Below, in pieces: positions 1 through 64,000 of a stretch of 64,000 nucleotides of DNA (within the stretch, counting starts at the first letter, position 1; every line of letters starts with the position of its first letter). The notes beneath the pieces were generated by a model. That model was not told where the DNA came from and did not search any database. It saw only the letters and a program-made list of their open reading frames with translations. Source of the DNA: Mucilaginibacter dorajii (GTDB taxonomy: Bacteria > Bacteroidota > Bacteroidia > Sphingobacteriales > Sphingobacteriaceae); NCBI RefSeq assembly GCF_024808255.1, contig NZ_JANTYS010000026.1:1-64000 (forward strand), read 5' to 3'. The position numbers and the translations under genes are program-made.

Positions 1-240
1 AGACCTGTATAGTTCATCTTAGGACTAACAGAATACCTTGTATAGTATTTACAGGATTTACTCACAAATCTGTATAGCTATTTCCGGACGGGTCATTTTA
101 CCAACTCCACCTAACCATAAGCGTGCAGTTGCTGTTCGTTTCTGATACAACCCGATAGCCACAAAACAATACAACAATCTAAATATCAGATAACTACAAA
201 AATGGCATTAAATTCTCATTGCTTTCATAAAGCTAAAGCT

Positions 241-2643
241 ATGATCAGGAATTATATTAAAACAGCCTGGCGAAGCCTGCTCCGCCATCAAACCTATACG
301 GCTATTAACATCACCGGATTAGCGGTAGGCATAGCCGCCTGCCTGCTTATTTTTTTAGTGGTGCAGTATGAAACCAGTTTTGACACCTTTCATACAAAAA
401 AGGACCGGATATACCGGGTGACCGGCGTAGTCACCAAACCGAGTCTGAATTTTCAAAGCGGCGTGCCTTTTCCTTTGGCCGAAGCGCTACGCCTGGATCT
501 CCCACAGTTGCCGGCAGCCGTTATACTGCGTAATGAAGGCAATTTTTTCAGCGTCAATAATAAAAAATTCAAGGAAGACGAGGCCTATTATGCCGAGCCG
601 CAGTTTTTTGATACGTTTGATTTTGACTGGTTGGCCGGCGATAAAAAAACAGCCCTGGCAGAACCTAATACCGTAGCGCTAACACGCAGCGAAGCCGATA
701 AGTTTTTTGGCGACTGGCACCAGGCCGTTGGTAAAACCATTGCCTATAAAGGTAAAACGGTTCTGAAAGTAACCGGTGTTTTAGCTGATATGCCTGACAA
801 TACAGACTTTCCGCTAAAAATTGTGGTATCCTATGCCACAATGCGGGCAAAAGGCGGCGACAATTTCGACTCCATGCATAATTGGGGGATGGTTTTGGGT
901 GAAAATTACTGTTTTGTTACTTTGCCGGCCGGTGCGCAGGCCCGGAATTATGAACAGCAATTGGATGCCTTTCTCAAACGGCATAGCCCCGGGGATTATA
1001 AGAACGGCCTGCGTATACAACTACAACAGCTTACCGCGATGCATTATGATACCCGTATTGATGTTTTTACCGCGCATCCCTTCAGTAAACAGCTCATCAA
1101 CGCCATTAGCATGATCGGCTTATTCCTGGTGGTCATCGCCTGTGTTAATTTCATCAACCTGGCTACTGCGCAAGCAGTCAACCGCTCTAAAGAAGTTGGT
1201 ATCCGTAAAGTATTGGGCAGCCGTCGCAAACAGTTGATCTTCCAGTTTATCAGCGAAACCGGTATCATTACGCTTGGTGCAATTGTGCTGGCCCTTACAA
1301 TCAGTTTACTTGTTCTTCCATTTGTTAACCAACTGCTGGAAATCCACTTAAATACACAGTTTGCTCTTGCCCCAAGGGTGTTAATCTTTCTCGCCGTCCT
1401 GTGGTTAACGGTTACCATCCTGTCCGGCTTATATCCAGCCATGGTATTATCCGGGTTTAACCCCATTTCGGCACTTAAAAATAAAATCAGCGCGGTTAGT
1501 TCTAAGGGCATTTCCCTAAGGCGCGCTTTGGTGGTTTTTCAGTTCTGCATCGCCCAGGTTTTGATCATCGGCATTCTGGTCATGATCTCCCAGCTCAACT
1601 ATTTTAAAAACAAATCGCCTGGTTTCGATAAAACGGCTGTTGTTGCAATCGGTGTTCCCGGCGACAGCGTCAGCCGAAGCAAGACCGCATTTCTGCGGGA
1701 AGAACTGCTGCAACAGCCGGGTGTAAAGGCTTTGAGTTACAGTGCTTATAACCCGGTGGACGAGAACGGCTGGTTTGCCAGGATCCACTTTGACCACGCT
1801 CCTAAAGAGAGCGAATTTGGTGTGAGCCTTAAATGGGCCGATGCCGGGTTCTTTAAACTCTACCGGCTACAGTTTCTGGCTGGGAAACCCTACGCGCCAG
1901 GCGATACCATTAACGGCTATGTAGTTAACGAGTCTATGGTAAAATCACTCGGCCTGGCCAATCCGCAGCAAGCCATTGGTAAATCCATCGGCTTATGGGG
2001 CAATAAGCATTTGGAAGCGCCCATCGTCGGCGTTGTCCGCGATTTTAACGTCGGCTCTTTCAAAGATGCCATACCGCCGGTATTGATGGCCTCCCAAAGG
2101 AGTGCTTATGGCACGCTTAACATCAAAATAGGCCAGGCTGATATGCGACAAACGCTCGCTACAATCGAAAGCAAATGGAACGCCACTTTCCCGGAAGCTT
2201 TATATGAATATCACTTTATTGACGAGCAAGTAGCCCGCTTTTATAAAACCGACAACCAGTTATCGCTGTTATACCAAATATTTGCAGGTATTGCCATATT
2301 GATCTCCTGCCTGGGTTTATTTGGCCTCGTTTCCTTTATGGCCGTTCAGCGCACCAAAGAAGTAGGCATACGCAAAACCATGGGGGCTTCGGTCGGCCAT
2401 ATCGTTTACCTGTTCTCCAAAGAATTCACATTCCTGGTACTGGTAGCGTTTGCCATCTCGGCACCCACGGGTTGGTACATGATGAATAAATGGCTGGAAT
2501 CGTACACATTCAGAATCAAACTCGGTCCGGGCATCTTCCTGCTGGCTATTGTGCTATCAGTTGCTATTGCCTGGCTCACGGTTGGTTACAAGGCCATTAA
2601 AGCTGCGCTGGTTAACCCGGTTAAAAGTTTAAAAAGCGAGTAA
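241..2643 (+). CDS. MacB/FtsX-type ABC transporter permease
   Basis: Inner-membrane permease of the large MacB_PCD/FtsX family common in Bacteroidota (about 800 residues). From the chosen start there is an N-terminal transmembrane helix at about residues 21-41, then a periplasmic MacB_PCD-like region. The first FtsX core has the 'KEVGIRKVLG' signature, a central helix begins the second half, and the C-terminal FtsX core has 'KEVGIRKTMGAS'. This is the doubled layout of such permeases. I chose the ATG at 241, which gives 'MIRNYIKTAWRSL', because it matches the paralogue downstream and the family's usual start. An in-frame ATG at 202 would add 13 residues with no family resemblance. No ATPase gene is in view, so the partner is encoded elsewhere. 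The substrate is unknown; related systems export peptides or lipids or act in stress defence. Confidence 0.9.
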   Translation: MIRNYIKTAWRSLLRHQTYTAINITGLAVGIAACLLIFLVVQYETSFDTFHTKKDRIYRVTGVVTKPSLNFQSGVPFPLAEALRLDLPQLPAAVILRNEGNFFSVNNKKFKEDEAYYAEPQFFDTFDFDWLAGDKKTALAEPNTVALTRSEADKFFGDWHQAVGKTIAYKGKTVLKVTGVLADMPDNTDFPLKIVVSYATMRAKGGDNFDSMHNWGMVLGENYCFVTLPAGAQARNYEQQLDAFLKRHSPGDYKNGLRIQLQQLTAMHYDTRIDVFTAHPFSKQLINAISMIGLFLVVIACVNFINLATAQAVNRSKEVGIRKVLGSRRKQLIFQFISETGIITLGAIVLALTISLLVLPFVNQLLEIHLNTQFALAPRVLIFLAVLWLTVTILSGLYPAMVLSGFNPISALKNKISAVSSKGISLRRALVVFQFCIAQVLIIGILVMISQLNYFKNKSPGFDKTAVVAIGVPGDSVSRSKTAFLREELLQQPGVKALSYSAYNPVDENGWFARIHFDHAPKESEFGVSLKWADAGFFKLYRLQFLAGKPYAPGDTINGYVVNESMVKSLGLANPQQAIGKSIGLWGNKHLEAPIVGVVRDFNVGSFKDAIPPVLMASQRSAYGTLNIKIGQADMRQTLATIESKWNATFPEALYEYHFIDEQVARFYKTDNQLSLLYQIFAGIAILISCLGLFGLVSFMAVQRTKEVGIRKTMGASVGHIVYLFSKEFTFLVLVAFAISAPTGWYMMNKWLESYTFRIKLGPGIFLLAIVLSVAIAWLTVGYKAIKAALVNPVKSLKSE

Positions 2644-2736
2644 GAAGCAAAGAATCAAGGCGAAACTGGCTAAGCAATGCCTGTTATTATATTAAAATAC
2701 TTTTTTTTAAAAAATTCGATTTCAACCCGTAAGATC

Positions 2737-5136
2737 ATGATCAAAAACTATTTAAAAATTGCCTGGCGAAACCTTATTAAAAACAAGGCATCGGCCTTAA
2801 TTAACATTGGCGGCCTTGCTGTGGGTATGGCTGTGGCCATGCTGATTGGTTTATGGATCTGGGACGAGGTTTCTTTTGATTCGGGCTACCCAAACAAGGC
2901 GCGTATTGCCAAGGTTATGGATAATTCATGGGTTAACAACGAAACGCAAACCTACGGTTCATCGGCCTTACCACTGGCGCCCGCGCTTCGCAATAACTAT
3001 GGTAACTATTTTAAACATGTGGTGATAACCTCCTGGACGAATGACCATATTTTAACTTATGGCGAAACCATGGTGACCAAAAAAGGTAATTTTATGGAGC
3101 CTGCCATTACCGATATGCTTTCTGTAAAAATGCTGAAAGGAAGCGCGGCCAGTTTAAATGATCCTACATCGCTGTTGATATCGCAATCAACAGCAAAAGC
3201 CGTTTTCGGCAATGCCGATCCGTTAAACAAGGTCATCAAAATTGATAAAAAACTGGATGCCAAAGTAACCGGTGTTTACCAGGATCTGCCTCAAAATTCA
3301 TCTTTTGGTGATCTTACTTTTATCGCTCCGTTTCAAATGCTGGCCATAAGCGAACATTATGCTGCCCGTTTTAATAACCCATGGGGTGCGGGCTGGTTTC
3401 AAACCTATGTGCAGCTTGCCGACAATGCCAATATGAACAATGTATCGGCAAAAATCAAAAACTTAAAACTAAACGCGCTTATAGGCCTGCACAACGACGA
3501 TGCCCGCTATAAATCGGCACTTTTTCTGCAGCCCATGAGCAGCTGGTACCTGTATGGCGATTTTAAAAACGGCATTAACATTGGCGGCCGCGTTCAGTAC
3601 GTGTGGTTATTTGGTATTATCGGTGTATTTGTGCTGCTGCTGGCCTGCATCAACTTTATGAACCTAAGCACTGCCCGGTCTGAAAAGCGGGCCAAAGAAG
3701 TTGGTATCCGCAAAGCTATCGGTTCGGTTAGGAGCCAATTGATAGGGCAGTTTTACAGTGAATCGCTTTTGATTGCGGTGTTGGCCTTCTTTGTATCGAT
3801 ACTATTGGTGGTGCTATTTCTGCCCGAGTTTAACCAGCTTGCAGATAAAAAAATAACTGTTTTATGGGGCAGTCCCTTATTTTGGGCGCTGGGTATTGCT
3901 TTTAGTTTATTTACAGGCCTTGTTGCCGGCAGCTACCCCGCGTTATATCTATCATCTTTTACCCCGGTGAAGGTGCTGAAAGGAACATTCAGGGTTGGTC
4001 GTTGGGCAGCTATCCCGCGCAAAGTATTGGTGGTTGTTCAATTTACCGTATCTGTAGTATTGATCATAGGTACCATCGTAGTTTTTCAGCAAATTCAGTT
4101 TGCAAAAAACCGCCCGGTTGGCTACAGTCGCAATAATCTAATCAATGTAGACCTGCAAACCGACGAGATCAATAAACAATACCAACCCCTGAAAAATGAT
4201 TTACTTGCCAGCGGAGTTGTTACCAATGTGGCCGAATCTGAAAATGCCATTACCCACTTATATATTTCTAACGGAGGTTTTAACTGGAGCGGTAAAGACC
4301 CGGCCATACAGGAACAATTTACAAGTATGGCCATAACCTCCGATTTTGGAAAAACAGTGGGCTGGAAAATTGCAGCAGGGCGCGATTTCAACGAGGCTTT
4401 CCTGTCAGATTCTTCGGGGTTTGTTGTAAACGAGGCCGCGGTTAAATTTATGGGACTTAAGCACCCCATTGGTGAAATTGTTGACTGGGTGGGTAACGCC
4501 AAATTCAAGATCATCGGCGTAGTAAAAGATATGGTCAATCAATCGGCCTATGACGCGCCGCAGCCTACCCTGTTTTATTTGCCAAGGTGGCAGCATTTAT
4601 CAAATGTTAACATCAAAATAAACCCTCGGGTAAGTGCCCATGATGCTATCGCCAGGATCAGGACAATTTTTAAAAAATATGATCCATCAACCACATTCAA
4701 CTATCAATTTATTGATGAGGCATACGCTAAAAAATTTAATAACGAAGAACGCATAGGTAAGCTGGCAAGCTGCTTTGCAGGGTTGGCCATTTTTATTAGC
4801 TGCCTGGGCCTGTTTGGTATGGCCACCTTTATGGCCGAGCAACGTGTTAAAGAAATTGGGGTACGCAAAGTATTAGGCGCAACCGTGCTTAACCTGTGGC
4901 AGTTGCTTTCCAAAGATTTTGTTGTGCTGGTTGTTATTTCGCTACTGATAGCCACACCTGTTGCCTACTATTTTATGCACACCTGGCTGCAAAATTATGA
5001 GTACCGCACCCACATAGCCTGGTGGGTATACGCTATTACCGCTATAGCAGCCATTGCCATCACCCTGGCCACGGTAAGCTACCAAAGCATCAGGGCGGCG
5101 CTGGCAAACCCGGTAAAAAGTTTAAGAAGCGAATAG
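2737..5136 (+). CDS. MacB/FtsX-type ABC transporter permease (tandem paralogue)
   Basis: Second permease of the same family and layout: an N-terminal helix after 'MIKNYLKIAWRN', a MacB_PCD-like periplasmic domain, and two FtsX cores with 'KEVGIRKAIGS' and 'KEIGVRKVLGAT'. It lies 93 bp behind the first permease on the same strand and probably shares its transcript. The ATG at 2737 was preferred because it aligns with the neighbour. An upstream in-frame ATG at 2677 would add 20 Phe/Lys-rich residues that look like untranslated leader. The two copies are clearly diverged, so this is an old duplication typical of the phylum. Substrate unknown. Confidence 0.9.
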   Translation: MIKNYLKIAWRNLIKNKASALINIGGLAVGMAVAMLIGLWIWDEVSFDSGYPNKARIAKVMDNSWVNNETQTYGSSALPLAPALRNNYGNYFKHVVITSWTNDHILTYGETMVTKKGNFMEPAITDMLSVKMLKGSAASLNDPTSLLISQSTAKAVFGNADPLNKVIKIDKKLDAKVTGVYQDLPQNSSFGDLTFIAPFQMLAISEHYAARFNNPWGAGWFQTYVQLADNANMNNVSAKIKNLKLNALIGLHNDDARYKSALFLQPMSSWYLYGDFKNGINIGGRVQYVWLFGIIGVFVLLLACINFMNLSTARSEKRAKEVGIRKAIGSVRSQLIGQFYSESLLIAVLAFFVSILLVVLFLPEFNQLADKKITVLWGSPLFWALGIAFSLFTGLVAGSYPALYLSSFTPVKVLKGTFRVGRWAAIPRKVLVVVQFTVSVVLIIGTIVVFQQIQFAKNRPVGYSRNNLINVDLQTDEINKQYQPLKNDLLASGVVTNVAESENAITHLYISNGGFNWSGKDPAIQEQFTSMAITSDFGKTVGWKIAAGRDFNEAFLSDSSGFVVNEAAVKFMGLKHPIGEIVDWVGNAKFKIIGVVKDMVNQSAYDAPQPTLFYLPRWQHLSNVNIKINPRVSAHDAIARIRTIFKKYDPSTTFNYQFIDEAYAKKFNNEERIGKLASCFAGLAIFISCLGLFGMATFMAEQRVKEIGVRKVLGATVLNLWQLLSKDFVVLVVISLLIATPVAYYFMHTWLQNYEYRTHIAWWVYAITAIAAIAITLATVSYQSIRAALANPVKSLRSE

Positions 5137-5254
5137 AAGATAAAACCTCTTGCAATAAGATTAATAACTGGTCTGTGATGCGTTCTGTAGCAATACGGGA
5201 CGCATTATTTGGTTTAGGAGGGATGGTGAGGTGGTAACATTTATGGAAAATATA

Positions 5255-5604
5255 AGAAACTGTTTAAAAAGGATCGTCATTACGAGTTTTAAAATCTGGG
5301 GACTGTGAAGGTGGAAATGACAATGCGAATTGAAACCCAATGTCATGCTGAACTTGTTTCAGCACCCCACTCGCTAAGTATACATCATGCGGGTTACCTG
5401 TCCTGTGGGGGCCCGAAACACGTTCGGCATGATTTCCGTTTTACAACCTGTCATGGGTAGGAGGTACGACGAAGCAATGACGGTAGCGAGGGCGTTACGT
5501 GTGAAAAATATATGCAGATAATCAATTCTTTTCGACCACGTCATTATAAGGCACGATTATTTTGTGTTATAATATTTTTACGAAACCGTTTTTAAACAGC
5601 TTCT
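5255..5604. repeat. MITE-like element with imperfect inverted ends
   Basis: The left end GAAACTGTTTAAAAA (5256-5270) and right end TTTTTAAACAGCTTC (5589-5603) are inverted repeats with 14 of 15 positions matching. They enclose about 350 bp of non-coding repeat-derived sequence. The right end extends into a 19-bp motif that recurs inverted at 6365-6383 beyond the next gene. No transposase is present, so any mobility would have to be supplied in trans. The assignment rests on structure alone. Confidence 0.5.
5276..5323 (+). repeat. 48-bp interspersed repeat, copy 1
   Basis: One of four 48-bp copies in this window (others 8692-8739, 24957-25004, 57998-58045). Each starts GTCA and ends with ATGACAA, so the ends are inverted. 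Each carries the core 'CTGTGAAGGTGGAA' or a close variant, and all four are intergenic. Confidence 0.75.
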
Positions 5605-5668
5605 AAAACCCAGATAACCTATATTCGGGCCAGGCGATTTACAATCATCAACCTTCAATTTTAAGCAT

Positions 5669-6343
5669 ATGAATCAAGCCATAATTACACCTAAACTAAT
5701 AGACCTTAGTCACGTTATTTTTGATGGACTTATTACTTACAAAGGCCTCCCCGCGCCAATCATTTGTGATTATTTAAGCCGCGAACAATCAAAAGGAATT
5801 TACGAAGGCGGGGCCGAATTTCAGATAGGAAAAATTGAAATGGTATCTAATACCGGTACTTATATCGATTGCCCCTTTCACAGGTATGAACATGGGCACG
5901 ATCTATCTGAAGTACCGTTAGAACAGTTTGCCAACCTGGATTCAATCACTATTGATGCCTTAAACGCGACGGCTATTAATGCTGTGTTTTTTAAGGATAA
6001 AGACGTGCGCAATAAAGCAGTTATAGTACATACTGGCTGGAGCCGGCATTGGAATACCGATGCTTATTTTGAAAATCATCCTTATTTAACTGCCGAAGCA
6101 GCTGAATATTTAAAAGGCCAGCAAGTAAAGCTTGTTGGTATAGATAGCCATAACATAGATGATACCCAAGGCAAAACCCGCCCGGTGCACACCATTTTAT
6201 TAGGTGCCAATATTTTGATAGTAGAACATTTATGTAACCTGGATAAATTGCCACCTGGCAATTATCAATTTAACGCCGTACCGCCAAAGTTTAAGGGGGT
6301 GGGTACCTTCCCGGTAAGGGCCTATGCGGTGGTAAAGGGGTAA
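5669..6343 (+). CDS. cyclase family protein (kynurenine formamidase-like fold)
   Basis: A 224-residue protein of the cyclase/KynB-like superfamily (Pfam Cyclase), whose members hydrolyse amides or lactones at a metal site. 'LIDLSHVIFDG' near the start, 'NTGTYIDCPFH' near residue 65 and 'VGIDSHNIDD' further on match the family's conserved blocks in order and spacing. The usual metal-binding motif is HxGTHxDxPxH. Here the first two histidines read Asn and Tyr while Asp and the last His are kept, so the metal site differs from classical kynurenine formamidase. The gene is monocistronic between repeat-rich intergenic regions, and inverted 19-bp sequences flank it (5591-5609 and 6365-6383). Substrate unknown; a role in tryptophan breakdown is not supported by the neighbours. 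Confidence 0.82.
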   Translation: MNQAIITPKLIDLSHVIFDGLITYKGLPAPIICDYLSREQSKGIYEGGAEFQIGKIEMVSNTGTYIDCPFHRYEHGHDLSEVPLEQFANLDSITIDALNATAINAVFFKDKDVRNKAVIVHTGWSRHWNTDAYFENHPYLTAEAAEYLKGQQVKLVGIDSHNIDDTQGKTRPVHTILLGANILIVEHLCNLDKLPPGNYQFNAVPPKFKGVGTFPVRAYAVVKG

Positions 6344-6499
6344 GGAAAATGAGAAATAAGGTTTGTTTTAGAAGCTGTTTAAATTGGGTTTACCGAAGTT
6401 TTTTAGTTTTCACGAAACACATATCCCACCGTCATTGCTTCGTCGTTCCTTCTTATAATGACATCGATGTAAGTTATTGATTACCAATATTTTTTCATT

Positions 6500-6597
6500 G
6501 AAGACGCATCACATGCGTCTTCCGCGTGCAAATCCAACCTGTAAATCGCTCTGAAAAGACAGCTCTGTATAGTTGAAGACGCATGTAATGCGTCTCT
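6500..6597. repeat. two copies of a GAAGACGCAT hairpin repeat
   Basis: GAAGACGCAT-CAC-ATGCGTCTTC (6500-6522) is a perfect 10-bp inverted repeat with a 3-nt loop. GAAGACGCAT-GTA-ATGCGTCTCT (6575-6597) is a second copy with a nearly perfect arm. They lie 52 bp apart in non-coding DNA. Confidence 0.7.
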
Positions 6598-6808
6598 ACG
6601 AAAAGTCCGGCTTGCTATACGTCATCACTATTTTTTTCAGGGCTTTCCCTGGTGGTTACTCGCAATGACGGAATCTTTAACTTGTTATTGGCAGGAACAA
6701 AGAATCTTCTTCGCCCTACTCATCGCAGACTTTTATAGGGAAGAAGATCCTTCACTACGTTCAGGATGACAAACGTTTAACTCAATCCCCACAAAAAAAT
6801 TAAAAAAA

Positions 6809-6840
6809 TTTGCGTAGCCAAATAACTACATATATATTTG
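6809..6840 (+). promoter_or_regulatory. Bacteroidota-type promoter of the arsR operon
   Basis: TTTG at 6809-6812 and TATATTTG at 6833-6840 match the Bacteroidota -33 (TTTG) and -7 (TAnnTTTG) elements with a 20-bp spacer. Transcription would begin a few bases downstream, leaving a leader of only about 12 nt before the ATG at 6859. No other site in the window matches both elements this well. Confidence 0.7.
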
Positions 6841-6855
6841 TAGTCAAATAGCTAC
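6814..6855. promoter_or_regulatory. paired GTAG-N8-CTAC operators overlapping the arsR promoter
   Basis: Two 16-bp elements, GTAGCCAAATAACTAC (6814-6829) and GTAGTCAAATAGCTAC (6840-6855), are direct repeats of each other, and each is an inverted repeat. Their starts are 26 bp apart. One sits between the promoter elements and the other covers the transcription start region, so a bound dimer would block initiation. ArsR-family repressors usually bind such dyads at their own promoter. Autoregulation is therefore the simplest reading. Confidence 0.65.
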
Positions 6856-6858
6856 ATA

Positions 6859-7179
6859 ATGAATTTAAGACGAGATGTATTTCAGGCGATAGCCGACCCA
6901 ACACGTAGGGCCATATTGATGCTGGTTACTTCGCACGCCATGACAGCTGGCCTCATAGCGGCAAACTTTGATACCGCACGCCCCACAGTTTCAAAACACC
7001 TGCAAATACTTACCGAGTGCGAGTTGCTTAAACAGGAGCAAAACGGCAGGGAAATTTATTACCATTTAAACCCCGAAAAGATGAAAGAAGTAGCCGACTT
7101 TATTGAACCCTTCCGCCAGATGTGGGAAGACAGGTTCAGCAAATTAGAAACCATCATGAAAAATTATAAAACCAAATAA
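6859..7179 (+). CDS. ArsR-family winged-helix transcriptional regulator
   Basis: A 106-residue DNA-binding repressor. The start '[19 protein letters not shown]' is the typical opening helix of the ArsR subgroup paired with SRPBCC proteins. '[19 protein letters not shown]' is the helix-turn-helix recognition segment, and '[11 protein letters not shown]' is the wing. No cysteine metal-sensing motif (such as CxC in helix 3) is present, so it is probably not a metal sensor. It is the first gene of an operon with an SRPBCC protein 1 bp downstream and a DoxX-like membrane protein after that, a common trio in soil Bacteroidota. Two matching dyads overlap its promoter, indicating self-repression. Confidence 0.92.
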
Positions 7180-7180
7180 A

Positions 7181-7648
7181 ATGGAACTGAAAACAAAAAT
7201 CAATGCAGAAGAGGGCAAGCAGTTTTTAGTAATTACAAGAGAATTTGATTTGCCCCTTGAGTTACTTTTTAAAGCGCACGTAGAGCCGGAAATTGTTGAG
7301 CAATGGATGGGGACCAAAGTGCTGAAGCTTGAAAATAAAAAGCACGGCGGCTGGCAATTTGAAACAAGTGATAATAAAGGAAATGTAGTATTCCGCGCCA
7401 ATGGGGTATTCCACGAGTTTATCCCCAACCAGAAAATAACGCGGACTTTTGAAATGGAGAATGCACCTTTTGGTGTTCAGCTTGAGTTTGTGGAGTTTGA
7501 AAAGCTTACCGATAATACCAGCAAAGTAAGTATGCTCAGCGTATATAAATCGGTTGAACTGAGGGACCAGATGTTGAAGCTGCCTTTTGCCCAGGGATTA
7601 AACTACGCGCACAACCGTTTACAGGAAATTGCAGGCAAATTAAAATAA
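7181..7648 (+). CDS. SRPBCC (AHSA1-like) domain protein
   Basis: A 155-residue cytoplasmic protein of the START-like SRPBCC superfamily, in the Aha1 C-terminal-like (AHSA1) group. 'FLVITREFDLPLELLFKAHVEPE' (in part), 'VEQWMG' and 'GVFHEFIPNQKITRTFEME' follow the family's order: first strand, W-containing helix turn, then 'F.EF.P..KI..TF'. These proteins form a hydrophobic ligand pocket, and the ligand is unknown. It starts 1 bp after the ArsR stop and is almost certainly co-translated with it. ArsR-SRPBCC pairs are widespread; the SRPBCC protein may bind the signal that relieves repression, but this is inference. Confidence 0.9.
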   Translation: MELKTKINAEEGKQFLVITREFDLPLELLFKAHVEPEIVEQWMGTKVLKLENKKHGGWQFETSDNKGNVVFRANGVFHEFIPNQKITRTFEMENAPFGVQLEFVEFEKLTDNTSKVSMLSVYKSVELRDQMLKLPFAQGLNYAHNRLQEIAGKLK

Positions 7649-7654
7649 CACATC

Positions 7655-8047
7655 ATGACAAAGCGAGATAAAATCATTTATTGGGTTGCCACACTCTGGC
7701 TTGCATTAGGGATGCTATCAACAGCCATTGTGCAGTTATTAAAAATGAAAGAGGGACAGGGAGGAGCAGATAGCATGGCGCATTTAGGCTATCCTATGTA
7801 CCTGTTAACCATACTAAGTATTTGGAAGTTTTTAGGCGTTTTAGCCCTGCTTATTCCTAAATTTCCGTTATTAAAGGAATGGGCTTACGCCGGATTTTTC
7901 TTCGTCATGTCGGGAGCGATATTTTCGCATATCGCGGTGGGCGATAGTATCGGTAAAATAGCGCCGGCATTGCTGCTATTAGTACTAACGGTGGTATCCT
8001 GGTGTTTTAGGCCTGCCGATAGAAAAATCATTCCTGTTAACCAATAA
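7655..8047 (+). CDS. DoxX-like integral membrane protein
   Basis: A 130-residue protein with four predicted transmembrane helices: 'IIYWVATLWLALGML', 'MYLLTILSIWKFLGVLALL', 'WAYAGFFFVMSGAIFSHIA' and 'IAPALLLLVLTVVSW'. The 'KFLGVLALLIPKFPLLKEWAYAG' stretch (in part) is characteristic of the DoxX-like family. It follows the SRPBCC gene by 6 bp. Family members have been linked to redox or sulfur metabolism, but the role here is unknown. Confidence 0.85.
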   Translation: MTKRDKIIYWVATLWLALGMLSTAIVQLLKMKEGQGGADSMAHLGYPMYLLTILSIWKFLGVLALLIPKFPLLKEWAYAGFFFVMSGAIFSHIAVGDSIGKIAPALLLLVLTVVSWCFRPADRKIIPVNQ

Positions 8048-8056
8048 ATGAAGAGC

Positions 8057-8614
8057 ATGAACCCTAAATTATCACCACAGGAAAGTGAAGACCTACTCCA
8101 AATATTGAGGGCTCGTTTTGAAAAAAACAGGAATCGCCACCAGGATATTGAGTGGGCTATTGTACAGGCCAAACTGGAAAGTAACGCCGGAAAACTATGG
8201 TCGCTTAATGAAATGGAAAAAACCGGCGGTGAACCGGATGTTGTTCATTACGACAAAACTACGGGCGAATACGTTTTTTATGATTGCTCGGCCGAAAGCC
8301 CTAAAGGCCGCAGAAGTATTTGTTATGATCATGAAGCACTGGAAGCAAGGAAAGAATTTAAACCTGCTAATAGTGCTGTCGCGATGGCAGCAGCCATGGG
8401 TGTTGAGCTTTTAACTGAAGCAGAGTATCGCGGTTTGCAGCAACTTGGCAAGTTTGATATCAAAACGTCCAGCTGGATAAAAACTCCTGCCAATATCAGG
8501 AAACTTGGCGGGGCCGTTTTTTGCGACCGCCGCTACGATACCGTTTTCGTTTATCATAACGGGGCCGAATCCTATTACGCCGCCAGGGGTTTCCGTGGCT
8601 CATTAAAAACTTAG
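8057..8614 (+). CDS. DUF4256 family protein
   Basis: A soluble protein of about 185 residues that matches the DUF4256 family along its whole length: 'WAIVQAKLE', 'LWSLNEMEKTGGEPDVV', 'FYDCSAESPKGRRS', 'CYDHEALEARKE', 'AAAMGVELLTE' and 'FCDRRYDTVFVYHNGAESY' are its conserved blocks. No biochemical function is established. Two in-frame ATGs exist at 8048 and 8057. The first touches the DoxX stop, so either would give translational coupling. The second is preferred because the unrelated gene at 8887 begins with the same 'MNPK' and an identical 15-bp start context. Last gene of the tightly packed part of the ArsR operon. Confidence 0.85.
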   Translation: MNPKLSPQESEDLLQILRARFEKNRNRHQDIEWAIVQAKLESNAGKLWSLNEMEKTGGEPDVVHYDKTTGEYVFYDCSAESPKGRRSICYDHEALEARKEFKPANSAVAMAAAMGVELLTEAEYRGLQQLGKFDIKTSSWIKTPANIRKLGGAVFCDRRYDTVFVYHNGAESYYAARGFRGSLKT

Positions 8615-8634
8615 GCACACTAATTATTGCCAAT

Positions 8635-8834
8635 TTTTTTCTAATTGCACGAATTAAATTAGCAAGTAGGAACCTTCTAAAAACAAACCGAGTCACCATT
8701 GGGTTTTAAAAACCGCGGACTGTGAAGGTGGAATGACAATATAAAGCTATGTCATTGCGAGGGACGAAGCAATCGCGAACTGTGCAGATCCGCCCTGTAA
8801 GTAGGAAAAAGTTAATTCGTGCAATTAGAAAAAA
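8635..8834. repeat. 200-bp element with perfect 23-bp terminal inverted repeats
   Basis: The left terminus 8635-8657 (TTTTTTCTAATTGCACGAAT...) is perfectly inverted at 8812-8834. Between them lie a 48-bp repeat copy (8692-8739) and a GTCATTGCGAGG..ACGAAGCAATC unit (8751-8780). It has no coding capacity. The structure resembles a non-autonomous mobile element or a composite of intergenic repeats. It sits between the DUF4256 and DUF1801 genes. Confidence 0.65.
8692..8739 (+). repeat. 48-bp interspersed repeat, copy 2
   Basis: Same length and 3' half as the copies at 5276, 24957 and 57998, including 'GACTGTGAAGGTGGAATGAC'. The 5' half is the most diverged of the four. It lies inside the 8635-8834 element. 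Confidence 0.7.
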
Positions 8835-8886
8835 TTATCGAACATTAGTGTGTAAGTATTCGTGTCCTCCTATAATTTATAAAAGC

Positions 8887-9465
8887 ATGAACCCTAAAGT
8901 TGATTTTTATTTTAACAAATCCCAAAAATGGCAGAAAGAAATTGAGCGTTTGAGAATGATAGCGCTTGATTGTAATTTAACCGAAGAATTGAAGTGGGGC
9001 TGCCCCTGTTACACACACCAAAACGGCAACATCGTTTTAATCCACGTGTTTAATGAATACTGTGCGTTTTTGTTTTTTAAAGGATCCTTGTTAAATGATA
9101 GCGATGGGATCCTGGTTCAACAAACCGAAAATGTGCAGGCGGCACGCCAGGCACGGTTTACCAGCGTTGCCCAAATAGTTGAATTGGTGCCCACTCTGAA
9201 AGCCTATATTTATGAAGCGATTGAAGTAGAAAAGGCCGGTTTGAAAGTAGAGCTTAAAAAGACCACCGAGTTTAAAATAGCCGAAGAATTTCAAATTAAA
9301 TTAGATGCCATGCCCATCTTGAAAACCGCTTTTGAAGCATTAACGCCAGGACGCCAAAGAGGGTACCTGCTTTATTTTTCGGCAGCCAAACAATCCAAAA
9401 CCCGCGAGCAAAGGGTTGAAAAATATATCCCGCAAATTTTGGATGGCAAGGGATTAGATGATTAA
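8887..9465 (+). CDS. DUF1801/YdeI (OmpD-associated) family protein
   Basis: A 192-residue soluble protein. The N-terminal DUF1801-like half has 'KWQKEIERLR' and 'LTEELKWGCPCYTHQNGNI'. The C-terminal OmdA-like tail contains 'PGRQRGYLLYFSAAKQSKTR' and 'EKYIPQILDGKG'. YdeI-type proteins have been connected with resistance to cationic peptides, but the mechanism is not settled. The start at 8887 was chosen because an upstream in-frame ATG (8749) would translate repeat DNA. The gene ends at 9465, one base before the stop codon of the convergent sigma factor gene. Confidence 0.85.
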   Translation: MNPKVDFYFNKSQKWQKEIERLRMIALDCNLTEELKWGCPCYTHQNGNIVLIHVFNEYCAFLFFKGSLLNDSDGILVQQTENVQAARQARFTSVAQIVELVPTLKAYIYEAIEVEKAGLKVELKKTTEFKIAEEFQIKLDAMPILKTAFEALTPGRQRGYLLYFSAAKQSKTREQRVEKYIPQILDGKGLDD

Positions 9466-10050
9466 CTATTTAAATATTTTCCCGGGTTCGGCGGCTTTAT
9501 TTTTTTGAAAATCGGCAATGCCCCAGGCTACCTGCTTTAAGGCATTACCCATATGATATTCAACCGTTTTTACCGATAGATCTAACAACTCCGCAACTTC
9601 ACGGTATTTTAACCCATCCTCCTTTACCAGCTTAAAAACTATTTTGCACTGGCCTGATAGCTTATTGAGCGAATGGTTAATAGCTTTTACGGTATCGGCG
9701 CAAATCAATTTATCCTCGCCCGTAGCAGCCTGATCTGTGATCTCTACATCCACATCTTCAATGCTCACCTGGTTAAGATGTGGTTTAGAGATGAGGGTTA
9801 ACGATTTATTTTTAACGCTCATGTAGCAATAATTAGCCAGGTTATTAATCTCCGTTAACCTTGTACGCTGCATCCATAGGTTTAAAAATACATCATCAAC
9901 TATCTCTTCGGCAGCTTCCTCCGTTTTAACTATCGATTTGGCAAACCAAAATAATTGCGAATAGTAAAACTGGTACAACCTTTTAAAGGATGCACGGCTG
10001 TTATTCAAAGCGATATCATTGAGCAGATATTTTATTTCGGTATCAGTCAT
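9466..10050 (-). CDS. ECF RNA polymerase sigma-70 factor
   Basis: A 194-residue group 4 sigma factor of the Bacteroidetes family. Region 2 is seen in 'LYQFYYSQLFWFAKSI' through 'EEAAEEIVDDVFLNLW', which covers promoter melting and -10 recognition. Region 4 has the helix-turn-helix 'KYREVAELLDLSVKTVEYHM'. No anti-sigma (FecR-like) gene or TonB receptor is adjacent, unlike the usual trio. Control may be by its own level or by a distant partner. It is 43 bp downstream of the mutarotase gene on the same strand and may be co-transcribed with it. Its stop codon abuts that of the convergent DUF1801 gene. Confidence 0.93.
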   Translation of the reverse strand: MTDTEIKYLLNDIALNNSRASFKRLYQFYYSQLFWFAKSIVKTEEAAEEIVDDVFLNLWMQRTRLTEINNLANYCYMSVKNKSLTLISKPHLNQVSIEDVDVEITDQAATGEDKLICADTVKAINHSLNKLSGQCKIVFKLVKEDGLKYREVAELLDLSVKTVEYHMGNALKQVAWGIADFQKNKAAEPGKIFK

Positions 10051-10093
10051 CTCGATAGCTATATAATTGGCGTCAAAAACCTTATCGCTTTAC

Positions 10094-11266
10094 TTATTTA
10101 ACCGAGAATTTATAGGTAGTTGTTGTATGATACGTTTGCCCGGGTTTTAACACGGTTGAAGCAAAAGAAGGCTCATTGGGCGCATCCGGAAAGTGCTGTG
10201 TTTCTACACAAAATGCCGAGCGGTGTGGATAAGCCTTGCCACCTTTACCATCATGAGTCTGGCCTGTTAAAAAGTTGCCGCTATAAAATTGCAGCCCGGG
10301 CTCTTCGGTAAAAATATCCATTACAATACCCGTTTTCGTGCTGCTGACGGTAGCTACCGATGTTGCCCCATCATGTTTATTAAGCGCGAAGTTGTGGTCG
10401 TATCCCTTGCCATTTTTCAGCTGCTCATCTTTATCATTAATATTTGTGCCGATGGCTTTAGCGGTGGTAAAATCAAATGGCGTACCCTTTACCGGTTGTA
10501 GTTTACCCGTAGGGATCAGCGTGGTATCAACCGGGGTTATGTTATCGGCGTTAATCTTTACCACGTTATCCAGTATGGTTGAATCGCCCGCGCCGTTCAG
10601 GTTAAAGTAGGCGTGATTGGTCAAGTTTACTATAGTAGTTTTGTCGGTGGTTGCGGTATAGTCTATTTTAAGGGCGTTGTCGCTGGTTAATGTGTAAGTT
10701 ACTTTGGTTGTTAAAGTACCTGGGTAACCGCCTTCGCCATCTTTTGATACATAGGTAAGGTTAAGCGTGGAATCATTTGCCTGGGCGGCATCAAATACCT
10801 GGCTGTAAAATCCCTTAAAGCCGCCGTGCAGGGTGTTCACCCCATCGTTAATATCCAGCTGGTAAGCCTTGCCTTCCAAACTGAATTTTCCTTTGCCTAT
10901 GCGGTTACCGTACCTACCTATAATAGCACCAAAAAATGGTTCTTTGGGTTTTTGATAAGTTTTTACACTATCGTAACCTAAAACCACATCCGTTAAGGTC
11001 CCTTTATTATCGGGCACCAACAAGCTTACCACCCGGCCACCATAATTAGTGATGGCCACGCTGGCACCTTTGCTGTTTTTTAAAGTATATAGTTTAACTG
11101 CTTTGCCATTTACATTGCCTTCAAAATTTTTAGCGTCGGGTGCGGCGGCTTTGGTAGTTGAGGTAGAATCGCCGGCAACCTTTTTTTCGGTCGGGCCGCT
11201 GCAGCTTACCAATAAAGTTATCGCAAAGCTGTATAATAAGTACTGTTTTTTGTAGTTTCTTTTCAT
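10094..11266 (-). CDS. aldose 1-epimerase (mutarotase), lipoprotein
   Basis: A 390-residue galactose mutarotase-like enzyme that interconverts alpha and beta anomers of free aldoses. The N-terminus 'YSFAITLLVSC' is a lipoprotein signal with lipobox LVSC, so it is anchored in the envelope. Conserved blocks are 'GRYGNRIGKGKF', 'LHGGFKGFYSQVFDA', 'VNLTNHAYFNLNG' (catalytic His) and 'CVETQHFPDAPNEPSF' (catalytic Glu). It is divergent from the arabinose regulator and locus. This placement, and its export, suggest it equilibrates L-arabinose or galactose outside the inner membrane before uptake. The 312-bp divergent spacer holds two palindromes that could serve shared regulation. Confidence 0.93.
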   Translation of the reverse strand: MKRNYKKQYLLYSFAITLLVSCSGPTEKKVAGDSTSTTKAAAPDAKNFEGNVNGKAVKLYTLKNSKGASVAITNYGGRVVSLLVPDNKGTLTDVVLGYDSVKTYQKPKEPFFGAIIGRYGNRIGKGKFSLEGKAYQLDINDGVNTLHGGFKGFYSQVFDAAQANDSTLNLTYVSKDGEGGYPGTLTTKVTYTLTSDNALKIDYTATTDKTTIVNLTNHAYFNLNGAGDSTILDNVVKINADNITPVDTTLIPTGKLQPVKGTPFDFTTAKAIGTNINDKDEQLKNGKGYDHNFALNKHDGATSVATVSSTKTGIVMDIFTEEPGLQFYSGNFLTGQTHDGKGGKAYPHRSAFCVETQHFPDAPNEPSFASTVLKPGQTYHTTTTYKFSVK

Positions 11267-11398
11267 TTTTATTGACGTTTTTTTACAGCTTTTTTATCCC
11301 TTTTTTAAAGTTTAAATGGGCGGTAATAACTGGTTACAATTGGTGCTTGGTTATATCATCGGGGCGTTTGGCGGCCCTAATTAAAATCTAAGGTAGAA

Positions 11399-11441
11399 TA
11401 AAAATTATTTAATTGTGAAAAAAACAATTAAATAATTTTTA
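11399..11441. promoter_or_regulatory. perfect 18-bp inverted repeat, candidate AraR operator
   Basis: TAAAAATTATTTAATTGT (11399-11416) and its exact reverse complement (11424-11441) are separated by a 7-bp GAAAAAA spacer. Symmetry this long is not expected by chance even in AT-rich DNA. Its place in the mutarotase/araR spacer suggests a dimeric regulator site. A half-site of the same sequence, AATTATTTAA, recurs at 12373-12382 just before araB. It could alternatively be a bidirectional terminator, but there is no GC-rich stem and no gene ends here. Confidence 0.55.
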
Positions 11442-11519
11442 CTTTTATTGGTGTACCAGCCACACGCCTAAAAGGCGCTAAAACCATTTTAAAGCTGTTT
11501 TGACAATTAAATCGCTATG

Positions 11520-11555
11520 AAATATAATTTCGTGGCCTGAAAAAAAATTATATTT
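11520..11555. promoter_or_regulatory. 11-bp inverted repeat over the araR promoter
   Basis: AAATATAATTT (11520-11530) is inverted at 11545-11555 with a 14-bp spacer. The right arm overlaps the candidate -7 element TATATTTG (11549-11556) of araR. A regulator bound here would occlude the promoter, so autoregulation is plausible. No good -33 TTTG at standard spacing was found. Confidence 0.45.
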
Positions 11556-11578
11556 GCCGCCCTTATTCACTTCATTAT

Positions 11579-12286
11579 ATGCAGAAATACTCCAAACAAA
11601 CCCGAATTTTATTAGCCGTTGACTGCATTATTTTTGGTTTTGATGGCGATACTTTAAAAATTCTGCTCATCAAAAGGGCTTTTCAGCCCGAGAAGGATAA
11701 CTGGAGTTTAATGGGTGGTTTTGTACAGCCACAGGAAAGTTTAGACCAGGCCGCAAACCGCATCCTAAAGCAGCTAACCGACCTTGAAGGCGTTTATTTA
11801 GAGCAATTACACACATTTGGCAGCACCAAACGCGACCCTATAGAGCGCACGGTATCTGTAACTTACTTCGCGTTAATAGACATTAATAAATACCAAACCC
11901 AGCTAAGTAAGGATTACCATGCCGAGTGGTTCCCGCTCAAACGCTTCCCCAAGCTTATTTTTGATCAGCAGGAAATGGTAGAGGCGGCAAAAAAACGCAT
12001 CAGGTACAAAGCCGCCATGCATCCCATTTTGTTTGAACTTTTACCTGGCAAGTTCACACTTCCGCAGTTACAAACACTTTATGAGTGCGTTTTTAATACC
12101 CAGATAGACAAAAGAAACTTTAGCAAGCGCATTTTAGCCACCGGGTTACTTATAAAATTAACTGACAAGGATAAAGCCGGATCAAAGCGCGGCGCATTCT
12201 ATTACCAACTCAATATGCAGAACTACTACGCTAAATTTCAGGCTTTTATGAACTTCATCCCCAACCCGGACACCCTATCTCAATAG
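11579..12286 (+). CDS. araR: Nudix-type transcriptional regulator of arabinose use (AraR/NrtR-like)
   Basis: A 235-residue protein with an N-terminal Nudix-fold domain (about residues 8-145) and a C-terminal winged-helix DNA-binding domain ('LQTLYECVFNTQIDKRNFSK', about 165-225). The Nudix box is degenerate: 'GGFVQPQESLDQAANRIL' is kept in outline, but the REUxEExGU catalytic glutamates are missing. It should therefore bind a ligand rather than hydrolyse one. Bacteroidetes are known to use such Nudix-derived repressors (BtAraR of Bacteroides thetaiotaomicron) to control L-arabinose genes. Location directly before araB, divergent from a mutarotase, and palindromes at its promoter support this assignment. 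The ligand, probably L-arabinose, is inferred from that precedent. Confidence 0.85.
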   Translation: MQKYSKQTRILLAVDCIIFGFDGDTLKILLIKRAFQPEKDNWSLMGGFVQPQESLDQAANRILKQLTDLEGVYLEQLHTFGSTKRDPIERTVSVTYFALIDINKYQTQLSKDYHAEWFPLKRFPKLIFDQQEMVEAAKKRIRYKAAMHPILFELLPGKFTLPQLQTLYECVFNTQIDKRNFSKRILATGLLIKLTDKDKAGSKRGAFYYQLNMQNYYAKFQAFMNFIPNPDTLSQ

Positions 12287-12387
12287 TTTTTTTGTAAATT
12301 GGTTTTGTAAAATTTTAAATGTTTTTTTAGAAAAATTTTCATTTGTAAAAAAATAAGTGTTACTTCAACACGAATTATTTAACCAAT
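12287..12387 (+). promoter_or_regulatory. AT-rich leader of the arabinose operon with a candidate operator half-site
   Basis: About 100 bp, over 75% A+T, between araR and araB. AATTATTTAA at 12373-12382 repeats the core of the palindrome at 11399-11441. Upstream, AAATAA-GTGTT and AACAC-GAATTATTT form an imperfect dyad centred near 12367, with a 3-bp length difference between arms. No clear TTTG/TAnnTTTG pair was found. Derepression by AraR would be expected to act here. Confidence 0.4.
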
Positions 12388-14103
12388 ATGAGAGAAGACC
12401 AATTTGTGATTGGGGTGGACTATGGGTCCGACTCTGTTCGCTCCGTGCTGATCAACGTGCACAACGGCGACGAAATAGCCTCATCTGTATTCAACTACCC
12501 ACGCTGGCAGCAAGGTTTATTTTGCAAACCCGCTGATAATCAATTCCGTCAGCACCCCCTTGATTATATTGAGGGACTGGAAACCACTATTAAAGACTGC
12601 CTTGCGCAAGCAGGCGGTGCCGATATAGCCAAAGCGGTAAAGGGCCTATCCATAGATACTACGGGATCTACCCCTATAGCGGTTGATAAAACCGGCACCC
12701 CTTTAGCCTTAACCCCTGGCTTTGAGCAAAACCCAAATGCCATGTTCATTTTGTGGAAAGACCATACCTCGGTATTGGAAGCCGCCCAAATCAATGAACA
12801 TGCTACAAAATTTGATACCAATTACTTAAAATATGTTGGCGGCATTTACTCGTCAGAGTGGTTTTGGGCCAAGTTATTACATATTGTAAGGGTTGATGCG
12901 CAGGTACATGAAGCGCTGCATTCATGGGTTGAGCATTGCGACTGGATTCCTTTCCTGCTTACCGGAGGTACCGATGTTAAGGAAATTAAACGCGGCCGTT
13001 GTTCGGCAGGTCACAAAGCTTTATGGGCCGAGGAGTTTGGCGGCTTACCGTCCGATGAGTTTTTCTCATCGCTTGATCCATTATTGACAGGCATCACCGC
13101 TAAGCTGTTTACAGATACTTATACCGCCGATGAAGCCGCCGGCACTTTAAGCCCGGAATGGGCCGAAAGATTAGGTTTATCAACCGATGTTATTGTTGGC
13201 ACCGGTGCTTTTGACGCGCACATGGGCGCTGTAGGCGGGCAAATTGAACCCTATCATTTAAGCAAAGTGATGGGCACCTCAACCTGCGATATTTTGGTTG
13301 CACCAACTGCCGAAATTGGCGATAAGCTGGTAGCAGGTATCTGTGGGCAGGTAAATGGCTCGGTTATACCCGGCATGACCGGTTTAGAAGCCGGTCAATC
13401 GGCCTTTGGCGATACTTATGCCTGGTTTAAAAATGTAGTGTTATGGCCTTTGAACAACCTGCTATCACAATCAACTGTAATTGACGCGGCTACAGCCGAA
13501 GCTTTAAAAGCTGAAATGGCGGAGCTAATTATTCCTGAATTAAGCCGCCAGGCCGATCTGTTGCCTTTGGATTTTGATAACGAATTATCTATTGATTGGT
13601 TTAACGGCCGCCGCACACCGGATGCTAACCAGGAATTAAAAGGCGCTATTACCGGCCTTGGTTTAGGCAGCGACGCGCCACGGGTTTTCCGTTCATTGGC
13701 CGAGGCTACCTGTTTTGGTGCCAGGAGTATTGTAGAACGTTTCATAAGCGAAGGCATCCCGGTTAAAGGGATCATCGGTATTGGCGGCGTGGCTAAAAAA
13801 TCGCCGTTTGTAATGCAAATGATGGCCGATGTATTGGGCATGCCTATCCGCATTCACCAGTTTAAACACACCTGTGCTTTGGGCGCGGCCATGTTCGCGG
13901 CGGTTGTTGCAGGCATTTATCCAACGGTTGAAGATGCTATGCAAGCTATGGGCCGTGGTTTTGACGTAGAGTATTATCCTAACAAAGCAAACGAAGCTAC
14001 CTACACAGCCCGTTATAACAAATACAAAACCCTGGGCAATTTCATCGCGCAGCAAATAGCTAAATCGGCACAAACGGTAACGGATAATTCAGTTTTGGCA
14101 TGA
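12388..14103 (+). CDS. araB: L-ribulokinase
   Basis: A 571-residue FGGY-family sugar kinase that phosphorylates L-ribulose to L-ribulose 5-phosphate in the cytoplasm. 'VIGVDYGSDSVRSVLIN' is the N-terminal nucleotide-binding motif, 'DTTGSTPIAVD' the second, 'GAFDAHMGAVGGQ' the conserved FGGY core, and 'GIIGIGGVAKKSPFVMQMMA' the C-terminal adenosine-binding motif. The length agrees with bacterial AraB (about 560-570). The stop overlaps the araD start by 4 bp (ATGA), showing translational coupling. With araD and araA nearby, the ribulokinase assignment is preferred over xylulokinase. Confidence 0.96.
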   Translation: MREDQFVIGVDYGSDSVRSVLINVHNGDEIASSVFNYPRWQQGLFCKPADNQFRQHPLDYIEGLETTIKDCLAQAGGADIAKAVKGLSIDTTGSTPIAVDKTGTPLALTPGFEQNPNAMFILWKDHTSVLEAAQINEHATKFDTNYLKYVGGIYSSEWFWAKLLHIVRVDAQVHEALHSWVEHCDWIPFLLTGGTDVKEIKRGRCSAGHKALWAEEFGGLPSDEFFSSLDPLLTGITAKLFTDTYTADEAAGTLSPEWAERLGLSTDVIVGTGAFDAHMGAVGGQIEPYHLSKVMGTSTCDILVAPTAEIGDKLVAGICGQVNGSVIPGMTGLEAGQSAFGDTYAWFKNVVLWPLNNLLSQSTVIDAATAEALKAEMAELIIPELSRQADLLPLDFDNELSIDWFNGRRTPDANQELKGAITGLGLGSDAPRVFRSLAEATCFGARSIVERFISEGIPVKGIIGIGGVAKKSPFVMQMMADVLGMPIRIHQFKHTCALGAAMFAAVVAGIYPTVEDAMQAMGRGFDVEYYPNKANEATYTARYNKYKTLGNFIAQQIAKSAQTVTDNSVLA

Positions 14104-14798
14104 GCAAGTATCAACATATAAAACAAGCTGCTTATGAAGCCAATATGCAGCTGCCTAAATTAGGCCTGGTATTGTTCACTTTCGGCAACGTAAGCGCGGC
14201 AGACAGGGACTTGGGCGTTTTCGCTATCAAACCAAGCGGCGTACCTTATGAGGACCTGTCACCAGAAAAAATGGTAATAGTTGATTTTGAAGGTGTAACT
14301 ATCGAAGGTGATTTAAGGCCATCTTCAGACACCCAAACCCATGCGGTATTATACAAACACTGGCCAAATATTGGTGGCATTGTACATACGCATTCTACTT
14401 ATGGTACTGCCTGGGCCCAATCGCAGCGTTGTATTCCCATTTTCGGTACTACCCATGCAGACCATTTAACTGCTGATATTCCTTGTGCCCCACCAATGGA
14501 CGACAAGATGATTGAAGGTGATTATGAATACCAAACCGGTTTCCAGATCATGGATCATTTTGCAGCAGAAGGCCTGGATTATAACGAGGTAGAAATGGTA
14601 TTGGTTGGTAACCATGCACCATTTACCTGGGGCAAAACGCCGCATAAAGCAGTTTACAACAGCGCTGTGTTAGAGGCTGTAGCCCAAATGGCTTACCTTA
14701 CCGAGCAGATCAATGACCAGGCACCACGCCTTAAAGATTCGCTCATTAAAAAGCATTTTGAACGCAAGCATGGACCAAACTCTTATTACGGCCAATAA
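14100..14798 (+). CDS. araD: L-ribulose-5-phosphate 4-epimerase
   Basis: A 232-residue class II aldolase-like metalloenzyme that converts L-ribulose 5-phosphate to D-xylulose 5-phosphate, which enters the pentose phosphate pathway. 'FGNVSAADRD' and 'KPSGVPYEDLSPE' form the phosphate-binding region. 'IVHTHSTYGTAWAQ' and 'TTHADHL' provide metal-binding histidines, and 'LVGNHAPFTWG' the third histidine. The length is right for AraD. It overlaps araB by 4 bp and is followed 1 bp later by the GH27 gene, so these three genes are one transcript. Confidence 0.97.
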   Translation: MSKYQHIKQAAYEANMQLPKLGLVLFTFGNVSAADRDLGVFAIKPSGVPYEDLSPEKMVIVDFEGVTIEGDLRPSSDTQTHAVLYKHWPNIGGIVHTHSTYGTAWAQSQRCIPIFGTTHADHLTADIPCAPPMDDKMIEGDYEYQTGFQIMDHFAAEGLDYNEVEMVLVGNHAPFTWGKTPHKAVYNSAVLEAVAQMAYLTEQINDQAPRLKDSLIKKHFERKHGPNSYYGQ

Positions 14799-14799
14799 A

Positions 14800-16170
14800 A
14801 TGAAATCAACTTTAATTTATATCGGTATCCTGGCAGCAGGATTATTGGGCGCAAACACCGCATCGGCGCAAACTGTAGCCGCCACCCCGCCTATGGGCTG
14901 GAACAGCTACAATTGTTTTGGTTCGGCAGTGCATGAAGATGAGGTAAAAGCCAATACCGATTACATGGCCGCCAACCTGAAACAACATGGTTGGGAGTAC
15001 ATTGTGGTCGATTTTTTATGGTCGTACGATAACCCGCCGGGTAGCAATATTGGCAATCCATTCCAATTACGCTTGCAGGATGGCTCATACGTACCCTGGT
15101 TAACTATGGATAAATGGGGCAGGCTAACGCCTCAGCCTACCAAATTCCCATCGGCATTTGGCGGCAACGGGTTTAAGCATTTAGCCGATTATGTGCATGG
15201 TAAGGGATTGAAGTTTGGGATCCACGTAATGCGGGGCATTCCAAGACAGGCTTACTGGGCTAAATCGCCCGTAAAAGGCACCAATTGTATTACTGCCGAT
15301 ATGGTTGCCGATACCAACAGCAAATGCCCGTGGATGAACCACATGTACGGTCTGGATATGAAAAAGCCAGGTGCACAGGAATACCTCAATTCTATTTTAG
15401 AATTGTACGCTTCATGGGGTGTTGATTTTATTAAGGTAGATGACCTATCGCGCCCATACAGTAATGCCGAAGTAGAAGGCTACCAAAAAGCCATTCAAAA
15501 TTGCGGCAGGCCGATAGTATTGAGCCTTTCGCCCGGCGAAACCCCGGTTGCCGAGGCCGCCCACGCTACCAAATATGCAAATATGTGGCGCATGGCAGAT
15601 GATTTTTGGGACAACTGGAAAGAGATTTTGCACATGTTTGATTATGCCAAAAGCTGGGAAGGCGTAAGCGGCCCAGGCCATTGGCCCGATTGTGATATGA
15701 TCCAGATAGGTAAACTAAGCAAACGAGGCCCTGTTGGTGAAGAACGCTTTAGTCGTTTTACCCAAGATGAAGAAATAACCCATGTGACTTTCTGGAGTAT
15801 TTTCCGCTCGCCGCTGATGATTGGCGGAAATATGCCCGAGAACCGTGACTTTGAGCTGAACCTGTTTACCAACGATGAAGTACTGGCCGCCAACCAAAAA
15901 GGTGCCAACCCAAAACAGCTTTATAAAAAAGATGGCGCTATGGTTTGGTATTCAACCATCCCAGGCACTAAGGATATTTACGTTGGGTTATTCAACATTG
16001 AGGATGTAAACAAAGATATAGCTATAAACTTTGCAGACCTGGGCCTCAAAGGCAAAGTAAAAGTGCGCGACCTGTGGAAAAAGCAGGATGTTGGCCAATT
16101 TAAAACCAGCTATCAGCAAAATATTAACCTACATGGTGCAACCCTGCTAAGACTATCACCAGCGAAATAA
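14800..16170 (+). CDS. GH27 family glycosidase (alpha-galactosidase or beta-L-arabinopyranosidase)
   Basis: A secreted or periplasmic enzyme of 456 residues. The signal peptide is 'MKSTLIYIGILAAGLLGANT' plus 'ASA'. The GH27 barrel starts at 'PPMGWNSYNCF'. The likely nucleophile is Asp214 in 'FIKVDDLS' and the acid/base Asp267 in 'WRMADDFWDNW'. 'PGHWPDCDMIQIG' is the conserved block after them, and a C-terminal beta-sandwich follows. In alpha-galactosidases a paired Asp-Asp (IDDCW) contacts galactose hydroxyls. Here it reads Asp71-Phe72 ('VVDFLW'), altering the pocket. Together with its place between araD and araA, this favours release of L-arabinopyranose. The start at 14800 follows the araD stop by 1 bp; an upstream ATG inside araD would destroy the signal peptide. 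Confidence 0.9.
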   Translation: MKSTLIYIGILAAGLLGANTASAQTVAATPPMGWNSYNCFGSAVHEDEVKANTDYMAANLKQHGWEYIVVDFLWSYDNPPGSNIGNPFQLRLQDGSYVPWLTMDKWGRLTPQPTKFPSAFGGNGFKHLADYVHGKGLKFGIHVMRGIPRQAYWAKSPVKGTNCITADMVADTNSKCPWMNHMYGLDMKKPGAQEYLNSILELYASWGVDFIKVDDLSRPYSNAEVEGYQKAIQNCGRPIVLSLSPGETPVAEAAHATKYANMWRMADDFWDNWKEILHMFDYAKSWEGVSGPGHWPDCDMIQIGKLSKRGPVGEERFSRFTQDEEITHVTFWSIFRSPLMIGGNMPENRDFELNLFTNDEVLAANQKGANPKQLYKKDGAMVWYSTIPGTKDIYVGLFNIEDVNKDIAINFADLGLKGKVKVRDLWKKQDVGQFKTSYQQNINLHGATLLRLSPAK

Positions 16171-16300
16171 TTATTGAATTATTGATTGACTGAATTATTG
16201 ATTTGAAAAGGCCGTTTGTATTTATCAAATAGCCATTACCCTCCAATAATTTAACCGTTAATCAATAATCCAATAACTCACTAATTCAATAATTCAATAA
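16171..16300. repeat. inverted-repeat spacer between GH27 and araA
   Basis: TTATTGAATTATTGA (16171-16185), starting right after the GH27 stop, is perfectly inverted at 16286-16300, 8 bp before the araA start. Inside are further copies of the TGAATTATTGATT and AATCAATAAT motifs. Such ATTCAATAA repeats are common between genes in this group. In the mRNA they could fold into a large AT-rich stem separating GH27 from araA. Confidence 0.6.
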
Positions 16301-16308
16301 CTAAATAT

Positions 16309-17799
16309 ATGATCGACCTTAAAGCATTTGAAGTTTGGTTTATTACAGGAAGCCAGAACTTATACGGAGAAGAAACATTAAAAAAAGTTGCCGAGCACTC
16401 GCAGGAAATTGCGGCGGGAATTGATGCTACCGGCAACATCCCGGTACGTGTTGTTTATAAGCCTGTTGTAAAATCAACCGAAGAAATTTATGAAACCCTA
16501 CAGGCGGCCAACATTGCAGACAACTGTATCGGTATCATTACCTGGATGCATACTTTTAGTCCGGCTAAAATGTGGATACGAGGATTAAGCATTCTTAAAA
16601 AGCCGATGCTGCACCTGCATACCCAATACAACCGCGATATTCCGTGGAGCAGCATTGATATGGATTTCATGAATCTAAACCAGAGCGCCCACGGCGACCG
16701 TGAGTTTGGTTTTATGGTATCGCGCATGCGCATGAACCGTAAGGTAGTTGTTGGTCATTGGCAGGATCCTGAGGCTTTGGCTCAGATTGAAACCTGGACC
16801 CGTGCTGCCGCTGGCTGGTATGATTGGCAAGGTGCCAAATTTGCCCGCTTTGGCGATAACATGCGTTTTGTTGCCGTTACCGATGGTGATAAAGTTGAGG
16901 CAGAATTGAAATTCGGTTTCTCGGTAAATACCTATGGTATCGGCGATTTAGTTGCCGTAATTAACGCGGTAAGCGAGGAATCAGTAAGTGAACTGATTGA
17001 CGAATACGAGGCTGCCTACAACATGACCGATGATTTGAAAAAAGGTGGTGCCAAACATCAGTCGGTATATGATGCGGCTAAGATTGAGCTGGGTCTGCGT
17101 AAGTTTTTGGTTGATGGTGGTTTTAAAGGTTTCTCGGATACCTTTGAAGACCTGCATGGCATGATCCAGTTACCCGGTATTGCTGCCCAGCGCCTGATGG
17201 CCGATGGCTTTGGCTTTGCCGGCGAAGGCGATTGGAAAACAGCGGCCCTGGTACGTGCCTTTAAGGTTATCGGTGCAGGCCTGCCGGGCGGTAACGCTTT
17301 CATGGAAGATTACACCTACCACTTCGACCCTAACAATGCCTTGGTATTGGGCTCGCATATGTTAGAAGTAGATGCTTCTTTGGCCAGTGGTAAAGCATCA
17401 TTAGAAGTTCATCCATTAGGTATTGGCGGCAAGGCCGATCCTGCGCGTTTAGTATTTAACGTGGCCGGCGGCGCAGCGCTTAATGCTTCTATTGTAGATA
17501 TGGGCAACCGTTTCCGCCTGTTGATTAATGAAGTTGAAGCTGTTGAGCCGGTTGAAAACCTGCCAAACCTACCTGTAGCCCGTGTACTTTGGAAACCGCT
17601 ACCTGATATGAAAACCGGCTGTGCAGCCTGGATTTACGGTGGCGGCGCGCACCATACCGCCTACAGCCAAAATTTGACTGCCGAACATTTGCAGGATTTT
17701 GCGGATATGGCCGGCATTGAGTTTTTACGCATTGGTAAGGATACTACTATTCCACAGTTCAGAAATGAGATTATGTGGAATGAGGTGGCGTATAAATAG
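16309..17799 (+). CDS. araA: L-arabinose isomerase
   Basis: A 496-residue cytoplasmic enzyme that isomerises L-arabinose to L-ribulose, the first step of the pathway. '[17 protein letters not shown]' at the N-terminus is diagnostic. '[13 protein letters not shown]', '[12 protein letters not shown]' and '[10 protein letters not shown]' are highly conserved. The Mn-binding region includes Glu and His residues in '[13 protein letters not shown]' and '[14 protein letters not shown]'. Length is standard for AraA (about 500). It lies 138 bp behind GH27 across an inverted-repeat spacer and probably belongs to the same operon, possibly with mRNA processing between the two. Confidence 0.97.
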
Positions 17800-17817
17800 G
17801 GAGAGGCCCCCTCTAAA

Positions 17818-17888
17818 TCTCCCCCTGAAGGGGGAGACTTTGGATTTGCAGGTTTGAGACTTTCCAGAACCCTCTCCTTTGGAGAGGG
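17818..17888. repeat. two G/C-rich hairpins of an interspersed repeat
   Basis: TCTCCCCC-TGAA-GGGGGAGA (17818-17837) and CCCTCTCC-TTT-GGAGAGGG (17870-17888) are perfect 8-bp stems. They are the kind of C-rich intergenic repeat frequent in Bacteroidota genomes. Their place after araA could stabilise or end the upstream transcript, but no T-run follows either. Confidence 0.6.
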
Positions 17889-18276
17889 CAGGGTGAGGCT
17901 CCCGCGTTAGGGATAGCAGCGGATACCGGCCAAGAGCTTAAGGCCTGTGCAGTATGAGCGGATAGCCTGGGCCGAAGGTAACGCACTTATTGGAGCAAGG
18001 ATGGGGAGATTAAGGAGCAAGGACAGAAAAGGAAAAAAAGTGTTGCGTTGCGCAACAGGTGTATAAGCTGTAAAATTATATCTTACTAATAATCAAAGTG
18101 TTCTCATTTTTCACATTTTACAAAAACGCAACAGCGGAGAAAGGGGCCTCGCAATGACAGGGCTGAGTTGGAATGAGTTGCGGAGCAATAGCATCGCCTT
18201 ACCTAATCGCTCTGTAGGGCAACGGGATTACCGCGCTACGCTCGCAATGACAAGCGTTTTTAAATTACATATTACC

Positions 18277-18315
18277 AAACAGGCAACCCACGATGGGATT
18301 CCGGTTGCCTGTTTT
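18277..18315 (+). terminator. hairpin with short T-run before the symporter gene
   Basis: AAACAGGCAACC (18277-18288) and GGTTGCCTGTTT (18303-18314) form a perfect 12-bp stem with a 14-nt loop, ending in TTTT. It follows the ara genes and precedes the symporter by 64 bp. No promoter element is visible in between, so it may act as an attenuator or a partial terminator. Confidence 0.6.
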
Positions 18316-18378
18316 AAAAAAGTAGAAACAAATAAGAAAGAACTAATAAAATAAAACCAAACTAATTTAAACCCAATT

Positions 18379-20085
18379 ATGAATAAATTTTCAACAATTG
18401 ATTACGTCATATTCGTGATCTATTTTATTGTGGTATCCAGTTATGGCTACTGGGTGTACAGCCGCAAAAAAAAGGCAAGCATATCGGCGAGTCATGATTT
18501 CTTTTTGGCCGAGGGGTCACTTACCTGGTGGGCCATTGGCGCGTCGCTTATCGCATCCAACATTTCGGCCGAGCAGTTTATCGGCACCAGCGGGCAGGGC
18601 TTTGCTGTGGGCTTGGCTGTGGCCGCGTACGAGTGGGTTGCCGCCATCGCGCTCATTATTGTAGCGGTATGGTTTATACCGGTGTATCTGAAGAACAAGA
18701 TCTTCACCATGCCGCAGTTTTTACATACCCGCTATAACGAAACTGTGAGCTTTATTATGGCCATTTTCTGGCTGTTTTTATATGTGTTTGTAAACCTTAC
18801 CAGTATACTTTACCTGGGCGCATTGGCTATCAATAACCTCATAGGTGGTGATATGGGCAGTATGCACATCATCATTATTGCATTGGCGGTGTTTGCTTTA
18901 TTTATTACCCTTGGTGGTATGAAGGTTATTGGCTTTACCGATGTGATACAAGTATTGGTACTGGTAATTGGTGGTTTAGCTACCACCTATATTGCCTTAA
19001 CCCTGGTGAGCGATCATTTTGGCTTAGGCAAAGATGCTATAGCCGGTTTAAAGCTGATGTTTAAAGATTCGCCGGAGCACTTTAAAATGATGATGGCCAA
19101 ACCCAAACCGGGTGCGCCACAGGCAGAAATTACCAAATACCTGGCCCTGCCCGGCATTGCCATGTATTTTGCCGGCCAGTGGATTGTGAACCTTAACTAC
19201 TGGGGCTGTAATCAATACATTACCCAACGCGCGCTTGGTGCCAACCTTAAAACCGCGCGTACAGGTATCCTGTTTGCAGGTTTAATGAAGTTAGCTATGC
19301 CTATTATTGTGGTGATACCGGGGATTGCCGCTTATGTATTATACAAAAACGGCGGTTTGCAGCAAGAGATGGCTTCGGGCGGGCATTTTAATTCGGATAA
19401 TGCTTACTCGGCTATATTGGGCTTCTTGCCTACCGGTTTAAAAGGCCTTTCTGTAGCTGCACTTACAGCAGCTATTGTGGCCTCGTTAGCGGGTAAAGCC
19501 AACAGTATCTCTACCATTTTCACACTGGATATTTACAAAAAGCACATCGCTAAAGATGCGGATGAGAGTAAGATGGTTTGGGTAGGTAAGCTGACTATTT
19601 TGGCTGCGCTGGTATTTTCGATACTGCTAACCTGGAAAGATATGCTGGGCATCAGCGGCGAGGGAGGCTTTAATTATATTCAGAAATATACAGGCTATAT
19701 CAGCCCGGGGATTTTTGCCATATTTATTTTAGGTTTCTTTTGGAAACGCACTACAGGTGCCGCGGCTATTGTGGGCATTTTGATGGGCTTTGCCATGTCG
19801 GTATTGTTCAACAACTTTGCGCCAGACTTATTTGGGCACGAAACTTTCCTATATACAGCATTCCCCAAAGGAGATGGAACCTGGGAAATTCCGTTCCTTA
19901 TTTGTATGGGACTATCGTTTATGTTCACCATCATCGCGATGGTAGCCGTAAGCCTTGCCGGACCAAAAATTAACCCGAAAGCCTTCGATATTCCTAAGGC
20001 TATGTTTAAGGTAGAAAAATCAACCATGGCCCTCATCATTGTAACCTTGCTATTACTTACCATGCTTTACGTGAAGTTCTGGTAA
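18379..20085 (+). CDS. SSS-family sodium/sugar symporter (probable L-arabinose uptake)
   Basis: A 568-residue inner-membrane transporter of the solute:sodium symporter family (SGLT-like). It has about 14 predicted helices, beginning 'STIDYVIFVIYFIVVSSYGY'. 'FFLAEGSLTWWAIGASLIASNISAEQF' (in part) is the SGLT signature of helices 1-2, and 'AALTAAIVASLAGKANSISTIF' carries the conserved Na-site helix 8 serines. It is the last gene of the arabinose locus and is followed by a clear terminator. SGLT-type transporters of Bacteroidetes sugar loci usually take up the sugar metabolised by their neighbours, so L-arabinose is likely. Galactose is an alternative given GH27 and the mutarotase. Confidence 0.9.
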   Translation: MNKFSTIDYVIFVIYFIVVSSYGYWVYSRKKKASISASHDFFLAEGSLTWWAIGASLIASNISAEQFIGTSGQGFAVGLAVAAYEWVAAIALIIVAVWFIPVYLKNKIFTMPQFLHTRYNETVSFIMAIFWLFLYVFVNLTSILYLGALAINNLIGGDMGSMHIIIIALAVFALFITLGGMKVIGFTDVIQVLVLVIGGLATTYIALTLVSDHFGLGKDAIAGLKLMFKDSPEHFKMMMAKPKPGAPQAEITKYLALPGIAMYFAGQWIVNLNYWGCNQYITQRALGANLKTARTGILFAGLMKLAMPIIVVIPGIAAYVLYKNGGLQQEMASGGHFNSDNAYSAILGFLPTGLKGLSVAALTAAIVASLAGKANSISTIFTLDIYKKHIAKDADESKMVWVGKLTILAALVFSILLTWKDMLGISGEGGFNYIQKYTGYISPGIFAIFILGFFWKRTTGAAAIVGILMGFAMSVLFNNFAPDLFGHETFLYTAFPKGDGTWEIPFLICMGLSFMFTIIAMVAVSLAGPKINPKAFDIPKAMFKVEKSTMALIIVTLLLLTMLYVKFW

Positions 20086-20109
20086 ACTTTTGTTTATATA
20101 TTGATGGAG

Positions 20110-20140
20110 TCCCCCGGAGTAGTTGCCGGGGGATTTTTTT
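20110..20140 (+). terminator. intrinsic terminator of the arabinose locus
   Basis: TCCCCCGG (20110-20117) and CCGGGGGA (20126-20133) form a perfect 8-bp G/C stem followed by TTTTTTT (20134-20140), 25 bp after the symporter stop. Classical Rho-independent terminator. Confidence 0.88.
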
Positions 20141-20281
20141 GACGTTGATTTTCCTGTCTTTTGTCCGCAAGTCTTTACTCTTTGCTCCCAAAATCTTTAT
20201 TCCAATCTTCTCAAAGTCCTATTTGACTAATAATTGAAAGGATTACCGTGTTATTCATGAGGGGATATTAATCTTAAACAT

Positions 20282-20701
20282 TTATTCTTCAAGAGCTTTC
20301 AATGCTTCGGCCGGCGTTAAAACAGGCAACGTGCTCTTTTTAAAATCTTTGGTATTCCGGGTTACAATAAAATTGGTTGCCGATATGCTAAGGGCGCAAT
20401 AATATTGAATAGCATCTTCATAATCCTTAAAGTCTGTTTTTAAAGATTGCCTGATCACGTTGTCTGTCACATCAACAATTTCGGTCATGTCGGCCAGTTC
20501 ATTCAATAACTGTAAGGTAACAGGATGTGATAACGACTGCCTCAACACGTAATAAATGTTATTATAAGAAACCGCCGATATATAGATCTTTATTTTTCCG
20601 ATAACCCCCAAATCAAAAATCCTGGCTGCATCCATCGAAAATGGTTTTCGATCAGCCAAAAAATCAATCACCACATTGGTGTCCATAAAAACATGCTTCA
20701 T
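20282..20701 (-). CDS. PIN-domain ribonuclease toxin (VapC-like)
   Basis: A 139-residue PIN-domain protein, predicted Mg-dependent endoribonuclease. Acidic active-site residues are visible: Asp in 'VFMDTNVVIDFL' at the N-terminus, Asp/Glu in 'DFKDYEDAIQYY', and Asp in 'IVTRNTKDF' near the C-terminus. The last motif is typical of the PIN_3 group found with DUF6364 antitoxins in Bacteroidota. Its start lies 6 bp after the antitoxin stop, so the two form a type II toxin-antitoxin operon. The RNA target is unknown. Confidence 0.9.
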   Translation of the reverse strand: MKHVFMDTNVVIDFLADRKPFSMDAARIFDLGVIGKIKIYISAVSYNNIYYVLRQSLSHPVTLQLLNELADMTEIVDVTDNVIRQSLKTDFKDYEDAIQYYCALSISATNFIVTRNTKDFKKSTLPVLTPAEALKALEE

Positions 20702-20707
20702 GTTGGC

Positions 20708-20953
20708 TTAGCTATATTTTTTTACCAATGCATTTCCTAATTCTTTTTTGTAATCAAAATCATCGGGGAGCTTAACTACACCCATAAGCTTTTTTACTTT
20801 GGGTGATAGGATAACCGGGGCATCCTCGACAGTAGTGATCGATTTTAAATAATTCTCCACTATGGCCGATAAACTATTCCCTTTTTTATGGGCATACTTT
20901 TTTGCAGCATTTATTACACTGTCGTCAATTGTTAATGTAAGTTTAGTTGTCAT
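20708..20953 (-). CDS. antitoxin of the PIN toxin pair (DUF6364-like)
   Basis: An 81-residue protein beginning 'TTKLTLTIDDSVINAAKKYA', a ribbon-helix-helix-like DNA-binding start: one strand followed by a helix with 'KKGNSLSAIVENYL'. The charged C-terminal tail ('PDDFDYKKELGNALVKKY') would wrap the toxin. It is first in the operon, as usual for antitoxins that repress their own promoter. A perfect 10-bp palindrome and a -7-like element lie just upstream. Confidence 0.85.
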   Translation of the reverse strand: MTTKLTLTIDDSVINAAKKYAHKKGNSLSAIVENYLKSITTVEDAPVILSPKVKKLMGVVKLPDDFDYKKELGNALVKKYS

Positions 20954-20981
20954 TACACGTGTATTTTCTTATTCAAAGATA
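20954..20981 (-). promoter_or_regulatory. toxin-antitoxin promoter element and palindrome
   Basis: On the minus strand TATCTTTG (20974-20981) matches the -7 consensus TAnnTTTG, 20 bp before the antitoxin start. The perfect palindrome TACACGTGTA (20954-20963) lies between it and the ATG. This is the position expected for an operator bound by the antitoxin. No -33 element was recognised. Confidence 0.45.
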
Positions 20982-21065
20982 CGTATGATTTACTAATTTT
21001 ACCGTTGATTTGAAATTTATGCTGAATTGGCAAATCAAAAGGTGCATAAGCCTAAACTTAAACAG

Positions 21066-22268
21066 TTATATATCCAGCAACGATTTTTTATAATCAACAA
21101 CGTAAGCGCCATAATCTTTAATCACCTGCTGCGCATAGTTTTTAGCGTATAACGTCAAGCCGGTTTGCCAGTCTTCTTCGGCTCCAAAAACAGTTAGCTC
21201 ATCAATAATGGCCGATCCTTGAATGCCACCGCTCCGGAGTTGTGCCGATGCTGTTAGGGTTGCCATATCTGTTAAAACACTCCGCAAATCTTTACGGTTA
21301 CCGGCAATTGTTTCAAAATTAACCTTATCAGCAATAGGCTGCATTTCCTGCAATACATAATTGATGCCTTGAAAATCAAAGGTGCTCAGTAAAGCGGGCG
21401 AAACATTTTGCATCCGCTTTTTTACCGCAATTACCCTATCCGCCTGCGACAGCCATGACGGCTGCTTTATCTTATTATACGGGTTTAATGATGATTGCCT
21501 GGACTCCTTAAGCTCTACAAAAATGAACTTGTTTTTGATTAGGCTATCCTGAAGCATAAACATATAGCGCTTACAGCCAATACTGCCGGTGCCGGCTACC
21601 CTAAATGCCACATCTTTAACTTTATAATCTTCAAGTCGTTCTGTTTTATTTAACCAGCTATTAAGCGCTTGCTTCAATTCCTTTTTTAAACTTCGCTCAA
21701 CTTTAAAATGGGTGAGGTTGTTAATTTTGATGGCATAGCCCCCTTCTTCGGTATAAGCCAGCTTATTAATCAGATCTTTTTCTTTCCGTTTTTTGATATT
21801 CTTTAAAAATTTGTGAACAATGCCGGTTGCTGTGCGCGGGTCTATATACCGGGCTTTGCCCAGCCTTAGGGTTTCGGCATATTGGTTAATAAACAACTCG
21901 GCAAGTTCATCAATATCATTTAATTTAATTTCCAATGATGACAAGCCCACGTAAATACTGGTAAGCATCCGGGCTACCTCCCAGCCGCAAGGTGCCAGGG
22001 TCGATTCGTCGAAATCATTCAGATCGAAATATTCCATCCGGTTATTCCCTTTAAAACTCCCAAAGTTTTCTAAATGAAGATCGCCGCAGATCCAGGTTTG
22101 GGGCGATGGGGGGAATTTTTTAACGCCACTAAGATCCTCGTAAAACAAATGACAGGTGCCCCTAAAAAACCGGAAGGCGTTTTCAGTCATGGCCTTCATC
22201 TTTAACTGAACCATATCTGGCAGCCGGTTTTCGTTAAACTTCTTAATTCTTTCAAAAACTGATGCCAT
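21066..22268 (-). CDS. DUF2252 family protein
   Basis: A 400-residue protein of the DUF2252 family, which has a protein kinase-like (aminoglycoside phosphotransferase-related) fold. Visible blocks are 'AFRFFRGTCHLFYEDL' near the start, 'WICGDLHLENFGSF' (the catalytic-loop-like HGDxHxxNxG motif), 'YFDLNDFDESTLAPCGWEVAR' (the metal-binding DFD-like segment, in part) and 'RVAGTGSIGCKRY'. The substrate is not known. The start at 22268 ('MASVFERIKKF') is preferred. A start at 22331 adds 21 hydrophobic residues and would overlap the MgtC gene by 11 bp. It lies 52 bp behind mgtC on the same strand and may be co-transcribed. Confidence 0.87.
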   Translation of the reverse strand: MASVFERIKKFNENRLPDMVQLKMKAMTENAFRFFRGTCHLFYEDLSGVKKFPPSPQTWICGDLHLENFGSFKGNNRMEYFDLNDFDESTLAPCGWEVARMLTSIYVGLSSLEIKLNDIDELAELFINQYAETLRLGKARYIDPRTATGIVHKFLKNIKKRKEKDLINKLAYTEEGGYAIKINNLTHFKVERSLKKELKQALNSWLNKTERLEDYKVKDVAFRVAGTGSIGCKRYMFMLQDSLIKNKFIFVELKESRQSSLNPYNKIKQPSWLSQADRVIAVKKRMQNVSPALLSTFDFQGINYVLQEMQPIADKVNFETIAGNRKDLRSVLTDMATLTASAQLRSGGIQGSAIIDELTVFGAEEDWQTGLTLYAKNYAQQVIKDYGAYVVDYKKSLLDI

Positions 22269-22320
22269 GTTATAGATATTGAGGTGATTAAAGAATAGGT
22301 TAATGGATATGATTAAAGCT

Positions 22321-22983
22321 TTACCATTCAACCGAATAAATAAAGCTTTGCTTCAAAAGCCAGTCGTTAAATTCTTTTAAATTGGTTTCGCGCCCGGATA
22401 TGGTTCCCTGGAACCGGATCTGCGAATCGGTGCGCAAGGTTTTGGTATACCTGCATTTTAACTGGAGTTTACTCAATTCGCCGGTTACTAAAACCGACTG
22501 ATCTTCGCCCCTGAATAACAGGGTATAATTGCGGTGCTGAAAACGGTCGTCTATCCACAATTGTATAAAATCCAAAGCGTACAGTATAAATAGCGACATT
22601 ACCAGCGCCACGCCGGTAAGCAAATACTCGCCTATGCCTATCAGCATGCCTAGGGCCGACGCTATCCAGATAGATGCCGCGGTGGTAATGCCCGATACAG
22701 AAGAATTATTTCTGAAGATAACGCCCGCCCCTAAAAAACCTACCCCAGTGATGATATTGGCGGCAATACGGTCACGATTGCTTTCAACACCTAACAGGTA
22801 GGAACAAATGGTAAAAACAGATGCACCAAAGCAAATTAATGCGAGGGTTCTGAAGCCTGCCGATTTGCCCCTCACCTCTCGCTCCAATCCTAAAATACAG
22901 CCCACCACTACCGAGAGCAAGAGTTTGAGCACCTCGTTACCATACAGGTTTTGTGAAAGATCCAAGGACAAAGGGTTTATCAT
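22321..22983 (-). CDS. MgtC/SapB family membrane protein
   Basis: A 220-residue protein. The N-terminal membrane domain of about five helices carries the family signatures 'GCILGLEREVRGKSAGFRT', 'NIITGVGFLGAGVI' and 'SGITTAASIW'. After about residue 145 ('IDDRFQHRNY') there is a small cytoplasmic domain with an ACT-like pattern. MgtC proteins support growth at low Mg and inside host cells by acting on the F-type ATPase or other membrane targets. The environmental Bacteroidota members are less well understood. It precedes the DUF2252 gene on the same strand. Confidence 0.9.
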   Translation of the reverse strand: MINPLSLDLSQNLYGNEVLKLLLSVVVGCILGLEREVRGKSAGFRTLALICFGASVFTICSYLLGVESNRDRIAANIITGVGFLGAGVIFRNNSSVSGITTAASIWIASALGMLIGIGEYLLTGVALVMSLFILYALDFIQLWIDDRFQHRNYTLLFRGEDQSVLVTGELSKLQLKCRYTKTLRTDSQIRFQGTISGRETNLKEFNDWLLKQSFIYSVEW

Positions 22984-23058
22984 ATGGCTTATATTTTATG
23001 TAAAATTAAATTTAATAAACAACAAAATACACTGCTTAACGCTGTTTTACAGTTGTGC

Positions 23059-24279
23059 TCAGATCCGCCAATAATTCCCACTCAAAATAATCATATCAAG
23101 CATCTTAATACTGTTATCATAATAGTCATAATCCTTTAGTTTAAAGTTAACCAGGTAATCCCACACATGGTTAAGCCATTGTTGGTTTTTGGTATCGATG
23201 CTTGCCGCAACTGCAAATGGGGCTATAAAACTCAAAGCCTCAAAATGGCGGGTTGGTAGGTCATTCCCTGCCAGGGTATACCCGGCCGAAATATTATCGG
23301 GATTGCCGGACGTGGTCGACCGGATCCAGTTATTGATCGGCCTGACAAAAGCTTTTGCCCGGGCATCGCCATATAACAGGTAATCAACTGCTACGCGCCA
23401 GGGTACGCGGCAAGCGTTGTAATTATAACAGCCATCGTATTTCGATTCGAGGTACATGGCTTTGGCGGGATGTGGGTTATGATTTACCTGCTGAATAAAA
23501 TCGGGCAATAAACCTGCATCTGGGCTATACTTTTGCTGCATAGCGGCAAATAGCTTGTAGGTATTTGCCGTGACCTTATCCCAACGAATATCGCCGGTCG
23601 CGATTTTAAAAGCCTTGAAATGCGATGGCATAAAATCAGACGTACGGGTATCGTAATAATCTTTACTATCCGGCTCGGTTTCGTTGCTCAGCAATATGGT
23701 AAAGCTTTTTTGATTGATCTCATACTTCATGATATCGGCCAGTAACGCCTTGGCTTCTTTTTGATAGTTGATAGCTCCCTTACTCCCCCATTGTTTATCT
23801 GCCAATAAAAGCGAATAGGCTATATCCATATCGCCATCAGTGGCCGAAGAATGATCGGTATTAATACCCTGGTAATCCTGCGCCCAGCTCATTAAATACT
23901 GACCGGCCCTTGCCGGGTGCGCGTGGTAATATCTGAACAATTCATCAAAAGTTATTTTGGCAGATGCATCGGTACCGGCCATTAAAGCGGTAATGATCAT
24001 GCCGTAGCCCTGCCCTTCAGATACGCATTGTTTACCACCAGGCCGTTCAAACCAAATGTACCTTTGTCCTTTAGCTTTCGCCGGTTTTGCATAGCGGCTT
24101 TTCCATTGGTTGTAAAATGAAAGCACGGTGTTATCAAGCTTTTGCCGGCTAACGTGATTGGGAATAATAATGCCTTGCGTGTATGTTATATGCTGAGGGA
24201 ATGGCTTTAAGACAGACTGTGCGTGCAGACAAAAACATGTAAACAGCAATAAGCTAAATAAGATAGTTTTCTTTATCAT
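23059..24279 (-). CDS. secreted GH8 family glycanase
   Basis: A 406-residue endo-acting glycoside hydrolase (family 8: cellulase, xylanase, chitosanase or lichenase). The signal peptide is 'MIKKTILFSLLLFTCFCLHA'. 'CVSEGQGYGMIITALMAG' contains the general acid Glu. 'SSATDGDMDIAYSLLLAD' is the second family signature with its conserved Asp. 'YNACRVPWRVAVDYLLYGD' is the (N/S)xxR(V/T)PWR block near the C-terminus. The start at 24279 gives the signal peptide; an upstream ATG at 24330 would add 17 residues before it. The inverting mechanism is a family property; the exact polymer cannot be told from sequence. Confidence 0.93.
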   Translation of the reverse strand: MIKKTILFSLLLFTCFCLHAQSVLKPFPQHITYTQGIIIPNHVSRQKLDNTVLSFYNQWKSRYAKPAKAKGQRYIWFERPGGKQCVSEGQGYGMIITALMAGTDASAKITFDELFRYYHAHPARAGQYLMSWAQDYQGINTDHSSATDGDMDIAYSLLLADKQWGSKGAINYQKEAKALLADIMKYEINQKSFTILLSNETEPDSKDYYDTRTSDFMPSHFKAFKIATGDIRWDKVTANTYKLFAAMQQKYSPDAGLLPDFIQQVNHNPHPAKAMYLESKYDGCYNYNACRVPWRVAVDYLLYGDARAKAFVRPINNWIRSTTSGNPDNISAGYTLAGNDLPTRHFEALSFIAPFAVAASIDTKNQQWLNHVWDYLVNFKLKDYDYYDNSIKMLDMIILSGNYWRI

Positions 24280-24379
24280 GGCAGTCACAGGCATAAAGCT
24301 ACGCAAATAATGTTTATAACATTTTGCCAATTAAATCGTCCAAAATGCTTATATTTAAGTAACCAAAAATCTTATCGTT

Positions 24380-24900
24380 ATGCCATGGAAAGCAACACTT
24401 GTTACAGCAAGTACACAACAAACCCTTAGCAGGGCACACAGCGCGTTAGCAAAAAAAACAGTTTACAAGTTAGGCCAGGGAGGCTTCGATCCCTCAAAAC
24501 CAATAACCAAGGAGTGTGATTGCTCGGGTTTTATTGTCTGGGCTATTGGCATTCCACGTGAATTACCACCGGGAAGCGGCCATTGGCTGAGTACCGACGA
24601 ATACTGGGCCGGCGGAAAACCGGTTAAAGACGGCTTATTTAAAGAGATAGCGCTTGCAGATATGCACTTACAGGCGATTTGATGGTGTATCCCGATAGTG
24701 GTGGTCACCAAGGCCATATCTGCCTCATAAACCAGGTAGATCATAATCTGCCAAGCTTTATCATTCACTGCTCATTAGGCAACTGGACTCATTTTGGCGA
24801 TGCCATCCGGATAACCAATCCATCAATTTTTTTGCACAGCAGCCATCCGGTACGGGTAATGCGGATAAACTATCCGCTGCTCATTTCTACGTTTTCGTGA
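24380..24900 (+). pseudogene. NlpC/P60 (C40)-like peptidase, frameshifted
   Basis: Two overlapping frames together make one NlpC/P60-like domain. The first (24380-24682) has the catalytic Cys in 'ECDCSGFIVWAIGI'. The second begins at 24679 and has 'MVYPDSGGHQGHICLI' with the expected catalytic His. The family motif 'GDLMVYP' can be read only by changing frame at about 24672-24680, where one base is missing relative to a continuous frame. There is no slippery heptamer or shift-stimulating structure, so decay or a sequencing error is likelier than programmed frameshifting. Intact, the product would be about 173 residues. There is no signal peptide, which argues for a small cytoplasmic or T6SS-like role rather than wall turnover. 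Confidence 0.72.
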
Positions 24901-25206
24901 TCGGGTAATGCTGGATCAGGATAAAATCTTCAGCATGTCCTTTCAAATAAACAACTGTCATCCTGAGTTGTAAAATCCGCAAAATTCTGAAGGTGGAATG
25001 ACAATATAAAGCTATGTCATAGGAGGCACGAAGCAATCTCATGCTATACAGAGCGGTTCTGCGCAGTTCGCGATTGCTTCGTTCCTCGCAATGACATGGT
25101 GGACTTGTCATGGGTAGGAACGAAGATCTATTCGCGAACTTTGCAGAGCGAATAGGCATGGCGCAGAATAGATCCTTCGACAGGCTGGCTGACAGGGGGT
25201 TGCAGG
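24901..25206. other. 306-bp intergenic region made of interspersed repeats
   Basis: It contains a 48-bp repeat copy (24957-25004), then an inverted GTCATAGGAGG..ACGAAGCAATC / GATTGCTTCG..CCTCGCAATGAC pair (25014-25097). A GTCATGGGTAGG..AACGAAGATC unit spans about 25107-25180. No gene or clear terminator seen between the two convergent neighbours. Confidence 0.7.
24957..25004 (+). repeat. 48-bp interspersed repeat, copy 3
   Basis: Same 48-bp length and end structure as the copies at 5276, 8692 and 57998. The middle reads AAAATTCTGAAGGTGGAA instead of the usual GACTGTGAAGGTGGAA. Confidence 0.72.
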
Positions 25207-28200
25207 CTATTGCAAAGGCCTTATCGGGCTGCCTGTCCACTCGGTTCCGGGAGCAAGCTGCTCGCCTTTCATAATGAGTGATAGCGGCTCCAGTTTCACG
25301 TCGTCGCCAATTTCGGTATCGTATAAAATAATGCTGCGGGTACCAATACTGGTACGCGCGCCTATGGTTACGGTGCCCACTTTCATCACTCTATCTTCAA
25401 ACAAATGCGTTTGCGGACCGCAGTCTTCATTCAATGCCGCATCATCGCCAATGGTAACCATATCGTGTTCGGTAATATCGGTGGTATTAAGCCATACCCG
25501 TTTACCAATTTTAACGCCGAATAAACGTAAAAACATGGGCAAAAACGGCGTCCCTTTTAAAAACTCCAGGAAAAACGGAACTGCGAGGGCTTCATAAGTA
25601 CTGGTAATGGCTTCGCTGCGCCAAACCTTATGTGTCCACATTGGTTTTTGCTCTACCTTATATTTACCTACAAAAACCCACTTCATGATCACGGTTACCA
25701 GCAGCGCAGGCATGCCCATATAATACAGGTAATAAAATGGTAGTTTGGGCATCTGTTGCAGGATCTGTATGGCTGTGCGGTCTATTAGCAGATCATGAAA
25801 ATAGGCAATCAACAGCACACTGCAGCAAATGATGACGGTTTCCGGTAAAATAATCCGGATGGTTTCAATGGTACCACGGGCAATTTTACGGCCCCATGAA
25901 GGTGTGGTTGTAAGTGATGCCGGGTATTCTCCGCTACTTTGCCTGTGTGGGAGCGCTATAGCCGGCGAGCCAAACCAATCGCCCAGCGGGTTATCAGCCT
26001 GTTGCTCTATTGTGGGTGGAACAGATAATACCCCAATCAGCATATTATCGCCCAGGGTATACCCTTGCGGAATCAAAGCGCTATTACCCACAAAACTACT
26101 ATTACCAATAGTAGTGTTATTTAAAATGAGCCTTTGCGCACGGATATCCTCCTCGCCCAACGTTACGGCATCTGCAATAAATGATTCGTTACCTATGGTA
26201 AGCATGGTGTGGGTTACGTTGCTGGCTGTTGAGATCTCGGTATTTTTACCAATTTTAGCCCCTAACATCCTGAAGAAAAAGGAAACAAATACAGTGGCAT
26301 AAACCGGGTGTAATACAATAAGCGCAACAGAGATCATTTGATCTGACAGCCATTTACGCACATAGGTACTGCTAAATACCGGGTACGTACCGGGCTTAAT
26401 ACCCCACAATAACAGCCTTGATAACAATACCGTTTCAAAGGCGTATATCACAATGTACAGTAGCGTAAGTAAGGGGATATGTATAAAATAGCTGAAATTA
26501 TAATCAGGCGCGTTCAAGTCCATATAGTTCAGGATCTCTATTACGGGCAATAGCGGCAGCAAAACCACCACCGGAAAAATAATGAGCAACAAGGAATATA
26601 GAATCCCATAAGTTTTGATCTTCAAAAATTTGGCCTGGAAAGGCTGAGGCAGCTCTTCGGGTTTTGCATCATGCGATTTTTCTGCCGGGCTGCCTTTCCA
26701 AACTTCATAAGCTTTAATGGTTTTACCACCTTGCAGGTGACTCAGATCTTGCAGTTCAGTCCAGTCTTCCATACTGCCACCGCCAGATATTACGGCATTA
26801 CTGCCAATATAAGCATGGGCACCAATTTTTATGCTTGTGAATTTGATCAGGCCATTCTCTACCGTTACATTATCCAGCACCACGCCCGAACTAAGGCTGG
26901 CGTCGCTGCCAATTTCCACCAGGTCATAAGCCCCTACCGTTATTGAACTTATTTGCGCGTCTTTAGCTATGCTCATACCCAGCAACCGCAGGTACAAAGG
27001 ATAAATGGGGGTTCCGTTCATGAATTGCGCCGGCGATAGCTTCAACAGGTTATCAACCAGCCAGTATTTAAAATAATAAAATCCCCAAAGCGGATGCTCA
27101 CCCTCTTTTACCTTACCCAGCAGCAGCCATTTAGCAGCAATACCTATCATAGATAAAAAGGGCGGCACAAGACAATACAAAAACAAAGCGGTAATTAAAG
27201 CGATGGTACGATTATCCCGCCCGGATTCTGTACCCGCCACCACATAATAGTAGCCCAGGTAAGGAATAATGATTTGAATGGCAAACAAGCCGTAAATAAC
27301 CAATAAAGAGAAGCCCTGCGCAATACCGCATAACCAATACCGGAGTGATGATACGGGATGGAAAGGCTCTTTTTTAATATGGGCTTTTTGCTCGTTTGCT
27401 TTTTCGGCAATTTCCCAGGTATTAATGAGTTTTTTTATGGGGCGGTTGGTGTAAATGTCTTTAAGCGATGCATGTTGCACGCCTGCCTCTTGTCTGAGCC
27501 ACGATGAAAAGCTTGCAGCCAGTAAAGAGTGTCCGCCAAGGTCAGTAAAAAAATCAACATCGGGTGTGATTTCCCTACCGGGGAAAATATGGTTTAGCCC
27601 GGCCATTACTTTTACAGCCAACGGATCCGAAGCATTAATTTTCACTTCTTCCTGCGCTTTAACTTGTAATAAAGCCTCGGGTACGGGTAAACCTTTCCGG
27701 TCTATTTTACCGCTTGAAAGGCGGGGCAATTTGTCAAGTACCACAATAACCAGCGGTACCATATAAGGCGGCAACACTTCTGCCAGCTTTGTACGTGCGT
27801 GATGTTCTTCTAACGCGTAACCGCTTTTCAAGGTAACATATCCCACCATCTGATCCTGGCCTGTGGCGTCTTTTTTTAGGGCGACAGCAGCGGTGGCTAC
27901 TTCTTCTAACTGGTTTAAGCGGGCTTCTATTTCACCCAGTTCTATACGATAGCCGCGCAGTTTTACCTGGTCGTCCAAACGGCCATGAAAATCAATGCTT
28001 CCATCGGCCTGCATTATAACGGCATCACCGCTCAGGTAAATGCGGTCGCCGGGTAAATTAACTAACGATGCCGGCTTTGTCAAAAACTTTTCGGCTGTAA
28101 GCTCGGGGCGGTTAACGTAGCCCTCACATAACCCCGGACCAGAAATAATCAGTTCGCCCTGTTGCCCAACCGGTAACAGGTTAAATTGAGGATCAATAAC

Positions 28201-29187
28201 GGCCAGGTTATAATTGGGCAGCGGCCCGCCAATGGTTATTTTATCACCGGGTTTAAGGGCCACCATGGTAGATGTAACTGTTGTTTCGGTAGGACCATAA
28301 CTGTTATAAAAAACATTCTTTCCGGGCTTGCTCCAGCGGTTTAAAACAGCGGTTGTACAAGCCTCGCCACCGGCATTAACCAGGCGTAACAAAGGGATAT
28401 CATCATCAATTACAGCCAGCAAACTTGGTACAGCGTGTAAAATGGTGATCTTTTGCTGCCTTAATGTTTCACTCAGTTCGTCAATAGATTTTGCCGTTGT
28501 GGCATCGGCCACCCAAATGGTAGCACCGGCCAGGTAACTGATATAAGTTTCCTCGCACCACATATCAAATGATACCGAGAACCCCTGGTAAACCTTATCA
28601 TCGGGCCTAATACTGATGACGCTTTGTTCTGAGCGGATCAAATGACAAATATTGCGGTGCAGTATCGGGATACCCTTCGGCTTACCTGTACTGCCAGATG
28701 TGTATAGCACATAAGCCCTGTCATTAGTTGTTGGACCAGCCGGCAAGGTAAAATCCTCATAGCTTTGCTGCAACGGTGGCACCGTAAATATGGGAATGGG
28801 CAGATTGGGCGCTCCATCACTAAAACAAGCCGAGGCACCTACCTCCTGTAAAACTATCTGCAACCGCTCTTCGGGCATTTCGCGGTCAAGCGGTACATAG
28901 GCCGCACCGGATTTTACAATGCCAAGAATAACAGCGTGCAATTCCAGTCCGCGGGATTGCCATACGCCGATGGAGTGGCCACGGCCAATTCCCTGGCTGG
29001 CTATAAAGTAAGCGATATGATCGCTCCATTGATTTAATTGGGCATAACTAATGTGTTTATTGCCAAAAACAAGGGCGATTTTATTTTGATGTTGGGCAGC
29101 GGCATTTCTAAATATATCTGCAACAGTTTCGTTTTTAATAAGTTCCGGCATATCGGTGCCGGTTAACAAGCTTTGGAATATCATCAT
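25207..29187 (-). CDS. Pls/PosA-type single-module NRPS-like membrane enzyme
   Basis: A 1326-residue protein. An amino-acid adenylation domain covers about residues 20-510, with the A3 motif 'LYTSGSTGKPKG' at 161-172, A4 'SFDMW' with Asp208, A5 'NSYGPTETTV', A8 'RGYRIELGEIE' and A10 'SSGKIDRKG'. A carrier domain follows, with phosphopantetheine Ser554 in 'DLGGHSLLA'. The C-terminal ~720 residues alternate membrane helices and three left-handed beta-helix (hexapeptide) blocks, for example 'AYIGSNAVISGGGSM' and 'SFVGNSALIPQGYTLGDN'. There is no condensation domain. This matches the Pls/PosA family, known from epsilon-poly-L-lysine synthase, which makes amino-acid homopolymers. Asp208 fits an alpha-amino acid substrate. 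No transporter or tailoring gene is adjacent. A later start at 29151 is possible. Confidence 0.88.
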   Translation of the reverse strand: MMIFQSLLTGTDMPELIKNETVADIFRNAAAQHQNKIALVFGNKHISYAQLNQWSDHIAYFIASQGIGRGHSIGVWQSRGLELHAVILGIVKSGAAYVPLDREMPEERLQIVLQEVGASACFSDGAPNLPIPIFTVPPLQQSYEDFTLPAGPTTNDRAYVLYTSGSTGKPKGIPILHRNICHLIRSEQSVISIRPDDKVYQGFSVSFDMWCEETYISYLAGATIWVADATTAKSIDELSETLRQQKITILHAVPSLLAVIDDDIPLLRLVNAGGEACTTAVLNRWSKPGKNVFYNSYGPTETTVTSTMVALKPGDKITIGGPLPNYNLAVIDPQFNLLPVGQQGELIISGPGLCEGYVNRPELTAEKFLTKPASLVNLPGDRIYLSGDAVIMQADGSIDFHGRLDDQVKLRGYRIELGEIEARLNQLEEVATAAVALKKDATGQDQMVGYVTLKSGYALEEHHARTKLAEVLPPYMVPLVIVVLDKLPRLSSGKIDRKGLPVPEALLQVKAQEEVKINASDPLAVKVMAGLNHIFPGREITPDVDFFTDLGGHSLLAASFSSWLRQEAGVQHASLKDIYTNRPIKKLINTWEIAEKANEQKAHIKKEPFHPVSSLRYWLCGIAQGFSLLVIYGLFAIQIIIPYLGYYYVVAGTESGRDNRTIALITALFLYCLVPPFLSMIGIAAKWLLLGKVKEGEHPLWGFYYFKYWLVDNLLKLSPAQFMNGTPIYPLYLRLLGMSIAKDAQISSITVGAYDLVEIGSDASLSSGVVLDNVTVENGLIKFTSIKIGAHAYIGSNAVISGGGSMEDWTELQDLSHLQGGKTIKAYEVWKGSPAEKSHDAKPEELPQPFQAKFLKIKTYGILYSLLLIIFPVVVLLPLLPVIEILNYMDLNAPDYNFSYFIHIPLLTLLYIVIYAFETVLLSRLLLWGIKPGTYPVFSSTYVRKWLSDQMISVALIVLHPVYATVFVSFFFRMLGAKIGKNTEISTASNVTHTMLTIGNESFIADAVTLGEEDIRAQRLILNNTTIGNSSFVGNSALIPQGYTLGDNMLIGVLSVPPTIEQQADNPLGDWFGSPAIALPHRQSSGEYPASLTTTPSWGRKIARGTIETIRIILPETVIICCSVLLIAYFHDLLIDRTAIQILQQMPKLPFYYLYYMGMPALLVTVIMKWVFVGKYKVEQKPMWTHKVWRSEAITSTYEALAVPFFLEFLKGTPFLPMFLRLFGVKIGKRVWLNTTDITEHDMVTIGDDAALNEDCGPQTHLFEDRVMKVGTVTIGARTSIGTRSIILYDTEIGDDVKLEPLSLIMKGEQLAPGTEWTGSPIRPLQ

Positions 29188-29302
29188 AAATAGGTTGCAG
29201 GAAAGTACATTTAAATTTGGATAAGGTTTTATATTTTAACAACTATATCGCCAATATGACGAATTAGTCATGCTGATGGTTTAAGCCGTAAAAAACTAAA
29301 AC

Positions 29303-29337
29303 AAAAAAGCCAGTACAATCAAACTTGCCTGGCTTTT
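29303..29337 (-). terminator. intrinsic terminator, minus strand
   Basis: AAAAGCCAG (29305-29313) pairs with CTGGCTTTT (29329-29337). On the minus strand the stem is followed by the T-run complementary to A 29303-29308. It ends transcription of the HTH gene 22 bp upstream before the NRPS-like gene. The flanking T on the plus strand makes it potentially bidirectional. Confidence 0.7.
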
Positions 29338-29358
29338 ACTTATTATCCAAATCCATAC

Positions 29359-29688
29359 CTATTCGTAAAATTTTGCCGCTATGGCTTTAAAAACTAATGC
29401 ATCTTTATGTTTCACAAGCAGCTTCATCCACCAAAACTGAAATTTACGTGGATACGCCACCCGTTCAGTAAAATCGGCGCGATGCAAATCTTCCATGGCC
29501 AGCAATTTGTACATTACTTTGCGTGAGTGATCAACCACCGCGTGCGAACGTTGCGTATAACCCAGCATCCTGTTTATTTCGCGGTTGGTTTTGCCAAGCA
29601 ATATATACTCAAATATCTCTAAATGCAGTGTCGAAAAACCCTTGGTTTTAAGAAGCGGCCTGCTTTGTGAAACTCCTTCGTGGATCAT
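29359..29688 (-). CDS. small LuxR-like helix-turn-helix protein
   Basis: A 109-residue protein. 'STLHLEIFEYILLGKTNREINRMLGYT' (in part) resembles the first two helices of the LuxR/GerE helix-turn-helix, in which 'L..GKTN.EI...L' is typical. 'HAVVDHSRKVMYKLLAMEDL' fits the recognition helix and dimer helix. The C-terminus ('FQFWWMKLLVKHKDALVFKA') is unlike known receiver or autoinducer domains, and no N-terminal sensor exists. It is probably a small DNA-binding protein. Its target is unknown. It is followed by a terminator, so it is transcribed apart from the NRPS-like gene. Confidence 0.65.
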   Translation of the reverse strand: MIHEGVSQSRPLLKTKGFSTLHLEIFEYILLGKTNREINRMLGYTQRSHAVVDHSRKVMYKLLAMEDLHRADFTERVAYPRKFQFWWMKLLVKHKDALVFKAIAAKFYE

Positions 29689-29733
29689 GTTTTGTTGTGT
29701 TTAGGGGATTGTTTAAAATTTGATTATTCATTT

Positions 29734-29955
29734 TCATGCGGCGATATATATCATAGTACATATAGCCACAAGACTGATGACCACATTAAAAAAACCAATG
29801 ACCAGCTTATCCGATTGATCTATAGCCGACCGATTGTCTATAGCCACGCTTCGTAGTTTTACTACACCATATGTTGCCGTACCTAAAGCCAGTAACATCA
29901 TCAGGGTAAAGTACCCCAACGGCAAAGGATGAAAATTGTTAACAGTTGCTGTCAT
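29734..29955 (-). CDS. small membrane protein of unknown function
   Basis: A 73-residue protein with two predicted transmembrane helices, 'PLGYFTLMMLLALGTATYGV' and 'LVIGFFNVVISLVAICTMIYI', separated by a polar loop. I do not recognise a family. The start at 29955 ('MTATVNNFHPL') is preferred. An extension to 30018 would run into an intergenic repeat. It lies 45 bp upstream of the HTH gene on the same strand and may share its transcript. Confidence 0.55.
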   Translation of the reverse strand: MTATVNNFHPLPLGYFTLMMLLALGTATYGVVKLRSVAIDNRSAIDQSDKLVIGFFNVVISLVAICTMIYIAA

Positions 29956-30000
29956 TGTTTGAGGGATTAATGGTTTGTAAAAAGAGGCAAGACTTGGGAA

Positions 30001-30136
30001 TTGAGAATCAAGAGGCAAGAATCAAGAGTTAAGACAAAAAATTATGCCGGTAGCTAACTCTTTATACCATTTACCTGATTCTTTAAAACCTATCCGTCAT
30101 TCTTTTTCTTGATTCCTTACTCTTAATTCTTGATTC
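30001..30136. repeat. AATCAAGA-type inverted repeat between operons
   Basis: GAATCAAGAGTTAAGA (30019-30034) is inverted at 30121-30136 with 15 of 16 matches, and each arm carries further AATCAAGA copies (30007-30014, 30106-30115). It sits after the PorE-like gene stop in a 185-bp spacer and could fold into a long AT-rich stem at the 3' end of the T9SS operon. Confidence 0.6.
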
Positions 30137-30140
30137 TTTT

Positions 30141-32102
30141 TTATTCTATTTTTAATACTTTAAATTCTGTACGTCTGTTTAGCTGGCGGCCTTCGGGGTT
30201 ATCCTTGCCGTTTGGTAATGAGTTTGGCGCTATAGGCTGGCGTTTGCCATACCCTTTAGCGTAAATCCTGCTCTCCTCAATACCACTGGCTATAATATAA
30301 TCCACGCATGCCTGCGCACGGGCCTGTGATAGCCTCAGGTTGTATTTATCAGATCCTATTGAATCTGTGTGCGCGCTCAGCTCAACTTTTATTTTAGGAT
30401 TGTCCTTCAATATGGTTACCAGTTCATTCAGCACTATTTTTGATTCGGGCCGTAAGGTTGCCTTGTTAAAATCGTAAAGCACGTTTTTGATCACAATGGG
30501 CTTATCAACCACAAAGGCCTGCAGGCATATATCAGGGTTGTTTAGGGTATCGCCACTCATTTGGTCGTTGGCAGGCACAGGCAATACCTTGCTAAAATAA
30601 CCTTGTTTTTCAAGGTTGATCTGGTACGGCCGTTTGGTGGTTACCGCAAAAGCGTAACGTGCGGTATTGTCTGTCACGATGCTTTTGATAACCTGCCTGG
30701 TTAACGAATCAATAAAGCTCACTTTAACACCGGGCAGCGGCTTGTGTGTATCGCAATCTATCACAAGGCCACTCAGGATATGCCTTTTATCTTTTATCTC
30801 GAACAGGTTCAAACAGCAATCAGATTCGCGGTCGCTGCTGATGTAGAATTTGTTGCTATCGTCATGATCCGGCAGGTAATACAGATCATCTTTGGCCGAG
30901 TTCATAGGATAACCCAGGTTTTTCGGCTCGCTCCAGCTACCGTTATCATCCCAACTATCAAAAAAGTCAAATCCACCCAAACCAATAAAGCCTTTCGAAC
31001 TATAAATGAGCCGCTTATTAGTCATATCATAGTATGGTGCCTGCTCATCCATCGGGGTGTTAATGGTACTGCCAAGGTTGGTAGAGTTAACGGCATCGCC
31101 GCTATCGTCTAAATCGCTCATCCAAATATCATCGCCACCCTGGCCGCCGGGTTTGTTTGATGTAAAATACAAACGCTTGCCATCGGCAGTAATAAATGGC
31201 TGTATGGAGTTAAAACCATCGGCATTTATATTAGTCCCCATTTTTTTAGGGGTGCCCCATTCGCCATTGGCAAGCTGACTGTAATAAATGCCGTGTAAAA
31301 CTTTGCTGCCGTCTTTATACCAGCGGGTAAAGTACAGGCGTTGTCCATCAGCGCTAATGGCCGGGGTACCATATTCCAGGTCGCTCTTGCCGTCGTCGTT
31401 TTTAAAACTGATAGCCACAGGTTCTGTAGGCTTATCCTTTGTAACTAAATATACCCTGTTCAGGTGTTTTCTTTCGTTTTTAAGAAACCGCGATGAAGTA
31501 AAATACTGGTTTCCATCCCGCTGTATCAGCGCATAATCCGATCCGTCTGAATAATAAACACCATCCATCTTCTTCACCTCTATCAACAATGGATACTGGT
31601 ACTGCTCTTTTGCAAAGCGGCAGTTTTTGATCTCCCGTTGCGCCATCAGCTTATATTTTTCTTCGCCGGTAAACGTTTGATTAAATTGTTCAAGCTGGGT
31701 AATAGCCTCATCAAAGTGCTGGTTGGCCCGCATGCACACGCCATACCAAAGCCTGGCCAGCGGATATTGCGCTTCATAATTCTCGTTAATTACGTTGTAA
31801 TACCAACCCTCGGCCTCCAGGTAGTTTTCATATAAGCGGTATGAGTCGGCCAGCTGATAGCAGATATATGCCCTATCTGTTGATTTCGCGCTTTTATCGA
31901 CCTTGCCGGTAGCGTGATATGGGATAGCCTGCTTTTTAATGAGGCTTAAACCTTCGGCAGCCTGTTTGTAATAAAAGGCCGCCTCATAGTAATCTTTGTT
32001 ATTAAAAGCTTTGTCGCCAAACGCGCGCGGATTAGCCTTATACTGGGCTTCTACAGTAACAATGGATACGAGCAGGAGTATGGTAAAAAATATCTTCTTC
32101 AT
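30141..32102 (-). CDS. PorE-like OmpA-family protein (TPR, PD40 propeller, CRD, OmpA)
   Basis: A 653-residue periplasmic protein that would link the outer membrane to peptidoglycan. Domains in order: signal peptide 'MKKIFFTILLLVSIVTVEA'; TPR-like helices (about 25-180, 'NNKDYYEAAFYYKQA'); PD40 propeller repeats (about 215-430, 'AISADGQRLYFTRW', 'FITADGKRLYFTSNKPGG'); a carboxypeptidase-regulatory-like domain (about 440-525, 'GLVIDCDTHKPLPGVKVSF'); and OmpA C-terminal (about 540-650, 'DFNKATLRPESK', 'LSAHTDSIGSDKYNLRLSQ'). This is the layout of PorE (PG1058) of the Porphyromonas T9SS. It follows porP/sprF by 12 bp in the operon with the giant T9SS cargo, implying a secretion or anchoring function for it. 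Confidence 0.88.
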   Translation of the reverse strand: MKKIFFTILLLVSIVTVEAQYKANPRAFGDKAFNNKDYYEAAFYYKQAAEGLSLIKKQAIPYHATGKVDKSAKSTDRAYICYQLADSYRLYENYLEAEGWYYNVINENYEAQYPLARLWYGVCMRANQHFDEAITQLEQFNQTFTGEEKYKLMAQREIKNCRFAKEQYQYPLLIEVKKMDGVYYSDGSDYALIQRDGNQYFTSSRFLKNERKHLNRVYLVTKDKPTEPVAISFKNDDGKSDLEYGTPAISADGQRLYFTRWYKDGSKVLHGIYYSQLANGEWGTPKKMGTNINADGFNSIQPFITADGKRLYFTSNKPGGQGGDDIWMSDLDDSGDAVNSTNLGSTINTPMDEQAPYYDMTNKRLIYSSKGFIGLGGFDFFDSWDDNGSWSEPKNLGYPMNSAKDDLYYLPDHDDSNKFYISSDRESDCCLNLFEIKDKRHILSGLVIDCDTHKPLPGVKVSFIDSLTRQVIKSIVTDNTARYAFAVTTKRPYQINLEKQGYFSKVLPVPANDQMSGDTLNNPDICLQAFVVDKPIVIKNVLYDFNKATLRPESKIVLNELVTILKDNPKIKVELSAHTDSIGSDKYNLRLSQARAQACVDYIIASGIEESRIYAKGYGKRQPIAPNSLPNGKDNPEGRQLNRRTEFKVLKIE

Positions 32103-32114
32103 GGATTGGTAGAT

Positions 32115-33116
32115 TTATAACCTTGGACAAACAGGCTCTGGTTCCTGGATCCGTTTGCGGAAAACGTAGCTGATAGACAATTCTAAACCGCCCTGGCTTG
32201 ATGTTGCCTTGCTTAATGACGATGTATTGAAATCATAACTTGCACCAATGATCATGCTATTTACATGATACCCGATATTTGCAATTGCCGCATCCTGAAA
32301 GCGGTACATGCCGCCAAAAATCAACCCTTTGTCATCCTGCATTTTTAGCTCGGCATACGCGCCAATTGCTTTTTCCTGGGCTTTTTGCTGGCGCATGTAA
32401 ATGGCGTGTGGTATCACATCAAAAAGTTCAGATGCTTTTATCCGCACCCCGCCATGCACGGTGTAACGTAATGGCAACTTGCTTTGGCTGCCATCAACCG
32501 CGAATGGATCTTTGGAGCGGGCCAGGTGTCCTACACTTACTCCCCCGAATAAGTTGGCATTATGCAGTGGATCACCGTCATAATAAAAGACACCCGCGCC
32601 CGCGTCAAAGATCGTGGCATTCGTATTTAAAAAGTTCTCGTTGCTTGGTAAAGTGGGGTCAAAACCGCTGTTGGGGTTATACTGGCTACCAAACTGGGCC
32701 TTGGATGGATCAAAGCTGCGGTTAATAACACCAGCGTTAATACCAAAACTTATTTTTTTATAACCGTCATTTGATACTGCAATGGCATATCCAAAAGTAC
32801 CGTAAGCCGCAAAATAATTGTAGCCCACGTCGCCCGCTGCCTGGTTCAACACGTTAAAGCCTACGCCTACTTTGTCGGTAGGGCGATAGTCTAACGAAAG
32901 ACCTTCGGTTTGGTAGGCGTTATTAATAGTTGCGTATTGGTTTTTAAAGTTGGCATTAACCCGTAAATCGCCATTGATAACTCCTGTTAAAGCAGGGTTA
33001 AGATATATGGGATAAGCATAGTACTGAGAAAAGTGCGGGTCAATCTGGGCCTGTAAGCGGCTGATGAGCCCCAATTGAAGCGCCGCAGCCATCATGATCA
33101 TGAGTAGTTTTTTCAT
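32115..33116 (-). CDS. PorP/SprF family T9SS outer-membrane protein
   Basis: A 333-residue outer-membrane beta-barrel of the PorP/SprF family. The signal peptide is 'MKKLLMIMMAAALQLGLIS'. 'QIDPHFSQYYAYPIYLNPAL' is the N-terminal signature of the family. Alternating amphipathic strands follow, ending 'GGLELSISYVFRKR'. SprF-like proteins are needed to secrete or attach partner proteins that carry a type B C-terminal domain, such as SprB of Flavobacterium. The gene directly upstream encodes such a protein, and the gene 12 bp downstream a PorE-like anchor, so this is probably its dedicated partner. A perfect hairpin in the 64-bp spacer separates it from the cargo gene. Confidence 0.92.
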   Translation of the reverse strand: MKKLLMIMMAAALQLGLISRLQAQIDPHFSQYYAYPIYLNPALTGVINGDLRVNANFKNQYATINNAYQTEGLSLDYRPTDKVGVGFNVLNQAAGDVGYNYFAAYGTFGYAIAVSNDGYKKISFGINAGVINRSFDPSKAQFGSQYNPNSGFDPTLPSNENFLNTNATIFDAGAGVFYYDGDPLHNANLFGGVSVGHLARSKDPFAVDGSQSKLPLRYTVHGGVRIKASELFDVIPHAIYMRQQKAQEKAIGAYAELKMQDDKGLIFGGMYRFQDAAIANIGYHVNSMIIGASYDFNTSSLSKATSSQGGLELSISYVFRKRIQEPEPVCPRL

Positions 33117-33144
33117 AGTAAAGGTTTATTTATGTTGATGGTTG

Positions 33145-33176
33145 ATCATGTGCCCCAACATATTGGGGCACATGAT
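33145..33176 (-). promoter_or_regulatory. perfect 14-bp intercistronic hairpin between cargo gene and porP
   Basis: ATCATGTGCCCCAA (33145-33158) and TTGGGGCACATGAT (33163-33176) pair perfectly around a 4-nt loop. It starts 4 bp after the giant gene's stop and ends 29 bp before porP. There is no T-run on the minus strand, so it is more likely an mRNA-stabilising or processing hairpin than a full terminator. It could set different levels of cargo and porP. Confidence 0.65.
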
Positions 33177-33180
33177 GCTT

Positions 33181-36100
33181 TTATCTTAACAGTGTTACAG
33201 TTCCCTTCATTTTTATTGGCTGCCCATCGGTTGTTAAGCCGGTTAGGTAGTAAACATATACCCCAACAGGCTGGGCATGCCCTTTATAAGTGCCATCCCA
33301 TCCGGCCGATTTATTGGTGGTGCGGAACTGCAGTTCGCCCCATTGATCGTAAATAGATAAGGTTAAACTTTGAATGGTATTACCAAACACCTGCAGTAAA
33401 TCATTATTACCATCTCCGTTCGGCGTAAACACATTTGGTACAAAAATTCCGTTACCGAATGGATTGTTGGTAGTAGCGGTAACAACAGCCGAGTTAGCAC
33501 CCAAACCGCATGGCCCGGTTGCCCGCACAATGATGGTTACAGTTTGATTGGCGCTTAAACCGCTTACTTCATGTGTTGTACCGGCACTGCCAGAACTTGG
33601 CGCTATAAAGGTTGCACCATTATCAAGGCTTACTTCATAACCGGTAGCACCGGGCACCGCGCCCCACGTAAAGGTTATAACACTTGTACTGGTATTACTT
33701 GCACTTACAACCGGCGCGGTTAATGCAGGAATAATGGTTACAGTTACCGATGTACGTGTTGCCGATGCACAGCCTCCTGTGTTGTTTACAGCCTCGGCGT
33801 AGTATGTTATGTTGTTACTAAGGCTCGGCGTAATGAAGCTTGCACCTGTAGCTAACGCGGTACCGCCTGTTGCATTGGCATACCAGTTAATAGTAGTATT
33901 AGCCGAACTTGTTGCCGATAAAGTAGCCGTTGTTCCCGGGCAGATAGCAACATTGGGCACGTTTACCTGTGGCGCGTTTGGCGCTGTTGTTACTGTTACC
34001 GTTGCACTGGTACGTGTTGGCGAAGAGCAACCTGTGCTATTAATAGCTTCGGCATAGTAAGTAGCAGAAACAGATAAAGCAGGTGTCACAAAATCGGTAC
34101 CGGTAAACAGCGGTGTGCCTCCTGCTGCATTGGCATACCAGCTATATGTAAAGCCGGCTTGCGGATTGGATATACTCAAGGTAGCTCGCGAGCCCTGGCA
34201 ATCAGTAACGGCGTTGTTGACCAACACAGGTGCACCAGGCGCGCTGTTAACATTTACCTGCACCGTGGCCAGCGACGAACTACTGCACGAGCCATTTGCA
34301 GCCTCTACATAAAAGGTAGTATTCGCATTAATTGGCCCTGTTACATAAGTAGCCCCGGTGAATAGTTTGGTTGTTTTTGCTGCCGATGAATACCAGTTAT
34401 AAGTTAATGCAGCCTGTGGCGATGATACCGAAAGTGTAGCCGTACTGCCTTTACAAACAGCCACGGTTGCTGCTGTTGGCACAGGTGTACCTGGCTGTGG
34501 TACTATTGTAACATTTACAGCCAGCCTTGCCGATGGTTTGCAATTTTGCCCGTCGGTTGCCTCAACGTAGTAAGTTGTGTTTTGGGTGATGGCAGGCGTT
34601 ACAAAGCTTGTACCGGTATAAACAGAATTGCCACCTGTTGCCACTGTATAGAAATTATACGTAGTGCCGGCCACAGGATTTGTTATGCTGATGGTAGCCA
34701 CACTATTTTGGCAAACGCTTAAGCCAGCGGCATCAACTGTTGGTGTTGGCGCGGTAGTATTATTAATGGTAATCTGCACCGCAGTACGGGTTGATGATGC
34801 GCAACCACCCGCCGTAGTCACAGCCTCTACATAATAAGTAGTTGTGGCCGATATTGGAGGTGTAACATACGTTGCCCCTGTAAATACCGGTGTGCCACCC
34901 TGGGCAACGGTATACCAGTTAAAGGTAACGCCTTGCGTAACACTTGTAGCAGTAAGCGTGGCTGAGTTACCAGAACAAACTGATGGTGTTGCCGAACCGC
35001 CCTGCGCTGTTACTACCGGAGCAACAGGTAACGCGTTTACATGCACATCAACCTGAGTGCGGCTTGATGAACTACAACCGGTGCTGTTTACTGCATCTGC
35101 ATAGTATGAAATATCTGCCGATAAATTAGCAGTGGTAAAGCTTGTACCGGTAAATATTGGTGTGCCACCTGTAGCTGCTGAATACCAGTTGTAGGTAAAG
35201 CCTGCTGTTGGATTATCAATACTTAAGGTAGCTTTTGAACCTACACAGGTTTGTACAGGTGCACCACCCGCAACAACAGGTGCCGATGGTGGTGGTATGA
35301 TATTTACCCTCACCTGTGCCAGGTTACTGCTGTTACAGCCCGAAGTATTTGCTGTCGATACATAGAAGTTAGTACTGGTTGATATCGGCCCGGTAATATA
35401 AGTGCTGCCGGTAAATAACACAGTGGTCATAGCAGGCGAATCATACCAGGTGTAGGTAATACCTGCCTGTGGTGATGCCACAGATAAGGTAGCGCTTGCA
35501 CCCGCGCATACAGGCACTGTTGATGCTGTAACTGTAGGATCTGCTGGTAACGGGTTTAAAGTAACCTTAACAGGTGTACGGGCCGATGGGTTACAGTTGC
35601 CTGCACTTGCTGCCTCAACGTAGTAAGTTGTTGTAGCGGTAATTGCAGGCGTTGTAAATTGTGTACCGGTAAATAACAGTGTACCTCCCGTTGCAAAATT
35701 GTACCAACGGTAAACCTGGTCGGCTTGTGGATTGGTTATGCTGATGGTAATGGTTGAGCCATCGCAAGCGCTTAAACCACCCGCTGGCGCGGTAACCTGT
35801 GGCGGCGTTGGTATTGGCAGAACGGTGATATCAGTTTTTGCGCGTGTGCTGCTCACACAACCACTGCTATTTGCAGCTTCAACAAAATAGCTAATGTTGG
35901 CCAGCAAATTATTGGCAGTAAATGTAGTTCCGGTAAATATTGGTGTGCCGCCGGTAGCAGCGGTATACCAGTTATAAACCAGGCCCGCAACAGGATTATT
36001 CACACTAACGGTTACACTGCCACCGCTACAAACCTGGGTTGTAGCGGCACTTAGTATTGGTGCGGTTAATGTACCGCTTACGGTGATATTTACCGGTGTG

Positions 36101-39100
36101 CGACCTCCGTTATTGATACAGCCTGTTGTAGTATTTGATGCCTCAACATAGTAAGTAATATTCTGGCTAATGGCAGGCGTAGTAAAAGTAGCGCCTGTAC
36201 CCGCGGCTGTTCCACCTGTTACAGCGGTATACCAGCTATAGGTAACGCCTGCTTCTGGTGTTAACACGGCCAGCACCGCTGTGCTGTTAGCACAAACCTG
36301 TACATCGGCAGCAACAACACCGGGTTTTGATGGCCTTGCATTAACCTTTACAGTACCCAGGGTACGGGCCGGGCTGGTACAGGTACCGTTGCTTATTTCT
36401 GCGTAGTAAGTTTGGGTAGTAACAGGGTTTACCGTATAGGTAGCACCTGTAAATAACAGCGTTCCATTTGTAGCCGCGTCATACCATTTAACTGTCGCGG
36501 TACCGGCATTGGTTACAGTTAAAGTGGCATTATCGCCTGCGCAGATCTCTACATTATTACTTGCCAGTACAGGATTAACAGGTGACGGTGTCACATTAGC
36601 TGTGGCGGCTACCCGGTTGGGGTTAACGCAACCATTGGCTGTGCGGCTGCTTTCTACATAATAAGTTGTAGTTGCGGCCAATGCCCCGGTAGTAAACGTA
36701 GCTCCGGTATGCACTAATGAACCACCCACAGCCGCGGTGTACCATTTATAAGTTACACTGGCGCGGGCATTGCTCACCGTGAAAGTGGCTGTGCTTCCCT
36801 GGCAAATATTATCGGTTGATGCAGCCAGTTTTGGTGCGTCAACCTGTTTGGTTGCATAATAAATGCTGGCCGAATTTAAGGCCGATAACACCCCGCCCAA
36901 CAAAGTTACTTCAACCCTGTCGTAAGTCCCTTTAGGTGCAAACCTAATGATTGCGGTTTGTGACCCTGCCAACAGGCGGATGTGCAGTAAGTTACTGCTT
37001 AAGGTGATACGGTCGTTATTATAGGTAGCGCCATTGTATGATGCTATCTGAATACCATCAAGCACCCCTGCGGTAAGCAGGCTTACAGGTAATCCTAACT
37101 TAACAGTTACGCTATCGCCGGCATTACCGGTATCGCCAAATATCAATTGCTGACTAACATTGGCCCCCAATAAACCAACAGTTAATTGAAGCTGACTGGC
37201 ATTAGTTGTATCAATATCAACAGCGTTGTTAGGCGTGCTAACAGTACAGCCCACGCATATACCGGTGGCAGTAAAGTTTTGTGTCGATGCAAAATCGCAT
37301 GAAGTTGAGAAAATTGGATTTACAGTAATGGTAACCGGCGTACGTGTTGGGCTGGTACAGCCTGTGGCTGCAAGCGTACTTTCAACATAATAAGTCATGT
37401 TTGAAGTAAGCGCCGGCGTAGTAAAGGCAGCACCGGTAAATATTGGCGAACCACCACTTGCCGCGGTATACCAGTTAAAGGTAGCGCCTGCTGTGGTTGA
37501 TGTAGCTTTAATTACAGCTGTTTGGCCAGACGAGATCTGGGCATTGGCTGGTGTTACTGTTAAAGCTGGTGCGACAGGAGTTGGGTTAACCACAACATCT
37601 GTTTTTGCCCTGGTCGAGCTAACACAACTGCCTGCGGCTGCCTCTACATAATAAGATGTATTGGCAGTAAGATTTGGGGTGGTGTATTGTGCCCCGGTAA
37701 ATATTGGCGTGCCTCCTGTAGCAGCAGTATACCAGTTAAAGGTTACGCCTGGCTGGGTAGATGAGGCCGATAATACAGCCGATGAACCTGAACAGGTTTG
37801 TACAGTAGCCTGCGCAACCTGCGGTACCAATGGCGTAGCGGTAACGTTGGCAGTTACCTGGGTACGGGTCGAACTTGTGCATGAACCCGCACCTGCGGCC
37901 TCCACAAAGTAAGATGTGGTTTGGCTTAATGCCCCGGTGGTATAGCTATTACCGGTATGTACTAATGTACCACCGGTTGCGGCTGTATACCAGTTAAAGG
38001 TAACCCCATTTACAGGCGTTGCCGCAAAGGTAGCCGGCGAGCCTGAACATATGGTAACATTGGCTGTTGCAACCACCGGAGCCGCTGGTGTAGGTGTTAC
38101 GGTAACGGTTACCGGTGTGCGGGTAACCTGGGTACAGCCGTCTGCTGTTCTGCTGGCTTCTGCATAATAAGTAGTAGTAGCATTTAAAACCGGTGTATTA
38201 AATGTTGCCCCGGTAAATACAGGATTGCCGCCGGTTGCTGTAGTATACCATTTTACGGTAACGTAGCTTGGGACAGTAGCAGTCAGCGTAGTTTGTGTTC
38301 CGGCGCATGCAGTTACTGCGTTGGCGGTAATTACCGGTGCCGCTACTTCCTGTGCGGCGTCATAAATATTCAGGGCGTTCAAAACACCTGCAACACCAGA
38401 GTTTAGGCGAACCTCAACCCGGTCAAAATCTGCAGCGGCTTTAAATGTCACCCTAAAACGGCTTGTTCCGCTCAGCAGTTGTATGCTTATTAATGAGCCA
38501 TTCAATGCAAAACGATCATTATTATAAGTGGCTCCATTATAAGTAGCCAGGCTAATCTGCGATAGCACACCCACACTGGCCAACGCTCCTGGGATACCAA
38601 GATCAACCACTACGGTGTCGCCTGCCCTGCCTGTGTTGGCAAAGCGTAAGGTTTGTTGTGAGTACCCACCTAATAAACCTACCGGGGCGCTCAATTGCGC
38701 GAAGGTGTTACTGTTGGCATCAACAGAACCTGTTGCATTATTGATACCGCAAAGCACGCAAAGTAAACCACTGGTAGTATTGGTTTGATCGATGGCGGCG
38801 TCGCAAGGTACAGGGTTATTGCTGATGGCATTGATGGTTACACTGCCAGATGCCCTGGTGGCCGATTTTGAGCCTGTGGCGCTAACAACCGCCTCGGCAT
38901 AATAAGTAGTTGCCGCAAATAATGGCGGCGATGTAAAGGTAGCACCGGTATAAATGCTGGTACCGCCTGTTGCTGTGGTGTACCAGTTAAATATAGTACC
39001 GGGAGTTGTTGATGATGCAGTTAATGTGGCCGATGTACCCGCGTTTATAGCTTGTGTTGGCGGTGCAACTGCTACGTCTGGTATTACCAGTGGCGTAACG

Positions 39101-42100
39101 GTTACTGGTACAACGGTCCTGTCTGGCGATACACAATTACCTAAAACAGATTCGGCGTAATAGGTTGTATTGGCCGATAAAGCCGGTGTGGTAAAAGTAC
39201 TGCCTGTAAATACAGCAGTTCCGCCTGTTGGCTGTGTATACCATTTAATGATGGCGTTGGTTGCTGCCGTAGCTTTAAAGGTAGCTGTTTGCCCTGTGTT
39301 GATGCTGGCGCTGGGAGGGATTACCGTTGGCTTAGCCGGTGGATCATCAACTGTAACAACTACCGCGTAACGTGTTGGGCTTACGCAGGTACCGCGGCTA
39401 TACTCTACATAATAAGTGGTATTTGCATTTAAATTTGGTGTAGTATACGTAGTACCGGTATGTAATGACGCGCCTCCTGTTGGGGTAGCATACCAGTTAA
39501 ATGCTCCGTTTGCAGGTGATGGTGCAGTAATAGAAACTACTGCAGGGCTGCCTTTACATACCTCGGTTGATGCCGGGTTAAATACCGGTTTTGGATATTG
39601 CTGTAATGCATAGTAAACCTGCAATGAGGTAAGCAAATTAGCGATACCAGAGTTAAGCCTGATCCGTAGCCTGTCATACGCCGCAGTTGCAGGGATCAGC
39701 ACTACGTAACGATTGGTGCCGCTTAGCAACCTTACAGTGATCAGGTTATTATCCAGCGTTAGCGTGCTGCCAACGGTAGCACCATTTAACAGCGATACCT
39801 GGATGGCACTCAGTACGCCCACATCGGCCAAACCAACCGGACTTTGTAATACCAGCCTGATGGTATCGCCGGCAAAACCCGCCTGTTGAAACTGCACCGT
39901 TTGTTCGCTATAGCCACCCAATAACCCTGCAGTTACAGTTAAAGTTGATGCGGTAGTTGTATCTGCATCTGTTGCCAATACAGGATTGGTGATACCACAT
40001 AATACACACACACCATTTACATCATTAGTTTGTTGGTTAGCAAATGAGCATGGCGCGTTGTTATTGATGGTAACATTAATAGTGATAGGTGTCCTGGCTG
40101 CCGATTGGCAACCTGCCGCGTTCACCGCCGCTACGTAATAGGTAGTGCTACTGTATAACAAAGGTGTAGTATAAGGAGTACCCGTAAACACCGGGGTGGC
40201 TGCTGCTGCCGAAGTATACCAGTTGTAGGTAATGCCTGTTTGTGCATTGGTTACCGAAATAGTTGCGTTTTGGCCTGCAGCTATTGTCAAATTATTAGCA
40301 GCTAAAACCGGGTTAGCGGGTTTAGGGCTTACGGTTACAGTAGCCTGCGCCCTGCTTGCGCTGGTGCAACCGGTTATGTTCACCGCTTCGGCATAATAAT
40401 TTGTATTAGCGTGTAAAGCAGGCGTAGTAAAGTTTACACCGGTAGATAGTACAGTACCACCTGTTGAGGTGCTGTACCAGTTATACGTTTGACCGGCAAC
40501 CGGGTTAGCTATTGATAATATGGCTACATCTCCATCGCAAATGGTTGTGGTTGGGATAGCTATTGTTGGTGTTGCAGGCAACGGGCTAACCGTTGCGGTT
40601 ACTTTAGTCCTTGTCGCACTTACGCAGCTTCCGCCTGCTACAGCCTCAGCATAAAGGCTGGTAGTATTAGTTAATGCGGCTGTTGTATAGTTGTTTCCGG
40701 TAAATATCGGGGTACCACCGGTTGGGGTAGCATACCAGCTTACCGTAACACCCGCAACTGCAGTTGCATTGAAAGTAGCTGTTGAACCCGGGCACACAGT
40801 TGCGTTAGCGTTGGCAACCACCGGAGCTGCCGGCGTTGTAGTTACAGTAACAGTTACCGGTGTGCGGGTGCCCTGGGTACAACCATCAGATGTTCTGCTG
40901 GCCTCCGCGTAATAAGTTGTAGTAGCATTTAAAACTGGTGTATTAAATGTAGTACCGGTGAATACTGGTGTGCCACCTGTTGCTGTAGTATACCATTTTA
41001 CAGTAACGTAATTTGGTACCGTTGCTGTTAGTGTAGTTTGTGTTCCGGCGCAGGTAGCTACAGCATTTGCACTGATCACCGGCGCTGCAACTTCCTGCGC
41101 GGCATCATAAATATTTAAAGCGTTTAAAACGCCGGCTACGCCAGAGTTTAACCTGATCTCTACCCTGTCAAAATCGGCAGTGGCTTTAAAGGCTACACGG
41201 AAAAGACTTGTGCCACTCAATAAACGGATACTCAGTAATCCGCCATTCACACTAAATCTATCGTTATTATAAGTAGCGCCATTATAAGTAGCCAGACTAA
41301 TTTGCGATAGCACACCTACACTGGCCAGGCTTCCGGGAATCCCAAGGTCAACAATCACGCTGTCGCCAACATGAGCCACATTAGCAAATTGAAGTGTCTG
41401 TTGTGAATAGCCGCCCAATAAACCTACCGGGGTACTTAATTGCGAGAAGGTATTGCTGTTGGCGTCAATAGCACCGCCTGCATTGCCGATACCGCAAAGT
41501 ACACACAGCAAGCCGCTGGTGGTATTGGTTTGGGCGATGGCCGCATCGCAAGGTACCGGATTATTGCTGATAGCATTCACCGTAACGCTGCCTGATGCCC
41601 TGGTTGCTGATTTTGTACCAGTTGCGGTAACAACAGCCTCGGCATAATAAGTAGTGTTGCTGAATATCGCCGGAGAAGTAAATGTTGCCCCGGTAAATAT
41701 ACTTGTACCCCCTGTTGGCGTAGTATACCAGTTAAATATAGTACCAGGTGTTGTTGATGACGCAGTTAAAGTGGCCGATGTACCCGCGTTTACAGCTTGG
41801 GTTGGCGGCGTTACGGTCACATTCGGAATCACTACCGGAATCACGGTTACCGTTACCACGGTTCTATCCGGCGATACGCAGTTGCCCAAAACCGCTTCGG
41901 CGTAATAGGTTGTATTGGCATTTAATACAGGTGTGGTGAAAGTGCTGCCTGTAAACACCACTGTACCGCCGGTTGCTTGTGTATACCAATTAATGGTGGC
42001 ATTGGTGGCAGCTGTAGCTTTAAATGTAGTTGTTTGCCCACTGTTGATAGTTGCACTGGTTGGTGTAACCACCGGTTTTGCCGGCGGATCATCAACCGTA

Positions 42101-44892
42101 ACCGCAACCGCGTAACGGGTTGGGCTTACGCAGGTGCCACGGCTATATTCTACATAATAAGTGGTATTGGCATTTAAGGCAGGTGTGGTGTAAGTGGTGC
42201 CGGTATGTAATGATGCGCCACTTGTTGGTGTAGCATACCAGTTAAACGTACCGTTTGCAGGTGACGGCGAAGTGATGGCTACGGTAGCCGGGCTGCCCTT
42301 ACAAACTTCTGTTGATGCGGGGTTAAATATTGGCTTTGGATATTGCTGTACAGCGTAATATACCTGTAACGAAGTCAACAAATTAGCGATGCCGGAGCTA
42401 AGCCTGATCTGTAGTCTGTCGTAAGCCGCAGTCGCCGGGATTAAAACAACATAACGGTTAGTACCGCTTAACAATCTTACCGTGATCAGGTTATTATCCA
42501 ATGTATAAGTATTAGCCACGGTAGCGCCGTTTAACAACGATACCTGGATAGCGCTCAGCACGCCAACATCGGCCAAACCAACGGGGCTTTGTAATACCAG
42601 TTTGATGGTATCTTTTGCAAAACCTGCCTGCTGGAACTGAATTGTTTGTTCACTATAGCCGCCCAATAAACCGGCAGTTACGGTTAAAGTTGACGCCGTT
42701 GTTGTATCAGCATCGGTCGCCAGCAATGGATTGGTAATACCGCATAGCACGCAAACACCGTTTACATCATTGGTTTGCTGATTAGCAAACGTACAAGGCG
42801 CGTTATTGTTGATGGTAACGTTAATGGTGATGGCTGTCCTGGCAGCAGATTGGCAACCAGCGGCGTTTACAGCCGCTACATAATAGGTGGTAGTGCTATA
42901 TAATAATGGTGTGATATAAGGATTACCTGTAAATACCGGGGTAGCAGCTGCGGCGGAGGTATACCAGTTATAGGTATTACCCGCCTGGCTATTGGTAACA
43001 GAAATAGTGGCGCTTTGACCGGCTACCACCGTTGAATTATTAGCACTTAAAACCGGGTTGGCCGGTTTAGGGCTTACGGTTACGGTGGCCAGTGCCCTGC
43101 TTGCGCTAATACAACCAGTTACGTTAACTGCTTCGGCATAATAATTTGTGTTGGCATGTAAGGCAGGTGTGGTAAAGTTTACGCCGGTAGCTAATATGGT
43201 GCCACCACTGGAAGCACTGTACCAGTTATAAGTTTGGCCGGCAACCGGGCTGGCTATGGATAAAATAGCTACATCGCCATCGCAGATAGTTACTGTTGGT
43301 GTGGTAATAGTCGGTGCTGCAGGCAGCGGACTAACCGTTGCTGTAACTTTTGTCCTTGTCGGGCTAACGCAGGTACCACCTGCCACAGCCTCGGCATAAA
43401 GATCGGTTGTAGTAGTTAAAGCAGCAGTTGTATAGCTGTTGCCGGTAAATAGTGGGGGACCGCCGGTTGGGGCGGCATACCAGCTTACGGTTACCCCTGT
43501 AACTGCCGCAGCACTAAAAGTAGCTGTTGAACCCGGACATACCGTTGCTGTAGCATTGGCTATAACCGGGGCGGCAGGAATCTGGCTAACGGTAACCACC
43601 ACAGGTGCCCGTTCAGACTCATTAGTACAGCCTATACGGCTTGCGCCTACATAATAAGTTGTGGTTGTACTTAATGCAGGTGTTGTAAAGGTGGCCCCCG
43701 CACCGGCAATTGGCGAACCGCCTGTCGCGGTGGTATACCATGCAAATGTGGTGTTTGTTACCGGGGTTACACTAAAGGTTACGGTACTGCCCGCACAAAC
43801 GGAAGCGCTGTTGGTTACAACAGTGCCAATTTTTACAATCGGACGAGGGATAAGCTTTTCTGCCTCGTATAAATTTAAGGTGGATAATACGTTGGCTACT
43901 AAACTCCCAAGTCTTAGCTGTACCCTGTCAAATAATTTGGCGGGCGCGTAGGTTACAACAACTTTACTAAGGTTTGAGCCAATACTTAATATACCAAGCA
44001 ACTGTACGTGCAGCAGGTTGCTATTTAAAAATACGGCATCGTTATTACTGGTATTGCCATTAAAGGTTAATAAAGATATACTCGACAATACATCAGCATT
44101 TAATAAACTTGTAGGTACTGCTAATGTTAATCTTACAGAATCGCCTAAAACCGAGGTTTGATTAAAGATGATGGTCTGTTGTGCATAAGCCCCCAATACA
44201 TTTACACCCGCATTTAAGGTTGATGCGGTATTGATATTACCATCGATAGCGTTTTGCGGGTTTGCAACACCGCCTATATCTACTCCTAAATTTAAAAGCC
44301 CTGCCGAAATACCGTGCAGTTCATCAAAAGCGGCACTACATGAGGCAACGCTGTTATCGTTATAATAGGCATCATATACATATATACTGCTTAAGGCGCT
44401 TAAAAGCCCGCCATTAAGTGTAACCCTAACCCTGTCATAAACCTGGCCGGGGGTTATGATAACCTCGTATTGATTGTTATTGCTTACCGCGGTAAGTAAA
44501 GTAGCCAAAGTAACCGGGCTACCAATAGCCGAGCCTCCGTTATAAGCCTGTATGGTAACTGCGCCAAGCAAAGTTAAATCAACCAGGTTATCGCCTGTAC
44601 CCAGTTTTATGGTTACAGGTGTACCGGCGGCAACCTTTGCCGATCCGGGAAATATCAGCTCCTGGTAGGTTTGTGCTAATACACCAAGCGTTAAATTTAA
44701 GGTAGATGACGTTTGCAGATTTCCGTCAACCGCGTTGCCGGGGTTGGTTACAACGCACGCGGCACAAAGTAAACCGGGCGTGCTGCTTACCTGCGTAGTT
44801 GCAAAATGATGCTGACCAAATATTTTACTTGAAGAAAATAATAGCAGACATAAAATTTTTATGTACCTGCTAAAGAGAGTAGAAGTTCTCAT
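33181..44892 (-). CDS. giant Ig_7-repeat surface protein with T9SS type B sorting domain
   Basis: A 3903-residue predicted surface adhesin or filament. It starts with a signal peptide ('YIKILCLLLFSSSKIFG'). Then come about 30 Ig_7-like modules of ~80 residues, each with a 'WYT.ATGGTP.FTG' core and a 'TTYYVEA' strand. Seven ~150-residue jelly-roll-like modules ('A.DANSNT.SQL', 'YDRVEVRL') interrupt them. The C-terminal part is an FN3-like domain ('GATGYEVSLDNG') and a gliding-motility/CHU_C type B domain ('NVFTPNGDGNNDLLQVFG', 'YDQWGELQF', 'WDGTYKG', 'PVGVYVYYL'). Type B proteins are secreted through T9SS with PorP/SprF partners, and one follows in the operon. Part of the gene (about 38,080-43,570) is a tandem duplication. 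The function is inferred: adhesion or gliding, as for SprB. The ligand is unknown. Confidence 0.9.
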   Translation of the reverse strand: MRTSTLFSRYIKILCLLLFSSSKIFGQHHFATTQVSSTPGLLCAACVVTNPGNAVDGNLQTSSTLNLTLGVLAQTYQELIFPGSAKVAAGTPVTIKLGTGDNLVDLTLLGAVTIQAYNGGSAIGSPVTLATLLTAVSNNNQYEVIITPGQVYDRVRVTLNGGLLSALSSIYVYDAYYNDNSVASCSAAFDELHGISAGLLNLGVDIGGVANPQNAIDGNINTASTLNAGVNVLGAYAQQTIIFNQTSVLGDSVRLTLAVPTSLLNADVLSSISLLTFNGNTSNNDAVFLNSNLLHVQLLGILSIGSNLSKVVVTYAPAKLFDRVQLRLGSLVANVLSTLNLYEAEKLIPRPIVKIGTVVTNSASVCAGSTVTFSVTPVTNTTFAWYTTATGGSPIAGAGATFTTPALSTTTTYYVGASRIGCTNESERAPVVVTVSQIPAAPVIANATATVCPGSTATFSAAAVTGVTVSWYAAPTGGPPLFTGNSYTTAALTTTTDLYAEAVAGGTCVSPTRTKVTATVSPLPAAPTITTPTVTICDGDVAILSIASPVAGQTYNWYSASSGGTILATGVNFTTPALHANTNYYAEAVNVTGCISASRALATVTVSPKPANPVLSANNSTVVAGQSATISVTNSQAGNTYNWYTSAAAATPVFTGNPYITPLLYSTTTYYVAAVNAAGCQSAARTAITINVTINNNAPCTFANQQTNDVNGVCVLCGITNPLLATDADTTTASTLTVTAGLLGGYSEQTIQFQQAGFAKDTIKLVLQSPVGLADVGVLSAIQVSLLNGATVANTYTLDNNLITVRLLSGTNRYVVLIPATAAYDRLQIRLSSGIANLLTSLQVYYAVQQYPKPIFNPASTEVCKGSPATVAITSPSPANGTFNWYATPTSGASLHTGTTYTTPALNANTTYYVEYSRGTCVSPTRYAVAVTVDDPPAKPVVTPTSATINSGQTTTFKATAATNATINWYTQATGGTVVFTGSTFTTPVLNANTTYYAEAVLGNCVSPDRTVVTVTVIPVVIPNVTVTPPTQAVNAGTSATLTASSTTPGTIFNWYTTPTGGTSIFTGATFTSPAIFSNTTYYAEAVVTATGTKSATRASGSVTVNAISNNPVPCDAAIAQTNTTSGLLCVLCGIGNAGGAIDANSNTFSQLSTPVGLLGGYSQQTLQFANVAHVGDSVIVDLGIPGSLASVGVLSQISLATYNGATYNNDRFSVNGGLLSIRLLSGTSLFRVAFKATADFDRVEIRLNSGVAGVLNALNIYDAAQEVAAPVISANAVATCAGTQTTLTATVPNYVTVKWYTTATGGTPVFTGTTFNTPVLNATTTYYAEASRTSDGCTQGTRTPVTVTVTTTPAAPVVANANATVCPGSTATFNATAVAGVTVSWYATPTGGTPIFTGNNYTTAALTNTTSLYAEAVAGGSCVSATRTKVTATVSPLPATPTIAIPTTTICDGDVAILSIANPVAGQTYNWYSTSTGGTVLSTGVNFTTPALHANTNYYAEAVNITGCTSASRAQATVTVSPKPANPVLAANNLTIAAGQNATISVTNAQTGITYNWYTSAAAATPVFTGTPYTTPLLYSSTTYYVAAVNAAGCQSAARTPITINVTINNNAPCSFANQQTNDVNGVCVLCGITNPVLATDADTTTASTLTVTAGLLGGYSEQTVQFQQAGFAGDTIRLVLQSPVGLADVGVLSAIQVSLLNGATVGSTLTLDNNLITVRLLSGTNRYVVLIPATAAYDRLRIRLNSGIANLLTSLQVYYALQQYPKPVFNPASTEVCKGSPAVVSITAPSPANGAFNWYATPTGGASLHTGTTYTTPNLNANTTYYVEYSRGTCVSPTRYAVVVTVDDPPAKPTVIPPSASINTGQTATFKATAATNAIIKWYTQPTGGTAVFTGSTFTTPALSANTTYYAESVLGNCVSPDRTVVPVTVTPLVIPDVAVAPPTQAINAGTSATLTASSTTPGTIFNWYTTATGGTSIYTGATFTSPPLFAATTYYAEAVVSATGSKSATRASGSVTINAISNNPVPCDAAIDQTNTTSGLLCVLCGINNATGSVDANSNTFAQLSAPVGLLGGYSQQTLRFANTGRAGDTVVVDLGIPGALASVGVLSQISLATYNGATYNNDRFALNGSLISIQLLSGTSRFRVTFKAAADFDRVEVRLNSGVAGVLNALNIYDAAQEVAAPVITANAVTACAGTQTTLTATVPSYVTVKWYTTATGGNPVFTGATFNTPVLNATTTYYAEASRTADGCTQVTRTPVTVTVTPTPAAPVVATANVTICSGSPATFAATPVNGVTFNWYTAATGGTLVHTGNSYTTGALSQTTSYFVEAAGAGSCTSSTRTQVTANVTATPLVPQVAQATVQTCSGSSAVLSASSTQPGVTFNWYTAATGGTPIFTGAQYTTPNLTANTSYYVEAAAGSCVSSTRAKTDVVVNPTPVAPALTVTPANAQISSGQTAVIKATSTTAGATFNWYTAASGGSPIFTGAAFTTPALTSNMTYYVESTLAATGCTSPTRTPVTITVNPIFSTSCDFASTQNFTATGICVGCTVSTPNNAVDIDTTNASQLQLTVGLLGANVSQQLIFGDTGNAGDSVTVKLGLPVSLLTAGVLDGIQIASYNGATYNNDRITLSSNLLHIRLLAGSQTAIIRFAPKGTYDRVEVTLLGGVLSALNSASIYYATKQVDAPKLAASTDNICQGSTATFTVSNARASVTYKWYTAAVGGSLVHTGATFTTGALAATTTYYVESSRTANGCVNPNRVAATANVTPSPVNPVLASNNVEICAGDNATLTVTNAGTATVKWYDAATNGTLLFTGATYTVNPVTTQTYYAEISNGTCTSPARTLGTVKVNARPSKPGVVAADVQVCANSTAVLAVLTPEAGVTYSWYTAVTGGTAAGTGATFTTPAISQNITYYVEASNTTTGCINNGGRTPVNITVSGTLTAPILSAATTQVCSGGSVTVSVNNPVAGLVYNWYTAATGGTPIFTGTTFTANNLLANISYFVEAANSSGCVSSTRAKTDITVLPIPTPPQVTAPAGGLSACDGSTITISITNPQADQVYRWYNFATGGTLLFTGTQFTTPAITATTTYYVEAASAGNCNPSARTPVKVTLNPLPADPTVTASTVPVCAGASATLSVASPQAGITYTWYDSPAMTTVLFTGSTYITGPISTSTNFYVSTANTSGCNSSNLAQVRVNIIPPPSAPVVAGGAPVQTCVGSKATLSIDNPTAGFTYNWYSAATGGTPIFTGTSFTTANLSADISYYADAVNSTGCSSSSRTQVDVHVNALPVAPVVTAQGGSATPSVCSGNSATLTATSVTQGVTFNWYTVAQGGTPVFTGATYVTPPISATTTYYVEAVTTAGGCASSTRTAVQITINNTTAPTPTVDAAGLSVCQNSVATISITNPVAGTTYNFYTVATGGNSVYTGTSFVTPAITQNTTYYVEATDGQNCKPSARLAVNVTIVPQPGTPVPTAATVAVCKGSTATLSVSSPQAALTYNWYSSAAKTTKLFTGATYVTGPINANTTFYVEAANGSCSSSSLATVQVNVNSAPGAPVLVNNAVTDCQGSRATLSISNPQAGFTYSWYANAAGGTPLFTGTDFVTPALSVSATYYAEAINSTGCSSPTRTSATVTVTTAPNAPQVNVPNVAICPGTTATLSATSSANTTINWYANATGGTALATGASFITPSLSNNITYYAEAVNNTGGCASATRTSVTVTIIPALTAPVVSASNTSTSVITFTWGAVPGATGYEVSLDNGATFIAPSSGSAGTTHEVSGLSANQTVTIIVRATGPCGLGANSAVVTATTNNPFGNGIFVPNVFTPNGDGNNDLLQVFGNTIQSLTLSIYDQWGELQFRTTNKSAGWDGTYKGHAQPVGVYVYYLTGLTTDGQPIKMKGTVTLLR
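36855..37305 (-). other. jelly-roll-like CxxC module 7 of the giant protein
   Basis: Most C-terminal of seven related modules (approximate limits; others near 44,360-44,815, 43,850-44,345, 42,345-42,800, 41,095-41,555, 39,600-40,055 and 38,340-38,810). Shared pattern: a start Cys, then CxxC ('ICVGCTV' here, 'VCVLCGI', 'LCVLCGI' or 'LCAACVV' elsewhere), 'A.DAD..T.S.L', 'GLLGG.SQQ..F', 'GDS', 'YNGATYNND', 'LLSGT' and 'DRVE.RL.SGV...L..L.IY'. Module 2 lacks the CxxC. The pattern resembles discoidin-type carbohydrate-binding sandwiches, but I cannot name a Pfam family. Confidence 0.6.
38080..43570 (-). repeat. tandem duplication inside the giant gene, period 2,745 bp
   Basis: Equivalent positions align exactly 2,745 bp apart: 38111/40856 (ACCGGTGTGC), 39617/42362 (ACCTG.AA.GA.GT.A) and 40736/43481 (CAGCTTAC). 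The unit encodes 915 residues: seven Ig_7-like and two jelly-roll modules. The copies differ mostly at third codon positions. The boundaries (near 38,080, 40,825 and 43,570) fall in inter-domain linkers and are approximate. Confidence 0.8.
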
Positions 44893-45184
44893 GCAAATGT
44901 ATTTAAGGTAGGTGCAATTATTACACAGCCTAAAAATACACTTGCATCAAGAAATATTATTAATACATCTTATTCACTTATTTCGCCATGATTAAATACC
45001 GTTCATAATAAACATATCTGTTCATTCTGTTCATTAAAAACTTTCTTACAACCATGCGCTATTTTATTTACGTATATCTTGATAAATACGGTATACGTCG
45101 TTCTGGATAGTAAAATGAGCCAAACATTTTACTGTATATATACCGTATAATAATAACGCAGAATAATGACAAAACATATAAACC
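44893..45184. other. 292-bp divergent spacer with nested palindromes
   Basis: Very AT-rich spacer between the giant T9SS gene and the NACHT/HTH gene. The half nearest the latter carries nested inverted repeats (45086-45148). A CAAATGTA (44894-44901), the reverse of a -7 motif, lies too close to the giant gene's ATG to be its promoter in a standard way. No gene. Confidence 0.6.
45086..45148. promoter_or_regulatory. nested inverted repeats upstream of the NACHT/HTH gene
   Basis: Outer pair: ATACGGTATA (45086-45095) with TATACCGTAT (45139-45148). Inner pair: AGTAAAATG (45109-45117) with CATTTTACT (45125-45133), separated by 7 bp. Both are perfect and nearly concentric, ending 36 bp before the start codon. 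Either an operator for a multimeric regulator or a structured 5' leader. Confidence 0.5.
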
Positions 45185-47764
45185 ATGATAACCTTTTCAC
45201 CAATATTATTTGAAATTCTTAAAGGAAGGGCGTTGGAACGCGCTGACATTAAGAGCATCACCCCCGGTGATTGTAGAGAACTTTCGGCAATGATATTTGC
45301 AGCAACAAAACTTACGGTAAGCGAGACCACCTTGAAAAGGGTATACGGCTTTGCTTTTAGTAAGTTTAAACCTTCTCTTTTTACCATTGAGGTAATGGCA
45401 AAATATTGCGGTTATGTAGGTTGGGATGATTTTTGCATAAACCAGCAAGGCCTTGCTGTAAAGGCCACCAATACCGATATAGATTGGAAAGCATTGAGCC
45501 AAAACGCAGCAAAAATTACCAATTTTACTTTACAGGCCTTAAAAAACCGGTCAGGTATTCCTTATAACCAAACTATTGAGAGAAAGTTTATCAATGATCA
45601 TTTTGATGAGTTCTTAGCCGGCGACTACACCGGAACGGTAATCATGGCACCATCGGGCTATGGAAAAACATTAGCGCTCTGTCATTGGGTAGATGAAAAA
45701 ACCGCTGTTAATGACAATAAAGATATCATACTGTTTTTTAGCAGCAGCGCGCTGATGAACGTTTTTTTAAGCGGCCGGGATTTAAATGACTGGCTACTCG
45801 CTTTGCTCGGTTACTCGTCTGATGACGATGTTGCCGCTCTGTTTGACGTCAATAAGCGGGGCGACGGCAAATTTTACTTTATTATTGATGGTTTAGACGA
45901 ACATATGTTTAAAATAGAGCAATTTCATCTTTTGCTTAACCAGCTTACTAATATCTTTTCCTTTTATCAATCACATAGCTGGTTTAAATTGATCCTAACC
46001 ATGCGTTCATCAAACTGGGTGAACAACCAACACGAATTAGATCCAGATAATGAAAAATGGTTTACCGGTTTTGTAACCGACAGCAACCTGGTTACCAATG
46101 TGCCTTTATTTACACTTAACGAAGTCAGGAATCTTTGTATTAACATCAATCCGGCCATTCAAAACTTTATGGCCATTGATATCGCCAAAGACTTTAATCA
46201 TCCGCTATACTTCCAGTTTTATTACAAGCAGCATAAAGACGATTTTACTTTTGGAATAGCAGATCACATCTGTATTCATGACCTTATCTCAACGTTTATC
46301 CTTAATAAGGTTTATCTGGGTCATTATGCTACAGAAAAAATCATCCTGTTGCGTACCCTTGTCGCCGAAATAGACTTTACAAAAGACTCCTACGATGTTG
46401 ATAAGCTAAAAGTAATTGAACTGCTTAAACAATATAACCATGCTTACACCGAATTGCTAAACATTGGTTTTTTACGGGAGATCAACATAAGCACCGACCT
46501 CATGTTTAAAACGGTTATCCAATTTGGGAACAGCAACTTTTTAGAATACACTATAGCAAAAAACTTACTTTTTGAAAACGAATCAACATTTAACCTTCAA
46601 CTGGTTCATACCATAAATGATAAATTTAATAACAACGAACATAAACTGCCCATTATAAAATGGTGTGTGATGAATGCCGTTAAAAACGGGCAACAGGAAA
46701 GCTTTGCCTTGTTGGCTTATACCCGCCTTAATCCTAAAGAAAAATCAGAATTAGTGATATTTATTGGCGAACTGCTGCTAAAAATGTCATCATCGCCCAT
46801 TTATTCAGAAAGTATTGTGAATTACTTTAAGGCGGATTGTACCGACGATCTGTTCTATTACTTTTTCGGACTTGAATACATCAATCTTGAATATAAAAAC
46901 ACACTGCTTACCCTCCTGAAGTTTGAACTGGCCAATAGTAAAAAGGCGCTTGTTTACACAGCGTTAGCAACTATATCCATATTCCAGCTTGATCTTGCAG
47001 GCATGGACGATAATCTAAAAAAGCTGAGAAGTTTCTCGCCCGAAGATTTTCAGAATTTCGACATTAACCCGTTACATTGCTTAGACGCTATTTACCAGTA
47101 TTTTAAATACGGCATCATCAAAAAAGAGTTCTTTGCCGAGTTAACCAGGTTCTATTTTAATCCTCCGAAACATAAAACCGCTATTCATACATTTAAAGGC
47201 AACGACCTTATTTACCTGCTTGCCGGTTATTCGCTATCCATAACACAAAAACCAATTAAAGTATTGAGGTTCATCAACGCCACTCAAAAAACATGCAAAA
47301 CCTGCTTAGACTCGTCGTTCACGTACCGTTTCTTCTTAAAAGCGATGGCCTCAACCGCTTATTTCTTCCTTTATAGCGAAACAGAGATGTTAAGGATGTA
47401 TGAATCCTTGGCAACCGCCTGCAAACTCAGAGAAAATTTGGCCACCCCATTTATGTATGCGTTTTTGTATGCTGTTAAAATAAAAACCGCAATTATGCTC
47501 AATGATATAGCCAGCATTAATGGCTACTTAACCCAGTTTTATCAAACGTGCGATGAATCGGGCAACAAGCTATCAAAGCTGTTTATTCACTTTGTATTGA
47601 TCAATTGCGAACAAATCAGGATCACCGATACGCAATTATACAGGCAAGTATCTTATAACCATACCAAGCTGCTGCGCGAATGCGGCCTGAGCCCCGAAAT
47701 ATTGGTAAGGCCACTGGAAGAAGAGCCAACGGTATTAAAATTGAATATCAGCACACCATATTAG
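45185..47764 (+). CDS. NACHT-like STAND ATPase with HTH-like N-terminus
   Basis: An 859-residue cytoplasmic protein. Residues ~20-85 ('TVSETTLKRVYGFAFSK', 'FTIEVMAKYCGYVGWDDF') resemble a cryptic helix-turn-helix domain found at the N-terminus of many Bacteroidota proteins. The ATPase core starts near 150: Walker A 'APSGYGKT' (155-162), Walker B 'FYFIIDGLDE' (230-239) of NACHT type, and sensor 'LILTMRSS'. The remaining ~500 residues are helical, with no clear repeat consensus, and would act as the sensor arm. STAND proteins are switches that oligomerise on ligand binding; bacterial NACHT proteins include anti-phage and regulatory members. It is divergent from the giant adhesin operon. The role is unassigned. 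A strong terminator follows. Confidence 0.75.
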   Translation: MITFSPILFEILKGRALERADIKSITPGDCRELSAMIFAATKLTVSETTLKRVYGFAFSKFKPSLFTIEVMAKYCGYVGWDDFCINQQGLAVKATNTDIDWKALSQNAAKITNFTLQALKNRSGIPYNQTIERKFINDHFDEFLAGDYTGTVIMAPSGYGKTLALCHWVDEKTAVNDNKDIILFFSSSALMNVFLSGRDLNDWLLALLGYSSDDDVAALFDVNKRGDGKFYFIIDGLDEHMFKIEQFHLLLNQLTNIFSFYQSHSWFKLILTMRSSNWVNNQHELDPDNEKWFTGFVTDSNLVTNVPLFTLNEVRNLCININPAIQNFMAIDIAKDFNHPLYFQFYYKQHKDDFTFGIADHICIHDLISTFILNKVYLGHYATEKIILLRTLVAEIDFTKDSYDVDKLKVIELLKQYNHAYTELLNIGFLREINISTDLMFKTVIQFGNSNFLEYTIAKNLLFENESTFNLQLVHTINDKFNNNEHKLPIIKWCVMNAVKNGQQESFALLAYTRLNPKEKSELVIFIGELLLKMSSSPIYSESIVNYFKADCTDDLFYYFFGLEYINLEYKNTLLTLLKFELANSKKALVYTALATISIFQLDLAGMDDNLKKLRSFSPEDFQNFDINPLHCLDAIYQYFKYGIIKKEFFAELTRFYFNPPKHKTAIHTFKGNDLIYLLAGYSLSITQKPIKVLRFINATQKTCKTCLDSSFTYRFFLKAMASTAYFFLYSETEMLRMYESLATACKLRENLATPFMYAFLYAVKIKTAIMLNDIASINGYLTQFYQTCDESGNKLSKLFIHFVLINCEQIRITDTQLYRQVSYNHTKLLRECGLSPEILVRPLEEEPTVLKLNISTPY

Positions 47765-47799
47765 TAAAGAATGTAAGAAATCTTTGTCATCCAGTTGAA

Positions 47800-47839
47800 G
47801 ATAAGGGCAAGCCTACTTTAGGCTTGCCCTTATCTTTTT
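47800..47839 (+). terminator. strong intrinsic terminator overlapping the convergent gene's 3' end
   Basis: GATAAGGGCAAGCCT (47800-47814) and AGGCTTGCCCTTATC (47820-47834) form a perfect 15-bp stem with a 5-nt loop followed by TTTTT. It ends the STAND gene transcript. The right arm encodes the last codons of the convergent dehydrogenase gene, whose stop codon lies at 47813-47815. Confidence 0.88.
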
Positions 47840-49591
47840 CACTTCAGATGCCGTAACCAGGCTACTGTTATTACCAAAATTGCTCCTGATGTAAGTAAGC
47901 ACAGCCGCAATATCTCCGTCGCTTAAAAACGCATGTTTGGGCATTACACTGTTATAAGGTTTGTTTTTTACCGTTACAGGGCCTTCCAATCCACTTAATA
48001 ACACACGTATCCCCGGCTCCTTCTCCATATATTTTCCACCTGTAACCCATTCAGATCCGCTTAGTGGCGGAAACAGGTTACCATCGCCCTTGCCATTTTT
48101 TTGATGGCAGTTAACACAGTACTTATTGTAGATGAGCGCACCTCCTTTAAGCATGCCGGTGGCAAAATTGTTACGCACCTGGTTAGGTATCTTAAAATTG
48201 GGCAGTTGTTTACGCTGTTCCATTTTGGCAAGCTGGGCATTGCCAAATTTGGTTTTATCACCCCCATAAAAAATTCGCCAAACCCTACCCTTTTCAGTAT
48301 CGCTTACATATAACGATCCATCGGGGCCCATTGATAAACCCATCGGGCGGCATTCGGCATCGCTCACACTCACCACTGTGTTTCGCCCGGCAAAACCATC
48401 GGCAAAAATCTCCCAATTGCCTACTGGTTTACCATTTTTAAAAGGCACAAATGCCACAAAAAAGCCAGCCTGTGGATACGGCGACCGATTGGTTGAACCA
48501 TGGAAAGCCACAAAAGCCCCATTCTTATATCTTGCAGGGAACTGGTTACCGGTATAAAACAATAAATCATTGGGTGCCCAATGCGCCTGGAAAGCAATCA
48601 GGGGTTGCGCGTATTTAGCACCTTCGCCCGTTTTTTTGCCATCTCCGCCGTACTCGGGGTTAAGCAGTTTTTTATGCTGAATAGGGTCGTAATAATAATA
48701 TGGCCAGCCTACGTCGGTGCCTTGTTTTATTTTTAAAAACTCCTCGGCAGGTGCAACGGCACTTTGCCAGGCGCTAAACTTTTTGGGGAACAGCAACCGC
48801 AAATCGTCGCGCCCGTGCGCTACCACATACAGGCAATTATCGGCCGTGTTCCAATCCATAGCTACCACGCTGCGCAAACCCGTGGCGTAACGGGTGCCGT
48901 TTTTTTGCTGCTGATTGGGCTTTGCCTCATCAAACTGCCATATGCCGCCGTACTCCTGCAATAAGGGACAACCCTTAATCCCAGGTGAACCAGGCACCCT
49001 GTTTTGCTGTTGGCAAGCATTTGACGGAGCGCCAAAAGCAACATACATATGCCCATCATTATCAAAAGCCAAAGGCTTGGCATCATGTTCATGTTCGCCA
49101 TGGGCATCGTGCAAAATCAACTCCAACGGACCATCGGGCACCAGCGTATTAGGATTTAATTTGGTACGATAAACATTTACCTCCGAACTAAAATACAGGT
49201 ATCCCTTATGTACCCGCATACCCGTTCCATAGGGGCCTTTATCATCATAATTACCAAATTTTACAATCGTATCCGCCTTGCCATCATGATCAGTGTCCCG
49301 GGCGGCAACATTACCACCTATAGAATCCGGGAAGCGTAGTTTCACATAAATATCGCCGTTGGTATTTACGGCCAAATGCCTTGCCCGGCCGGCCAGGCTG
49401 TCAATCACAATAGTAGCCTTAAAATTACCCGGCAGGTAAAGCCCTCCATTATTCACATCCGCTTTAAGCGTTTTGTGTAAGTTGATAATTGTTGAAAAAC
49501 CAAACGTAATAACAGCAAGCACCAACGTAAATACAGTGGCTAAGGGTTTTCGTATGATTTTTTTCAGATTTAAAAAAATGGTGTTTTTCAT
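47813..49591 (-). CDS. PQQ-type sugar/sorbosone dehydrogenase fused to cytochrome c
   Basis: A 592-residue periplasmic protein with an N-terminal signal or membrane anchor ('KPLATVFTLVLAVITFGFST'). The six-bladed propeller of the glucose/sorbosone dehydrogenase family spans about 45-455: 'VNTNGDIYVKLRFPDS', 'FDNDGHMYVAFGAPSNACQ', 'YATGLRSVVAMDWN', 'GMGPDGSLY'-like 'SMGPDGSLYVSDTEKGRVWR'. The C-terminal cytochrome c domain has heme motif 'CVNCH' and distal Met in 'NSVMPKHAFLSDGD'. It would oxidise a sugar or alcohol with PQQ and pass electrons to the fused heme. The substrate is unknown and no PQQ biosynthesis genes are in view. Its last codons form one arm of the convergent gene's terminator. 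Confidence 0.88.
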   Translation of the reverse strand: MKNTIFLNLKKIIRKPLATVFTLVLAVITFGFSTIINLHKTLKADVNNGGLYLPGNFKATIVIDSLAGRARHLAVNTNGDIYVKLRFPDSIGGNVAARDTDHDGKADTIVKFGNYDDKGPYGTGMRVHKGYLYFSSEVNVYRTKLNPNTLVPDGPLELILHDAHGEHEHDAKPLAFDNDGHMYVAFGAPSNACQQQNRVPGSPGIKGCPLLQEYGGIWQFDEAKPNQQQKNGTRYATGLRSVVAMDWNTADNCLYVVAHGRDDLRLLFPKKFSAWQSAVAPAEEFLKIKQGTDVGWPYYYYDPIQHKKLLNPEYGGDGKKTGEGAKYAQPLIAFQAHWAPNDLLFYTGNQFPARYKNGAFVAFHGSTNRSPYPQAGFFVAFVPFKNGKPVGNWEIFADGFAGRNTVVSVSDAECRPMGLSMGPDGSLYVSDTEKGRVWRIFYGGDKTKFGNAQLAKMEQRKQLPNFKIPNQVRNNFATGMLKGGALIYNKYCVNCHQKNGKGDGNLFPPLSGSEWVTGGKYMEKEPGIRVLLSGLEGPVTVKNKPYNSVMPKHAFLSDGDIAAVLTYIRSNFGNNSSLVTASEVKKIRASLK

Positions 49592-50390
49592 ACAGGGGAT
49601 CTTGCTGATTGTGATCGGCAGCCGGTAACTGCCGGTAGTAAAAGGATTTTGAACGGTAAATGTTTAGAAATTCTGTCGGAAAAATCAGAGCTAAAAAAAA
49701 CAATTTCCCTGCCCGAGCGGTAAGGAGTAAAAGGCAAATCGCTTTTAATATTTAACTTAATTTTCTCACAGGCTGAGAGCTGAGTAAACACGAATTTAAC
49801 TACCCGTAAGATAGATGATAGCTAATTTAACGAATTTCTTCAATCACATTTTAACTCGGGCTACAGGGAAAACGCGGTTAATTGGGTTAACATAACTTAA
49901 CATATTTCAGATAAAATACATCATAATTACATAATAATCAATACTTTGTATTTTTGCATGGTTAACACAAAAATGATGTGCCGCGCAATTTAGGCACACC
50001 CAATATTTGTGTCTGTTGCTGGTCAATACAAGCCTCTTCTATACCTGCATTACTTAACCAGGACCAGGCAATAAAAACAAAGTATTGTTTGATGCTTATC
50101 TCTTTCCTGCTCCTTAAGCTTATTCCCTTACTTATTATTAAATAACAGCTTATCCCTGTTAACTAATTAGATGCGTTGCCCTGATTTGGGTATCGATCAA
50201 CTCCAAAATTCGTGCAATTCGATTAAATTGTAACCGGGGCGGCGGGCATTCGTGTCTAACTCAAAAAAGGTATCTTAAGATAACCCGTATTCATTCCTGG
50301 TGGGTAAAAGCGATTTCTCTGTAAGGAGTAAACATTTTCCGTATCATCTTTAATAAAAACCCTATCTTATCGTCCTTAATTAATTTAATC
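49592..50390. other. 799-bp intergenic region without a recognised gene
   Basis: AT-rich divergent spacer between the dehydrogenase and permease genes. TATTTTTG (49949-49956) matches a -7 element on the plus strand, but no TTTG lies at the right spacing. AATTCGTGCAATT near 50206-50218 recalls the termini of the element at 8635-8834. I could not match any riboswitch or small RNA. No open frame resembles a protein family. Confidence 0.6.
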
Positions 50391-51698
50391 ATGCCCGCTT
50401 CAGAGAAAAAATTAGGCTTGTGGACCAGCACCTCCCTGGTGGTAGGTAATATGATAGGTGCCGGTGTGTTTTTATTGCCGGCCGCCATGGCCTCGTTTGG
50501 CAGCATTGGTTTATTAGGTTGGGTGTTCTCGGCTATTGGTTCCTTTTTCCTGGCAAAGGTATTCAGCAACATGAGTAAGCTGCTGCCACACGCAACAGGT
50601 GGTCCATATGCCTTTACACGTAACGGCCTGGGCGATTTTGCCGGCTTTTTAGTGGCCTGGGGATACTTTTTAGCTACTTCTTGTGCCAACGCAGCTATCA
50701 CTATATCGTTAATCAGCGCGCTTAGCACCTTTTTCCCGGTGTTGGGTACCAGCAGTTTGGCTGCGGTAACTGCGGGCCTGTGTGCTATCTGGTTGCTTAC
50801 CTATATCAATACCCTTGGCGTAGTTACAAGTGGCAAGCTACAATTGATAACCACTATTTTAAAGGTTTTACCGCTTTTATTGGTGGCGCTTGGCGGTTTG
50901 TTTTTTTTACAGGCTAAAAACTTTTTGCCTTTCAACAGCAGCGGCAAAACCGTATACGGAGCCATTAGTGCTACAGCCGCAATGACCATGTTTTCGTTTG
51001 TTGGTATTGAAGCCGCTACGGTGCCGGCAGGCAGTGTCGAGAATCCCGAAAAAACAGTTCCAAGAGCCACCTTACTGGGTTTGTTGATAGCCACTTTGGT
51101 TTATATTTTAGGCAGCGTCAGCGTTATGGGTATTATACCATCGGTGCAGCTACAACATTCATTAACACCTTATGCTGATGCCGCAGTAGTAATTTATGGT
51201 AGCAATGCGCGATACTGGATAAGCGCCGGCGTGGCCATAGCTGCCTTTGGCGCGCTCAACGGCTGGACACTGATGCAGGGCCAGATGCCCTTCGCTACAG
51301 CACAAGACAAACTATTTCCAGCGGTTTTCAGCAGGCAAAATAAAAAGGGAGTTCCTTATGTTGGTGTTTTATTAAACAGTGTAATGGTATCGTGTTTTAT
51401 TTACATGAACTATAACAAAGGCATGGTTGAGCAATTCAGGTTTTTGCTGTTATTATCCCTGCTATGTATGCTTATTCCTTATCTTCTTTCGGCAGCATCG
51501 TACCTCATTATCAGGGCTAAAAGCAATATAAAAGATGGCTGGCTTAGCGCAATATTGTTAGGTATTATAGCATTTGGCTATGCACTATGGAACATTGCCG
51601 GCAGCGGTAAGGAAGCCGTTTATTACGGTTTTTTACTGCTGATGGCCAGCGTGCCTTTTTACGTTTGGGTAGCTTATAAAAAAAACAGCGGGCAGTAA
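50391..51698 (+). CDS. APC-superfamily amino acid permease
   Basis: A 435-residue inner-membrane transporter with 12 predicted helices. The first-helix motif 'VVGNMIGAGVFLLPAAMA' is the unwound substrate-binding GxG region of the APC fold. 'TGGPYAFTRNGLGDFAGFLVAWGYF' (in part) is the second family block, and 'MFSFVGIEAATVPAGSVENPEKTVPRA' (in part) the helix 6 block. It is closest in pattern to the basic amino acid/polyamine antiporter group (AdiC/PotE-like). No decarboxylase gene is adjacent, so exchange with a decarboxylation product is not supported. Apparently monocistronic, with a long upstream spacer. Confidence 0.88.
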   Translation: MPASEKKLGLWTSTSLVVGNMIGAGVFLLPAAMASFGSIGLLGWVFSAIGSFFLAKVFSNMSKLLPHATGGPYAFTRNGLGDFAGFLVAWGYFLATSCANAAITISLISALSTFFPVLGTSSLAAVTAGLCAIWLLTYINTLGVVTSGKLQLITTILKVLPLLLVALGGLFFLQAKNFLPFNSSGKTVYGAISATAAMTMFSFVGIEAATVPAGSVENPEKTVPRATLLGLLIATLVYILGSVSVMGIIPSVQLQHSLTPYADAAVVIYGSNARYWISAGVAIAAFGALNGWTLMQGQMPFATAQDKLFPAVFSRQNKKGVPYVGVLLNSVMVSCFIYMNYNKGMVEQFRFLLLLSLLCMLIPYLLSAASYLIIRAKSNIKDGWLSAILLGIIAFGYALWNIAGSGKEAVYYGFLLLMASVPFYVWVAYKKNSGQ

Positions 51699-52025
51699 GA
51701 AGTTTGCAGTGGTCGGTTTACAGTTAGCAACGTGAATTTAATATGGCAATAAATTTAAAGATCAACCGCTATGCGGAAACTAAACGACGAGCTAACAAAC
51801 ATTTAAATCTCACAAACCATTAAAATTCATAATAGTGCTTTTATAGCACAGCGTATTGATATTTTTACATTTGATTACAGTATATATTTACTTATATGAT
51901 ATTCAATTACTTACACCGTGCGTCAAATTTCTAAATGTTAAATTTGGTGTTGTAACTGTTAAATCTACGGCTCTGCTTTTGATTACTAAGATTTTAGTTA
52001 TACCTTGGTTTTCATAAACAACCTT
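51699..52025. other. 327-bp AT-rich spacer before the beta-barrel gene
   Basis: No gene. Two TAnnTTTG matches are present, TACATTTG (51866-51873) and TAAATTTG (51939-51946). Neither has a TTTG at 19-20 bp upstream, so the promoter for the downstream pair cannot be fixed. The second would give a leader of about 75 nt. Confidence 0.5.
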
Positions 52026-54827
52026 ATGAAAATCACAATACCTGCACTAATACTACTCTGCTTGAGTACGTTTTCTGTTTTTGCGCAAAATTCGTATTCT
52101 ATCAAAGGCTCGGTTGCCGACACAGCCGCCAATTCTAAATTAACCAATGCCACCGTTGCTGTTTTAAACGCCAAAGATTCTATCCTGCAAAAGTTTACCA
52201 GGGTAAACGAAGGGCAGTTTGCCATTAACAACTTAAAAAAGGGAAAATTCATCCTGTTGGTAACCTACTCTGGCTACGCCGATTTTGTGGAGCGTTTCAC
52301 GCTCGATTCGGCACATACTACGCATGATTTTGGCCGGATAAAAATGATCCTGAAAACGCAGCTTTTACAAGAGGTAATCATAAAAGCCAAAGTAGCGGCC
52401 GTAAAAATCAAAGGCGATACCACCGAGTTTAATGCCGCCGCATTTACCGTACAACCCAATGCCAAGGTAGAGGACCTGCTGAAGGAGCTACCCGGTATAC
52501 AGGTTGATAAGGATGGCAAAATTACCGCCCAGGGCCAAACCGTAAGTAAGGTTTTGGTTGATGGCGAAGAATTTTTTGGTGATGACCCTACATTGGTTAC
52601 CAAAAACCTGCGGGCAGATATGGTTGATAAGGTACAGCTATATGATAAAAAAAGTGACCAGGCAGCCTTTACCGGTATTGATGACGGGGTAAAAAACAAA
52701 ACCATCAATATAAAACTTAAAGAAGATAAAAAGAACGGCTATTTTGGTAAGTTGGATGCCGAAGGTGGTACAGGCAAATATTACCAGGAGCAGCTGATGT
52801 TTAACCGTTTTAAAGGCAAGCAAAAATTCTCGGTTTATGGTACTATAGGTAATACCGGCAAGGTAGGCCTTGGCTGGCGCGACGAAAATAAATACGGAGG
52901 AACAGGCCTTGAATTTGCCGACGACGGCGGCTTATACTTTAACGGTGGTGGTGGCGAAAGCGATCTTGATACCTGGAACGGCCGTTTTGAAGGCGAGGGT
53001 ATCCCATTGGCGCGTACCGCGGGCGCACATTATGATACCAAATGGGGTTCAGATAAGCAATCGCTTAATGCAAACTACAAAATAGGATCATTAGATGTAG
53101 ATGGCACCAAAAACACGCAAACTCAAAATACATTACCGGGCAATTTCATCAACAGTAACTCCGATCAAACCTTTCATAAATATAGTTTTCGTCAAAAGCT
53201 TGATTTAACCTACCAGGTGAAACTGGATACCACGACGAACTTAAAAATAATGACTGATGGTACTGATAAGGATAGTAAGATCAATACTAACTATAACGCT
53301 ACCAGTTTACGGCAGAATGGTACCAAACTAAACACCAACAACCGCACGGTAACCAATGATGTTACCGATAAAATATTTCACGCAAGCGCTTTTTATACCA
53401 AAAAATTCAAAAAGGTCGGTCGTACTTTATCAGTAAACGTTAGCGAGGCTTATAATGAAAGCAGCGCCAAAGGCTTCTTAAAATCAAACACCACGTTTTA
53501 TGATACCCTTGAAAAGGTAACCGGTACACCGCAAGTTATTGATCAACGCAAGACTACCGAAACCAAAAACAATGTATTGAGCTCCAATATTACTTACACC
53601 GAGCCGCTATCTAAAAAGTTCTCGGCAGTAATTAACTATGGTATCAGCGTTGATAATGGCAGTTCGGACAGGCGTTCATACAACCAATCGGCACCAGGTG
53701 TTTATAATGTGCAGATAGACTCGCTGAGTAATAATTATAAACTTAACCAACTTACTAACCAGGCCGGGTTAAACTTTAATTACAAAAGCAAAAAGAGCAC
53801 TTTTAACTTTGGTACCAAGGCCGCAACGGTTAACTTTAAACAGATAGATTTGTTTAATGATGCCAATTCACGCACCCGTAATTTTGTAAACTGGTTTCCG
53901 CAAGCCACCTATCAATATCGCTTTTCGCAAAATCAATCTGTCCGCGTAAGCTATAATGGTAATACTGCGCAGCCAACTATCGATCAAATTCAGCCGGTGA
54001 GGGTAAATACCGATCCGTTGAACGTAACCGTGGGTAACCCTAACCTTAAACCATCATTTACCAACCGTTTTTCATTATGGTATAACTCTTATAAAGTTAT
54101 CAGCGAGGAATCACTTTACATCGGCGGCTCGTACAGTAACACAACCAACCCTATTGTGAGTAACGTAACGACGGATACAACATCGGGTAAAAGTATCTTC
54201 CAGTCATCTAACCTTAACAAGCAAACCGTTAACATGTATGCCAACTTTTATTATGGCCGCAAGATCCCTATTGGCGATATCAATGCCGGTTTAGGCGGCG
54301 ATGCCAATGGCAATACGTACTACAACTTATCAAACGGCAAGCTTAATAAAACAACATCGTATACCTACTCTGCTAACATTAGCCTGTCAAAATACAAGCA
54401 AAAAAAATATGATGTATACATTTCTGCGGGGCCAACCTATACCCTTAACTCGTCATCGCTTTTGCCAAACGTAAATAACAATGGTAGAGGATTTAATGCC
54501 AATGGCGGTTTTAATTTATACCTGCCGGCACATTTTTCGATAGGCAGCGATGGTTCATACCAGTATAATGCTAAAACACAGTCGTTCCCCGAGGATTTTA
54601 AACGTACCATACTTAATGCCAACATTGCCAAATCATTTATGAAGGACGAAAGCATTAAGGTAACTTTAAGTGGTAATGACCTGCTTAACCAAAATAAGGG
54701 ATACAACCGAAGCGGATCTGCCGGCATTTTAACACAGGACCGTTATACTGCCATCAGAAGATACTTTATGCTGGGCATTAGCTGGGATTTTAATCATGTT
54801 GGCGGCGGCGTAGCAACTAAAAAATAA
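52026..54827 (+). CDS. TonB-receptor-like outer-membrane beta-barrel protein
   Basis: A 933-residue protein. The signal peptide is 'MKITIPALILLCLSTFSVFA'. A carboxypeptidase-regulatory-like domain follows (about 25-105, 'SIKGSVADTAANSKLTNATV'), then a TonB plug-like segment (about 140-220, 'KVEDLLKELPGIQVDKDGKI', 'KVLVDGEEFFGDDP'). The outer-membrane beta-barrel (OMP_b-brl_3 type) forms the rest, ending in 'YFMLGISWDF'. Such proteins probably take up or export small compounds or peptides, but few have known substrates. The start at 52026 gives the signal peptide; an earlier ATG at 52005 adds seven residues. It is paired 5 bp upstream of a GLPGLI gene, a conserved arrangement in Bacteroidota. 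Confidence 0.88.
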   Translation: MKITIPALILLCLSTFSVFAQNSYSIKGSVADTAANSKLTNATVAVLNAKDSILQKFTRVNEGQFAINNLKKGKFILLVTYSGYADFVERFTLDSAHTTHDFGRIKMILKTQLLQEVIIKAKVAAVKIKGDTTEFNAAAFTVQPNAKVEDLLKELPGIQVDKDGKITAQGQTVSKVLVDGEEFFGDDPTLVTKNLRADMVDKVQLYDKKSDQAAFTGIDDGVKNKTINIKLKEDKKNGYFGKLDAEGGTGKYYQEQLMFNRFKGKQKFSVYGTIGNTGKVGLGWRDENKYGGTGLEFADDGGLYFNGGGGESDLDTWNGRFEGEGIPLARTAGAHYDTKWGSDKQSLNANYKIGSLDVDGTKNTQTQNTLPGNFINSNSDQTFHKYSFRQKLDLTYQVKLDTTTNLKIMTDGTDKDSKINTNYNATSLRQNGTKLNTNNRTVTNDVTDKIFHASAFYTKKFKKVGRTLSVNVSEAYNESSAKGFLKSNTTFYDTLEKVTGTPQVIDQRKTTETKNNVLSSNITYTEPLSKKFSAVINYGISVDNGSSDRRSYNQSAPGVYNVQIDSLSNNYKLNQLTNQAGLNFNYKSKKSTFNFGTKAATVNFKQIDLFNDANSRTRNFVNWFPQATYQYRFSQNQSVRVSYNGNTAQPTIDQIQPVRVNTDPLNVTVGNPNLKPSFTNRFSLWYNSYKVISEESLYIGGSYSNTTNPIVSNVTTDTTSGKSIFQSSNLNKQTVNMYANFYYGRKIPIGDINAGLGGDANGNTYYNLSNGKLNKTTSYTYSANISLSKYKQKKYDVYISAGPTYTLNSSSLLPNVNNNGRGFNANGGFNLYLPAHFSIGSDGSYQYNAKTQSFPEDFKRTILNANIAKSFMKDESIKVTLSGNDLLNQNKGYNRSGSAGILTQDRYTAIRRYFMLGISWDFNHVGGGVATKK

Positions 54828-54832
54828 AAACT

Positions 54833-55609
54833 ATGAAAAACCTTATAATCACCACCTGTATCATTGCCATCTGCAGCAGCGCCGTGTTTGGCCAAAACAA
54901 ACACTTTACTGTACACGGCAGCATCGAGTTTGAAAAAACAGTGAACATGTTTGCTTTTTTTGAAAGGCAGATCAACAAAAACAACGAAGATTTTCTTCGC
55001 TCTGCTTTTGACTCGTATAAAAAAACGCAGCCTCAATTTAAAAAGCTTAAAAGCACGCTCACTTTTGGCGATAACAAAACGCTATACACGCCCATAGAAT
55101 CTGACGTGCAGGAAAACGGTTTCTTTTTTGGCGATAGCCCGGTTACCAACCAGGTGAATACCATTGCCGACGATTTAACAACAGGCCAAAGCATTAACCA
55201 GAAAAAAGTTTTTGAAACAACCTTTTTGGTAAAAGACAGCCTGCGTAAAATAAACTGGAAGATAACTACCGAAACCCGCGAAATAGCCGGCTTTACCTGT
55301 CGCCGTGCAAATGCCGTGGTGATGGACTCCATTTATGTAGTTGCTTTTTATACCGATGACATAGCGGTATCGGGCGGACCAGAAACTTTTACCGGCCTGC
55401 CGGGAATGATATTGGGTCTGGCTTTACCGCACGAAAACGTAACCTGGTTTGCCACCAAAGTAAACGAGATCCCGGTTGACGAAAAATCACTTACCCCGCC
55501 AAAAAAAGGTAAAGTGGTAACTAACCAGCAACTGGCAGCAACTCTGAAGAATGTAATGAAGGATTGGGGAACTTACGCCAACGCCTATTTAAAAGCCTTT
55601 AGCCTATAA
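54833..55609 (+). CDS. GLPGLI family protein
   Basis: A 258-residue secreted or periplasmic protein named for its motif, here 'FTGLPGMILGLALP' at about 184-197. The signal peptide is 'MKNLIITTCIIAICSSAVFG'. 'KINWKITTETREIAGFTCRRA' (in part) is the second conserved block (W.i..e.k.I.Gy.c.kA). Family members are specific to Bacteroidota and usually adjoin an outer-membrane barrel gene, as here. They may work with the barrel, but their function is unknown. Followed by a clear terminator. Confidence 0.9.
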   Translation: MKNLIITTCIIAICSSAVFGQNKHFTVHGSIEFEKTVNMFAFFERQINKNNEDFLRSAFDSYKKTQPQFKKLKSTLTFGDNKTLYTPIESDVQENGFFFGDSPVTNQVNTIADDLTTGQSINQKKVFETTFLVKDSLRKINWKITTETREIAGFTCRRANAVVMDSIYVVAFYTDDIAVSGGPETFTGLPGMILGLALPHENVTWFATKVNEIPVDEKSLTPPKKGKVVTNQQLAATLKNVMKDWGTYANAYLKAFSL

Positions 55610-55633
55610 CACAACCTGCACAATTGATTTATC

Positions 55634-55670
55634 GCCCCGTTATGTTAAAAGCTGAACGGGGCTTTTTTTT
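55634..55670 (+). terminator. intrinsic terminator after the GLPGLI gene
   Basis: GCCCCGTT (55634-55641) pairs with AACGGGGC (55655-55662) and is followed by TTTTTTTT (55663-55670). It ends the beta-barrel/GLPGLI operon and runs directly into a ten-G tract. Confidence 0.88.
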
Positions 55671-55905
55671 GGGGGGGGGGCTACCGTGTACCCACATCTT
55701 TTTATTAAAGAAAAATGTCATTTCGAACGAGCAAGCGCAGGGAAAAGCGGGGGTGCGAGGAGAAATCTTATACGCTTTGTATGGTCGAATGTCCGCTTTT
55801 AGAAGATTTCTCCTCACCTCCGGCGCGCAATCCCACCCTGGTTCGTTCGTAATGACAACTGTTTTTATTTGGAGAGTAGTTTAACAAGATGTGGGTACAT
55901 GGTAG
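55671..55905. repeat. G10 tract and 225-bp inverted-repeat element
   Basis: Ten G (55671-55680) follow the terminator T-run. Then CTACCGTGTACCCACATCTT (55681-55700) is inverted at 55886-55905 with 19 of 20 matches. The enclosed ~185 bp carry an internal palindrome: GTCATTTCGAACGA..GAGAAATCTT on the left and AAGATTTCTCCTC..TTCGTTCGTAATGAC on the right. No coding capacity. MITE-like in structure. Confidence 0.7.
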
Positions 55906-55964
55906 GGGGATTCGGAAAACCTTTATTTTTACAGTATCGCTATACAATGCTTAGCTTTGAGGAT

Positions 55965-56624
55965 ATGAAAATTAAAACCATTATAACAGGCGCAACAGGT
56001 ATGGTTGGCGAAGGTGTGTTATTAGAATGCCTGAATAATCCCGACGTGGAGCAAATATTGGTTATTAATCGCAGACCGGGCGGCGTAACGCACCCCAAAC
56101 TGCGCGAGATCATTCATAAAGACCTGATGAACCTTGCTCCTATTGAAGCGGAACTGGCCGGCTATAATGCCTGTTTTTTTTGCGCGGGGATTTCATCAGT
56201 TGGCATCAGTAAAGAAGAATATAAACATATCACCTACGATATAACCCTTGGCTTTGGCCAAACCCTGGCAAAGCTAAACCCCGATACCACTTTTTGTTAT
56301 GTTACCGGTGCCGGCACTGATAGCAGCGAGCAAGGCAAAGTAGCCTGGGCACGCGTAAAAGGCGCTACTGAAAATGACTTGCTCAAGATTTTTAAAAACG
56401 GGTATATGTTTCGGCCTGGTTTTATGAAAGCCACAGAAGGGCAAAAAAAAATAAAAAGCTTTTATAAATACATTGCCTGGTTATATCCAATTGGCCGGGC
56501 GCTTTATCCCGCCGGCTTTTGTACCCTAAAAGAAGTTGGGCAGGCCATGATCAAGGCTGCCACTAAAGGTTACTCAAAAAAAGTTCTGGAGGTGAAGGAT
56601 ATTGTTGAGCTGGCGAAAGCTTAA
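55965..56624 (+). CDS. Rossmann-fold NAD(P)-binding protein (epimerase/SDR-like)
   Basis: A 219-residue protein starting 'MKIKTIITGATGMVGEGVLL', an extended-SDR/NmrA-like dinucleotide motif TGATGxVG. 'ACFFCAGISSVGISKEEY' follows the second Rossmann crossover, and 'FCYVTGAGTDSSEQ' occupies the catalytic Ser/Thr strand. 'WARVKGATENDLL' carries the YxxxK-like position, but with Arg in place of Tyr, so classic SDR catalysis is doubtful. The start at 55965 was chosen because it puts the nucleotide motif at residue 8. Earlier in-frame ATGs (55869, 55947) overlap or abut the repeat element. The function is unknown; such small proteins are often called epimerases without evidence. Confidence 0.82.
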   Translation: MKIKTIITGATGMVGEGVLLECLNNPDVEQILVINRRPGGVTHPKLREIIHKDLMNLAPIEAELAGYNACFFCAGISSVGISKEEYKHITYDITLGFGQTLAKLNPDTTFCYVTGAGTDSSEQGKVAWARVKGATENDLLKIFKNGYMFRPGFMKATEGQKKIKSFYKYIAWLYPIGRALYPAGFCTLKEVGQAMIKAATKGYSKKVLEVKDIVELAKA

Positions 56625-56638
56625 GCAGTTAGCTTGCC

Positions 56639-57901
56639 TTAAAGCTTCTCGATGATTTCCCTTGCCTTATCCACATCCAGCGAGGCCAAATAACTATACG
56701 CCTGGGTAAGCTGTGATTGTGCCGATGCATTGCCTACATACTTTTTGCGTAGGGTATACCATTTGTAAATGAGTTCCAACTCCGTTTGAGTATACTTTAC
56801 GCCTGTATATTGTTGTATGGTCACCAAAAAATCGAAATTAAAATCAAGCGTTGGCTCAATCATAGTTCCTTCACCGTAATCATTCCAGGTGATGAGCTGC
56901 AGGTATGGCAGATTGCTATTTTTGGCGAGGTTGAGCGTACTTTGCATTGTACCTGTTCCGTTATAGTTGATAGTGAACAAATTATTACCCCAGCCACCTT
57001 CTTTATAAAAATCATGAAAGCCCGGATATGCCCCGGCAAAGGCTGTAGCCAATGTTTTGCTCCTATTGTTATAAAAATCATTAATTGGTGCCGGGTCGGT
57101 TGCCCCTACCCAAAAGAACTCGCCACTGCCTGCACTACCGGTAACATCGCCCTGATATAATAATGAGAGCAATCGTGGCCTGATGGTTAATCCCGAAAAA
57201 GCCTGCTGCCAGTCAATGGCCGATTTCAAGCCCTGCGGACCAAAATCTAACAACAATGGCTGCCCACTGATGGTGATATAATTGCTACTTTTAAAATAGT
57301 TGGTTTGCAGGTAAGCAAAATCTTCTTTAGCCGCCGTAACCATATCCTCGCCGGTAACTTTGTTCACATTTACCAACGAGGCATCCTCATAGCAAATACC
57401 AAACTGCAAGCCAACACCCGGCATCCTGCTGAACAGGCTATCCGTATTCCGTTTAATGAGCGGGTAATCATAAACGTTATGGCTGCCGTTCCAATCTACA
57501 ATAACACCGTCGATACCGGCATATTTCATGAGCAATAACTGGTAATCTATAATATCCCTGTCTGAGCTGGCATATGGTCCCGTCATGGGGTAATAATGGG
57601 ATGCTATCTGCCTCCGGCCGTTTGCTAAAACGATATCTGGATTTTGGTTAGCCATGGTCCAGTGCTGGCCCCATTTACCTGTACCCGATGTTGTTTTATC
57701 TTCAAACCAAGGCATATAATGTACATACACCTTTTGGCTGTTAGTTTTTACTACAGGTTTGGCATCCGTTTTTACCAAACTTTTGGTGGTATCGGGGTTG
57801 GTGACAACAGGATCAATTGGTGTTACCGGATTTGATTTCGGGCTGCTTTTGGCGCAGCTTAAAAACAACAGAGCGACGATTATGGCGGATAATTTATACA
57901 C
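56639..57901 (-). CDS. GH71/GH99-like lipoprotein glycosidase
   Basis: A 420-residue lipoprotein with lipobox 'ALLFLSC' and a Pro/Thr-rich linker of about 45 residues. The catalytic barrel begins 'VYVHYMPWFEDK', the hallmark of GH99/GH71-like enzymes. 'WGQHWTMANQNPD' and 'IDGVIVDWNGS' follow, and 'LQLITWNDYGEGTMIEP' near residue 345 carries the acidic active-site pair. GH99 acts endo on alpha-mannosides; GH71 acts on alpha-1,3-glucan. The WNDYGEGT motif has Asp where GH99 usually has the first Glu, so substrate cannot be assigned. It lies downstream of GH97 across a repeat-rich gap on the same strand, and it may belong to the same utilisation locus. Confidence 0.85.
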   Translation of the reverse strand: MYKLSAIIVALLFLSCAKSSPKSNPVTPIDPVVTNPDTTKSLVKTDAKPVVKTNSQKVYVHYMPWFEDKTTSGTGKWGQHWTMANQNPDIVLANGRRQIASHYYPMTGPYASSDRDIIDYQLLLMKYAGIDGVIVDWNGSHNVYDYPLIKRNTDSLFSRMPGVGLQFGICYEDASLVNVNKVTGEDMVTAAKEDFAYLQTNYFKSSNYITISGQPLLLDFGPQGLKSAIDWQQAFSGLTIRPRLLSLLYQGDVTGSAGSGEFFWVGATDPAPINDFYNNRSKTLATAFAGAYPGFHDFYKEGGWGNNLFTINYNGTGTMQSTLNLAKNSNLPYLQLITWNDYGEGTMIEPTLDFNFDFLVTIQQYTGVKYTQTELELIYKWYTLRKKYVGNASAQSQLTQAYSYLASLDVDKAREIIEKL

Positions 57902-57997
57902 GGTTTTCAGGGTTTTGAAAGGGGTAAATCATCATGTCATTGAGTAACCTATCAGGGAAACCCTGAAATCAACAGTAATGACGTTATTTGTTGAATC

Positions 57998-58045
57998 GTC
58001 ATTGCGAGTTATAAAATCCGCAGACTGTGAAGGTGGAAATGACAA
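57998..58045 (+). repeat. 48-bp interspersed repeat, copy 4
   Basis: The fullest version of the 48-bp repeat, starting GTCATTGCGAGTTATAAAAT and ending GGTGGAAATGACAA. The first and last six bases are inverted complements, as in the other copies. Confidence 0.75.
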
Positions 58046-58057
58046 CATCGCCCCCTT

Positions 58058-58254
58058 GTCATTGCGAGGAACGAAGCAATCTCGTCGCCATGCATATTCG
58101 CTCTGTATGGCTACGAGATTGCCACGCTGCGCTCGCAATGACATATTTTTATATTTGTCATGGGTAGGTACGAAGCAATCCCCGATAAGCAGGTGCGCCT
58201 GCAAATTCGCCCTGTATAGTTGGGGATTGCTTCGCCGTACCTCCTCGCAATGAC
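58058..58254. repeat. two inverted GTCATTGCGAGG/CTCGCAATGAC units
   Basis: Unit 1 (58058-58142) runs GTCATTGCGAGGAACGAAGC to GCGCTCGCAATGACA around an inner CTCGT..ACGAG dyad. Unit 2 (58158-58254) runs GTCATGGGTAGGTACGAAGC to GCTTCGCCGTACCTCCTCGC plus AATGAC. Related units occur at 18147-18253 and 25014-25097, and halves at 6431, 8751 and 5449. A widespread intergenic family here. Confidence 0.7.
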
Positions 58255-58333
58255 GATTTTTAATATTGATAATCAACAATTTAAGAAGCACATCATTATA
58301 GGGTGCGAAGGAATAAACGATTTCTGCATTCTT

Positions 58334-60472
58334 CTACTTATACATTTTCAACCCTTTAACATCGGCACCAGCAGGTTTTATGCTGATGGCCGCGCCTCCA
58401 CCCTTTGCCAGTTTAATGTTGAGTTTGGTTTTATCGCTAACCAGGTAACTATGAATCTGGTATGCTTCAGGGTTAACTTTCCAGTCGGCATTATCGGCAT
58501 CGGCATAAATAGTTACGATGTACTTTTTACCTTTATCTAAAAAACTTAACGGAATAACGGCATTCCGGCTATTCTCGTTGGTAATGGCACCTATAAACCA
58601 ATTATCTGTTCCTTTGGCTTTGCGGGCGGTAGTTATATAATCACCTGGCTCTGCTTCAATAATATGGGTGTCATCCCAATCAACAGCAACATCTTTAATA
58701 AACTGGAAAGCATCCATATGCGGCTCGTAGTTCTCAGTTAAATCGGCAGCCATTTGCAGCGGACTATACATGGTTACATACAATGCCAACTGTTTGGCAA
58801 GTGTAGTATGTACCTGCCGGCCGGGCACATCGCTATAACCTTTTATTTTGAAAATACCTGGGGTGTAATCCATCGGGCCGCCCATCAGGCGGGTAAAAGG
58901 CATAATGGTTTCATGCTCAGGAGCGTTGCCGGTACTAAAGGCATTGTATTCATTACCGCGGCCTGCCTCGCTGGCCATCCAGTTTGGATAAGTGCGCGAT
59001 AATCCTGTTGGCCTTACCGGTTCGTGGGCATCAAGCATTACCCGGTGATCTGCCGCTTTTTGGGCTACACGTACATAATGATCAATCATCCACTGGCCGT
59101 CATGGTGTTCGCCACGGGGGATAATTTTGCCTACGTAGCCGGTTTTAACTGCCGGGTAACCATATTTATTCATGAATTTAAACGCAGTATCCATCTGCCG
59201 TTCATAACTTGTTGCCGAACCGGATGTTTCATTATGCATAATCATCTTTACGCCTTTTGAAGCGGCGTAGTCGCTCAGCTCTTTCACATCAAAATCGGGG
59301 TAAGGTTTGGCAAAGTCAAATACGTCTTCCTTCCAGTTGCCAAACCAATCCTCCCAGCCCACGTTCCAGCCTTCAACCAATACACCGCCTATACCGTTTT
59401 TGGTGGCAAAATCAATGTAATGTTTTACGTTGGCTGTAGTTGCCCCGTGCTTGCCGCTGGGTTTAAGGTTACCATTGGCATCAACATCGGTCATGCTGTT
59501 GGCATAGCTCCAGGTACTTTTGCCTATCTGCATTTCCCACCATACGCCCACAAATTTCATGGGGTGAATGTAGGATGGATCGGCAATTTTAGAAGGTTCG
59601 TTTAAGTTCAGGATCATTTTGGAGGATAGAATATCTGCCGCCTTATCGCTCACAATAATGGTACGCCATGGCGTTTTACCGGGTGCAACCATGTAGGCTT
59701 TATTACCCAAAGCATCGGGCACCAGGTTGGCCGATAACAGGTAGCTTGCCCTATCCACATGTAGCTGCATCGATGTATAATTTACCAGGGCTGCCTCGTG
59801 AATGTTGATGTACAAGCCATCAGCGGTTTTCATCATCAGCGGGGTTTGTACGGCGTATTGATCGGGTACCACCCGTACCGCTATATCTGTTGCGGCTTTA
59901 TAGGGTACCCAGGCATCTACTTGGCTTAGTTTTGAGGTGATGTAGCTGTACTCGTTGCTATCGTAATCTCCCGGTATCCAAAAGGTTTTATGATCACCAG
60001 TGAGGCTAAACTGGCTTAGTTCATCGCTCACAATAAAATACCGGAGATTGGGCTGCTGCGGAAACACATACCTAAAACCAACCCCATCCTCAAACACCCT
60101 GAAAACAATATCCATCAGCCTACCCGGCGCATCCGCTTGTTTCAGATGTACGGTAAGTTGCTGGTAATGATTGCGTATCACACTTACCTCGCCCCAAACA
60201 GGTTTCCAAAGTTCGTCTACATCAGTGGTTTCGGTACTGATGAGCTGTAAATGCTGATCAAAACCTGTATCATTCAATAATTTAATGCCCAGCCGCGATG
60301 GTTTTATTACTGATTTTTGGTTGTAACTTACCGAGTATTCGGGACGACCATCGGCATCAATGGTAAAATCGAGCTTAACTTTGTTGAGTTGGGCGCCGGT
60401 TGTTTTTTTATCCTGAGCAAAAGCGTTAACAGATATGGAGAAACTGAGCAGGTATATATATACTTTTTTCAT
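58334..60472 (-). CDS. GH97 family alpha-glycosidase (SusB-like)
   Basis: A 712-residue periplasmic enzyme. The signal peptide is 'MKKVYIYLLSFSISVNAFA'. An N-terminal beta-sandwich (to about 290, with 'WKPVWGEVSVIRNHY' and 'FRVFEDGVGFRYVFP') is followed by the barrel from 'MKFVGVWWEMQIGKSTWSYA' onward. 'GIGGVLVEGWNVGWEDW', 'IMHNETSGS', 'MLDAHEPVRPTGLSRTYPN' and 'EAGRGNEYNAF' carry Glu residues in the places of the catalytic and Ca-binding glutamates of SusB. This favours the inverting alpha-glucosidase type over the retaining alpha-galactosidase type. It is downstream of susC/susD in one polysaccharide utilisation locus, separated by a terminator-like hairpin. Confidence 0.93.
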   Translation of the reverse strand: MKKVYIYLLSFSISVNAFAQDKKTTGAQLNKVKLDFTIDADGRPEYSVSYNQKSVIKPSRLGIKLLNDTGFDQHLQLISTETTDVDELWKPVWGEVSVIRNHYQQLTVHLKQADAPGRLMDIVFRVFEDGVGFRYVFPQQPNLRYFIVSDELSQFSLTGDHKTFWIPGDYDSNEYSYITSKLSQVDAWVPYKAATDIAVRVVPDQYAVQTPLMMKTADGLYINIHEAALVNYTSMQLHVDRASYLLSANLVPDALGNKAYMVAPGKTPWRTIIVSDKAADILSSKMILNLNEPSKIADPSYIHPMKFVGVWWEMQIGKSTWSYANSMTDVDANGNLKPSGKHGATTANVKHYIDFATKNGIGGVLVEGWNVGWEDWFGNWKEDVFDFAKPYPDFDVKELSDYAASKGVKMIMHNETSGSATSYERQMDTAFKFMNKYGYPAVKTGYVGKIIPRGEHHDGQWMIDHYVRVAQKAADHRVMLDAHEPVRPTGLSRTYPNWMASEAGRGNEYNAFSTGNAPEHETIMPFTRLMGGPMDYTPGIFKIKGYSDVPGRQVHTTLAKQLALYVTMYSPLQMAADLTENYEPHMDAFQFIKDVAVDWDDTHIIEAEPGDYITTARKAKGTDNWFIGAITNENSRNAVIPLSFLDKGKKYIVTIYADADNADWKVNPEAYQIHSYLVSDKTKLNIKLAKGGGAAISIKPAGADVKGLKMYK

Positions 60473-60552
60473 GTATGGTTTATTATTGCTAAAACATCGG
60501 GCTATAAATCAACAGATTTACAGGTAGATTGATGATTTACATGGATATAGAT

Positions 60553-60586
60553 AAAAAAGTGTAAAGCTTTCTCAAGGCTTTACACT
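60553..60586 (-). terminator. terminator or attenuator between susD and GH97
   Basis: AGTGTAAAGCTTT (60558-60570) and AAGGCTTTACACT (60574-60586) form a 13-bp arm pair with one mismatch and a 3-nt loop. On the minus strand the stem is followed by a T-run (complement of A 60553-60558). It would end or reduce read-through from susCD into GH97. Confidence 0.75.
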
Positions 60587-60601
60587 CATAATCAACTATT
60601 A

Positions 60602-62422
60602 TCAATACCCCGGATTTTGTTTTATTTTACTGTTGGAATTGATCTCATTTATAGGGATAGGCCAGGTGTAAGATTTGCTGTCGTCCCACTGAAAATCACC
60701 CGAAACATTGATAGCTGTTTTGTAGTAAGCAGCTTCTTGTTTACCAATTCTCCAGCGGCAAACATCAAACCACCAGCTGCCTTCGTTAAACAATTCGGCC
60801 CAGCGCTCATAGTATAATGGGTTGTTCCCTAATACCGCGTCACTTGCCGATGTTTTATCACTTAATGATTTATAATCGACGGTAATAGATGGTGTATTAA
60901 AAGGCAAGCCATAGGCCCTGCGTTTCACCTTATTCAGGTACTCCAGCGCGGTAGCATTATCACCGGCTCCTTTTGAAGCTTCGGCATACAGCAGGTAAAC
61001 ATCTGCCATGCGCAGCAGGTAATAATTCCATGCATCGGCAATGGAATTGGTTGGCGCATTGCCCTGTCCTGTGTTTTCGTTGTACAGGGTTGGCGCGTAT
61101 TTACGTACACTCCAGGCGTAAACAGCGGTATTATTGGCCAATCCATTTGGCTTAGCCGATGGTGCGTAGTTTACCCCATCAAACCTTACAGAATCTACCC
61201 AGGGCTGTAAACCATTCACAAACAAACGCGGGTCGGCGGTTTGCGCTGTACGTACCACCAACGATGCCGTTTTATAAGCCGGGTCCATGATCTTTTCGGG
61301 ATTTTTATAGCTTGGGTTGCTGCCTGTATATTTAGGATTAGCTACGAGGTTATAAGCTGTACCCAAGGGAAAGCCAAAACGGGTCACGTTACCATCGTGC
61401 AGAAACTCATTACCATAGCCTAATGCAAAGGAGTCTTCAACCTTGCCGCTACCTCCTAATGACCATGGTGCCCAGATCAACCCATTAAGCGCGGTAGCAT
61501 TGGCTGCACCGCTGTAAATACCATAGCCCCCCTTTGAGTCGTTATCAACATTCAATTCAAATAATGATTCCTCATTAAACTCATTAGCGGTATTGCCGTT
61601 AAAGGCATCTTTGTATTTAGCAAACGGCATCAGGGTTTTACCACTATTCTGAATCACATCCAGCAAAACAGTTTTAGCATTGGCCCAATCCTGGGTATAA
61701 ACATAGGCTTTGCCCAATAAACCTTTGGCGCTCCATTCGGTAACACGACCGCGGTCATCGCCGGTCCAAACTTTGCCTTTAAGTAACTCGGCAGATTTTT
61801 TCAAATCAGCCTCAATAAAAGTCCATACTTCTTTAACCGTTGCACGGGCTTTTTGCGTGCTGTTCAAGTCGGTAGGCAGGCCATCATAAATAGGTACGCC
61901 CATTTTATCGCCACCGCCCGATGCGCTGATGTAGCTTTCACCGAACAGGGTTTCCAGCTGCATATAGTAAAAACCACGTAAAAAATAGGCTTGCCCCAAT
62001 ATGGCATTCACATCTGGTGCATCAGCAGCTTTGGCATATTTAGCATTGAAAAGCGCGGCGGCAGCTATGGTGGCGTTACAGTTTTTTACGCCGGTGTACA
62101 TGGTTTGCCAGGCTTCTAAAGCGTACTGATTAGTAACGGCCAGGTTAGTGTTGGCCATTTCGTTCCATGAGCCGTCGCCGTTATACAACGAGTTTACTGT
62201 GTGCATACTGTTTGATAAGGCTTTGGGCAAAAAATGAAAACCCAGGTAACCCTGATCTCGCAGGTTTGAATAACCTGCTGCCAGTACGCTGTTTAAATCG
62301 GCCGTGCTTTGCGGGTATCCGCCCGTTGAATACTGATCTGTTGGTGCTACCAACAAAGGATCTTTTTTGCAACCGGAAACTAAGGCCATTGCCAGTATTG
62401 CTATATATATCTTTTTATACAT
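60602..62422 (-). CDS. susD: SusD/RagB family glycan-binding lipoprotein
   Basis: A 606-residue surface lipoprotein that binds glycan and caps the SusC channel. The signal 'MYKKIYIAILAMALVSGC' ends in a lipobox Cys, followed by an acidic/polar start. TPR-like helices of the SusD fold are visible ('DVNAILGQAYFLRGFYYMQLETLFGE', in part; 'GLLGKAYVYTQDWANAKTVL'). The C-terminal block 'YERWAELFNEGSWWFDVCRW' is the family signature. The start at 62422 is preferred; a start at 62446 would overlap the SusC stop. It follows susC by 23 bp. Glycan type is unknown; the partner GH97 suggests an alpha-linked glucan or related glycan. Confidence 0.94.
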   Translation of the reverse strand: MYKKIYIAILAMALVSGCKKDPLLVAPTDQYSTGGYPQSTADLNSVLAAGYSNLRDQGYLGFHFLPKALSNSMHTVNSLYNGDGSWNEMANTNLAVTNQYALEAWQTMYTGVKNCNATIAAAALFNAKYAKAADAPDVNAILGQAYFLRGFYYMQLETLFGESYISASGGGDKMGVPIYDGLPTDLNSTQKARATVKEVWTFIEADLKKSAELLKGKVWTGDDRGRVTEWSAKGLLGKAYVYTQDWANAKTVLLDVIQNSGKTLMPFAKYKDAFNGNTANEFNEESLFELNVDNDSKGGYGIYSGAANATALNGLIWAPWSLGGSGKVEDSFALGYGNEFLHDGNVTRFGFPLGTAYNLVANPKYTGSNPSYKNPEKIMDPAYKTASLVVRTAQTADPRLFVNGLQPWVDSVRFDGVNYAPSAKPNGLANNTAVYAWSVRKYAPTLYNENTGQGNAPTNSIADAWNYYLLRMADVYLLYAEASKGAGDNATALEYLNKVKRRAYGLPFNTPSITVDYKSLSDKTSASDAVLGNNPLYYERWAELFNEGSWWFDVCRWRIGKQEAAYYKTAINVSGDFQWDDSKSYTWPIPINEINSNSKIKQNPGY

Positions 62423-62445
62423 CTTGGTAATTTTTATAGTTAACA

Positions 62446-64000
62446 TTAAAAAGTAAGATCCACACCTGCCGAATAAATACGTACCTGCGGATACTGCGAA
62501 ACCTGGTCGAGCCCACGGGTGGTAACCCCATAACCGCTTGGCGATTGTGCAAAACCCAGTTCGGGATCTAAACCGCTGTACTTAGTAATGGTGAACACGT
62601 TGTTGGCCATTATGAAAATCCTTGCTCCTTTAATTTTAGCATGCGAAAGCAGCTGTGTTGGAAAAGAATAACCTATTTGCAGGTTTTTAAGCTTCAGGTA
62701 ATTACCGCTTTCAACAAAATAGCTGTTTACCGATGAATAATTTTTATTAGGATCGGGGGTAAAACCATTGGCATCAACTATGCCTAAGCGGGGTTGCGAT
62801 GTAACCTGGTTGCTACCCAAAAACGACGCGCCAAAAACCTGGCTGGTGGTGTTGCCGTCAGAAAAAGGGAACTGGGTATAAGCTTTTACACCATTGTAAA
62901 GCTGTACACCTGCAACGCCATTAAACAGTAAAGCGGCATCAAAGCCCTTATACCCTACACGGATATTGATACCATAAACCAGTTTAGGGTTGGGGTTACC
63001 CAATACCTGCCTGTCGGCATCGGTAATTTTACCGTCGCCATTTAAGTCCTGGTAGTGCAAATCGCCGGCATGGGCTACGTGGCCATCAACTGTTTGGCCT
63101 GCGGCTTCGGCATCGGTTTTAAAAATACCCAGCGCTTTGTAGCCATAAAATGAACCAAATGGTAAACCTGCCTTGGTAATGGTAATGGTTTGGCTTGGAG
63201 TTGCGCTAAAAGCCGCATCGCCATAGCTGTAGTAGTTATACCCATCCTGGATACTGCTGGTAGCAACACCATCCAATTTGGTTACCTTGTTTCTATTGAA
63301 GCCGGCAGTAGCGCTGATATCATAGGTAAAAGCACCCGACTGATTTTTAAACCCTAATTGTAAATCAACACCGCGGTTATTAACCGAACCAATATTAGCC
63401 AGGAAAGGCGTAGTAATGCCCGTGCTTAATGGCAGGTTTATACCATACAGCATGTTACTGGTATTTTTGTTATAATACTCGGCCGTAAAATAAATTTTGC
63501 CGTTCAATGCCTCTCCATCTAAGCCAATATTGGTTTCGGTAACGGTTTCCCAATGCAAGGCCGGGTTGGGTATAGCGTTAATAGAATTGGCAATAATAAG
63601 CGGACCACCCGGCGCAAAGTTTTGCGCGCCCGACGCGATACCGTTGGTAGCGTTAAACTGGCTGTAGGTTGATAAAAAGCGGTACTGACCTATATTGCTG
63701 TTACCCAACTGACCCCAGCTGCCCCTTAATTTTAAGGCATTAATAACCGGGACATTATTCTTCCAGAACCCTTCTTCGCTCACATTCCAGCCGGCAGATG
63801 CAGCGGGGAATGTTCCCTTTTGTTTATTAGGACCAAAAGTGGTAAAGTTGGCATCCTGCCTGATAGAGCCCGATAGATAATATTTACCGGCATAGTTATA
63901 ATTCACCCGGCCAAATTCAGATTTGATTAAACCGTTTGGATCATAGTGCCCGCTTAATGAAAGATTTGATGCCGATGACTGCACAAAAGAGTATCCCGGC
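62446..64000 (-). CDS. susC: SusC/RagA family TonB-linked outer-membrane transporter (C-terminal part)
   Basis: The frame is open to the window edge, so only the last ~517 residues are seen and the N-terminus lies beyond 64000. The translation shows the beta-barrel part of a SusC-type TonB-dependent transporter: 'FGRVNYNYAGKYYLSGSIRQD', 'ALKLRGSWGQLGNSNIG', 'NPALHWETVTETNIGLD', 'DLNGDGKITDADRQVLGNPNPK' (in part) and a final 'VRIYSAGVDLTF' ending in Phe, as barrel proteins do. It imports glycan fragments across the outer membrane with the downstream SusD. A GTG at 63984 is internal and is not the start. The missing part should hold the signal, CarboxypepD-like and plug domains. Confidence 0.95.
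   Translation of the reverse strand, partial: PGYSFVQSSASNLSLSGHYDPNGLIKSEFGRVNYNYAGKYYLSGSIRQDANFTTFGPNKQKGTFPAASAGWNVSEEGFWKNNVPVINALKLRGSWGQLGNSNIGQYRFLSTYSQFNATNGIASGAQNFAPGGPLIIANSINAIPNPALHWETVTETNIGLDGEALNGKIYFTAEYYNKNTSNMLYGINLPLSTGITTPFLANIGSVNNRGVDLQLGFKNQSGAFTYDISATAGFNRNKVTKLDGVATSSIQDGYNYYSYGDAAFSATPSQTITITKAGLPFGSFYGYKALGIFKTDAEAAGQTVDGHVAHAGDLHYQDLNGDGKITDADRQVLGNPNPKLVYGINIRVGYKGFDAALLFNGVAGVQLYNGVKAYTQFPFSDGNTTSQVFGASFLGSNQVTSQPRLGIVDANGFTPDPNKNYSSVNSYFVESGNYLKLKNLQIGYSFPTQLLSHAKIKGARIFIMANNVFTITKYSGLDPELGFAQSPSGYGVTTRGLDQVSQYPQVRIYSAGVDLTF

Follow-up and report, generated by a model that had tools for sequence, protein, structure and literature searches.

Lectin-like jelly-roll modules of a new family on a putatively disulfide-stapled Ig_7 stalk in a giant Mucilaginibacter adhesin-like protein

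The 64,000-nucleotide stretch of Mucilaginibacter dorajii DNA analysed here (the window) encodes a giant surface protein in which a cysteine-bearing module occurs seven times between arrays of Ig_7 domains. This raises the question to which fold and family the module belongs, and with what its cysteines, and those of the neighbouring Ig_7 domains, might pair.

Seven modules in a giant Ig_7 protein

The minus-strand ORF at positions 33181–44892 encodes a type IX secretion system (T9SS) adhesin-like protein of 3903 aa (Table 1). A Pfam scan identified 30 Ig_7 (PF19081) stretches in this protein (2195 bits, above the Pfam cut-off), and its C-terminus was assigned to the CHU_C sorting domain (Pfam) and the T9SS type B sorting domain TIGR04131 (NCBIfam), over the curated cut-off. 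All seven modules of the original prediction were recovered on the minus strand within this ORF. They are 153–169 aa long (about 155 aa), share 29–93% pairwise identity and have 19 columns that are invariant in 7/7. The CxxC motif is present in six modules (CAAC, four times CVLC, CVGC) and missing from the second, exactly as had been read from the sequence. The start cysteine and the GLLGG, YNG and NND motifs had been ascribed to all seven, which was too general: the cysteine is found in six and is absent from the first module, and the motifs are found mainly in M3–M7. M. flavus, the nearest named genome, has the same gene, with an M6 that is 93% identical.

Within positions 37315–42804, a supermodule of about 915 aa (module, three Ig_7, module, Ig_7s) is duplicated, with one copy reaching from M3 to array 3 and the other from M5 to array 5. 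The duplicates have 87% protein identity over the first 680 aa, with the same codon at only 55% of identical residues and third positions that are 53% identical. As judged from these values, the duplication may either be old and held by selection, or the synonymous divergence may avoid recombination.

Table 1. Features of the giant adhesin-like protein and its operon in the window; residue numbers refer to the 3903-aa protein, and all disulfides are predicted from sequence
Feature	Position	Strand	Residues (aa)	Remarks	Predicted disulfides
Giant adhesin-like protein	33181..44892	-		Signal peptide ~1-26, 7 modules, 30 Ig_7, fn3-like domain, type B sorting domain	
Module M1	44353-44811	-	28-180	CxxC 43/46; no leading Cys; between signal peptide and M2	43-46
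Module M2	43846-44352	-	181-349	Leading Cys185; no CxxC	
Ig_7 array 1	42814..43824	-	357-693	4 domains; last without C1	With M2: 185-422, 366-508, 452-594, 537-680
Module M3	42337-42804	-	697-852	Leading Cys700; CxxC 714/717	714-717
Ig_7 array 2	41572..42336	-	853-1107	3 domains; second without C1 and third without C2, jointly	With M3: 700-921, 864-1005
Module M4	41086-41559	-	1112-1269	Leading Cys1115; CxxC 1130/1133	1130-1133
Ig_7 array 3	40069..41085	-	1270-1608	4 domains; last without C1	With M4: 1115-1338, 1281-1423, 1367-1509, 1452-1595
Module M5	39592-40059	-	1612-1767	Leading Cys1615; CxxC 1629/1632; 93% identical to M3	1629-1632
Ig_7 array 4	38827..39591	-	1768-2022	3 domains	With M5: 1615-1836, 1779-1920
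Module M6	38341-38814	-	2027-2184	Leading Cys2030; CxxC 2045/2048; AlphaFold2-modelled	2045-2048
Ig_7 array 5	37315..38340	-	2185-2526	4 domains; last without C1	With M6: 2030-2253, 2196-2338, 2282-2423, 2367-2512
Module M7	36838-37308	-	2529-2685	Leading Cys2532; CxxC 2546/2549	2546-2549
Ig_7 array 6	33727..36837	-	2686-3722	12 domains; membrane-proximal stalk	With M7: 2532-2755, 2697-2838, 2784-2925, 2867-3012, 2955-3100, 3043-3186, 3129-3273, 3216-3364, 3306-3451, 3394-3536, 3480-3622, 3565-3708, 3651-3795
Cys3795, fn3-like domain	33508..33510	-	3795	Predicted partner from the pairing rule: Cys3651 (C1, last Ig_7)	
CHU_C / T9SS type B sorting domain	33193..33444	-	3817-3900		
PorP/SprF-like outer-membrane shuttle	32115..33116	-		PF11751, E 3e-48; next operon gene, directly downstream of adhesin	
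PorE-like protein	30141..32102	-		PD40 + CarboxypepD_reg-like + OmpA; predicted peptidoglycan anchor	

Fold and family of the module

AlphaFold2 prediction of M6 (116-sequence alignment) yielded a beta-sandwich jelly-roll with a pLDDT of 86.1 and a pTM of 0.84, and the model has the galactose-binding-domain-like beta-sandwich fold. Its best solved matches in Foldseek were the lectinolysin lectin domain, CBM86, the fucose-binding module of S. pneumoniae, and CBM32 (E 1.6e-5 to 1e-3, TM 0.45–0.56), and VIA-align superposed it on the F-type lectin domain with a Z of 10.7 and 3.0 Å over 127–128 residues. A BFVD search returned proteins of phage tails and fibres, which belong to this fold class but were uninformative on family. 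The module had no match to a Pfam, NCBIfam or PHROGs family and no sequence match in the PDB; when 116 diverse members were scanned singly, no curated family matched across the module, and a profile of these members had no match in the PDB. Weak matches to TREH_N, Shr-like_HID, P2_N and Kre9_KNH were partial and below the cut-off and were dismissed. The module, CxxC included, is thus spanned by no curated family in these databases, as had been surmised, and the modules are a new family, but inside a known jelly-roll fold.

A profile of the seven modules matched homologues in other genomes with E-values down to 1e-69, so that the repeat is, by sequence comparison, far beyond chance. Homologues were present in 20 of 60 near relatives as well as in named Mucilaginibacter, Flavobacterium, and Chitinophaga, and the family was found in 30 of 296 sampled Bacteroidota genomes (15 of 139 genera). 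The giant genes mostly carry five, seven or nine modules, with 15 in one Chitinophaga, and the module spacing of about 415 and about 500 residues is conserved between Mucilaginibacter species. At one locus (L116) the module is combined with Big_9/cadherin-like repeats. Stand-alone proteins of 265–285 aa consist of a signal peptide, one module and a type A sorting domain, and their genes form tandem paralogous pairs (L191 368–2184, L192 345–2127).

The original prediction had also likened the module to F5/8-type (discoidin) domains. This likeness stands at the level of the fold and, in the model, of the AxDxNxxTxS loop, whose Asp36 is conserved in nearly 100% of 440 modules; a leading cysteine at the N-terminal edge is a further feature in common with the F5/8 type C/discoidin/CBM32 group. 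The common fold and an AxDGNxxT loop that HHalign aligned at the same place would suit diverged members of the F5/8 type C family (PF00754/PF22633), but none of the 116 module members matched either Pfam family at E < 0.1, HHalign with PF22633 domains of the same genomes was confined to the 12 columns of the loop at a probability of 4%, and the module alignment has no C-terminal cysteine that could serve the leading one; we consider membership unlikely. F-type lectins/CBM47 (3le0, lectinolysin lectin domain; 2j22, S. pneumoniae; 1k12, fucose lectin) resemble the modules over the full jelly-roll (Z 9–11) and in an AxDGN-type loop, but differ in their low identity (about 16% or less), in the modules' own CxxC and in a different use of the N-terminal cysteine. 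In F-type lectins the AxDGN loop, with its invariant Asp, binds Ca. Ligand binding by the modules, probably of glycans, has about an even chance, given their fold and location; against it, Trp and His each make up 0.3% of residues across the 440 modules, none of which (0/440) has the His...Arg-x-Asp...Arg/Lys fucose motif of F-type lectins. The same traits, namely that the seven modules of the window protein contain no Trp and very little His and that a conserved lectin triad is lacking, together with the very regular 415/500-residue spacing across species, would fit modules that are purely structural, serving as knobs or hinges and ligand-free spacers of the stalk. That the closest folds are mainly glycan-binding modules, and that stand-alone single-module proteins exist, so that the module has some role even where there is no stalk, makes this reading possible but less likely.

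Cysteine pairing across domain junctions

Regular Ig_7 cysteines occur at two places only, in the turn between strands A and B (C1, profile column 11) and in the loop between strands F and G (C2, column 68). In a sample of 85 proteins with 1718 domains, C1 of one domain and C2 of the next were both present in 1221 and both absent in 44 of the 1265 scored adjacent pairs, with no mismatch, compared to 220 disagreements when C1 was scored against C2 within its own domain. When the domain order was shuffled inside each protein, the mean was 220 mismatches and the minimum 195, compared to none observed. The last Ig_7 before a module, which has no next Ig_7, lacked C1 in 227 of 227 cases, and the 220 domains with C2 and without C1 all either closed a run or stood ahead of an Ig domain without C2 (181 + 39). 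The pairs with neither cysteine all derived from 25 Mucilaginibacter proteins, and since the proteins are related, independent events are far fewer than these pair counts. One relative (L117, genome G011) has two modules only, and 19 of its Ig_7 domains in a row are without cysteine; its (C1,C2) states read 11, 11, 01, followed by nineteen 00. By its sequence this is a natural unstapled stalk, in which junction-wise loss from the fourth Ig_7 on fits the pairing rule exactly. A broader Ig_7 sample, of which two loci carry the module, comprised 114 pairs that all had both cysteines (0 mismatch) and, having no pairs with neither, was non-discriminating. Some Flavobacterium Ig domains were missed by the Ig_7 profile.

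Cysteines of the modules followed the same pattern. The leading cysteine of a module and C2 of the following Ig_7 were both present in 347 cases and both absent in nine, with a single mismatch at a truncated locus. At tandem modules, the leading cysteine of the first module was matched to an extra cysteine in column 26 of the Ig_7 that follows the two modules, in a loop at the same end as F–G (both 52, neither 26, two exceptions, each a missing column-26 cysteine). The stand-alone modules, with no Ig_7 downstream, retain the CxxC and lack the leading cysteine. Pairing of the leading cysteine with the preceding Ig array, with which a parity test was consistent in 273 of 278 cases, was dropped; the exceptions were a Chitinophaga module without a preceding cysteine and modules of Mucilaginibacter that follow a tandem pair, and pairing with the following Ig_7 was adopted because only this explains them.

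We infer that C1 of each Ig_7 faces C2 of the next and bonds it. In the window protein, this rule would pair all 70 mature cysteines in 29 junction staples and six CxxC bonds (Table 1). In agreement, AlphaFold2 of M6 with the two following Ig_7 domains (331 residues) gave a pLDDT of 92.3 and a pTM of 0.82, hence a confidently predicted domain arrangement; both Ig_7 of the model place C1 between strands A/B and C2 between F/G, and the leading cysteine lies immediately ahead of module strand 1. The two Ig_7 superpose as a unit on the cryo-EM structure of GhpA (9fls) with a Z of 12.8 and 2.6 Å over 165 residues, compared to 6–12 Å for eukaryotic tandem Igs. GhpA, the grappling hook of Aureispira (PDB 9flp–9fly, 9g8b), is a sequence homologue of the stalk (E 2e-111) that keeps the C1/C2 motifs in the aligned stretch and whose two-domain geometry agrees with that of the model, but it has no match to the module profile. 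The literature that was searched has no description of these Ig_7 junction disulfides, and the GhpA paper may contain one. The genome contains a VKOR-family gene, which is compatible with disulfide formation.

Two other accounts of these cysteines were weighed against the stapled stalk. As expected for a classical Ig disulfide, C1 and C2 are both present in 1429 of 1702 Ig_7 domains, and the Ig_7 cysteines might be ordinary intradomain disulfides, in which case the leading cysteine of a module and any odd Ig_7 cysteine would form free thiols or chance bonds. This is very improbable in view of the 220 domains with C2 and without C1, set against zero exceptions to interdomain pairing in 1265, and it would leave 12 cysteines of the window protein unpaired. 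In addition, the A–B turn and the F–G loop of an Ig fold are at opposite ends, as are C1 and C2 in the model, which renders a bond inside one Ig_7 implausible. For the CxxC, the original prediction allowed disulfides or metal binding together with the nearby cysteine, and a redox-active or metal-binding site is suggested by CxxC being the commonest such motif and by three cysteines, CxxC included, in 214 of the 440 modules. Yet C23 of the motif occurs with C26 in 251 modules and with C54, 28 positions on from C26, in 52, so that the CxxC unit is not kept when the partner changes, as it would be in thioredoxin-like or metal CxxC sites; 137 modules have none of the three cysteines, and none of these is ever solitary. 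Because C23 is always paired and its partner relocates, the CxxC behaves, by its pattern of occurrence, as a disulfide with an exchangeable partner and not as a redox or metal motif, for which we see scarcely any likelihood. The disulfide part of the earlier claim fits this, whereas one cluster or site of three cysteines is not, since C23/C26 is self-contained and the leading cysteine is independent of the CxxC and tracks the following Ig_7.

Operon context and proposed working

The order of the adhesin, PorP/SprF-like and PorE-like genes is conserved in Mucilaginibacter, Flavobacterium, and Chitinophaga. In F. johnsoniae, a cognate PorP/SprF shuttle collects type B substrates, and a type B substrate whose operon has a PorE homologue was static there, in contrast to SprB (PMC12618676). 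Type B T9SS adhesins, SprB among them, share with the window protein the sorting domain and a PorP/SprF shuttle in the operon, and the static class such as Fjoh_3952 also the PorE-like partner; SprB, in contrast, is carried by the gliding track, and the PorE-like gene predicts static anchoring here (PMC12618676). Because the operon matches the static F. johnsoniae case, a non-moving adhesin anchored to the cell wall is expected by analogy. The C-terminus of the PorP/SprF-like shuttle has a conserved single-cysteine tail (xCPRL) in Mucilaginibacter and Chitinophaga, which was absent in the Flavobacterium homologues seen; by analogy to the C-x-C tail of SprF, which bonds GldK (PMC12635249), this cysteine may link the adhesin with a further partner. 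Beside the operon lies a divergent 859-aa ORF (45185–47764, plus strand) that matches no Pfam family. Its motif APSGYGKT resembles a P-loop, and it is possibly a STAND-like NTPase.

We propose that the modules would sit as side knobs, single or paired, along a long Ig_7 stalk, in which C1 at the lower end of each domain would bond C2 at the upper end of the next, and the leading cysteine of each module would bond C2 of the next Ig_7. The CxxC pair would bond internally and steady the loop after strand 1. In the discoidin fold the N and C termini are adjacent, and each module should therefore project sideways. The PorP/SprF-like shuttle would take the adhesin from the translocon and, with its PorE-like partner, keep it on the cell wall, where the knobs displayed along the stalk would bind a surface, probably its glycans. 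The reading as a whole, lectin-like jelly-roll knobs on the disulfide-stapled Ig_7 stalk of an adhesin that is secreted by the type IX system and anchored to the cell wall, appears to us well founded and likely. We lean, with more reserve, towards a general rule in Bacteroidota by which every Ig_7–Ig_7 and module–Ig_7 junction is disulfide-locked, giving an orientation-fixed, covalently reinforced rod with new lectin-like knobs. This rule would then cover the entire Ig_7 family, which was found in 113 of 119 genomes sampled within the class.

The module family, unannotated so far, merits its own Pfam entry, and the stand-alone single-module proteins are a minimal form that is easy to express. 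Very long bacterial adhesins bear mechanical load, and Gram-positive pili have isopeptide bonds within their domains. If true, the stapling of neighbouring domains by disulfides would be a different and simple load-bearing answer, and one for which the sequence is all that has to be read. Such stapling would account for the odd cysteine counts in the widespread Ig_7 annotation, predict the relative orientation of the domains, and link adhesion to oxidative folding before export.
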